Part shown: positions 1-30,358 of the stretch, piece by piece
How the letters are laid out: each line of letters starts with the position of its first letter
How positions within the stretch are numbered: the stretch's first letter is position 1
Notes under the pieces: generated by a model
Told to the model about the DNA's origin: nothing
Seen by the model: only the letters and a program-made list of their open reading frames with translations
Database searches by the model: none
Translations under genes and position numbers: made by a program
IMG/VR virus record: IMGVR_UViG_3300023178_001855
Span: 1 to 30,358 of that record
Source: a virus
Direction: 5' to 3' (one strand)
DNA: 30,358 nt

Positions 1-6
1 CCCATC

Positions 7-297
7 TTATCCTCTCAGTAGTTGGCTGCGGGTCTGTAGTGCTGTCTCTACCGAGTTTGGATCTCCAATAACAACAATCTCTGTGCCTGTGGTTCCCTTA
101 TCAATAGTAATCTTGGAGAAGCGGTGTTCTTTGCTTAGACCCTCTGTAAGCATTCCTTGCTCGTTTAGATTCTTCATCTGGTGTTCTTCTCTCACCATGA
201 CGACGTGTTCTGGATTGACGAACACCTCTCGTAGTGAATAACGGCGACCACTTGTTACTGCGCCTGTTCCACACACCTCTGTAAGTTTAACTAGCAT
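7..297 (-). CDS. Hypothetical 96-aa protein, FlbD-like pattern
   Basis: I do not recognise this gene with certainty. It encodes a complete 96-residue soluble protein ending in TAA. The pattern of a short hydrophobic strand, then FVNPEHVVMVREEH (about residues 26-39), then SKITIDKG and TEIVVIGDP, resembles the small beta-rich FlbD-type proteins, in which a vNPdhI...v strand is followed by an I-x-L strand; this is only a pattern match by eye. The start is supported by GGAGGTGGAG directly before ATG. It overlaps the end of the preceding 76-aa gene by 11 nt, so the two are probably translationally coupled. It is the last gene before the left edge of the window. There are no membrane segments and no Cys cluster. 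Confidence 0.7.
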   Translation of the reverse strand: MLVKLTEVCGTGAVTSGRRYSLREVFVNPEHVVMVREEHQMKNLNEQGMLTEGLSKEHRFSKITIDKGTTGTEIVVIGDPNSVETALQTRSQLLRG

Positions 298-517
298 TCT
301 CCACCTCCTTGTTGATTGGATAAATGTCTCTCATTTTTACCGACCAGACCTTGCCTTTGTAGTAGACCATTCCCCATGTTGGTTCTTTTGGGTTTCGATC
401 CCAAAACAATGCCTTGACTGGCTTGTCTGTCTTGACATACTCTTTTAGATATTCTTCTGCATCCTGAAGCAAGAAAGCATCTTGCGGGATGTGAACTAAG
501 TCTCCTCTTATCATCAT
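287..517 (-). CDS. Hypothetical 76-aa protein
   Basis: Unrecognised small protein. I place the start at the first of two adjacent ATG codons (MMIRGDLVHIPQD), which overlaps the GroEL stop as ATGA; a longer GTG-started reading frame would run through the GroEL 3' end and has no ribosome site. The protein has two Trp-rich strands (LFWDRNP, TWGMVYYKGKVWSVKMRDI) that suggest a small beta-barrel, and the GK-x-W-x-V segment recalls short SH3-like domains. It is coupled at both ends: 4 nt of overlap with GroEL and 11 nt with the next gene. Co-transcription with GroEL is likely, but nothing in the sequence shows a functional link. Confidence 0.65.
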   Translation of the reverse strand: MMIRGDLVHIPQDAFLLQDAEEYLKEYVKTDKPVKALFWDRNPKEPTWGMVYYKGKVWSVKMRDIYPINKEVENAS

Positions 518-2091
518 GATACCTGAATAATCCCATAGTTGGTCGTGATAAGTGTGCCGGCGCACGACGCTGCGTTCTTCAGTGCCGACTTGGTTACTCT
601 CACTGGATCTAAGATACCACGCTCGTAGAGGTTTGTCAAGGTGCCGTTGCGGAAATCATAGCCCATGTCGTTTGACTGGTCTAGAACATGCGCCAGCAGG
701 AGGTCTTCGCTCTTGCCGCCGTTTCTACACATTTGACGGAAGGGCGCTTCACATGCCTTCTTTACGATCGCAATACCAATTGCCTGCTCTTCGTGGTCAG
801 TTGTAACGACAAGAGAGTTGCTTGCTCGTAGCAGGGCTGTGCCTCCACCACCGATTACGCCTTCTTCCTGTGCAGAGCGGACTGCTTCAAGGGCGTCCTC
901 AATGCGGTGCTTGCGTTCGGTCATCTCTACCTGTGTTGCACCACCAACATGAATCACAGCAACACCTGAAGATAGGCGAACAATGCGACCCTGAATGCGC
1001 TCGCACTCTGCAAAGTCGTCTGTGTTTGCAATCTCAGCCTTTAGACTCTCAATACGAGTCTCAACTGCTTCGTAGTCACAGTTACCGCCGACAAGAATGG
1101 TGCCGACCTTGGTGCTCTCAACAGACTTGGCCGTACCCAACTGATCAAGAGTTGCGGTCTGCAACTTCTGTCCTGACTCTCGGGTGATGAATGTTGCACC
1201 AGTCGAGATAGCAAGGTCAGACAAAAGATTGCGGCGTTCCTCACCATAGAATGGAGCCTTGATTCCTGCAATCTTTAGAGAGCCACGCATAGCGTTCATA
1301 ATCATAGCAGCAAGTGCCTGACCCTCAATGTCTTCTGCAACAATGACGAGTGGGCGCGCTTCTCTTGCAACCAACTCAAGAATAGGAAGAATCTGCTCTA
1401 CCTGTGTGATCTTGTAGTCTGTAACCATAACCAGCGGCTCTTCGTAGTGCATCACATTACGACGCTCGTCGTTGACAAATGCAGATGCACAGAAGCCAGC
1501 AGGGAAGCGGAAGCCCTCGGTCACGTCAATAGAAGTCTCCATAGAACGAGACTCTTCGATTGTGATAGAGCCGTCCTGACCTACCTTGTCCACAGCCATA
1601 GCAATGAGATCCCCAATAGTAGAATCGTTGTTGGCTGAAATAGTAGCGATGTGTTTGATGTCGTCAATGCTATTGACTGGTCGCGCCATCTCTGTAAGGT
1701 TGTTACAAATCTCTGATACTGTTGCATCTATTCCCCTCTGTAGTTCGATTGGAGAAACACCAGCAACAATGTGTCGCTGTGCTTCATTTAGGATTGCTCT
1801 CGCAAGGACGGTAGCAGTTGTTGTTCCGTCTCCAGCGCTTGTGTTTGTCTCGTTAGCAGCCTGACGGATAACCTGTGCGCCAGCGTTCTCAAACTCGTCG
1901 TCCAACTGAACGAACTGGGCTACTGTTACTCCGTCCTTTGTTGCGAAAGCAGACTTATCGTGCTCTTTTAGAAGAACCGTTCTGCCCTTTGGTCCGAGAG
2001 TAGAAGAAACATAATCAGCAAGTGTGTTTGCTCCGTTTAGAATCTTCTGTCGTAGTTCTTCGTTGTTTGCGAATACCATCTTGTTTGTCAT
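514..2091 (-). CDS. groEL: GroEL-like chaperonin (Hsp60)
   Basis: Phage-encoded 525-residue chaperonin, close to the usual length of about 540-550. Visible signatures are LGPKGR (32-37), TKDGVTVA (51-58), the nucleotide motif GDGTTTATVLA (87-97), IIAED-like VIVAEDIEGQALA (apical/intermediate region, about 249-261), the GVAVI-x-VGGATQVEM segment (about 377-390) and RIEDALEAVRSAQEEGVIGGGG (split around 396-417). Asp399 aligns with the E. coli ATP-hydrolysis Asp398. The C-terminus ends TTNYGIIQVS and lacks the Gly-Gly-Met tail of bacterial GroEL. The family folds proteins in a double-ring cage, usually with GroES; a GroES-like gene lies at 21461-21733. A ribosome site GAGG precedes ATG, and the gene starts 1 nt after the methyltransferase stop. 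The divergence and missing tail suggest a phage lineage, not a recent host copy. Confidence 0.93.
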   Translation of the reverse strand: MTNKMVFANNEELRQKILNGANTLADYVSSTLGPKGRTVLLKEHDKSAFATKDGVTVAQFVQLDDEFENAGAQVIRQAANETNTSAGDGTTTATVLARAILNEAQRHIVAGVSPIELQRGIDATVSEICNNLTEMARPVNSIDDIKHIATISANNDSTIGDLIAMAVDKVGQDGSITIEESRSMETSIDVTEGFRFPAGFCASAFVNDERRNVMHYEEPLVMVTDYKITQVEQILPILELVAREARPLVIVAEDIEGQALAAMIMNAMRGSLKIAGIKAPFYGEERRNLLSDLAISTGATFITRESGQKLQTATLDQLGTAKSVESTKVGTILVGGNCDYEAVETRIESLKAEIANTDDFAECERIQGRIVRLSSGVAVIHVGGATQVEMTERKHRIEDALEAVRSAQEEGVIGGGGTALLRASNSLVVTTDHEEQAIGIAIVKKACEAPFRQMCRNGGKSEDLLLAHVLDQSNDMGYDFRNGTLTNLYERGILDPVRVTKSALKNAASCAGTLITTNYGIIQVS

Positions 2092-2092
2092 T

Positions 2093-2854
2093 TTAACCTC
2101 GTGAAATAATGAAAACTTCGTTTGACTTCTTGCTCTTGTTCATTCCGTAAGCCCACTCTGCCGGAATAATCTCATAGTCAGAGTAGTGTTCGCGAATAAA
2201 CTCACAATCATTATAACATAATAACCAGTTCTGGCGATTTGTCAAGAGGGAATGTAAAAGTTTATGATCAAATCCCTCGTGCATGTCTCCGTTCTTTCCA
2301 TATAACTTGCTCTTCTCCTCCAAAAAGTAAGGAGGGTCAAGATAAAGGAAACAATTTTTGTGCTGCTCTATGGACTCCTCAAAGCCCAGAAAGCCTACTT
2401 TTAGGTTGGGTGCGTCAAAGTTAGCCAGCCTTTTGATGCTGTTCTCGTTGAAGCGTCCGTCGGCTGCTTGCTGGGAAAAACCACCTGATAGTGTTGCGCC
2501 AGAGAACGAAGAACGATTGATCGCAAAGTAAGCGGCAGCAAGTTCTACGCTCTTGCCCTGCGTTGGATCGTAGCCTCGCAAGAGCATTCGTAAAGCCTTG
2601 AATGTTTCTTTGTCTAATGGATGTAACTTCTTTACCTGCGCTACAAGATAATCTTTATCTGTCAGCAGACAATTCCAAAAGTTGTAGAGAGGATAGAACG
2701 CATCATAAGCATAGACGGCTCTATCTTTGGAGAGCACCAACTCTAACGACCCACCGCCCAAGAATGGGGAACAAATGTCCCCCTCTGGAATGTGGGGGAG
2801 TAGGTGCTTTATTGCGCGTGTTTTTCCACCGGGATAACGTAGTGGTGATTTCAA
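2093..2854 (-). CDS. D12-class DNA adenine N6-methyltransferase (Dam-like)
   Basis: A 253-residue methyltransferase of the MethyltransfD12 family. It shows the N-terminal SPLRYPGGK (3-11), the SAM-binding PFLGGGSLE (30-38) and the catalytic DPPY box (173-176, within LYLDPPYF), in the order typical of Dam/DpnM enzymes. The reaction is transfer of methyl from SAM to N6 of adenine in DNA; the site recognised cannot be read from the sequence. Translation appears to begin at TTG, preceded by GGAGGAAAC, the same arrangement used by the PurA-like gene. It follows an AT-rich putative nuclease by 24 nt, so a restriction-modification pair is possible. It could instead protect phage DNA from host restriction. 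A second, unrelated adenine methyltransferase lies at 8228-8707. Confidence 0.88.
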   Translation of the reverse strand: MKSPLRYPGGKTRAIKHLLPHIPEGDICSPFLGGGSLELVLSKDRAVYAYDAFYPLYNFWNCLLTDKDYLVAQVKKLHPLDKETFKALRMLLRGYDPTQGKSVELAAAYFAINRSSFSGATLSGGFSQQAADGRFNENSIKRLANFDAPNLKVGFLGFEESIEQHKNCFLYLDPPYFLEEKSKLYGKNGDMHEGFDHKLLHSLLTNRQNWLLCYNDCEFIREHYSDYEIIPAEWAYGMNKSKKSNEVFIISRG

Positions 2855-2878
2855 GTTTCCTCCAAGTATTGTTTTATT

Positions 2879-3871
2879 TTACCACGGATCGCCTGACAAT
2901 TTCAATGAAGATGCGAGTTTTTGATCAGCGTATTTAAATCTAATTTTCATAATTTTGGTGCCGTTTACGCTTTTTATTCCAATGCTATTGGTACCAACTG
3001 GTACAATCTCGACATCTTCTCCCATCAATGATTTGTATTTTTCATTGTTGATCGGATCCATAATCATTGCACCATATGACTTTCCGGGCATACCGTAACC
3101 CGTTGATTGTACATAATACGGATATACTGTAGGAGATGCATCGAGCCAGTGAGTATACAAGTGTGCTCTTAACTCTGCCACCGGTAATTCCTTTAATCTT
3201 TCTAAGAGTATATCTCTAAGTTGATTTACTATTTGATCGGCGTGTTTTTCTGCTGCTATTCTGATGTCTTTGTTTTCAGGTGCTCTTAGAAACTTTTTTC
3301 TTGTTGCGGCAGTTTGGCTGAGTTTATTGGTAACAATAAAATTTTCGACACTTTTATTAATTTTGTCGATATTCAAACCTAATTCTTCAACAAGCCACCC
3401 AACACCATGATTTTTAAATCCAATTTTTTGTTTTGTTTTTGTTGACTTTGCAGATATACCAAGATATTCTGTGCCGTTTATTTCGTACAAAATGTCAGAG
3501 GGGTTTCCTAATTCGGCTGCGGGTACAGCAGAAACCAAAACATTTGGTCGAGCAGTCCACCATACCTTTGTTATTTCACCCTCAAAGCCATTTTCTTGCC
3601 GCCAATCTTCAATTTCTTCAAACATTTTAATTGCGCGCTGACTTTGTATTTCAAGTTCTGCTGATTTTTGTGCAGCAGTTAGTTGTGTTTTTCTCTGATT
3701 GATCGTTTGAAAAGCCTCTTCGTAGTTGATAAATTTTGATGTATCACCACCTAGAGAATCGGATGCTATAAGTGCCAATAGAATTTCATTTACGTCAGCC
3801 CCAAGTGTATTTCGAGATTCACCCAAAACTCCCTCCATAATTTCAAGAATTGTTAACAAACTATCAGACAT
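2879..3871 (-). CDS. Putative restriction-endonuclease-like protein, AT-rich
   Basis: A 330-residue protein I cannot assign firmly. The centre reads NPSDILYEINGTEYLGISAK (123-142) followed by GFKNHGVGW (151-159). A PSD...strand...G-[IL]-S-x-K-S arrangement with a following G-F-K-N-x-G is a pattern I associate with type II restriction enzymes of the PD-(D/E)xK fold; Asp126 and Lys142 would be the catalytic pair, although the usual acidic residue before the Lys is Ser140. The N-terminal third is helical and charged. The gene is markedly AT-richer than its neighbours: two 60-nt stretches I counted are 30% and 32% G+C, against 52% in one GroEL stretch. It sits just upstream of a D12 methyltransferase. 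A transferred restriction-modification module is the leading idea; a structural or unrelated protein remains possible. Confidence 0.45.
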   Translation of the reverse strand: MSDSLLTILEIMEGVLGESRNTLGADVNEILLALIASDSLGGDTSKFINYEEAFQTINQRKTQLTAAQKSAELEIQSQRAIKMFEEIEDWRQENGFEGEITKVWWTARPNVLVSAVPAAELGNPSDILYEINGTEYLGISAKSTKTKQKIGFKNHGVGWLVEELGLNIDKINKSVENFIVTNKLSQTAATRKKFLRAPENKDIRIAAEKHADQIVNQLRDILLERLKELPVAELRAHLYTHWLDASPTVYPYYVQSTGYGMPGKSYGAMIMDPINNEKYKSLMGEDVEIVPVGTNSIGIKSVNGTKIMKIRFKYADQKLASSLKLSGDPW

Positions 3872-3880
3872 AACTTAACC

Positions 3881-4534
3881 TCACATTATCTCGTCGGCAA
3901 GACCATACTTCACTGCCTCTTCAGCAGAGAGATAGATGTTTACCTTTTCACTAAGTAGTTTCTCCAACTTCTTACGTGTGAACTTGGTGTTCTCAACCAT
4001 AGCAGTGATGTAGTCGTCCTGTAGTTGCTGGATAGCCTCAAGTTCGTTTGTGAGGTTAGGTAGGATTCCAAAGTTACCTGCTGCAACGTTGTGAATCATT
4101 ACGCGGCAGTTCTTGCCAATCTTGCGCTTGCCCTTGGTTCCCGCTGCGAGGAGTAGGGTGCCTGCGGACATAACCTTGCCAACACCGATGGTGTGGATTT
4201 CAGTTTCCTCCATGACCTGCTGCATAACGTCATACATTGCAAACATGTCATCAGCAGAACCGCCATAGGTGTTGATGTAGAATTCAACAGGCTTACTTTC
4301 TTCCTTTTCCTTGTCTCTCAACTTGTTAGTCTCGTTGAGGTAAAGTAGAGCCTGTGTTAGTTCAGCAATCTTCTCGTCTTCAACGTTGGAGTAGAGTCCG
4401 ATTACTCTTAGTTCCGGCTCTGGACCTCCACCTAGCATTTCGGCTAGATTCACGACTTTTGGTTCTGCTTGCGCTTCTGCGTTTGGAGAAGGTAGTAGCT
4501 TCTCAACAATCTTTCCAATAATCTGCTTAATCAT
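3881..4534 (-). CDS. clpP: ClpP-like serine protease (S14), catalytic Asp replaced by Asn
   Basis: A 217-residue protein of the ClpP/crotonase fold. After a charged N-terminal extension of about 40 residues come FYINTYGGSADDMFAMYD (85-102), the nucleophile region GKVMSAGTLLLAAGTKGKR (119-137, Ser123 aligned to E. coli Ser97), RVMIHNVAAG (144-153, His148 aligned to His122) and the C-terminal YLSAEEAVKYGLADEIM. In E. coli ClpP the third triad residue lies in D-R-F-L-S-A; here the aligned stretch is N-I-Y-L-S-A, so Asp is Asn199. In phages, ClpP-type proteins can be prohead proteases or modulators of proteolysis. The start is ATG in an ATGA overlap with the upstream membrane gene, with AAGGAG 7 nt before. 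No Clp ATPase is in the window. Confidence 0.88.
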   Translation of the reverse strand: MIKQIIGKIVEKLLPSPNAEAQAEPKVVNLAEMLGGGPEPELRVIGLYSNVEDEKIAELTQALLYLNETNKLRDKEKEESKPVEFYINTYGGSADDMFAMYDVMQQVMEETEIHTIGVGKVMSAGTLLLAAGTKGKRKIGKNCRVMIHNVAAGNFGILPNLTNELEAIQQLQDDYITAMVENTKFTRKKLEKLLSEKVNIYLSAEEAVKYGLADEIM

Positions 4535-4947
4535 GATTCTGCTCCTTTTCTAAATAGAATCGCTAGTTCTCTGTTCTTTTCTAAAAACCTCATGGCTGAA
4601 CGCCAATCTGTATAGGGTGCGATCTCCTTGAAGATTCCGCTGTGTGCGTTGACCAAGAACTTGATTGAATCTTCTTTGAAGTTATTCATAATCTTCTCTT
4701 GGTTCTCCTTCTCTAACTTGTAAACCTTATCGTCGGGTTCTACGCCCGACTTTCTAAGGGCGTCTAATTTAACTAGGTTCGCGTAACTGTAATTCTCTAT
4801 GCACTTGGCTAAAATAGATAACCCAATAACGCTGGAGGCTTTGACGATCAAGATCGTTGTTGAGCCTGACGCCCTGACGGAGAGCAAGAACCCAAATGTA
4901 AGTCCAAGCCCGAAGCATAAAATTCCTAATGCAATGTACCAAACCAT
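4531..4947 (-). CDS. Small membrane protein with N-terminal TM segment
   Basis: A 138-residue hypothetical protein. The chosen start (MVWYIAL) follows GGAGGGACTT; an upstream in-frame ATG would place that ribosome site inside the gene. Residues 2-23 (VWYIALGILCFGLGLTFGFLL) form a clear transmembrane helix, and 31-49 are a second moderately hydrophobic stretch; the rest is charged and helical (LEKENQEKIMNNFKED). Topology and function are unknown. It is the first gene after a promoter with perfect TTGACA and TATAAT boxes and a long hairpin leader, and it overlaps clpP by 4 nt. A lysis-related or membrane-anchoring role for the ClpP-like protein would fit the position, but nothing in the sequence demonstrates it. 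Confidence 0.7.
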   Translation of the reverse strand: MVWYIALGILCFGLGLTFGFLLSVRASGSTTILIVKASSVIGLSILAKCIENYSYANLVKLDALRKSGVEPDDKVYKLEKENQEKIMNNFKEDSIKFLVNAHSGIFKEIAPYTDWRSAMRFLEKNRELAILFRKGAES

Positions 4948-4960
4948 AAGTCCCTCCATA

Positions 4961-4997
4961 AAAATAACCACCTAGGATGGTTGCCTAGATGGTTATT
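4961..4997 (-). terminator. Hairpin with T-tract between promoter and 138-aa gene
   Basis: On the minus strand a stem of up to 14 bp (arms 4963-4976 and 4984-4997, one G-U/A-C type imperfection, 7-nt loop) is followed by TTATTTTTATGG. This is the form of an intrinsic terminator for transcripts of the acidic-protein gene ending at 5028. It overlaps the -10 box at 4995-5000, so it would also form the 5' end of the transcript from that promoter. Confidence 0.6.
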
Positions 4998-5023
4998 ATA
5001 ACGGCTCAGGAGAATGCTGTCAA
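4995..5023 (-). promoter_or_regulatory. Sigma-70 promoter for the membrane-protein/clpP operon
   Basis: Minus-strand TTGACA (5018-5023), 17-nt spacer, TATAAT (4995-5000): both boxes match consensus exactly. It points at the 138-aa gene starting at 4947. It lies just beyond the stop of the acidic-protein gene and is the strongest of the eight promoters found here. Confidence 0.85.
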
Positions 5024-5027
5024 GTTA

Positions 5028-5663
5028 TTATTTTGAAGCCAAGCGACGGAAGATACGTTCGGCTAACTTGGTCGCCACATCTTCCTGCTTCTTCTCACGG
5101 AGTAGGCGGGCAGCCACGCGGCGAGCGACTTCTTGTACAATTTCTTCGTCACTTTCCATCATTGGTTCATCTGCCTCATCTTCGTCACCCATTTCCATTG
5201 GGGCTTCGGGAGCGGCGTCAGCCATTTCTAGATCACCACCTTCATCGGCGTCAACTTCACCCCCCATTTCCATCTCTTCTTCGCCACCAACCTCAACATC
5301 GGCGTCAAGACCAAGTAGGTCAGCAAGTTTGTCAACGATGTCAGCAAACTGCTCTTCTTTACCACCGTCTGCGTCCATGCCACCCATATCCATGTCCATG
5401 TCGCCTGCGGGTTCTTCAGCGCCCATATCCATTTCCATTTCTTCGCCGCCCTCGGGGGCTGGCATTTCTGGGGCGGGCGCTTCTTCGTCTTCAGCCTCCT
5501 GCATGTAATCGCGCATTCCGGGTTCGTCTTCTTCTTCCTCATCATCCCTCATACCGGGGACTGGTAGTTCGCCGCCCATGCCCATTTCTTGTAGGGGCTT
5601 GATGTTCGCCAATTTCATAAACTGACGGATTTCTGATTCTGATAGTAGTGTCTTGCGAGCCAT
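5028..5663 (-). CDS. Very acidic, Met-rich low-complexity protein
   Basis: A 211-residue protein of unknown function. It begins MARKTLLSESEIRQFMKLAN, a short helical leader, then runs through about 130 residues dominated by Asp, Glu, Met and Gly (repeats such as EMEMDMGAE, DMDMDMGGMD) and closes with a basic helical tail (QEVARRVAARLLREKKQED... RIFRRLASK). Such charge-segregated proteins in phages are often scaffold or internal-head proteins, but no family is recognised. The SD AGGAG lies 11-12 nt before ATG, somewhat far. It follows the sigma region 4-like gene by 14 nt and is followed by a hairpin and a strong promoter, so it probably closes its operon. The opposite strand carries long Ser/Pro-rich frames that are compositional shadows. 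Confidence 0.72.
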   Translation of the reverse strand: MARKTLLSESEIRQFMKLANIKPLQEMGMGGELPVPGMRDDEEEEDEPGMRDYMQEAEDEEAPAPEMPAPEGGEEMEMDMGAEEPAGDMDMDMGGMDADGGKEEQFADIVDKLADLLGLDADVEVGGEEEMEMGGEVDADEGGDLEMADAAPEAPMEMGDEDEADEPMMESDEEIVQEVARRVAARLLREKKQEDVATKLAERIFRRLASK

Positions 5664-5677
5664 TGTTTTAATTCTCC

Positions 5678-5977
5678 TTAAAAACTCAATGTTAAATAGT
5701 CTACGTCACCAGAAGAAGCCAATAATTCTTCTCCGTCAGGCAAACGTTTCTGTAGTTTAATTAGTGCCTTACTTTCTATTTGTTTTATTCTCGCGAAAGA
5801 AAGTCCTTCGCGTTTTGCTATTTCCCTGAGAGTCATAGGTCCATTTTCATGGATCGAGATCAGGGAACAATTAAATTCGTCTTCATAGTCAATGTGAAAT
5901 TTACATTTGTCTGCTGGGCAACATTCCCTGTCTTTAAGGCACTGCTGCGAGCATACTAGTAAGTCTTCTTTATTCAT
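5678..5977 (-). CDS. Sigma-70 region 4-like HTH protein with N-terminal Cys cluster
   Basis: A 99-residue protein. Residues 42-78 (HENGPMTLREIAKREG, then LSFARIKQIESKALIKLQ) match the sigma-70 region 4 helix-turn-helix pattern in which a MTLeEIA helix precedes a recognition helix ending R-I-K-Q-I-E-x-K-A-L. The N-terminal half carries Cys at 9, 13, 19, 20, 25 and 37, which could bind zinc or an Fe-S cluster. Regions 2 and 3 of a real sigma factor are missing, so it cannot melt a promoter alone; a co-activator or -35-binding adaptor of host RNA polymerase is the plausible role. The start overlaps the upstream gene as ATGA. It is the only obvious transcription factor candidate in the window apart from the possible RHH protein next to it. 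Confidence 0.75.
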   Translation of the reverse strand: MNKEDLLVCSQQCLKDRECCPADKCKFHIDYEDEFNCSLISIHENGPMTLREIAKREGLSFARIKQIESKALIKLQKRLPDGEELLASSGDVDYLTLSF

Positions 5978-6315
5978 AGGTCTGGAAACTCCTGTGCGAT
6001 TAGATCAAATAGGTTTTCTTTGTCGGCATCATCTAGGAGTCCCCAGTCTTCTAACTTTTCTTCTCCTTTCTTTCTCAGTTTGAGCGATTTGGTAAAGCGT
6101 TTGCGGCTTAGGATCTTATGCTCTACAACATAATTGTCCAAGAAAGCCATTAGATTTGGGTCTTCCTCAATGACGCCATCGATCACGGCACGGAAGAACT
6201 GAGACACCCTTATCTTGTTGTGTCTCAGCCTTATGATTAGTCGTGCGTGATCGTCGTCATAGACCCAAAAACGAATTGACTTTACGTCTTCTCCGTAGTT
6301 TGGATCGTCAGACAT
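5974..6315 (-). CDS. Hypothetical 113-aa protein, possible ribbon-helix-helix
   Basis: Unrecognised. I use the ATG at 6315, eight nt after AGGAG, in preference to a GTG three codons upstream that abuts the Shine-Dalgarno. The N-terminal part reads a strand (KSIRFWVYDDD), a helix (HARLIIRLRHNK), then RVSQFFRAVIDGVIEEDPN, the strand-helix-helix order of RHH repressors of the Arc/MetJ type, in which the second helix often has S-x-F-F-R. The C-terminal half is basic and helical (SRKRFTKSLKLRKKGEEKLEDWG). It is coupled to the IMPDH-family gene in front (gap of 1 nt) and to the sigma-like gene behind (ATGA). A DNA-binding regulator fits both the pattern and the position, but the assignment is weak. 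Confidence 0.6.
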   Translation of the reverse strand: MSDDPNYGEDVKSIRFWVYDDDHARLIIRLRHNKIRVSQFFRAVIDGVIEEDPNLMAFLDNYVVEHKILSRKRFTKSLKLRKKGEEKLEDWGLLDDADKENLFDLIAQEFPDL

Positions 6316-6316
6316 T

Positions 6317-7339
6317 TCACACACTCCTATTCAGAATGTGTGTTCTGCTTTCGCCAAGACCTGCGGAGGTCTGACGAACAAACTTGGCTCTATGTTGTAG
6401 TTCATGGATAGAGCGACAACCAGAGTAGGACAACCCAGAACGAATGCCTCGCTCAAGGTCTTCAAGAACGTTCTTTACCTTGCCTCGGTAGGGAACAGTA
6501 GCGGAGACACCTTCAAACGAAGAGTAGCGTCCTCTCCAATCCATTTGCGCCTCCTTGGACGCCATTCCTCGGTAGGTTTTAAATTTACGACCTGTTCCGT
6601 CTACAAGGGTTTCTCCGGGTGTCTCGCGCGTTCCAGATAGCAAGGAACCCAACATTACAGCGTCTGCGCCAGCAGCGAGAGCCTTTACAATGTCGCCAGA
6701 GTTGCGAATGCCTCCGTCGGCAATGATAGTAACGTCGCGGTCTGTGCGAGAACAATCAAAGATCGTCTGCAAGCCGGGGTGTCCGTGTCCTGTCTGGATT
6801 CTGGTAGAACAGATAGAGCCACCACCAATGTTGCATCGAACGGAGTCTGCTCCCCAGTCTGCGAGGTCGTTTACGCCTTCGAGGGTTGCTACGTTGCCTG
6901 CCATGATGTGGATTTGGGAACCCAATTCATAACGCAAATTTTTCAAGGCTTCTCGCATCTTGACGTGGTGGCCATGAGCAACGTCAACGCAAACAAATGT
7001 TGCGCCTGCCTTTACGCCCTCTTCAGCACGATCAAGGTAATCGTTATCAATGCCAACAGCGAATCCGATGTTGGCTACGCCGCTACTTTTGGCAGCACGA
7101 ATCATTTCGGTTTGCTGCCCGATTGTGTTGTAGCGGTGTAGAACACCAGCACTGCTTGCATGGTGCATTGCTTCTGCCATCATTACCTCGGAAATAGTAT
7201 CCATCGGTGAAGCAAAGATGGGTAGTCCGAGTTCTAGTCCGTTCCCCAGATTAGAAGAGATATCCACTTCAGATCGAGAGCGGATATCGGAGTATTGTGG
7301 TAAGAGTAAAACGTCGTCATAGGTTAATGCTGTCTCCAT
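6317..7339 (-). CDS. IMP dehydrogenase / GMP reductase family enzyme, CBS-less
   Basis: A 340-residue TIM-barrel enzyme of the GuaB/GuaC family. It starts LTYDDVLLLPQYSDI, shows ASPMDT (43-48), the NAD-binding MAGNVAT (146-152), the catalytic-Cys loop IGGGSICSTR (171-180, Cys177), IIADGGIRNSGDI (205-217) and TYRGMASKEA (255-264). There are no CBS domains and the segment between YRGM and VPYRG is short, as in GMP reductase; the DGGIR-x-SGD-x-KALAAGA and C-terminal AGLGES segments look more like IMPDH. So the direction (IMP to XMP, or GMP to IMP) is undecided. The usual GPGS is GGGS here. With the PurA-like gene at 10442 it forms a purine-branch pair. SD AGGAA; the thioredoxin-like gene ends 2 nt upstream. 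Confidence 0.88.
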   Translation of the reverse strand: METALTYDDVLLLPQYSDIRSRSEVDISSNLGNGLELGLPIFASPMDTISEVMMAEAMHHASSAGVLHRYNTIGQQTEMIRAAKSSGVANIGFAVGIDNDYLDRAEEGVKAGATFVCVDVAHGHHVKMREALKNLRYELGSQIHIMAGNVATLEGVNDLADWGADSVRCNIGGGSICSTRIQTGHGHPGLQTIFDCSRTDRDVTIIADGGIRNSGDIVKALAAGADAVMLGSLLSGTRETPGETLVDGTGRKFKTYRGMASKEAQMDWRGRYSSFEGVSATVPYRGKVKNVLEDLERGIRSGLSYSGCRSIHELQHRAKFVRQTSAGLGESRTHILNRSV

Positions 7340-7341
7340 TG

Positions 7342-7704
7342 TTAGTTCCTATTGTTGTCAATAAACTTGCGGATTCCGGTTGGGTGGAACCACATTTCTT
7401 TATGCGGTTGCGGCGGGTCTTCCATGAAACGCACACGAGGACGCATACCTCCGGTGCGGACATAACAAATGGAAGGAACTCCACTAAATCCCCACTTCTT
7501 TTCTAGACCCTCGCCGTCTTCCATGTTGAATGCATAGAAGTGAACATCACCATATTCATCGGAAATGTCTACGAACTGCGGCTTTAGAGCGTGACATAGG
7601 TGACAATTGGAGCCATAGAGTTTAATTACGACTTCGTGTTCACCTGTCACTCCGCCACCTAGGATTTGGTCTAGGTTTTTTCGATTGATTCTGCTAACTG
7701 CCAT
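7342..7704 (-). CDS. Thioredoxin-like protein (CHLC active site)
   Basis: A 120-residue thioredoxin-fold protein. VVIKLYGSNCHLCHALKP (25-42) places a CxxC pair at Cys34 and Cys37, and GVPSI (75-79) gives the cis-Pro that faces the active site; DVHFYAFNMED is the intervening strand. The CHLC dipeptide differs from the CGPC of classic thioredoxins. The likely role is to pass electrons from host reductase to a phage enzyme, plausibly the class II ribonucleotide reductase at 21962, whose C-terminal Cys pair needs re-reduction. SD GAGAGGATAG precedes ATG. It overlaps the DUF3310 gene by 11 nt and precedes the IMPDH-family gene by 2 nt. An unrelated disulfide carrier role is possible. Confidence 0.82.
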   Translation of the reverse strand: MAVSRINRKNLDQILGGGVTGEHEVVIKLYGSNCHLCHALKPQFVDISDEYGDVHFYAFNMEDGEGLEKKWGFSGVPSICYVRTGGMRPRVRFMEDPPQPHKEMWFHPTGIRKFIDNNRN

Positions 7705-7999
7705 TTTCTATCCTCTCGATTAGTCGGTCAAGATACCAACGGGCTTTCTTGAGGTCTTCAAGGGGATCTGCCTTGTGTTGGTGTCTCGCAACATACTTTA
7801 CCACGTTACCGGCATTGAAGTCAAGTTTCCAATCATCGATTGCGTCAATTACTTCAATCTTTCCGGTGTTGTAATGTGAGGGGTGATTGACGGCTTCGCG
7901 TCGTGCTAGACCTTCAAGTCCTGTTAGGTTGTCGGAGAACTCGTCATCGTGAGAGCCCTGCGAATCAAATAGGTCAATCATCTGTGTTGGTGTGGGCAT
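7694..7999 (-). CDS. DUF3310 (SaV-like) phage protein
   Basis: A 101-residue protein from ATG at 7999, which lies 6 nt after GGAGG; a TTG one codon upstream is less well placed. Signature segments are NHPSHYNTGKIEVIDAID (38-55) and GNVVKYVARH (64-73), followed by DPLEDLKKARWYLDRLI, the hallmark order of the DUF3310 family found widely in phages. As I recall, T7 gp1.7, reported as a nucleotide kinase, carries a related domain, so a role in dNMP handling is possible. The neighbours (dUTPase, thioredoxin, IMPDH-family enzyme) fit nucleotide metabolism. It overlaps the upstream zinc-finger gene by 26 nt and the thioredoxin-like gene by 11 nt. Confidence 0.85.
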   Translation of the reverse strand: MPTPTQMIDLFDSQGSHDDEFSDNLTGLEGLARREAVNHPSHYNTGKIEVIDAIDDWKLDFNAGNVVKYVARHQHKADPLEDLKKARWYLDRLIERIENGS

Positions 8000-8231
8000 C
8001 AATTACCTCCTGTGCTTTATTGATGCAATCTGGGCAAAATAGGGTTACCTGCGTTGGATTTTCCCGTACAACTACTCGCCATGTGAGCGCATGTTCCTTG
8101 GATTTGGGGTCAAATGCGGCGTTACATGCTGAGCAGTTGTCCGGTCTGTGGCTAAAGGTGGAAATTTTTTGGGCGAGTTTTTCGTTGCCTTTATTCTTCT
8201 TCTTGAGCCGTCGCCGTTGTGCCCTATTCAT
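7974..8231 (-). CDS. Small zinc-finger protein with basic N-terminus
   Basis: An 85-residue protein of unknown function. It opens MNRAQRRRLKKKNKG, a strongly basic helix, and then has two CxxC knuckles, CSAC (33-36) and CPDC (66-69), separated by 29 residues, the layout of a treble-clef or zinc-ribbon fold. The intervening HALTWRVVVREN strands fit. DNA or RNA binding is an inference from charge and zinc motif. ATG overlaps the methyltransferase stop as ATGA, with GGAGCGACC in front, so it is translated with that gene. The Asn-containing HNH catalytic residues are not seen, so an HNH nuclease is unlikely. Confidence 0.75.
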   Translation of the reverse strand: MNRAQRRRLKKKNKGNEKLAQKISTFSHRPDNCSACNAAFDPKSKEHALTWRVVVRENPTQVTLFCPDCINKAQEVIDAHTNTDD

Positions 8232-8707
8232 GGTCGCTCCATTCCTGTGATGCGGGGTCCGTCAAATGCGGACGGACGAAAAACCACCACTGCTGATGGG
8301 AATGGTGCGCTATTCGTCTCATCACCAAATTTGATGCGTCCTCGAACAAAGCGAATCTCGTCTGCCTTCATCACGTACTCGTGCCAGTATGCAGTATCAG
8401 TACGGGCGGGGATAAGCATAACAACCATTGTGTTTTCCTTAAGTCCCTCTTCGTATGACTTCTTGACCCAATCCTTTAGTCCGCGACCATAAGGTGGGTT
8501 GAGAAATACTCGATGACCAGACCAATCCTGTGATAAGGAATCATCTGCCTGAGTGTAATACTTTGCGACCTTGTAGTTGTCGTCTGATGCAGCAGCGTCT
8601 AGAGTAAATGGACCATAGATGCTGTTTAGTTTGTCAAAGATGGACTGCGGAGTAGCCCACTCGTTTGACTTTGAACTAAACATGACTTCTCGTGTATTCT
8701 TATCCAC
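8228..8707 (-). CDS. Phage DNA N6-adenine methyltransferase (Dam_2/PF05869-type)
   Basis: A 159-residue methyltransferase of the small phage DNA N-6-adenine-methyltransferase family. The N-terminal VMFSSKSNEWATPQ leads into FTLDAAASDDN (34-44), the SAM-pocket equivalent, and the catalytic FLNPPYGRG (68-76) carries NPPY. MVVMLIPARTDTAYWHEYV and RFVRGRIKF complete the family pattern. It methylates adenine N6 in DNA; specificity is unknown. I take GTG at 8707 as start (GGGAG 5 nt before); ATG at 8683 is an alternative. It overlaps the dUTPase by 8 nt. It is unrelated in sequence to the D12 enzyme at 2093, so this phage carries two adenine methyltransferases, probably for protection from host restriction. 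Confidence 0.88.
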   Translation of the reverse strand: MDKNTREVMFSSKSNEWATPQSIFDKLNSIYGPFTLDAAASDDNYKVAKYYTQADDSLSQDWSGHRVFLNPPYGRGLKDWVKKSYEEGLKENTMVVMLIPARTDTAYWHEYVMKADEIRFVRGRIKFGDETNSAPFPSAVVVFRPSAFDGPRITGMERP

Positions 8708-9164
8708 CTGTACTCCCTAGGGCTCCTGAGCCTCGTTCTGAAATAGTGATTGGGTGACGCTCGTCGTAAAGTATTCCGTCTACTTCCTCAAATGCACGGA
8801 AGTGGACTACTGGAATCATTACCAATTGAGCAATCTTGTCTCCGTGCTTGATGTCCTGACTACGATGCCCAACGTTGTGAAGATTGATGAAGACCTCTCC
8901 GTCGTAACCAGAGTCAACGACGTGGGCTCCAACAACAAGACCACGCTTGGCTGCTACACTTGAGCGGTTCATAACCTGTAGCATGTAGCCGTGTGGAATG
9001 CCAAACTTCAGCCCTGTTGGGATTAGGACAGAATGTCCGGGCAGAATAACCTTGAAGTCATCCTTTCCTCCGAGGAAAGCATAGATGTCAAGACCAGCAT
9101 CCGAGGGGTTCGAGCGAGTTGGATGCTGCACGTCGCTGTAAAGGCGATGATACTCAATAATCAT
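8700..9164 (-). CDS. dut: dUTPase (deoxyuridine triphosphatase)
   Basis: A 154-residue trimeric-type dUTPase, the usual length. All five motifs are visible: I SDAGLDIYA (21-29), II MNRSSVAAKRG (65-75, with RSS where RSG is common), III VDSGYDGE (83-90), IV GDKIAQLVMIPV (108-119) and V RGSGALGSTG (144-153). It hydrolyses dUTP to dUMP and pyrophosphate, keeping uracil out of DNA and supplying dUMP to thymidylate synthase; the partner here is ThyX at 19878. ATG overlaps the stop of the preceding gene as ATGA, and the gene overlaps the methyltransferase start by 8 nt. Catalytic Asp and Tyr of motif III are intact, so I expect it to be active. Confidence 0.95.
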   Translation of the reverse strand: MIIEYHRLYSDVQHPTRSNPSDAGLDIYAFLGGKDDFKVILPGHSVLIPTGLKFGIPHGYMLQVMNRSSVAAKRGLVVGAHVVDSGYDGEVFINLHNVGHRSQDIKHGDKIAQLVMIPVVHFRAFEEVDGILYDERHPITISERGSGALGSTGG

Positions 9165-9418
9165 GGGTTCTCCGTATCTTCGCCCGAAAGCGCCTTGTAG
9201 TTGTCGTAAACCTCATCAATGTCAATCTTACCCTTGAACAGACGGTAAGCCTTCACAGCCGCACGGATCTCGTCGGTGTTCAGCCAGCCCTGCTCACGAT
9301 ACTCGGTACGCAGTTCGCGCTTCTGCTCCTTGTAAGGCTCCATGGCCTCTTCAATTGCTACGAGTGAACGGATGTACTCCATGACGTAGCGCTTCTTCTC
9401 TTCGGTTGATGTAGACAT
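9161..9418 (-). CDS. Hypothetical 85-aa helical protein, possibly GapR/DUF2312-like
   Basis: An 85-residue, highly charged, almost entirely helical protein. The order of features (an I-x-x-L helix, a K-x-E-x-R-x-E-Y helix, a turn GWLNTDEIRAAVKAYRL, and a final D-x-Y-x-x-Y-K-A-L) resembles GapR (DUF2312), a small DNA-binding protein of alphaproteobacteria that senses overtwisted DNA; the match is by eye and tentative. It begins its own transcript: a TTGACA-17-TACATT promoter lies 24-52 nt before ATG, and AGGAGGACAGC is the ribosome site. It heads the run dut, methyltransferase, zinc finger, DUF3310, so its product is probably made early or in quantity, as a nucleoid-type protein would be. Confidence 0.65.
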   Translation of the reverse strand: MSTSTEEKKRYVMEYIRSLVAIEEAMEPYKEQKRELRTEYREQGWLNTDEIRAAVKAYRLFKGKIDIDEVYDNYKALSGEDTENP

Positions 9419-9441
9419 GCTGTCCTCCTTGTTATGTTTGT

Positions 9442-9470
9442 AATGTAACTCGTCACGCTGCCGCTGTCAA
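9442..9470 (-). promoter_or_regulatory. Sigma-70 promoter upstream of the GapR-like/dut operon
   Basis: Minus-strand TTGACA (9465-9470), 17-nt spacer, TACATT (9442-9447). It lies partly over the 3' end of the UVDE gene and drives the 85-aa gene at 9418. The -10 box is followed by ACAAACATAAC and then AAGGAGG, nearly the same as at the thyX and uvdE promoters. Confidence 0.8.
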
Positions 9471-10409
9471 GCGCTCAGCGTCGTTTTTTTTAAGCCCGAA
9501 CAGGGCGAGTTCCTTCATCTTCGCCTCGATCATAACGTCGAGGTCGTAGCCGTAGTCGTCAACTGGTCCGTTGACGAAATCTGAGTGGGCATGTGGGCGA
9601 ATCTTGGAGTCGCGCTTTTCTTCAGCACGGGACTCGGAGTAGTGGACTACCGGCTTGATGTCTCCCCACGTCGAGATTGCAATTTCCAAGGCTTCTTTTT
9701 CTGTAAGACCGCCAGTGCAAAAACCGTGATGATGATAATCAAAAACAATCGGAATACCAGTCCTGTTGTAAACTCCCTCATAGAGTTCGATAGTCGAGTA
9801 AAGTGATTCACGGTCGTCATTCTCCACGGTTAGACGAGACTTCACGCTATCTGGTAGTCTCTCAAAGTTACGAGCAAATGTATCGAGGGCTACGGGCTTG
9901 TTGCCGTAGGCTGCGCCGACATGAATGTTAATCTTTGCGTAGTGATCTCGGGGCAAGCCAAGCATGTCGAAGAACTCTCCGTGAATCTCCAAGTCTCTCA
10001 AGGTGTTCTGAAACACCTTCTCATTTGGAGAAGCCAGCTTGTTGAATGGTCCGGGGTGAGAAGTAAGACGAATACCATGTTCCCGTGCATAGTTGCCTGC
10101 CTTCTCACAAGCCTCGAAGATTGCTTCATAGTCGGGCATGTCGTGGAGTTGGTACTCTGACGCCCAAGGAAAAACGTTGGAGGACAGACGGAAGAACTTG
10201 ATCCCGTGCTCAACATTCCATTCAAGGATCTTTTGGAGATCGAGTACGTTTAGGAGAGACAAGGAGGATGCATACTCGATCCCCTTCTCTTCAAAAGTTC
10301 TCTTGATCATGGAGCGATTAGTAGTGATTCTATCTTGCTTTTTACCACCATAATCCTGCGGGTTTGACAACTGCATGTTGATACATGCGTAGCCGTAGTT
10401 CTTGCTCAT
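9453..10409 (-). CDS. uvsE: UV-damage endonuclease (UVDE/UvsE)
   Basis: A 318-residue TIM-barrel repair nuclease. The opening GYACINMQLS, FRLSSNVFPWASEY, RLTSHPGPFNKLASPN, KINIHVGAAYGNK, RLTVENDDRESLYS and PIVFDYHHHGFC are the ordered family motifs, with His and Glu residues that bind three metals. The enzyme nicks 5' to UV photoproducts, starting an excision route that does not need UvrABC. The length matches bacterial UvsE. GGAGGACAG precedes ATG, and a TTGACA-17-TACATT promoter sits just in front, giving a leader of about 15 nt. A repair gene with its own promoter would suit a phage exposed to sunlight. Nothing in the motifs suggests loss of activity. Confidence 0.94.
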   Translation of the reverse strand: MSKNYGYACINMQLSNPQDYGGKKQDRITTNRSMIKRTFEEKGIEYASSLSLLNVLDLQKILEWNVEHGIKFFRLSSNVFPWASEYQLHDMPDYEAIFEACEKAGNYAREHGIRLTSHPGPFNKLASPNEKVFQNTLRDLEIHGEFFDMLGLPRDHYAKINIHVGAAYGNKPVALDTFARNFERLPDSVKSRLTVENDDRESLYSTIELYEGVYNRTGIPIVFDYHHHGFCTGGLTEKEALEIAISTWGDIKPVVHYSESRAEEKRDSKIRPHAHSDFVNGPVDDYGYDLDVMIEAKMKELALFGLKKNDAERLTAAA

Positions 10410-10430
10410 CTGTCCTCCAACGTTATAGAT

Positions 10431-10459
10431 AATGTAACCGGTCAGGCGGCTGCTGTCAA
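10431..10459 (-). promoter_or_regulatory. Sigma-70 promoter upstream of uvsE
   Basis: Minus-strand TTGACA (10454-10459), 17-nt spacer, TACATT (10431-10436). It overlaps the last codons of the PurA-like gene and points at the ATG at 10409, only 21 nt beyond the -10 box. Confidence 0.8.
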
Positions 10460-11449
10460 GGGATTTTCTTCGTGGATCGTGTGAGGGTTGTCAGAGAAAT
10501 AGATCTTCTCGATCCCTAGTCTCCGACTGAACTCGTCCGTGAGGTGCTTGCGGAAGTGACGCTCGCCGTGAAGGCGGCGCTCTGTGGTTCCCCAAGTGTC
10601 GATCTCGCGTAGAACGTCCATCTTGTTGACTACAAGGCGGTTCACGCCATTCATGTCAATTGCCTGACGCACTTCCCTTGTGTTGATCCAGTTACACTGA
10701 CGGACGCGACCTGTCGTAGCACCAAACTCAGCACCAACCTGCTGAATCTGATCAAACACAGCGTCGTCGGGCTGGAACTTACGCTTTCCAACATAAGTCT
10801 CGTAAGCCTTGATAATGCCCCAGACATTGCGGATAGAGCGTGGGTTGATTCCGTTTTGGAGGGCTGCTGCTGTTCCTGTGTGTGAAGACGTTACATAAGG
10901 GTAGTCACCCCAGTCTGGGTCAAGCCAGAAGCCCTGTGCCCCCTCCATTAGGATTACAGAGTCTCCAGAAAGTTCCTCATAAATGTCGATAATGAAGGAA
11001 TGAAGTTCGGGAATCTCACCAGCACGTACCCCACGGCGAGCATACTTATCCCTGTAAGCGGGTCCATTTCCCGTCTTAGTGGTTCCAATTCGTTCATCTG
11101 TTCCGTCCTGCGCCTTGTGTAGCGAAGTGATAATGTGTGCGTTTTCCGCAATCTTTAGGTGATCTCGGACGTTGATGCCGTGAGACTCAAGATACTCTAT
11201 TTCTTCAAAGAGTTTGACTGGATCGACCACGCAGCCGTTACCAATAACGGATGTAACACCAAAGAACACGCCAGCAGGAATGTGATGGGTAACCAACTTA
11301 ACGCCGTCGTGATAGATTGTGTGTCCAGCATTGCATCCCCCATTGAAGCGAACGCAGTGTGTGTATTCGCCACTCTTAAGTAGGTGGTGGGCGACCTTTC
11401 CTTTACCTTCGTCTCCGTGCTGAAGACCAATAACAATGTCGGTAATCAA
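10442..11449 (-). CDS. Adenylosuccinate synthetase homologue, archaeal-size (PurA/PurZ superfamily)
   Basis: A 335-residue enzyme of the PurA superfamily, about 100 residues shorter than bacterial PurA and the size of archaeal PurA and phage PurZ. Start is TTG (MITDIVIGLQHGDEGKGK) after AAGGAGGAAAC. Motifs: phosphate loop HGDEGKGK with catalytic Asp13 kept, CNAGHT (39-44, His43), IGTTKTGNGPAYRDKYARRG (121-140), MEGAQG (168-173), PYVTSSHTGT, ATTGRVR (244-250) and NKMD (275-278), the guanine-reading motif, which points to GTP use. Canonical PurZ, as I recall, has Ser in place of Asp13 and uses ATP, so this is not classic PurZ. It could make adenylosuccinate from IMP, or be like PurZ0, an alternative Z-genome enzyme keeping archaeal PurA features. 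No datZ or mazZ is seen here. Confidence 0.88.
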   Translation of the reverse strand: MITDIVIGLQHGDEGKGKVAHHLLKSGEYTHCVRFNGGCNAGHTIYHDGVKLVTHHIPAGVFFGVTSVIGNGCVVDPVKLFEEIEYLESHGINVRDHLKIAENAHIITSLHKAQDGTDERIGTTKTGNGPAYRDKYARRGVRAGEIPELHSFIIDIYEELSGDSVILMEGAQGFWLDPDWGDYPYVTSSHTGTAAALQNGINPRSIRNVWGIIKAYETYVGKRKFQPDDAVFDQIQQVGAEFGATTGRVRQCNWINTREVRQAIDMNGVNRLVVNKMDVLREIDTWGTTERRLHGERHFRKHLTDEFSRRLGIEKIYFSDNPHTIHEENPLTAAA

Positions 11450-11565
11450 GTTTCCTCCTTGTTTCTGAACTTGTACCAATACTTTAACATGGGAACGGAA
11501 CTGATGCAACTAAAAAGTGCCATCCATTCTCCGTGGCAGTTGAGCAGATGCTCCATTTAAGACCT

Positions 11566-12183
11566 CTAAATCTGGAAAAATTGCCTCAAAAAATTTTTGA
11601 CGATCTTTGCTTTTTCATCTTCACTTTCGGCTTCAGAAAAAACATAATCATAAGTGCTCTTCTTAGATTTTATCTGTTTATCAAGCTCTTTAGTTCGTTC
11701 TTTCATCCAGCGAATTTGTTCTATAATGTTGTCGGGAATTCGCACATCAAATTTTTCAGACATGTCAAGGAGTATAAAGTAATCGCCATCATCAAGCGCT
11801 CGCTTGGCTTCCTTGAACATAGATAATCTAACCTGTCGCTCTTCATCTGTCAAGCCAAAAGAGCGGTCTGGGTGAAGATTTAGCGCTAACTTCTTGAATA
11901 GTTCCTTGAAGGTCGAGTGTATTTCATCTTCTTCTTTTTGTTCCTGAATCTCAGAAACAATCAGCTTTTCTTTTCGAGGATCTCGGGGCGGGACAGGTAG
12001 CGCTCCTTTTTCTTGATTAAGTTTTTGTAAATCTATGTCGTTTTCTGAGCAGTAGTTTTCAAGAAACATTTGAAAATCAACCGCATGTGCTTCACATGTT
12101 TCTATAACAAGATTTAGTTCTTCATGCTTGAACTTCGTTTCGTTTAGTGCTCTCTTCCACTTTAACAAATCTGTTACTCTCAA
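11566..12183 (-). CDS. J-domain (DnaJ-like) protein
   Basis: A 205-residue protein with a central J domain. FKELFKKLALNLHPDRS (92-108) contains the HPD tripeptide (104-106), followed by a helix (LSMFKEAKRALDDGDYFILL) of the form seen in J-like phage and bacterial proteins. The flanks are charged and helical, with no Gly/Phe or zinc regions of full DnaJ. HPD stimulates Hsp70 ATPase, so the product probably recruits host DnaK to a phage target; the 90-residue N-terminus may be the client-binding part. The start is TTG, because the only good ribosome site (GGGAGG, 8 nt before) lies in the 3' arm of a terminator-like hairpin. A 116-nt gap separates it from the PurA-like gene. Confidence 0.82.
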   Translation of the reverse strand: MRVTDLLKWKRALNETKFKHEELNLVIETCEAHAVDFQMFLENYCSENDIDLQKLNQEKGALPVPPRDPRKEKLIVSEIQEQKEEDEIHSTFKELFKKLALNLHPDRSFGLTDEERQVRLSMFKEAKRALDDGDYFILLDMSEKFDVRIPDNIIEQIRWMKERTKELDKQIKSKKSTYDYVFSEAESEDEKAKIVKNFLRQFFQI

Positions 12184-12185
12184 AG

Positions 12186-12216
12186 CAAAAACCTCCCACC
12201 ATAAATAGGTGGGAGG
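12186..12216 (-). terminator. Perfect 9-bp hairpin with T-tract; holds the J-gene ribosome site
   Basis: Perfect arms CCTCCCACC (12192-12200) and GGTGGGAGG (12208-12216) with a 7-nt loop. On the minus strand the stem is followed by TTTTTGCTTTG, the form of an intrinsic terminator for the DnaE/47-aa transcript. The 3' arm read on the minus strand contains GGGAGG, the Shine-Dalgarno of the TTG-started J-domain gene. Confidence 0.85.
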
Positions 12217-12222
12217 CTGACA

Positions 12223-12366
12223 CTAACCTTTGCCCTGACCGCGATACTTCTTCTTGTAGCCCTTATTACCACCATGTGGTCCCGGTTGCTTGCGCTTTGT
12301 TAGAGCACTCTTGCCAATACTGGTCTTTTTCTTGGGTGCTTTGTTGTGTGTCTTCTTCTGTGCCAT
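12223..12366 (-). CDS. Tiny basic protein (47 aa)
   Basis: A 47-residue protein made almost wholly of Lys, Arg, Gly, Asn and Thr: it begins MAQKKTHNKAPKKKTSIGKS and ends KGYKKKYRGQGKG. Small proteins with a SIGxS...YRGQGK layout recur, as I recall, in aquatic phages with no assigned function. Ribosome site AAGGAG lies 6 nt before ATG. It follows DnaE by 16 nt and ends just before the terminator hairpin, so it is the last gene of that operon. Nucleic-acid binding or a DNA-condensing role is suggested by charge alone. It is too short to have been picked up by length-based gene finding. Confidence 0.75.
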   Translation of the reverse strand: MAQKKTHNKAPKKKTSIGKSALTKRKQPGPHGGNKGYKKKYRGQGKG

Positions 12367-12382
12367 GCTTTACTCCTTATTG

Positions 12383-15300
12383 TTAGCCTAGCAATCTAAA
12401 GTTTCTGTAGAGAGACCTCGTTGAGAAACCCCATTTTGGATCGTAATCCAGTCGCGACATGTAGGGGCGGTTGATCTGAATGCTATCCTTCTTTGGATCA
12501 ATGCCCCAACACTTAATCTTTTCTGTCTCGTTGTTTGAGTCAATAACCTCAACAATCCAGAAGTCCTTGCCCTTCTTTGTCTTTCTCGGAACAACCTTGC
12601 GTGGGATAAACCAGCAGATCTGTAGTTCCTCGTCAAACTCGGAAATGGGTGGAATGTACTTGTCCTTCAGTTTCTGGATAGTCTCGGGACTAATGACCAA
12701 GTTCATTGGGAACACGCCAGTCAATTCAGTCTTAAACTGGATGATCTCTTCCTCTGAGAAGTCGCCTTCTGGTCTGTAGAGATCAATGTTGTCGTGGAAC
12801 TTCTTCTTGGTCTTCGGACGATCAATCACGGACGCACACCAGAAGTGCTTGCGACCTGTGAAGCGGTCGTCAATTAGACTATCCATTGCTCCTGCCCTAC
12901 AGAGGGCGTCAAGTGCCTTCTTGTTTAGTTTAGCATACTTTACCTCTTCTCGGAACAAGAAATCCTCAATGTCCGTGAATGGGCGATTATCAAGCACCTG
13001 CTCCATTGCAGACTCACCAAAGCCCTTGATGCTTGTGAGGGGCTGGATAAGAGTCTTGCCGTCGCTAGTAATCTCCCAAGTCCTACCGGATGTGTTCACG
13101 TCTACGGGCGCAATCTTGTAGCCAAGAGACTTAGCAATGTTGATTGCGTTCTCCTTCTTGCTCTCGGGCTCTTTGTCGAGGAAAGCAGCAAGCCACTCTG
13201 CCTCGAAGTAAGTTAGGAGCCAAGCGCACTGATAAGAAATGATAGAGTAGGAAACAGCGTGGGATTTGTTGAAACCATAGCCAGAGAAGTATTCAAACTT
13301 CTCCCATAGACCCTGTGCTTCACTTCTAGCGATGCCCTTCTCCACACAACCATCAATGAACTTCTTGTGGATCGCATCCTTGACCTCAAAACCCTTTCCG
13401 GTTCCCTTCTTAGTTAGGAGTTTGCGGAGCAAGTTACCCTCGTCAAGAGTCAAATCCTTACCAAGTGCGTGAGCAATCTTGGCGATTTGTTCCTGAAAGA
13501 TCAAGAAACCAAACGTTTCTTCGGTGATCTCCTGCACCTCTGGTGTGAGATACTTGATGTACTGAGGGCTTTCCTTGGCGTCAATGTAATCCTCGTGGAC
13601 GTTAGCCGATAGAGGACCGGGACGATAGATGGAAGTGATAGCGGAAACATCAATGATGTTGTTTGGCTTTACTCGCTCTGCGAAGTTCTGCGCTCCGTCC
13701 TCGGTGAACTGGAAAGTGCCTACGAAGTTGCCCTTATGGAAAACATTTTTGTAGACTCTCGCGTCATCGAGGTTGATAACGTCAGGGTGAAGGTTGTTGT
13801 CGTAGAAGTCCTTGACCTGCTTGAATGTTGGTTCTGCAATGCCGTGGTGGCGCTTGAGAATCAACTCAATAGCAGTCTCCATCATAGCAAGGGTCGAGAG
13901 ACCAAGAAGATCGAACTTGATGAAGCCCATTGGTTCAAGATGGCGAACGTTCTGTCCCTCGGACCAAGGCGTCTGACGAACGCCCTTGGAGTTGATAAGG
14001 GGCATGTTCTTGTCTAGATCCTCGGCAATCACAACACCGCCAGCGTGACGAGACGCAGAGCGAACCTGACCGACGAGAGCACGGACGTGTGTCTTGACGT
14101 GAGGATACTTGCTCAAGAATCCCTTGAGAGAACTTGAGAACTCAAGCACCTCTTCCCAAGTTGGGGTGTACATTCCTGCCTTGATGCCGTGCTTCTGCTT
14201 GGCGAGAGGCGTTGCCTCCTTAATCATAGCGTTGGTTACGAGATTGACCTCGCTGAAAGGAATCTGATAGAGTTTGGAAATGTCCTTGATAAGAGACTTC
14301 AACTGGAGAGTGTTCCAGTTAGAGATTGGAGCAACACATTCCTCACCCCACAACTCAATCAACTTGTCCTTCAGTTCCATTGGGCGACTAATGTCATAAT
14401 CAATGTCTGGGTAATCCTTGGCGTCAGAACGTAGGAATCGTGAGAATAGAAGGTCGTACTTGATTGGATCGACCTGTGTGATCCCAAGAGCATAGGCAAC
14501 AAGTGAACCAGCGGCAGAACCACGACCGGGACCTGCAAGCATCATTGTGTCTGTAACGTCTACGATTGCCTTCATAGTCAAGAAATACTTTGAGAAGCCT
14601 CGGTCGTCAATGACGTGGAGTTCTTCTTTTAGTCTCGCAAGGTACTGCTTGTTGTCGGCAAGACCCAACTTACGCAGACCTTCAAGTGAGAAGTTGATTA
14701 GCGCCTCAGTTGCGGTGTGTCCTGCGGGCACAACGAATGAAGGAAGGCGAACAGTGTTATCTGGAAGGAAGTTCTCAATGCGATCAAACGCGATTCGGTG
14801 TGTCTCTTCAATAGAACGCAACACAAGGTCGTCATCGTAGTCAGTATTACACAACTTAGAGTAGTGCCTGTAGGACTCCCACATCTCGTCACCATTCTTG
14901 GGATAGAGTTCGTAACCAATCTCGTCAACAGAGACAGGCAGATCGCTCTCGGTGTCTGCCCACTGCGGGCGACCCTTACCAAGCCAACCCAAGCGCTTGT
15001 AGAGTTCTCGGTCCTTCCAAGCATCACGATTGGGGTAGTGCGAGTCTGCGGTCGAGATCACCTTTACACCAAACTCGTCACAAACCTGAATAACAAACTT
15101 GTTTAGTTCGTGCTGCTCTGGGACATTGTTCCACTGAATCTCGCCGTGCCAGCGATCACCAAAGATGTCCACCATCTGGCGGGTTGTCTCTCGCATAGCC
15201 TCAAGCACAGCCTCTGGTCCTTCCTCTCGGTTCTCCCAGTAGTTACCAGCATAGACGCCGCCAAGGCAAGCGGAGGAAGCAATAATGCCCTCGCTGTGAT

Positions 15301-15823
15301 CCTTGAGCATCTTGTAGTCCATTCGAGGATAACGATAGAAGTTCTCGTCCTTGTAACTCTCGGACACAAGTTTGAAGAGGTTGTTTAGTCCCTTCTGGTT
15401 CTGAGCAAGAAGAACGAGATGGCGACGGCGGCGTAGAATGTTGCTGCTTTTGCCCTTGCTCGCGCCTTCGTCTTCAACAGAGGCAGCAGAAGCACCAGAC
15501 TTCTTGGCTTCGCGTGCCTTCTTCTTATCCTGCATTGCCTGCTCGTATTCATCCTTCCATTCATCAATAGATGGAATGAAGTAAGCCTCGCAACCAAAGA
15601 TAGGCTTGAAGTCCTTGCCTTCTGCCTTCATCTTCTTAGCGTGTAGCACCTGATAAGACAGACCATTCATGTTCCCGTGGTCGGTCAGAGCAAGCGCATC
15701 AGACCCGTTGGAGTAAGCGAACTCCATGTGGTCCTGTGGGAAGCCGAGCCCATCAAAGATAGACCCAGCGACGCTGTGGGCGTGTAGCCCAACAAACTTG
15801 ATTTTACTTTCTTTTCTTTCCAT
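12383..15823 (-). CDS. dnaE: DNA polymerase III alpha subunit (C-family replicase)
   Basis: A complete 1146-residue DnaE-type replicase, near the bacterial length of about 1160. The N-terminal PHP domain keeps nine positions that align with the metal ligands of mycobacterial DnaE1: His14, His16, Asp24, His49, Glu79, His135, Cys186, Asp260, His262, so intrinsic 3'-5' proofreading is predicted. The palm has GPGRGSAAG (431-439), the DIDYD box with Asp475 and Asp477, and the third Asp in FIKFDLLGL. A Lys/Ala/Ser-rich insert lies at about 95-130. Fingers and a C-terminal OB-like region follow. The domain order is continuous, with no intein or frameshift. It overlaps the small MRVGDLV gene by 1 nt (TAATG). 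Most phages use A- or B-family polymerases, so this is uncommon. Confidence 0.96.
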   Translation of the reverse strand: MERKESKIKFVGLHAHSVAGSIFDGLGFPQDHMEFAYSNGSDALALTDHGNMNGLSYQVLHAKKMKAEGKDFKPIFGCEAYFIPSIDEWKDEYEQAMQDKKKAREAKKSGASAASVEDEGASKGKSSNILRRRRHLVLLAQNQKGLNNLFKLVSESYKDENFYRYPRMDYKMLKDHSEGIIASSACLGGVYAGNYWENREEGPEAVLEAMRETTRQMVDIFGDRWHGEIQWNNVPEQHELNKFVIQVCDEFGVKVISTADSHYPNRDAWKDRELYKRLGWLGKGRPQWADTESDLPVSVDEIGYELYPKNGDEMWESYRHYSKLCNTDYDDDLVLRSIEETHRIAFDRIENFLPDNTVRLPSFVVPAGHTATEALINFSLEGLRKLGLADNKQYLARLKEELHVIDDRGFSKYFLTMKAIVDVTDTMMLAGPGRGSAAGSLVAYALGITQVDPIKYDLLFSRFLRSDAKDYPDIDYDISRPMELKDKLIELWGEECVAPISNWNTLQLKSLIKDISKLYQIPFSEVNLVTNAMIKEATPLAKQKHGIKAGMYTPTWEEVLEFSSSLKGFLSKYPHVKTHVRALVGQVRSASRHAGGVVIAEDLDKNMPLINSKGVRQTPWSEGQNVRHLEPMGFIKFDLLGLSTLAMMETAIELILKRHHGIAEPTFKQVKDFYDNNLHPDVINLDDARVYKNVFHKGNFVGTFQFTEDGAQNFAERVKPNNIIDVSAITSIYRPGPLSANVHEDYIDAKESPQYIKYLTPEVQEITEETFGFLIFQEQIAKIAHALGKDLTLDEGNLLRKLLTKKGTGKGFEVKDAIHKKFIDGCVEKGIARSEAQGLWEKFEYFSGYGFNKSHAVSYSIISYQCAWLLTYFEAEWLAAFLDKEPESKKENAINIAKSLGYKIAPVDVNTSGRTWEITSDGKTLIQPLTSIKGFGESAMEQVLDNRPFTDIEDFLFREEVKYAKLNKKALDALCRAGAMDSLIDDRFTGRKHFWCASVIDRPKTKKKFHDNIDLYRPEGDFSEEEIIQFKTELTGVFPMNLVISPETIQKLKDKYIPPISEFDEELQICWFIPRKVVPRKTKKGKDFWIVEVIDSNNETEKIKCWGIDPKKDSIQINRPYMSRLDYDPKWGFSTRSLYRNFRLLG

Positions 15824-16002
15824 TATTTTGCCTCCGATAGTAGTTTGAGAATCCGATAATTGTGTTTACTAATCACGCCTTTTCTTGTGGGAGTGTCGGT
15901 GGTTAGCCACCTGATGGTGTTAGTCCCGAACTCATCAAAAGAGAGAACTACACCAAAGCACCAAGGGTAGTCCCTGTGTCTTACCAGATCACCGACTCTC
16001 AT
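15823..16002 (-). CDS. MKVGDLV-family small protein A (59 aa)
   Basis: A 59-residue protein starting MRVGDLVRHRDYPWCFGVVL and ending YRILKLLSEAK. It is one of four paralogues here with the same M-[KR]-V-G-D-[LY]-V start and L-L-S-E C-terminus. The V-G-D-x-V...G-V-V arrangement is that of a KOW/SH3-like beta-barrel. Function is unknown; KOW-type folds often bind RNA or ribosomal partners. AGGAGG lies 7 nt before ATG. Its last codons supply the GGAGG ribosome site for dnaE, whose ATG overlaps its stop as TAATG. It is the first gene behind the promoter at 16025-16053, so dnaE is translated as a partner of this small gene. Confidence 0.78.
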   Translation of the reverse strand: MRVGDLVRHRDYPWCFGVVLSFDEFGTNTIRWLTTDTPTRKGVISKHNYRILKLLSEAK

Positions 16003-16024
16003 TACAATCCCTCCTTACCCCTCT

Positions 16025-16053
16025 AATCTAACGGGTGATCGCCCTCCTGTCAA
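16025..16053 (-). promoter_or_regulatory. Sigma-70 promoter upstream of the small gene A/dnaE operon
   Basis: Minus-strand TTGACA (16048-16053), 17-nt spacer, TAGATT (16025-16030). The -10 box is followed by AGAGGGGTAAGGAGGG and the ATG at 16002, a 22-nt distance. Confidence 0.8.
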
Positions 16054-16077
16054 GGGCAGAGCCGAAGAATAAATAGT

Positions 16078-16108
16078 GAGGGCAGCACCCAAAACGAGCG
16101 CTGCCCTC
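16078..16108 (-). terminator. Possible terminator after the 133-aa gene
   Basis: Perfect 9-bp stem (GAGGGCAGC at 16078-16086 and GCTGCCCTC at 16100-16108) with a 13-nt loop, lying between the stop at 16127 and the promoter at 16053. On the minus strand it is followed by ACTATTTATT, only a weak T-tract, so termination may need help or may be partial. Confidence 0.55.
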
Positions 16109-16126
16109 GGAAAGAATTTGGTTATT

Positions 16127-16528
16127 TTAGTTAGCGTTTGCTTGGTTGACAAAAAGGCACTCTTCTGCCTCAATCAACTTGTCTTCTGCTCTGTCTACAA
16201 CTTTGTTCAACTGGTCTAGGTGAAACTCTGCTGAGTCAAGGTTCTTTCTGTCGATTGACTCTAGAACTAGATTGTACTCAGTTCCAGCAGATTGTCCTAG
16301 CATGTGGATAGCACTTACGCTAGAGTCTACGCACTTGTAGGAGTTCATTTCTTCCATAAAGATTGCGTCTGTGAGAACCTCGTCGGCTTCCTCAGAAATA
16401 AGGTCAAATCGATCCATCTCTTGTTCTAGTAGGATTTCGATCTTTTCTGTTGAACCAGTGTCCTCTTTTGGTGCGACCTCGGTCATGGGGGCATTCATGC
16501 CAGCGATTAGAAACATTAACTTAAACAT
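16127..16528 (-). CDS. Hypothetical 133-aa helical acidic protein
   Basis: Unrecognised. The N-terminus (MFKLMFLIAGMNAPMTEVAP) has a short hydrophobic run that is marginal for a signal peptide; the remaining 110 residues are acidic and predicted helical, with heptad-like spacing (FDLISEEADEVLTDAIFMEEM; NLDSAEFHLDQLNKVVDRAEDKLIEAEE), suggesting a helical bundle or coiled coil. AAGGAG lies 7 nt before ATG. It is downstream of the MKVGDLV genes, separated by 78 nt with no clear promoter, and is followed by a hairpin at 16078-16108. No family or catalytic motif is visible. If the N-terminus is a signal, the product would be envelope-associated; otherwise it is a cytoplasmic bundle protein. Confidence 0.68.
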   Translation of the reverse strand: MFKLMFLIAGMNAPMTEVAPKEDTGSTEKIEILLEQEMDRFDLISEEADEVLTDAIFMEEMNSYKCVDSSVSAIHMLGQSAGTEYNLVLESIDRKNLDSAEFHLDQLNKVVDRAEDKLIEAEECLFVNQANAN

Positions 16529-16606
16529 TGTGAAACTCCTTCTTAAGTGTTCTAATGTTATTAACGGAATCCGATCGCATTTACATTAGGGGTGATCCTA
16601 TTTTTT

Positions 16607-16768
16607 TTAGGTCTCGGAGAGAAGGGTGAGTTTATGGGCTAGAAGGGTGTGTAGTTGCCCTTCGATCATTACCTCTACAACATAGCCCACCATAAATTTC
16701 TTCTTTTGTTCTCCGACTATGACGCCGATCTTTTTGTCGGAGGTCATAACCAGATCACCGACTTTCAT
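16607..16768 (-). CDS. MKVGDLV-family small protein B (53 aa)
   Basis: A 53-residue paralogue starting MKVGDLVMTSDKKIGVIVGE and ending HKLTLLSET. It is the shortest copy and has the plainest KOW-like layout: V-G-D-L-V, a loop, then I-G-V-I-V-G, a Lys-rich turn, and strands FMVGYVVEVMI. ATG overlaps the stop of copy C as TAATG, and GGAGG sits in the last codons of copy C. This copy ends TCC GAG ACC TAA, not TCG GAG GCA TAA; it is also the copy not followed by an overlapping gene, so the GGAGG-making ending has been lost where it is not needed. Too short for most gene callers. Confidence 0.75.
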   Translation of the reverse strand: MKVGDLVMTSDKKIGVIVGEQKKKFMVGYVVEVMIEGQLHTLLAHKLTLLSET

Positions 16769-16953
16769 TATGCCTCCGATAGTAGAATAAGATTTCTTTC
16801 GTCAAAATTGGTCGCTAGTCTAGGGAAAGTCTGTTGGTCTAGCCAGAGAATTCTGTGACACCTGATCTTTCCACCAGAATAGGTGATAGTGTGGGTAATA
16901 AAGCCGTGCCTGCCTTTATGGTTTCTGTGACAAACCAGATCACCGACTTTCAT
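16768..16953 (-). CDS. MKVGDLV-family small protein C (61 aa)
   Basis: A 61-residue paralogue starting MKVGDLVCHRNHKGRHGFIT and ending ERNLILLSEA. The chosen ATG follows AAGGAGGCATA; a longer frame that adds twelve residues upstream would swallow that site. The segment KIRCHRILWLDQQTF parallels NTIRWLTTDTPTR of copy A. Its final codons TCG GAG GCA TAA carry the GGAGG used by copy B, and the two genes overlap by 1 nt. Its own 5' end overlaps the zinc-ribbon ORF by 14 nt. Cellular role unknown; KOW-like fold inferred from the V-G-D-x-V and G-F-I strands. Confidence 0.78.
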   Translation of the reverse strand: MKVGDLVCHRNHKGRHGFITHTITYSGGKIRCHRILWLDQQTFPRLATNFDERNLILLSEA

Positions 16954-17083
16954 TATGCCTCCTTGCTGCTGGCTTCTCAAACCAAACATTACATTTTAGG
17001 CAGCCCGGCTGTGGATAGAACCCACCTACATAGCGATAGAAGGTCTTGGAATTACATTTTGGACAAGAATGATAATGGCTCAT
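16940..17083 (-). CDS. Zinc-ribbon micro-protein (47 aa)
   Basis: A 47-residue ORF starting MSHYHSCPKCNSKTFYRYVG, with a second knuckle GCLKCNVWFEK: two CxxC pairs (C7/C10 and C28/C31) separated by 17 residues, a typical zinc ribbon. Start ATG overlaps the stop of copy D as TAATG and uses the GGAGG at the end of that gene. It runs 14 nt into copy C in another frame, ending at TGA. The Cys spacing and the ribosome site argue that it is a real gene, although it is very short. It may bind nucleic acid or be a partner of the adjacent MKVGDLV proteins. Confidence 0.62.
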   Translation of the reverse strand: MSHYHSCPKCNSKTFYRYVGGFYPQPGCLKCNVWFEKPAARRHNESR

Positions 17084-17277
17084 TATGCCTCCGATAGTAG
17101 TTTGAGTTGTCTTTTATTACACCATTGATCTCGCTTTACTCTTTCTCCAAACATCCAGTTATGATAAGTCCAGACAACAAAAACAATTTCTTGTGTTCTT
17201 TTTGAGTTGTTCTCGGGAACTTCCATAATGAAGCCTTTGTTGCCCCAAGAATCTGTTACATAATCACCGACTTTCAT
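17083..17277 (-). CDS. MKVGDLV-family small protein D (64 aa)
   Basis: A 64-residue paralogue starting MKVGDYVTDSWGNKGFIMEV and ending KRQLKLLSEA. KGFIMEVPENN and EIVFVVWTYHNW are the predicted strands. ATG overlaps the nucleotidyltransferase-like stop as ATGA, and GGAGGACGAG precedes it; six extra upstream residues in frame are discarded because they would cover that site. It is first in the small-gene run and sits directly behind the promoter at 17296-17324. Its last codons supply GGAGG and the TAATG overlap for the zinc-ribbon ORF. Copies D, C and A share the ending L-L-S-E-A and thus the same embedded ribosome site. Confidence 0.78.
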   Translation of the reverse strand: MKVGDYVTDSWGNKGFIMEVPENNSKRTQEIVFVVWTYHNWMFGERVKRDQWCNKRQLKLLSEA

Positions 17278-18158
17278 TCCTCGTCCTCCACACATAATCT
17301 ATTCAGTTTGTGTGGTTTTGTCAAGCGCCAGTTGGGCGATCCCACGAGATTATCTGACGCGAGATAGGCGCGGTAGCCGTCCCAGTCCCTGAGATCGTAG
17401 AACCAGTCAAGTTCTTGGCGGAAGCAGTCTTCTTCGCTTACCTTCTCAAAGATTGTTGCGAGGTCAAAGTGGCGGGCAGACCAGCGTTCTTTCAGGGGTA
17501 GTTTGCGAAGGTCTTTCCAAGTTTCGCCTTCGCCCATAGGTCCGTATTCTTTTGTCGTCAGTTTATTGACCCAACGGCGGCACTGGATAAAGTCTTCTCC
17601 GCGCATAGTGAATGGGATTGGTAAATTATCCTTTACTGTCTTACCCTCAATAGTAAAGAAAAAGTTCTTTGTGGTGTTGAAGAGATCTTTTCTGTGTTCT
17701 CGGATAGACCAAAAGTTCATCATTCCGTGTGGGAATGAAACAAAGTATTTCTTCGGAACAACCCACTTTGAAATTCTGTAAGAGGTGTACCAAGCAGAAT
17801 GCATTCCGAACAGAGCAGACCACCCGTAACTATCGCGTCTCTCTCGGTCTTTTGGAAGAATAGGCACATAATAGATTGGAATGTGGGTTCTGCGCTGGAC
17901 GATTCGGTTGTCTATGTAGTCGTCCCAGAAATAGACAGGATCATAGACCCACTCGCCTACGTGTCTCTTTACCATAGGTGCGAGGTCGTCGTTTGCTACG
18001 ATCCAGATTGTAGAACAACCAGCCATAGCGCACTCAAACACGGACTTTTGGATAAGAGTAAAGTCGTTCTCTATTGGAAGCATAAACGAGTCATAGGGCA
18101 ACTGGAAATTGTCCTTGAAGTTCGCTAATGGGATAATGCCTGCTAGGTGTTTAGCCAT
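17274..18158 (-). CDS. Nucleotidyltransferase-like (GT-A fold) protein
   Basis: A 294-residue protein. The N-terminal third, GIIPLANFKDNFQLPYDSFM, then LPIENDFTLIQKSVFECAMAGCSTIWIVAND (split around 28-58), follows the layout of nucleotidyltransferases that activate sugars: a first strand, a P-x-x-x-x-P-I segment, a helix that reads S-V-x-E-C-A-x-A-G, then a strand I-W-I-V. The glycine-rich G-G-x-G-T-R loop is not present, so catalytic competence is doubtful. The rest contains many Trp/Tyr and a motif FVSFPHGMMNFW. It overlaps the Rossmann-like gene by 16 nt, suggesting the two products act together, perhaps in nucleotide-sugar or DNA/surface modification. This is inference; no family is confirmed. 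Confidence 0.62.
   Translation of the reverse strand: MAKHLAGIIPLANFKDNFQLPYDSFMLPIENDFTLIQKSVFECAMAGCSTIWIVANDDLAPMVKRHVGEWVYDPVYFWDDYIDNRIVQRRTHIPIYYVPILPKDRERRDSYGWSALFGMHSAWYTSYRISKWVVPKKYFVSFPHGMMNFWSIREHRKDLFNTTKNFFFTIEGKTVKDNLPIPFTMRGEDFIQCRRWVNKLTTKEYGPMGEGETWKDLRKLPLKERWSARHFDLATIFEKVSEEDCFRQELDWFYDLRDWDGYRAYLASDNLVGSPNWRLTKPHKLNRLCVEDEE
17296..17324 (-). promoter_or_regulatory. Sigma-70 promoter upstream of the MKVGDLV cluster
   Basis: Minus-strand TTGACA (17319-17324), 17-nt spacer, TAGATT (17296-17301), inside the 3' end of the nucleotidyltransferase-like gene. The -10 box lies in the loop of a 7-bp CCACACA/TGTGTGG inverted repeat and is followed by ATGTGTGGAGG. Confidence 0.8.
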
Positions 18159-19033
18159 AATGGTCCTAAAATTCTTTTGTGGGCTCTCGCTATGTCGGGG
18201 AGTTGTAGGAGAAGTGTTTCCTCAGAAATCTGCGGAACTTTGATCGAATCTGTCTCCAACCAAATTGGAGGAGATGATAGGAATTTATGGCGATCGAGCG
18301 CTTCAACCTTGAAACTTCTGTATTTTCTCGATCCGTCTGCTTGCCATCCATTTTTTGGTCCTCTTAGTCCTAAATCCTTCATTTTCTTGACGGCTGTAAT
18401 CCTCACTATGGTCTCTGAAAAATCAAAGTCGCCAATCTGTTCGTCTGATAAAATTGAGAGCACACAGGCGTCTTTTACGGGGTTATTGCCGTCAATTCTG
18501 TGAGTTGGATAGAACCAGATCTCATTACAGAAGTGGTCTTCGCTCCCTATAAAGCCAAGGTGGTGCTTGCCGCCCCTTGAAAAGGCTAGTCTATCCCACA
18601 CTTGATAGGTTTTTGGTCTATTCTCGCAAGGAAGCAGATTGTAGGTTGCGTGCTCGTCAAAGTAGTAGCAAACTCCGAAGTCAATTGACCTTAGTTTAGC
18701 ATAATCGGAGTAGCCCGTCAAGGTGTTTTCGTCCAAACGGATCGAAGAACATAGATCAGAGAAAGGCACAAGCCCTTTCAATCCGAGAACAAAGAGCAAG
18801 TGCTCCCAAAGAGCGATCTTTTGCTGACCTGTGGCTAGTTCGCCGTCGGGTGTAGTCCAGAGTTGAGGTTCGTTGTGAAGACCCCAACTAGACAGGTCAA
18901 CAGATAGTCCAAAGAAATCAAACTCAAACGGCTTCTCTGGTTCTGTGAAGAACACGGGAATGTCCCGTTCTGCTGCGAACAAGAGGGCGCGGAGAGAAGA
19001 GCCAACTACGATTTCGTCGTAGTAAGGGTTCAA
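18143..19033 (-). CDS. Rossmann-like protein (possible FAD/NAD-binding N-terminus)
   Basis: A 296-residue protein whose start is TTG, overlapping the preceding stop as TTGA with GGGGGATAG in front. The N-terminus YDEIVVGSSLRALLFAAERD (5-24), then IPVFFTEPEKPF, is a beta-alpha-beta unit of the type that opens FAD or NAD(P) enzymes, with G-S-S-x-x-A in place of G-x-G-x-x-G and an acidic residue after the second strand. The remainder is not recognised; Trp-rich strands and GKHHLGFIGSEDHFCNE stand out. It overlaps the nucleotidyltransferase-like gene by 16 nt. A flavin- or nucleotide-dependent modification enzyme is possible, but no catalytic motif is visible. Length and composition give no sign of truncation. 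Confidence 0.6.
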   Translation of the reverse strand: MNPYYDEIVVGSSLRALLFAAERDIPVFFTEPEKPFEFDFFGLSVDLSSWGLHNEPQLWTTPDGELATGQQKIALWEHLLFVLGLKGLVPFSDLCSSIRLDENTLTGYSDYAKLRSIDFGVCYYFDEHATYNLLPCENRPKTYQVWDRLAFSRGGKHHLGFIGSEDHFCNEIWFYPTHRIDGNNPVKDACVLSILSDEQIGDFDFSETIVRITAVKKMKDLGLRGPKNGWQADGSRKYRSFKVEALDRHKFLSSPPIWLETDSIKVPQISEETLLLQLPDIARAHKRILGPLWLNT

Positions 19034-19662
19034 CTATCCCCCTTCATCTCCTTGATTACCTGCTTTGCGAGGCGTGAGATGAGGAACTTTGTATTGTTCT
19101 GCATTTTGCTCTTGATCTCAAGTCCTTCTGCGAACTTGATTGGTCGCTTGGACTTGCCGACGCGGGTCATAAACTCGCCTTCCTTGCCGCCAAGGAAACT
19201 ACCCATTTCCTCTTCTTTGCCGTAGCCGGGGAACTCTGCGTCGTTAGTGCCGATAAGGTAAGACTCTTCGCCGCCTCGGGGAACGAACAAGACAGAATCC
19301 TGACAAAAGTGCTCTCCAAGACCAGCGATAGAAGCCTTGAAGTTCGGGTCGTCTTTGAGATTTACAACAAAGAATGAGTCTTCCTTTACCTCTTTTGCGG
19401 CGTCAGTTCCAAAGTCCTCAACATAAGTGCCGTCTACGTCAGTGACGCCATAGCCTTTCTGTAAAAGAACAGCCTTCATCTGGCGGTTGCGCTCGTAGTT
19501 CTCCATAGCGTTGCTGTGGTCTGGACGGCACTTTGTTCTATCCTTTGGATTATCACGAAACGCAGTCAAGAATGCTGTGTCGTGGTTTAGAATGTGCTCG
19601 TAGGTACGGCTGATTGAACTTTCGTTTATAAAGCCCTTCCACTCGTTTAGTATTTCTTTCAT
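19030..19662 (-). CDS. Hypothetical 210-aa protein with capsid-targeting-like N-terminus
   Basis: Unrecognised protein, seemingly of a type seen in other phages (a DUF3293-like layout cannot be excluded). The N-terminus MKEILNEWKGFINESS resembles the T4 internal-protein targeting leader (MKTYQEFIAEA), where a head protease cuts after an [IL]-x-E. The body has HDTAFLTAFRDNP, NRQMKAVLLQKGYGVTDVDG, KEDSFFVVNL, LGEHFCQDSVLFVPRGGEES and GEFMTRVGKSKRPIKFAEG, which read as a compact alpha/beta domain. Ribosome site GGGAG precedes ATG. It ends 4 nt inside the Rossmann-like gene. If the leader is a true targeting signal, the protein would be packaged in the head and delivered with the DNA; that is a hypothesis only. 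Confidence 0.65.
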   Translation of the reverse strand: MKEILNEWKGFINESSISRTYEHILNHDTAFLTAFRDNPKDRTKCRPDHSNAMENYERNRQMKAVLLQKGYGVTDVDGTYVEDFGTDAAKEVKEDSFFVVNLKDDPNFKASIAGLGEHFCQDSVLFVPRGGEESYLIGTNDAEFPGYGKEEEMGSFLGGKEGEFMTRVGKSKRPIKFAEGLEIKSKMQNNTKFLISRLAKQVIKEMKGDS

Positions 19663-19686
19663 TGTTGTTCTCCCGCTGTAATTAGT

Positions 19687-19881
19687 TTATTCCTCGCCTT
19701 CTTCTTCGCAAAACAGATCGATGTAAGTCTCAATCTGGCTGAGAATTTCAAAAGCAAGGTTCTTTGCTTTCTTCATTTGTTTTGGGTCATTCAGGTCAAA
19801 CCTGATTGTGCTATGTTTCAGTCTCTTATTGTAGCGCGTGTGTTCGCCGTCTACAATAACAAAAACGTTATCTGTACTCAT
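19687..19881 (-). CDS. Hypothetical 64-aa protein
   Basis: Small protein of unknown function, MSTDNVFVIVDGEHTRYNKR then LKHSTIRFDLNDPKQMKKAKNLAFEILSQ, ending in an acidic tail CEEEGEE. The pattern is a beta hairpin followed by one long helix. Its ATG overlaps the thyX stop as ATGA, so it is probably translated together with ThyX. It has no zinc motif or membrane segment. A ThyX-associated role is possible only on the grounds of coupling. Confidence 0.65.
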   Translation of the reverse strand: MSTDNVFVIVDGEHTRYNKRLKHSTIRFDLNDPKQMKKAKNLAFEILSQIETYIDLFCEEEGEE

Positions 19882-20528
19882 TCTTCGTTCTCCTTGACTG
19901 GAAGCATTCCTGCTGCGGTCATAGCCTCAATCGTCATAGAGAAGTCGCCCTGCTCTTCTACAAGTCGTAGCATTTCTGCTGCGACCTCACGAACCTCCAA
20001 CTGGGCGTGTTCGTCATTTCGTAGTTTCTGGAAATGAGCGAAAGAGCGCCAATTGAACATAATGTCGCAAGTGATCTGAATGCCGTAGGGTAGGTAAAGA
20101 CGAGCACTTTCCTTCGCACGCTTTCGTGAATAGCCCTTCTCTTCTAAACGAGCAATGCACCTGTGATAGCGGTCGTAGGCGTCCTTGATAAAGGCTTCTA
20201 GTTCGCCGCGTTCTTCTTCGTCCCAGTCAACGGGTAGGTGATACTTATCAACCTTGAACTCCTTGTAGCGTGCCGACTCTGCGTTGATGTTTACACCAAT
20301 CCTGTGTTTGAGTAGGTGGATGTGCGTAGCAATGTCGGTCGTCACGAGAAAGTGAAGAGACGACTTCTCGAACGGCGTGTGATGACCTTCGGTTGCTAGC
20401 ATCATAAGCAACTTACCCATTCGGGCACGCTTCTTTGGACCTAACTGGCGGCTGGTGCTAGTCCAAGCCGAGAGTGCGTGTGTTTCATCACTCCCGTAGG
20501 TTCCCATCAACTCAACTTCGTTTTTCAT
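19878..20528 (-). CDS. thyX: Flavin-dependent thymidylate synthase ThyX
   Basis: A 216-residue ThyX. The family motif appears as KHRIGVNINAESARYKE (74-90), a variant of R-H-R-x7-S-x-R-Y with Lys in first place. EGHHTPFEKSSLHFLV (47-62) and RLYLPYGIQITCDIMFNWRSFAHFQKLR (split around 144-170) complete the pattern, and DEHAQLEVREVA places the conserved catalytic-pocket residues. The enzyme uses FAD, NADPH and methylene-tetrahydrofolate to convert dUMP to dTMP. It works with the dUTPase at 8700 and RNR at 21962 in dTTP supply. GGAG lies 5 nt before ATG. Promoter TTGACG-17-TACATT at 20549-20577 gives it a short leader. The 64-aa gene is translationally coupled behind it. Confidence 0.92.
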   Translation of the reverse strand: MKNEVELMGTYGSDETHALSAWTSTSRQLGPKKRARMGKLLMMLATEGHHTPFEKSSLHFLVTTDIATHIHLLKHRIGVNINAESARYKEFKVDKYHLPVDWDEEERGELEAFIKDAYDRYHRCIARLEEKGYSRKRAKESARLYLPYGIQITCDIMFNWRSFAHFQKLRNDEHAQLEVREVAAEMLRLVEEQGDFSMTIEAMTAAGMLPVKENEE

Positions 20529-20548
20529 TTGTTCTCCGTTATGTTTAC

Positions 20549-20577
20549 AATGTAACAGATTACAGTTCAGTCGTCAA
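20549..20577 (-). promoter_or_regulatory. Sigma-70 promoter upstream of thyX
   Basis: Minus-strand TTGACG (20572-20577, one mismatch), 17-nt spacer, TACATT (20549-20554), partly over the stop end of the amidase gene. It is followed by GTAAACATAACGGAG and the thyX ATG. Confidence 0.78.
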
Positions 20578-21460
20578 GTTCAGATAGCAAAGTTTTTATG
20601 TCTAGCCCTGCACAGTCAGTCTTCTTCTTGTTGACGTGATAATGACTGACGAATCCTCTTTCCTTACCGTAAGTCCATTTCTGTTCGTAAGTTGTAGAAG
20701 TCTTACCGAATTGATTTGTTGGGGTCTCAAAAGGAACGTCGCAAGCGCTGTGGATTGCGCTCCATAGTGCTTTGAGTGCCTCTATCTGGATTGGGTAGAA
20801 ACCAAGGAACGGATCCAACTCGTCTCCGTGAACCCAAGCGCCTTCTACGATTGGACGCTCACCAAAGCCTTTCTTCACATAGGATTTCTGGTATTTCGGG
20901 TAGTAGCCGTTTGAGATCTCAACACCAACAGACTTGCGGTTTACGTTGCCTGCGTGCCAAGCAGCGTGTTGGAGATCGAGGGTCTGATAGATTGTGCCGT
21001 CGTTGTCGATCAAGAAGTGAACGGAGATTCCGCGCTTATCTAGAACTCTTTGGCACATTGCGGAAGACAAACACACGTCCCAGTGGTTGACGAACAACTT
21101 AACGTCGCGCTTTGGTCTGCCTGTGTAGTCATAGTAGGTGCCTGAGCGGGCAGCAAGACCACCGCGCTCGGACCATAGAACAAGTTTGTCCCATTTGATG
21201 GGGGTAAACTCGCCATTGTAAACAATGTAGTTGGAATAGTGAGGATCTTCGGGCTTATGGTCGTCAATGTTTTCTTGTCTCTCGACCCAAAGGCGACGGA
21301 AGGTGGAAGGACCACACAATCCGTCGGCTTTGAGACCATAGGACTTCTGAAACCTCTTGATTGCTCTTACAAGTTTGTCGTCAAAATGTTTTTCCCCAAA
21401 CCAAGTGGGGTCCCAGCCTAGGTTAGCAGCCGACGACTGGTTGTAAAAGTCTTTATCCAT
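20567..21460 (-). CDS. Endolysin: N-acetylmuramoyl-L-alanine amidase with PG-binding domain
   Basis: A 297-residue two-domain enzyme. The N-terminal peptidoglycan-binding domain reads LVRAIKRFQKSYGLKADGLC then GPSTFRRLW (about 30-58). The C-terminal Amidase_2 domain has the first zinc ligand in FVNHWDVC (His126), HFLIDNDGTIYQTLD (148-162), HAAWHAGNVNR and SVGVEISNGYY, and the last ligands His275 and Cys283, whose H-x7-C spacing matches T7 lysozyme. It cleaves the amide between N-acetylmuramate and L-Ala for host lysis. No signal peptide is visible, so a holin or release by other means would be needed; none is recognised here. ATG follows the GroES-like stop directly. Confidence 0.93.
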   Translation of the reverse strand: MDKDFYNQSSAANLGWDPTWFGEKHFDDKLVRAIKRFQKSYGLKADGLCGPSTFRRLWVERQENIDDHKPEDPHYSNYIVYNGEFTPIKWDKLVLWSERGGLAARSGTYYDYTGRPKRDVKLFVNHWDVCLSSAMCQRVLDKRGISVHFLIDNDGTIYQTLDLQHAAWHAGNVNRKSVGVEISNGYYPKYQKSYVKKGFGERPIVEGAWVHGDELDPFLGFYPIQIEALKALWSAIHSACDVPFETPTNQFGKTSTTYEQKWTYGKERGFVSHYHVNKKKTDCAGLDIKTLLSELDD

Positions 21461-21733
21461 TTATTCCATTACTCCTATTACATAATTCTCTAAAATTGTG
21501 TAATAAGTAGAATGGTCGATTGATAAAACGTCCAACATCTTCTTGTCTATGATAATTTTATTGCCTTTTTCGCACCCGAAGGACACGTCGTCGGCAACGC
21601 CCAAGACCTCAACAACAACGTGATTGAGTTCTGGGGCTTTGTAGTCGTCAGGAAGAAGAATTCCTGAATCTGACTTCTCCTGTGGGGGAGTGTAATCCAC
21701 TAGAATGTGGCGATTTACTGGCTTAAACATCAT
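21461..21733 (-). CDS. groES: GroES-like co-chaperonin (Cpn10)
   Basis: A 90-residue protein (89 if the second of two adjacent ATGs is used). FKPVNRHILVDYTPPQEKSD (3-22) then SGILLPDDY reproduces the GroES first strand and the mobile loop, with G-I-L-L-P where GroES has G-I-V-L; VVVEVLGVADDVSFGCEKGN, KIIIDK and YTILENYVIGVME complete the beta-barrel. Its likely partner is the GroEL-like protein at 514-2091, or host GroEL as with T4 gp31. It overlaps the preceding zinc-finger gene by 11 nt, and the amidase ATG follows its stop. The split location of groES and groEL by about 19 kb is unlike the bacterial groESL operon. Confidence 0.85.
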   Translation of the reverse strand: MMFKPVNRHILVDYTPPQEKSDSGILLPDDYKAPELNHVVVEVLGVADDVSFGCEKGNKIIIDKKMLDVLSIDHSTYYTILENYVIGVME

Positions 21734-21953
21734 TTACCTCGCTTAGAATGAGTTTTTCGTGGGTTTTGTAGTCCTCGGAATGAAGGAACTTTTCTGTTCT
21801 TGCTCCACATTCCTCGCACAACATACTTACGCAGACATTGTTGCCTGCGGTTGCCTGTCCTTCTGAGACAGGCTTCCATTTACAGACAACAAGGTTTCTG
21901 TTCTTACAGAATTGTAATCGCTCTCTTTCATTTAGCAAGTGGTTGAATTTCAT
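21723..21953 (-). CDS. Small zinc-finger protein (76 aa)
   Basis: A 76-residue protein of unknown function. Cys16, Cys24 and Cys41 plus the CEEC pair (46-49) in a CVSMLCEECGART context suggest a zinc knuckle; the N-terminus MKFNHLLNERERLQFCKNRN is basic and helical. AGGAGGAAAA lies directly before ATG, one of the strongest ribosome sites in the window. It follows RNR by 8 nt and overlaps groES by 11 nt. The function is not predictable; nucleic-acid binding is common for such folds. Confidence 0.72.
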   Translation of the reverse strand: MKFNHLLNERERLQFCKNRNLVVCKWKPVSEGQATAGNNVCVSMLCEECGARTEKFLHSEDYKTHEKLILSEVNDV

Positions 21954-21961
21954 TTTTCCTC

Positions 21962-23923
21962 CTAGAGTTCACAATGATCTGAATCACAGAACTTGGTTCC
22001 TGCGCCACCTTCGTCAGTTGAGAAACGCTGAACAGGTGTAATGTTCTTGGACATTTCTTCGTACTGCTCTCTGGTGATAGGCTCGTAAGGTGCCTGAACG
22101 TAGCCGGTTTCTTCGTAGCGAAGGAATGAGACAGCCTTGAGTCTGCCTTCGTACATTTCAAGGGCAGTCTTGATGTCTGCTGCTTCTTCCGGCTTGAAGG
22201 TGACGGTAATAGACACAGAGTTATCAGCCCAGAAGTGCTGGTATTGCGCTGCGATCTCCAACTGTTCCCACATTGTGATCTCGCGCTTACCTTTCATGAA
22301 ATGTTCTTCGTGAACAGGGAACTCGACACACATGGTATTTGGTGAGTAGTGGTCTGGCTCAATCTTGTAGCCTGCTTCTCTGAGTGCTGGTAGCATGTCG
22401 CTGTCGGCAGCAAAGCGAATGCGACGAATGTAGAACTCATCCTCTGGGTAGTGGATTCCGGGTGTAGAGCCGTTGAGAAGAGAAACCGTTCCTGAAGGCT
22501 TGATAGAAGTCATTCTAACAGACTGCGGAATGCAGAGCCAATCAGAGTATTGCTTATCCAACTCACGGACATGTTCATAAGCATCATCGCACCAGTTTAG
22601 CATCTTACGACGACCAAACTTGTTGAAAGCCTGAACAACACCAGACTGAGAAAGACCGATTCGGCGGTTCTTTAACATTTTTGCGTTAGTCTCAGCCCAA
22701 TGGGTGTTTGCAAGAGTAACAGTCTTGCCGTAAAGGTAGGCAATTTTGAGTGTTGCGAGGTAATCCTCGTAGGTTTCGTGCTTGGCTGGGAAGGTCTCAA
22801 CAAGACAGCACAACTCAGCGTCTTCCAACTGCTGCTCAACGCAGGGGTTGAAGCCCATAACGTTCTTATCGTCGTCACGGGGAGGATCGGCAAAGCGACC
22901 ACGGGTTCTTGCGTTGTCCAGCCAAATGTAGCCGGGCTCTCCGTTCTTCTGTGACTGCTCTGCGTGCCAAGTGTAGTCCTGACCAACAATAGCGTGGAAA
23001 GAGTTGTTTGAACCCCAACGATGGTGAGCCAACTTCTCAGAGTCGTTCTTCATCTGTAGGTAATCAAAGTCTTCGTGGTTACCAAGAGCCAACGCAGCAG
23101 AACGACGAACGTTACCCGCTACCACACAGCGACCGATTAGGTTTTCTGTGTCTACAATGTCTACGGAGGTGATTGGCTGACCGATGCGTGGGGTATAAAG
23201 TTCGATTAGGCTCTCATGTAGTTCCTTGAGAGGTCCGTGACCGCTAGAAGTTCCACCAAATCCGTTGATTGGAGCACCATAGGGACGAATAGCGGAGTAA
23301 TCAAAAGTGGGGACTTTAGCGCCAAAGAGGAAGCCATTTAGAAGAATCTTGACTGAATTGACCCAGCCTTCGCGGGAATCGTCAATGACGTAGTTCTCGT
23401 TTGTGAACTCTGGCTGCTGGACTGTTAGTGAGCCTGCACCAAGTGTGTCGAAACCAACACCAATACCCAACATAAGAGCGTCCATCATCCAAGCAAAGAG
23501 ATAACCACCCTTGCTGTTGAGTTCTCGGGTTGAGCGGAAAGCGCAATTGAATAGACCAGCAGCGGTACGTTCGTTTACGAACTTGGTTCCCATCATCCAA
23601 AGACCACGACCGGGTGGTGTCCACTTTAGATTGAATAGACGATCGTAGGCGTCCTTTGCTGTCTTCTGTGCTTTGTTGTCGTTCCATTCAAGACCGAGAC
23701 GATAGACGTGCTGTTTCTGCATCTCAAACATGCCCTCAATAACGCGACGGCAGGTCTGGTACCATTCTTCAGTTCCGCTTGCGTTCTCGTCAAACTCGTT
23801 CAAACGGCGGGCATAGGTGCGTTTGAATGTTACATAGCCAAGCGGTCCCCAAGGAACTTCCTGTTCCTTGTACTGCTCTATGAATGTGTCTGATAGTTTA
23901 AATCTACGAATGTGTGTTCTCAT
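21962..23923 (-). CDS. nrdJ: Class II (adenosylcobalamin-dependent) ribonucleotide reductase
   Basis: A 653-residue monomeric class II RNR of the Lactobacillus leichmannii RTPR type (739 residues). LFNCAFRST (Cys127) is the first redox Cys; FNPCVEQQLEDAELCCLVET (359-378) has the radical Cys361, Glu363 and second redox Cys372, with the 11-residue spacing of Cys408/Cys419 in the model enzyme. The C-terminus FCDSDHCEL carries the shuttle pair Cys646/Cys651. It makes deoxyribonucleotides from ribonucleotides with B12 as radical source, independent of oxygen. The Cys shuttle needs a thioredoxin; one candidate is at 7342. No intein is present. ATG overlaps the helicase stop as ATGA. Host-supplied or scavenged cobalamin is implied. 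Confidence 0.95.
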   Translation of the reverse strand: MRTHIRRFKLSDTFIEQYKEQEVPWGPLGYVTFKRTYARRLNEFDENASGTEEWYQTCRRVIEGMFEMQKQHVYRLGLEWNDNKAQKTAKDAYDRLFNLKWTPPGRGLWMMGTKFVNERTAAGLFNCAFRSTRELNSKGGYLFAWMMDALMLGIGVGFDTLGAGSLTVQQPEFTNENYVIDDSREGWVNSVKILLNGFLFGAKVPTFDYSAIRPYGAPINGFGGTSSGHGPLKELHESLIELYTPRIGQPITSVDIVDTENLIGRCVVAGNVRRSAALALGNHEDFDYLQMKNDSEKLAHHRWGSNNSFHAIVGQDYTWHAEQSQKNGEPGYIWLDNARTRGRFADPPRDDDKNVMGFNPCVEQQLEDAELCCLVETFPAKHETYEDYLATLKIAYLYGKTVTLANTHWAETNAKMLKNRRIGLSQSGVVQAFNKFGRRKMLNWCDDAYEHVRELDKQYSDWLCIPQSVRMTSIKPSGTVSLLNGSTPGIHYPEDEFYIRRIRFAADSDMLPALREAGYKIEPDHYSPNTMCVEFPVHEEHFMKGKREITMWEQLEIAAQYQHFWADNSVSITVTFKPEEAADIKTALEMYEGRLKAVSFLRYEETGYVQAPYEPITREQYEEMSKNITPVQRFSTDEGGAGTKFCDSDHCEL

Positions 23924-25317
23924 TTACTGTTACTCCTTATTTTTCTGAACTTGTCGTATTTGTTCTTTAGAATCTCTTTTTGCTCCTTGGCGCTAGTAAC
24001 AACGGGGCTACTGGCTATTTGTGGTCCTGCGCCAGAAGGAACAACTGGCTTGGGCAACATCTTGATGCACACATTTGAAGTGTCCATGAAGAGATCGTAG
24101 ACAAGACCGTCAGGTCCGTTACGATTTTTGGCGATAAACATCTTCGCCTTATTATTCTGCTTGTCCTCGATCGTTCGTGAAAGAGTGCAGATGAAGTCAG
24201 CAACGAAGCACTTGTTGAATGCCTCGGAGATCTGCTCCATAGTCACAACCTCTGCGTTGAGTCCAGAGCGGTTGGTCTGAGAAGCAGTCCAAATGGGGCA
24301 GTTGAACTCGTTGGAAAGTCCTCGTAATTCCTCGTAGATTGACTCCAGTTCCGTCCGTTTTTCTTTTCGGACTACGACAGGACGTAGCAAATCTGCGTAG
24401 TCTACGATAATCATACCGGGCTCTATGCCCCTCTTTACTAGACGGGCAAGGTGTGCCTTGATGGTGTTCGTTGAGGCTGACTTGGTTGGGTATTCCTTGA
24501 CGATTAGTGTTCCGTCAAGATCCTTGATCTCTTCAAAGATCTCGTCCTTGAAGTTGGCTAGATCAGATAGAGGATACTTTGTGATGCAGGAGTCGTAGCG
24601 ACAAGCAACAACTGTGTCCTGCAACTCAAGGGTGTAGTGGACTACTGTCTTTCCTTCCTTGATTGCCTGAGAACCCAAATGAACCAAAGCCATTGACTTC
24701 CCAGCGCCAGTAGGAGCAATAACCACCCCCAATTCGTTCCTACCCAATCCGCCACTTGTAATTCTATCAATTTCGTTCCATCCTGTTGTTACTGGTAAAC
24801 GGAACTTTGGCTTGTAGCGCTCTTCAAAGTCCGCAATAAAGTCGTGACCAAAGTTGTTCTCTGAACCCAACTTGAGCGCATCGTTGATTACCTTTGAGAT
24901 CTCATCAAAAGAGCAGGTCTGTAGAAGTCCAACAGACTTCATCATTGCTTCCTTGAGTTTCTGCTTTCGGCAGAAGTCAAGTGAAGTCTCTTTAATGTAA
25001 TCTACATCGTCGGAGATCTCGTTAGTGTGGATTCTCGCATAATAATCACGAACCTGCTGCTGTGTTACTTCTGATTCGCGGTCAAGTTCTGTTCGTAGCA
25101 CCGAAATCATCGCATTTGTGGATGGATGCTTTCCGTACTTTGTCCTGTATTCTACGATCTTCGCAACAAACGTGCGAAGGTACTCAAGCTCTAGAAACTC
25201 AACGTCTAGAACCTCAGTGATCTGATCTGCGAAGGGTCGATCCTCAAAAATGAGTTGAACGAGCCCCTCTTGGAAGGACTTTCCGTACCTTCCAAAGTCG
25301 GCTTTCTGTGCAAGCAT
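23920..25317 (-). CDS. dnaB: Replicative DNA helicase, DnaB/gp41-type
   Basis: A 465-residue RecA-fold helicase. Walker A is APTGAGKS (201-208), Walker B MIIVDYADL (302-310), and PIWTASQTNRSG (341-352) provides the sensor/H3-like motif; the helical N-terminal domain of about 150 residues is the primase-interacting hexamerisation part in DnaB. Total length matches DnaB and T4 gp41. It unwinds duplex DNA 5'-3' at the fork, here presumably for the DnaE replicase at 12383. TAGGAGC precedes ATG, and a TTGACT-16-TATATT promoter lies 25-53 nt upstream. It overlaps nrdJ by 4 nt. No primase is recognisable in this window. Confidence 0.92.
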   Translation of the reverse strand: MLAQKADFGRYGKSFQEGLVQLIFEDRPFADQITEVLDVEFLELEYLRTFVAKIVEYRTKYGKHPSTNAMISVLRTELDRESEVTQQQVRDYYARIHTNEISDDVDYIKETSLDFCRKQKLKEAMMKSVGLLQTCSFDEISKVINDALKLGSENNFGHDFIADFEERYKPKFRLPVTTGWNEIDRITSGGLGRNELGVVIAPTGAGKSMALVHLGSQAIKEGKTVVHYTLELQDTVVACRYDSCITKYPLSDLANFKDEIFEEIKDLDGTLIVKEYPTKSASTNTIKAHLARLVKRGIEPGMIIVDYADLLRPVVVRKEKRTELESIYEELRGLSNEFNCPIWTASQTNRSGLNAEVVTMEQISEAFNKCFVADFICTLSRTIEDKQNNKAKMFIAKNRNGPDGLVYDLFMDTSNVCIKMLPKPVVPSGAGPQIASSPVVTSAKEQKEILKNKYDKFRKIRSNSK

Positions 25318-25342
25318 AATGCTCCTAGGTCTCGCACTACTA

Positions 25343-25370
25343 AATATAACGCACGCAGATAAAAAGTCAA
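25343..25370 (-). promoter_or_regulatory. Sigma-70 promoter upstream of the helicase/nrdJ operon
   Basis: Minus-strand TTGACT (25365-25370), 16-nt spacer, TATATT (25343-25348), in the gap between the 802-aa gene (stop at 25418) and the helicase ATG at 25317. Confidence 0.78.
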
Positions 25371-25417
25371 GGCGAGTTAGACTTTATTTTTGCTCTTGAC
25401 GATGCCTAACTCTGATT

Positions 25418-27826
25418 CTACCAGTTCTTGCAGGACCAGTAGCGTGCTTTCAACTTGGAGCCGGGATTGTCACAGTTGTGGCGGGCGCGAAAATTCTTTC
25501 TACGACCCTTTTGCTTGCGCTTGATCTTTAGACCGGCATCACCATAACGGATTATCTTCTCTGTTCCGCCATCACAAGCCTTGACAACAAATTTCTTTTT
25601 GCCGTGACCTGCTTCGCCTTTACGGATGCGGCGAGGAGAGTTACATTTCATCTTATCTTTTTCAGACTTCTTCTTTTTCTTTTCTGCGAGGACAGCTTGG
25701 TATTCTTCTCTGATAATCTGCTCAAGATAAGCCTCGTTTTTTGGCATAAGTTTGTAGCAAGGAGTATTGTCACCCCAGAAACTAGTCATATGTGAACCCA
25801 TAGGTCTGCCGGTATAATCTAGATTTGTTTTTGCATTACCAACATATTCGCCTGTTTTTGCGTGACACCAAAGATTTTTATTCATACAACCTTCCCAATC
25901 ACTAGGGCATTTAGGATGTTTTCGTGGTTCTACGGGCTTACTATGTGAAGCAGGATGAATATGCCCAGAACGACCTCCGCTGCCAACGCGAGCGCCGGGA
26001 TAATTATCAAAACTTTCTTCTAACTCTTCATCATCAGAACGATCAATGATATCGTCAATAGCATCAGATTGATCGCCATGCATCTTGACAGATTTCTTCA
26101 ACTGCTTGGAAATCTTCTTTAGTTTTTCTTCGTCAGCTTTGGTGTGTGATTCTTCAACTACCTCTTCGACAAGTCTTAGTAGTTCTGTTCTGGTAAGTTT
26201 CATAGTATTTCCCTCGCTATAAGTAGTTCTTGAATCAAACAGAGACTCATTCATTCCCTGCTCTTTCATATGTGCAAGATAAGTTGGGTGCCTTTTGGCT
26301 TTGCTATGAACATAAAAATCTTTATCGTTGGCGAGCCTTAGTAGAGCCTCTATCGGTGTACGGGGGTTTTTAGCAACCTGTTCTTTAACGGATGATTCTT
26401 CATCATTTGCAAGTTTAGACAACAATTCGGGCGGCGTGGACTCATTGGTTGCAACTCCGAGTCTATTGTATTTATCGTCGCTATCTGCAAGTTTGAACAA
26501 TATTTCTCGTGGTAAGTTGGGATTACCTACAAGATCATTTATGACGTAAGTCTCTGTATCGTCAGCAAGCTTTACCAAGACATCTACCGGTGTGTTGAGA
26601 TTTGCGGCAACCGAACCTCTAACAACCATATGCTTATCTTCTGAAAGTTTCCTTAGTATTTCAGGTGGCGTGTGATCTCTATCGGCAACACTTTGTCTAA
26701 CATAAGAATCTTTATCATTAGCTAGTTTTACTAGCAACTCAGGTGGTATATTTTCATTTCCAGCGACCCCGGATCTGACGCGAGCCTTCTCATCATCGGC
26801 AAGTTTTATTATGGTCTTCATCGGCGTTGAGGAGTTACCAGCAACCCACACTCTAATGTAAGTTTCTTCATCGCTAGCAAGTTTCTGCAACACCTCTGGT
26901 GGAGTAGAGGAATTTTTGGCGACTAGGGCTCTGATTTTGTGATTCTCGTCACTAGCAATCTTTCTTGCAACTTCTGGACTTAGCTCGTATTCGGCAACAT
27001 TTGCAATAAAGTCAAGCTTCTCGCCTTCTCCCATATTTGCTATCGCTTTATCAAAAGCATCAGGATCTTTAGCAATCTTCTCTATTTGCTTCTTTGCTGG
27101 GTGTCTACCTGCAATAGAGTCTGCGTGTGCCTCCATAGCCCTAAGCGCAGGTAATGCTTGATCTCCCAAGATCTCTTTGTATTTTTCATAGTCTATTCCA
27201 TTATTGGCTGCGTCTACAGTTACTCCTCCGTAGTCTCCTCTGAAAACGGGCTCTCCTCCAGCGAAGCCAACTGAAAGTTTTGAAGTTGGATCTTGTCTTG
27301 GATCTGCACCTTTTTTGATAACATAGTAGAGGACAATGTTGTTTCTTTTTCTAGCAACATAAGACAAGAAAAGGTTTTGTGATTGTGTTGCAGCGGTACA
27401 CCAAGTGGTGCCCTTACCAAGCTGACACGAACTTTCGCGTGTGTGAGGCATAGCCACAACCCAGTCACCAAACTCACCAATATAAGTTGTTTCTTCGTCT
27501 TTCAAACGGCGGCGCTCTTCGCCCTTAGAGCCACCAAGGTCTTCTAAAGCCTGACGAAGAACGGCGGGTGTCTTGTAGGCATAAATGTCTGGTGACATCT
27601 TCTTTGCCTTCAGGCGCTGCTTTGCGGCGTCAAAAGATTGTACGACGCCAATAATGTCCTCGACTGGCTCATCACCTCTACGCTTCTGAATCCACTGAAG
27701 GTATTGTGGGTTCTTGATTCCAGCATCATAAGCGGGCTGTAGTTCTGGGAATTTTGCAACAAGGTCTTCTGCCTTGCCCTCAAGAAAGAGCCTTAGTTCT
27801 TCCTTTATTGTGTGTTGGATGTTCAT
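25418..27826 (-). CDS. 802-aa multidomain protein with nine LRV/HEAT-like repeats
   Basis: Unrecognised as a whole. The start MNIQHTIKEELRLFLEGKAE is chosen because AGGAAAGAA precedes it and TAATG overlaps the previous stop; 27 extra upstream residues are rejected. Domains: an N-terminal alpha/beta region with GKGTTWCTAATQS (about 162-174) and NNIVLYYVIKKG; nine 26-residue repeats (about 285-520) of the form P-E-x-L-x-K-L-A-x-D-x-x-x-x-V-R...V-A-x-N-x-x-T-P, like leucine-rich-repeat-variant or HEAT units; and from Met542 a segment beginning MKLTRTELLRLVEEVVEES that has its own GAGGG ribosome site. The C-terminus (KMKCNSPRR... RARHNCDNPG, ARYWSCKNW) is a basic Cys module. Met542 may start a second product of 261 residues. 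Confidence 0.75.
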   Translation of the reverse strand: MNIQHTIKEELRLFLEGKAEDLVAKFPELQPAYDAGIKNPQYLQWIQKRRGDEPVEDIIGVVQSFDAAKQRLKAKKMSPDIYAYKTPAVLRQALEDLGGSKGEERRRLKDEETTYIGEFGDWVVAMPHTRESSCQLGKGTTWCTAATQSQNLFLSYVARKRNNIVLYYVIKKGADPRQDPTSKLSVGFAGGEPVFRGDYGGVTVDAANNGIDYEKYKEILGDQALPALRAMEAHADSIAGRHPAKKQIEKIAKDPDAFDKAIANMGEGEKLDFIANVAEYELSPEVARKIASDENHKIRALVAKNSSTPPEVLQKLASDEETYIRVWVAGNSSTPMKTIIKLADDEKARVRSGVAGNENIPPELLVKLANDKDSYVRQSVADRDHTPPEILRKLSEDKHMVVRGSVAANLNTPVDVLVKLADDTETYVINDLVGNPNLPREILFKLADSDDKYNRLGVATNESTPPELLSKLANDEESSVKEQVAKNPRTPIEALLRLANDKDFYVHSKAKRHPTYLAHMKEQGMNESLFDSRTTYSEGNTMKLTRTELLRLVEEVVEESHTKADEEKLKKISKQLKKSVKMHGDQSDAIDDIIDRSDDEELEESFDNYPGARVGSGGRSGHIHPASHSKPVEPRKHPKCPSDWEGCMNKNLWCHAKTGEYVGNAKTNLDYTGRPMGSHMTSFWGDNTPCYKLMPKNEAYLEQIIREEYQAVLAEKKKKKSEKDKMKCNSPRRIRKGEAGHGKKKFVVKACDGGTEKIIRYGDAGLKIKRKQKGRRKNFRARHNCDNPGSKLKARYWSCKNW

Positions 27827-28608
27827 TATTTCTTTCCTGCTTTTGACTTCTTGCCCCAAGACTTGCCGCGACCTCGCTCTTTGCAGGCTGAAGGTGTTGG
27901 GCGACAAGAAGGATACTTAGAGCGCTTTTCTTTTCCAGATCGACCGCAAGGCTTGCACTTTCCTTTACGACAAGTGTTGCAATCAACCCAGCCGCCTTTC
28001 TTACCGGGAGCGCCCTTGCGCTTGAACCAGTCTCTTAGATTGGACTCTTTGCTTGATTCGCTACCTGCTTTCTTTTTTTTTGCTTCCTCGATCGTTCCGA
28101 GTTTAGAGTAGTAGGCTGGATCTTCGTAGACATGATCTATAGCAATCTCGTGTGCTATCTCTTCGTCTGTTGTGTGTTCTAGTTCTACCTCAATTCCTCT
28201 ATCAATCTCGGCTTCGATCTGTTCTAGTGAAACGCCGTGTCTATCGGCAAGTTGCTGGTGGATTGACTCCATAGAGCCTTCCATTCCAGAAGTAAGACCG
28301 CCGGGAATGCGCTCTTTGAACTCTCTTAGAACAGCAGCGTGCTCTTCTGCGATAATTTGTAGTAAATGGTCGTCTAGTTCTAGACCTTCGTTCTTCTTAG
28401 ACTTATTGCCCCAGTTTTTAGCACCAACTTTGCGGCACTTGACGAGAGCACCAGAGGCATAAGCACTAGGCCACACGTCATAGCGAGCGCGAACCTTGTG
28501 GTAGCAAGCGTCACGCTTTGCTTTCTTCTTCTTTTTCTTCTTTTTTCTTTTCTCATCTAACGCAATCTCTTCAAGAGCGTCTTCGTCTATTTCATAAAGG
28601 TCTTCCAT
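27826..28608 (-). CDS. 260-aa basic Cys-module protein with polylysine tract
   Basis: Unrecognised, but with two modules I associate with aquatic phage hypotheticals. Residues 21-31 are a near-pure Lys run (RKKKKKKKKAK). ACYHKVRARYDVWPSAYASG (34-53), then ALVKCRKVGAKNWGN, is the first Cys module. The middle is acidic and helical with LLQIIAEEHAAVLREFKER (82-100). The C-terminus has WFKRKGAPGKKGGWVDCNTC, then GKCKPCGRSG and YPSCRPTPSACKERG, a second Cys-rich basic module that I recall as DUF5872. Function and location are unknown; DNA binding or a virion role would suit the charge. The A-rich Lys tract is a candidate slippage site. It overlaps the 802-aa gene by 1 nt. Confidence 0.72.
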   Translation of the reverse strand: MEDLYEIDEDALEEIALDEKRKKKKKKKKAKRDACYHKVRARYDVWPSAYASGALVKCRKVGAKNWGNKSKKNEGLELDDHLLQIIAEEHAAVLREFKERIPGGLTSGMEGSMESIHQQLADRHGVSLEQIEAEIDRGIEVELEHTTDEEIAHEIAIDHVYEDPAYYSKLGTIEEAKKKKAGSESSKESNLRDWFKRKGAPGKKGGWVDCNTCRKGKCKPCGRSGKEKRSKYPSCRPTPSACKERGRGKSWGKKSKAGKK

Positions 28609-28634
28609 TTACCACACCTCGGTAGTAAATAGTG

Positions 28635-29600
28635 CTACTTATCGTTACACTCCCTAGAAATTCGGTTTAGAAATGTCTTCAATTCTTCCCAGTTTAGTTC
28701 TCCAAAGCCGTCTTCCATCATTAGTTTCAGCAGTTCGGTCTTGTTGAAGTCGCACTCAAAGTTCTGGAGGGCGTGATCGATAATCTGTGTGCCCTGAACG
28801 GAGATAAGCGGAGAGTACAACTGCATCATTTTGTAGTTGTGCTCAATAACTTTTTTTGACTCTCGGATGTTCTTATAGACTTTGAGTTTTGAGTCTGTGT
28901 TCTCGCAGTAATCGAGCAGTTCGTCAATCGTCACGCTTCGCTCTTCGCTCATAAAAGGCAACTTACCTGCAATCGTCTTGAAACCCACACGGCTGACGCC
29001 CGGAAGGTTATCGCTTGCGTCGCCAACCATAGCGCGAGCAAGAGCCATGTTTGTGGGGTGAATGCCGAGAGACTCAATAACGGTCTTCTTGGTCTCAATC
29101 TTATCTGTGGTTGGGCGATAGACTACTGTCTCTTCGTTGCACAATTGAAGAAAGTCCTTGTCGTTGGAGACGATTACCTTCTGCCAACCCTTGTAATGCG
29201 GAGAGCCACACACATAAGAGATAATGTCGTCTGCTTCCACTCTTTCAAGAACAAGTTGAATGATCGGCATTTGATTGAAATACTCAATCGTTCGCATCTG
29301 CTGCCACAACTTGTTCTGTAGTTCTTCGTTCTCAGTTAGATTGTGAACGGCGCGATTGAGACGCAGAGGCTTTCGCCCTTCCTTATAGCCAGAGTCAAGA
29401 GACTTGCGCTTTTGAGAACCATTTGGTCCGTCCCAGCAGATCACAATCTCATTTGGTTTGGTCATTCGGACCAACTTCTGTAGGATCTTCATAGATCCCT
29501 TGATTCCGCCAATCGGCTGTCCGTGATTAGACAGACTCGGATCAACGATAAACGCCCTCAAGAACATGTTGAGGGCGTCAATAACTAGCACACGCTTCAT
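28635..29600 (-). CDS. 5'-3' exonuclease / flap endonuclease (T4 RNase H-like)
   Basis: A 321-residue nuclease of the PIN/FEN family. It starts VLVIDALNMFLRAF (4-17, first metal Asp), then IVICWDGPNGSQKRKSLDSG (the Lys/Arg helical arch region), VEADDIISYV (122-131), VSNDKDFLQL and MVGDASDNLPGVSRVGFKTI, the helix-hairpin-helix DNA-binding element. All metal-ligand Asp residues of the motifs are present. It removes RNA primers and 5' flaps during lagging-strand synthesis, the job of T4 RNase H or of the PolI exonuclease domain; a DnaE replicase lacks this activity, so the phage brings its own. GGAGGTAAACT precedes ATG and a promoter lies 19-47 nt upstream. Confidence 0.92.
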   Translation of the reverse strand: MKRVLVIDALNMFLRAFIVDPSLSNHGQPIGGIKGSMKILQKLVRMTKPNEIVICWDGPNGSQKRKSLDSGYKEGRKPLRLNRAVHNLTENEELQNKLWQQMRTIEYFNQMPIIQLVLERVEADDIISYVCGSPHYKGWQKVIVSNDKDFLQLCNEETVVYRPTTDKIETKKTVIESLGIHPTNMALARAMVGDASDNLPGVSRVGFKTIAGKLPFMSEERSVTIDELLDYCENTDSKLKVYKNIRESKKVIEHNYKMMQLYSPLISVQGTQIIDHALQNFECDFNKTELLKLMMEDGFGELNWEELKTFLNRISRECNDK

Positions 29601-29606
29601 AGTTTA

Positions 29607-29647
29607 CCTCCACCCCATAATCTAACAGGGTGGAGGCTCGCTGTCAA
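29607..29647 (-). promoter_or_regulatory. Sigma-70 promoter with inverted repeat upstream of the exonuclease gene
   Basis: Minus-strand TTGACA (29642-29647), 17-nt spacer, TAGATT (29619-29624). A perfect 9-bp inverted repeat (29607-29615 and 29628-29636) has the -10 box in its loop, and its promoter-distal arm contains GGAGG, the gene's ribosome site. The -35 box overlaps the UvsX stop codon at 29644. Confidence 0.8.
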
Positions 29648-30358
29648 GAGGCTTTGTCTACTTCGTAGAAATCAGATGCCTCGCCTTCGCGCTTATCAAA
29701 CTTCTGGACAACTACTTCATCCATGAAATCCATGACGTGCTGTTTGAACTCAGGATCGTTTTCTAGGATCTCAGCCCATTTGCTTGGCTGGAACTTCTTG
29801 GTGTAACCTTTGTGCTCAAAGGTGTACCAAGAGCCAGCAACCTGCATAAAGCCTTTGAGAGCATCAAACCAACTCTCTTCATCCTGAACACCAATCTTGT
29901 CGGTTCCCCATAGAATGCGGAAGGCACAAGTTCTGCCCTGTGTTCCAAAGCGCGACTTTTCAAGTTTTACCTTGACCTCCGACCCAATGCGGAATCCGTT
30001 TTCGTCGTCAACGAATGCTTTCTTACTCTTGCGACCTGTGAGCCAGATGCGTAGAGAGTAGGAGTAGTGCATTGCCTTACCACCGGGAGTAATGTAGGGG
30101 GTCGTCATGGCAATCTGACGAGCCATTGGTCCCTGTGGAATGTTGGTCTTCAACTGATTGAGGACAAGGAATGTTGCCTGCTTATCAGCAAGCGGGACAA
30201 TCAACTTAGACATTCCCTTCGCAAGAATGCGTGCCTTGGTGGCAACTGAAGACTGCGGATTGAAGTCTCCTTCTACATCTGAGATAGAAGGCGTGAATGC
30301 AAGAGAGTCCCAAATGAAGAGCATCTTGTCGCTGGCTGCCGCAAGAATGTCTTCAATT
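29644..30358 (-). CDS. RecA/UvsX-like recombinase, 5' part beyond window
   Basis: The frame is open to the window edge, so only the C-terminal part (about 237 residues) is visible; the Walker A loop lies outside. MLFIWDSLAF (Walker B, conserved D-S) is followed by KARILAKGMSKLIVPLADKQ, LVLNQLKTNIPQGPM (loop L1-side N-Q motif), YITPGGKAMHYSYSLRIWLT (L2 region and following strands) and KVKLEKSRFGTQGRTCAFRI, the order found in RecA and UvsX. An acidic C-terminal tail (EGEASDFYEVDKAS) resembles the regulatory tails of these proteins. The role is strand exchange and recombination-dependent replication. It sits upstream of the flap nuclease and helicase, a replication block. T4 UvsX-like fits better than bacterial RecA because of length and context, but this is inference. 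Confidence 0.88.
   Translation of the reverse strand, partial: IEDILAAASDKMLFIWDSLAFTPSISDVEGDFNPQSSVATKARILAKGMSKLIVPLADKQATFLVLNQLKTNIPQGPMARQIAMTTPYITPGGKAMHYSYSLRIWLTGRKSKKAFVDDENGFRIGSEVKVKLEKSRFGTQGRTCAFRILWGTDKIGVQDEESWFDALKGFMQVAGSWYTFEHKGYTKKFQPSKWAEILENDPEFKQHVMDFMDEVVVQKFDKREGEASDFYEVDKAS

Follow-up and report, generated by a model that had tools for sequence, protein, structure and literature searches.

Phage PurZ, a member of the adenylosuccinate synthetase (PurA) superfamily, takes dGMP and ATP as substrates, as stated in PMC8342488. According to PMC12884076, all 147 phage PurZ and PurZ0 sequences surveyed have Ser where the catalytic Asp would stand; PMC8515928 likewise gives Ser at this position in PurZ. 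A preliminary description of the gene studied here had said that classic PurZ has Ser at the Asp position and uses ATP; its premise that PurZ0 keeps the Asp was wrong. The genomic partners of PurZ0 are dutZ and dmtZ, unlike those at the present locus (PMC12884076). The purA gene itself already figures among the viral auxiliary metabolic genes listed for estuarine metagenomes (PMC13288924). Our literature search, which covered titles, the starts of abstracts and few subscription papers, returned no description of a phage PurA paired with a GMP reductase.

The window analysed is a complete IMG/VR virus record of 30,358 bases. At 10442..11449, on the minus strand, it encodes a compact phage PurA of 335 aa plus stop, which starts with TTG at 11449 and has a probable ribosome-binding site, read from the sequence as AAGGAGG (11454..11460, minus), 4 nt before the start; the plus strand there is interrupted by stops. 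The frame had been described exactly, though without its strand, and the two motifs named for it are both present: GDEGKGK (residues 12–18, 11396..11416, minus), which includes the catalytic Asp13, and the guanine-reading NKMD (residues 275–278, 10616..10627, minus), equivalent to E. coli K331/D333. Alignment places a PurA-type aspartate/ribose loop, GATTGR, at residues 243–248 (10706..10723, minus). The protein matches Pfam PF00709 (Adenylsucc_synt) at 288.4 bits (E 1.1e-85, threshold 27), far beyond chance. Upstream lies a DnaE-type polymerase gene.

Elsewhere in the window, all on the minus strand, are a 653-aa class II (B12-dependent) ribonucleotide reductase carrying an RNR_Alpha domain (21962–23923), GroEL-like (514–2091; PF00118, 218 bits) and GroES-like (21461–21733; PF00166, 33 bits) genes, and an 829-aa ORF with leucine-rich-repeat-variant repeats (25418–27907; PF01816, 125 bits). 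A 330-aa ORF (2879–3871) has no match in Pfam, PHROGs or phage records, and homologues of it occur at 5 of 80 PurA loci.

A scan of viral contigs gave 105 relatives, of which we kept 80. Seventy-five of these 80 loci encode compact PurAs with 52–100% identity to the window protein; the other five form a second phage lineage, with 34–38% identity and longer frames of 397–408 aa. The N-terminus was read in 67 of the compact proteins, the other eight loci being truncated, and GD.GKGK is present in all 67. The top match in an annotated phage collection has 39.3% identity. Among the best 80 of at least 582 cellular stretches, the nearest relative is a 56% match in L168, a MAG contig that is possibly a phage contig, followed by others at 35–40%, many from Bacteroidota; those translated have frames of 386–438 aa. 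In one 300-kb viral record (L071) the compact PurA lies in a region (8079–13670) that also encodes a pol III clamp loader, a beta clamp and two sigma-factor-like proteins.

Bacterial-type NCBIfam models score the window protein highest (NF002223, 291 bits; TIGR00184, 258 bits), above the archaeal model NF003295 (182) and the PurZ model NF038379 (111), with every score under the model's own cut-off (258–291 for the purA equivalogs vs 395–402 needed). The single PHROGs family matched, PHROG_1211, is labelled '2-aminooxy adenylosuccinate synthetase', a label that is no proof of PurZ function. All 28 compact rows in our alignment keep the catalytic pair (D13 and H43 of the window, equivalents of Asp13 and His41), the GTP-type site (K276 and D278, equivalents of K331 and D333) and the equivalents of N38, T129, R143, Q224, T239, V273, T300, T301, R303 and R305. 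Roles for Asp13, R303 and the Val are described in PMC12884076, PMC8515928 and PMC8342488, the last of which places R303 of PurA beside the ribose O2' of IMP; since the compact PurAs keep R303, their substrate is likely to be a ribonucleotide.

Twenty-two alignment columns are diagnostic, in that the seven PurZ/PurZ0 rows have no letter in common there with 23 PurA rows (bacterial-type and archaeal). The window protein carries the PurA letter in 15 of them, the PurZ letter in 2 (R223 and T324, both variable), neither in 4 and a gap in 1; across all 28 compact rows the 616 cells divide into 404 PurA, 36 PurZ, 147 neither and 29 gap. R223 coincides with R244 of the S-2L enzyme. The aspartate loop, GATTGR as in bacterial PurA, reads GTVTGR in archaeal PurA and TTVT in PurZ and PurZ0.

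The compact proteins were compared with cellular PurAs in a 63-row tree (28 compact phage, 4 long phage, 1 huge phage, 21 bacterial-type, 2 archaeal, 4 PurZ and 3 PurZ0). The 28 compact rows form one clade (100/100), and a further 100/100 branch groups this clade with the bacterial-type PurAs and separates it from archaeal PurA, PurZ and PurZ0, with a long-branch warning on the PurZ side. The seven PurZ/PurZ0 rows form a clade of their own (100/99) that excludes the window protein, and a clade of compact PurA with PurZ and PurZ0 was rejected (p-AU 0.026). The larger clade that adds the archaeal rows, of which there were only two, was not rejected (p-AU 0.239); an archaeal-side origin of compact phage PurA is nonetheless not favoured. 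The earlier epithet 'archaeal-size' holds for length, Pyrococcus horikoshii PurA having 339 aa, but an archaeal affinity is not confirmed, since bacterial-type profiles score higher. The P. horikoshii enzyme (5k7x) lacks similar segments and has a similar fold, and differs from the window protein in its lower profile score, its 100/100 branch with PurZ/PurZ0 and its GTVTGR loop.

An AlphaFold model of the window protein (pLDDT 91.1, from an alignment that included five cellular PurAs) matched E. coli PurA best (1cg4; Z 40.6, rmsd 2.0, 322 residues aligned), with several PurAs tied. P. horikoshii PurA followed at Z 38.1, PurZ0 7vf6 at 34.1 (rmsd 3.0, 314 aligned) and PurZ 6fm1 at 32.6 (2.8, 312); two PurA structures, 6c25 (Z 29.4) and 6bs7 (Z 29.1), ranked below PurZ0 and PurZ. 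E. coli PurA, which the window protein resembles in its catalytic Asp, GTP-site Lys and Asp, GATTGR loop, fold and best tree placement, has 431 aa, and the compact protein is shortened mainly by two internal segments (E. coli residues about 154–196 and 360–394). Besides scoring under the NCBIfam purA cut-offs, the compact PurAs are changed at three sites that are otherwise invariant in 21/21 bacterial-type rows: R272 to Tyr (28/28 compact rows), G276 to Lys or Arg (27/28) and R306 to Gln. These changes could alter kinetics or substrate.

The sequences themselves show the family membership, the kept catalytic and substrate residues, the clade and, as described below, the recurrent linkage. Profile scores, active-site columns, predicted fold and tree together make a strong case that the gene is a purA, and we regard it as very probable that its product, considered alone, functions as a PurA. 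The AMP-making PurA that had been offered as an equal alternative is the reading that profiles, residues, tree and predicted fold all support.

About 3 kb downstream of purA, the window carries a gene for an enzyme of the IMP dehydrogenase (IMPDH)/GMP reductase (GMPR) family that has no CBS domain (340 aa, 6317..7339, minus; assigned from profiles, alignment, linkage and tree), which we propose to be a GMP reductase. The intervening block (7342..10409), all on one strand (minus), holds genes for a thioredoxin (7342–7704), a DUF3310 protein (7694–8002), an 85-aa ORF (7974–8231), a Dam-type N6-adenine methyltransferase (8228–8707), a dUTPase (8700–9164), a second 85-aa ORF (9161–9418) and UvdE (9453–10409); synteny was examined in the relatives. 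Within the 80 relatives kept out of 105, the partner gene lies 1.1–6.5 kb downstream of purA, on the same strand, at 60 of 75 compact loci. These loci are partly redundant, and when the 67 rows read are grouped into clusters at 95% identity the partner is found in 39 of 50. In the long-PurA lineage the order is reversed: the partner lies upstream on the same strand at 5/5 loci, its stop codon at most 2 bases from the purA start in four of them and 657 bases away in the fifth (L081). At L078, L080, L082 and the truncated L079, the stop of the IMPDH/GMPR-like gene touches, or sits 1 base from, the start of the 400-aa PurA. Such abutting pairs are likely to be translationally coupled. Searches of whole records found the partner in 18/27 compact and 3/3 long records. 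This recurrent linkage of compact purA to a CBS-less IMPDH/GMPR-family gene, together with the abutting arrangement in a second lineage, is new here.

Which reaction the partner catalyses was judged on 34 phage partner rows (25 from the window and partner loci, 5 from compact-PurA records and 4 from long-PurA loci; cL268, with no sequence, and L079, too short, were left out). GMP reductases differ from IMPDHs in having no Arg418–Tyr419 dyad and a truncated flap (PMC2525682, section 11). By this criterion and the alignment, the window partner has a truncated flap, MASKEAQMDWRGRYSSFEG (residues 259–277, 6509..6565, minus). The flap spacing is 14 in 34/34 phage rows and 22, 22, 24 and 27 in four IMPDHs; it is 10 and 10 in GMPR2-type enzymes, 14 and 14 in two distant phage proteins whose reaction is unassigned, 17 in Legionella 3r2g and, on a by-eye count, 17 in E. 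coli GuaC, the search pattern having missed GuaC and XacN1. A GMAS motif is found in all 34 phage rows, GMGS in 4/4 IMPDHs and GMAG in Trypanosoma brucei GMP reductase. In the partner tree the phage proteins form their own clade (99/93), apart from IMPDHs, GMPR1 and GMPR2, and the four IMPDHs group among themselves (100/100), the phage proteins falling outside. The closest parallels are T. brucei GMP reductase (6lk4/6jig) and Legionella 3r2g, the latter deposited as an IMPDH, which have, like the phage group, an IMPDH-like body with GMA; their flap has no Arg–Tyr dyad, and in the phage group the dyad is not conserved, although its letters occur in the window copy. The T. brucei enzyme differs in its 504-aa chain with CBS domains and in its untruncated flap. 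On these features the phage partner is more likely a GMP reductase.

On the best-surviving rival reading, the neighbouring gene would encode a CBS-less IMP dehydrogenase free of feedback control, and the phage would bring both committed enzymes of the IMP branch (PurA towards AMP, IMPDH towards XMP and GMP) and control the branch point. The tight two-gene linkage fits this equally well. The best NCBIfam profile of the partner is IMP_dehydrog, at 282 bits, far below the 481 needed, and the GMPR models (176–223 bits) also fall under their cut-offs. The top fold matches are IMPDHs (4mya, Z 41.0; T. brucei GMPR 6jig, Z 39.9), from a model of pLDDT 80.8 in which the flap and C-terminus are below 50, and the C-terminal AG..ES..H resembles IMPDH. 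The partner also keeps the Cys-x-Thr loop and the Glu, features common to both families, and the window flap does contain the letters Arg–Tyr (GRYSS). Against this, the flap is 8–13 residues shorter than in the IMPDHs, GMA replaces GMG, and the dyad is not conserved across the 34 phage rows, relatives reading GKF, GNY, GEY, GHT, GRT, GKA or GRH. We consider an IMPDH unlikely, while giving it some weight.

With the partner as a GMP reductase, the pair would form a guanine-to-adenine shunt, for which we infer the substrates, the direction of the partner reaction and the physiological purpose. The partner would convert GMP and NADPH to IMP and NH3 and so serve as the IMP source for PurA, which would join IMP to aspartate, with GTP hydrolysis, to give adenylosuccinate; host PurB would then yield AMP. 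A PurB-type lyase was found in 0/28 records of the phage group (controls 14/14). Guanine nucleotides, released for instance when host RNA is degraded, would in this way be turned into adenine nucleotides that supply phage DNA and ATP. The abutting of the two genes in the second PurA lineage raises our confidence in this shunt slightly, and we regard the GMP–IMP–adenylosuccinate route as a whole as somewhat probable. The term 'purine-balancing enzyme', used in the preliminary description, is upheld as a hypothesis, now sharpened by a recurrent neighbour with GMP-reductase-type features.

Less probable still than an IMPDH neighbour is a PurA acting as a stand-alone auxiliary metabolic gene, which would supply more AMP and dATP or escape host PurA regulation, its neighbour merely sharing a common nucleotide-gene island. 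The partner is missing at 15 compact loci: at 6 of them the contig ends too early, whereas 9 have 10 kb of downstream sequence. These nine, among which are the deepest branches within the compact clade, have no partner-family member in that 10 kb or in the whole record. The window also has dUTPase, thioredoxin, class II ribonucleotide reductase and ThyX genes, and purA is a known viral auxiliary metabolic gene, at least in the estuarine metagenomes covered by PMC13288924. The reverse linkage is weak, PurA being present at 13 of 80 partner loci and at 8 of the 30 with at least 6.6 kb of upstream sequence. This suggests that the partner is perhaps the commoner gene and that PurA was added to its island or is often lost. 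The idea that a different purine gene takes the place of PurA in partner-only phages was rejected on 2 of 22 such loci: L107 and L145 each have at that position an ORF of 233/234 aa, one with a sub-threshold DnaJ match and the other without a Pfam match. What speaks against a stand-alone role is that the partner recurs at 60/75 compact and 5/5 long loci, in two arrangements, and abuts purA at four of the five long ones; we rate such a role as improbable.

A PurZ0- or PurZ-like enzyme making a 2-aminoadenine precursor from dGMP for a Z-genome, which had been one of the readings first offered for this gene, now seems very improbable. The protein is homologous to PurZ and PurZ0 (NF038379, 111 bits; the PHROG_1211 label) and of similar length, and it shares R223 with S-2L. 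PurZ0 of Gordonia phage Archimedes (7vf6) is likewise a phage-borne member of the PurA superfamily with Asp at the D333 position, and the PurZ enzymes of phiVC8 (6fm1) and S-2L (7odx) match it in superfamily and size. PurZ0 of Archimedes differs, however, in having Ser for Asp13, Met at K331, the TTVT loop, Arg for the PurA-invariant Lys267 and Ile for Thr271, and the two PurZ enzymes in Ser for Asp13 and in F and N/Q in the nucleotide site, as in 4/4 PurZ at the K331/D333 positions. In our alignment Ser occupies the catalytic position in 7/7 PurZ/PurZ0 and Asp in 28/28 compact phage proteins, in line with the 147/147 Ser reported in PMC12884076. Identity with PurZ0 is rejected on the grounds of Asp13, the diagnostic columns (15/22 PurA letters), the tree, in which the protein falls among bacterial-type PurAs, and the p-AU of 0.026.

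Genome content points the same way. It had been remarked that neither DatZ nor MazZ was in view, and in the window we found no DatZ match and, among the 30 proteins scanned with Pfam, no MazG match. When the search was extended to related records, datZ (query, phage Bm1 DatZ; controls 2/2, Bm1 itself and BUCT555) turned up in none of the 28 phage records of the group, and MazG in none of 28 virus records (23 carrying compact PurA and 5 the neighbour gene, the window lying outside that set); many of the 28 are possibly fragments, and five exceed 180 kb. The one MazG match among 29 records was in the MAG that holds L168. Searches for DUF550 and DUF5664 gave no match and were silent in the controls too, including BUCT555, whose record is annotated with DUF550. 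PolA-family frames, a point in favour of a Z-genome, occur as weak matches in 11/28 related records (392–414 aa, one of 242), with none in the window, whose polymerase is DnaE-type. Such frames, mostly of about 400 aa, are seen in the records of L004, L009, L055 and others (G003, G002, G011). The window encodes two N6-adenine methyltransferases, the D12 one below its NCBIfam cut-off and above that of Pfam, and this suggests adenine in the phage DNA. Asp13, the GTP site and the PurA loop are kept, the protein falls outside the PurZ+PurZ0 clade, and the relatives searched yielded no DatZ or MazG; a 2-aminoadenine genome in this phage is not supported. Alongside the two methyltransferases, a 210-aa protein (19030–19662, minus) matches Pfam S-AdoMet_lyase at 45.9 bits.

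That the gene is inactive or has some other function, as its two missing segments (E. coli about 154–196 and 360–394) and the changes at otherwise invariant sites might suggest, is scarcely credible given catalytic and ligand residues kept in 28/28 rows, a clade seen at 75 loci and a P. horikoshii PurA that is just as short.

Returning to PurA with a GMP reductase partner, the occurrence of the pair in two PurA lineages with two gene orders raises the possibility, put forward tentatively, of a dedicated module in which a CBS-less GMP reductase and PurA would shift host purines from G to A during infection; in a bolder form, deoxy-IMP would be the substrate of the compact PurA, which carries Tyr272 and Lys/Arg276, giving a route from dGMP through dIMP to dAMP. 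The best tree, if correct, implies more than one origin of the short PurA architecture. Going by the PHROG_1211 label, this phage and its relatives (75 compact loci) might be mistaken for Z-genome phages; the sequence tests argue against that. The shunt, if real, would be opposite in sense to the Z pathway, with guanine nucleotides feeding ordinary adenine.
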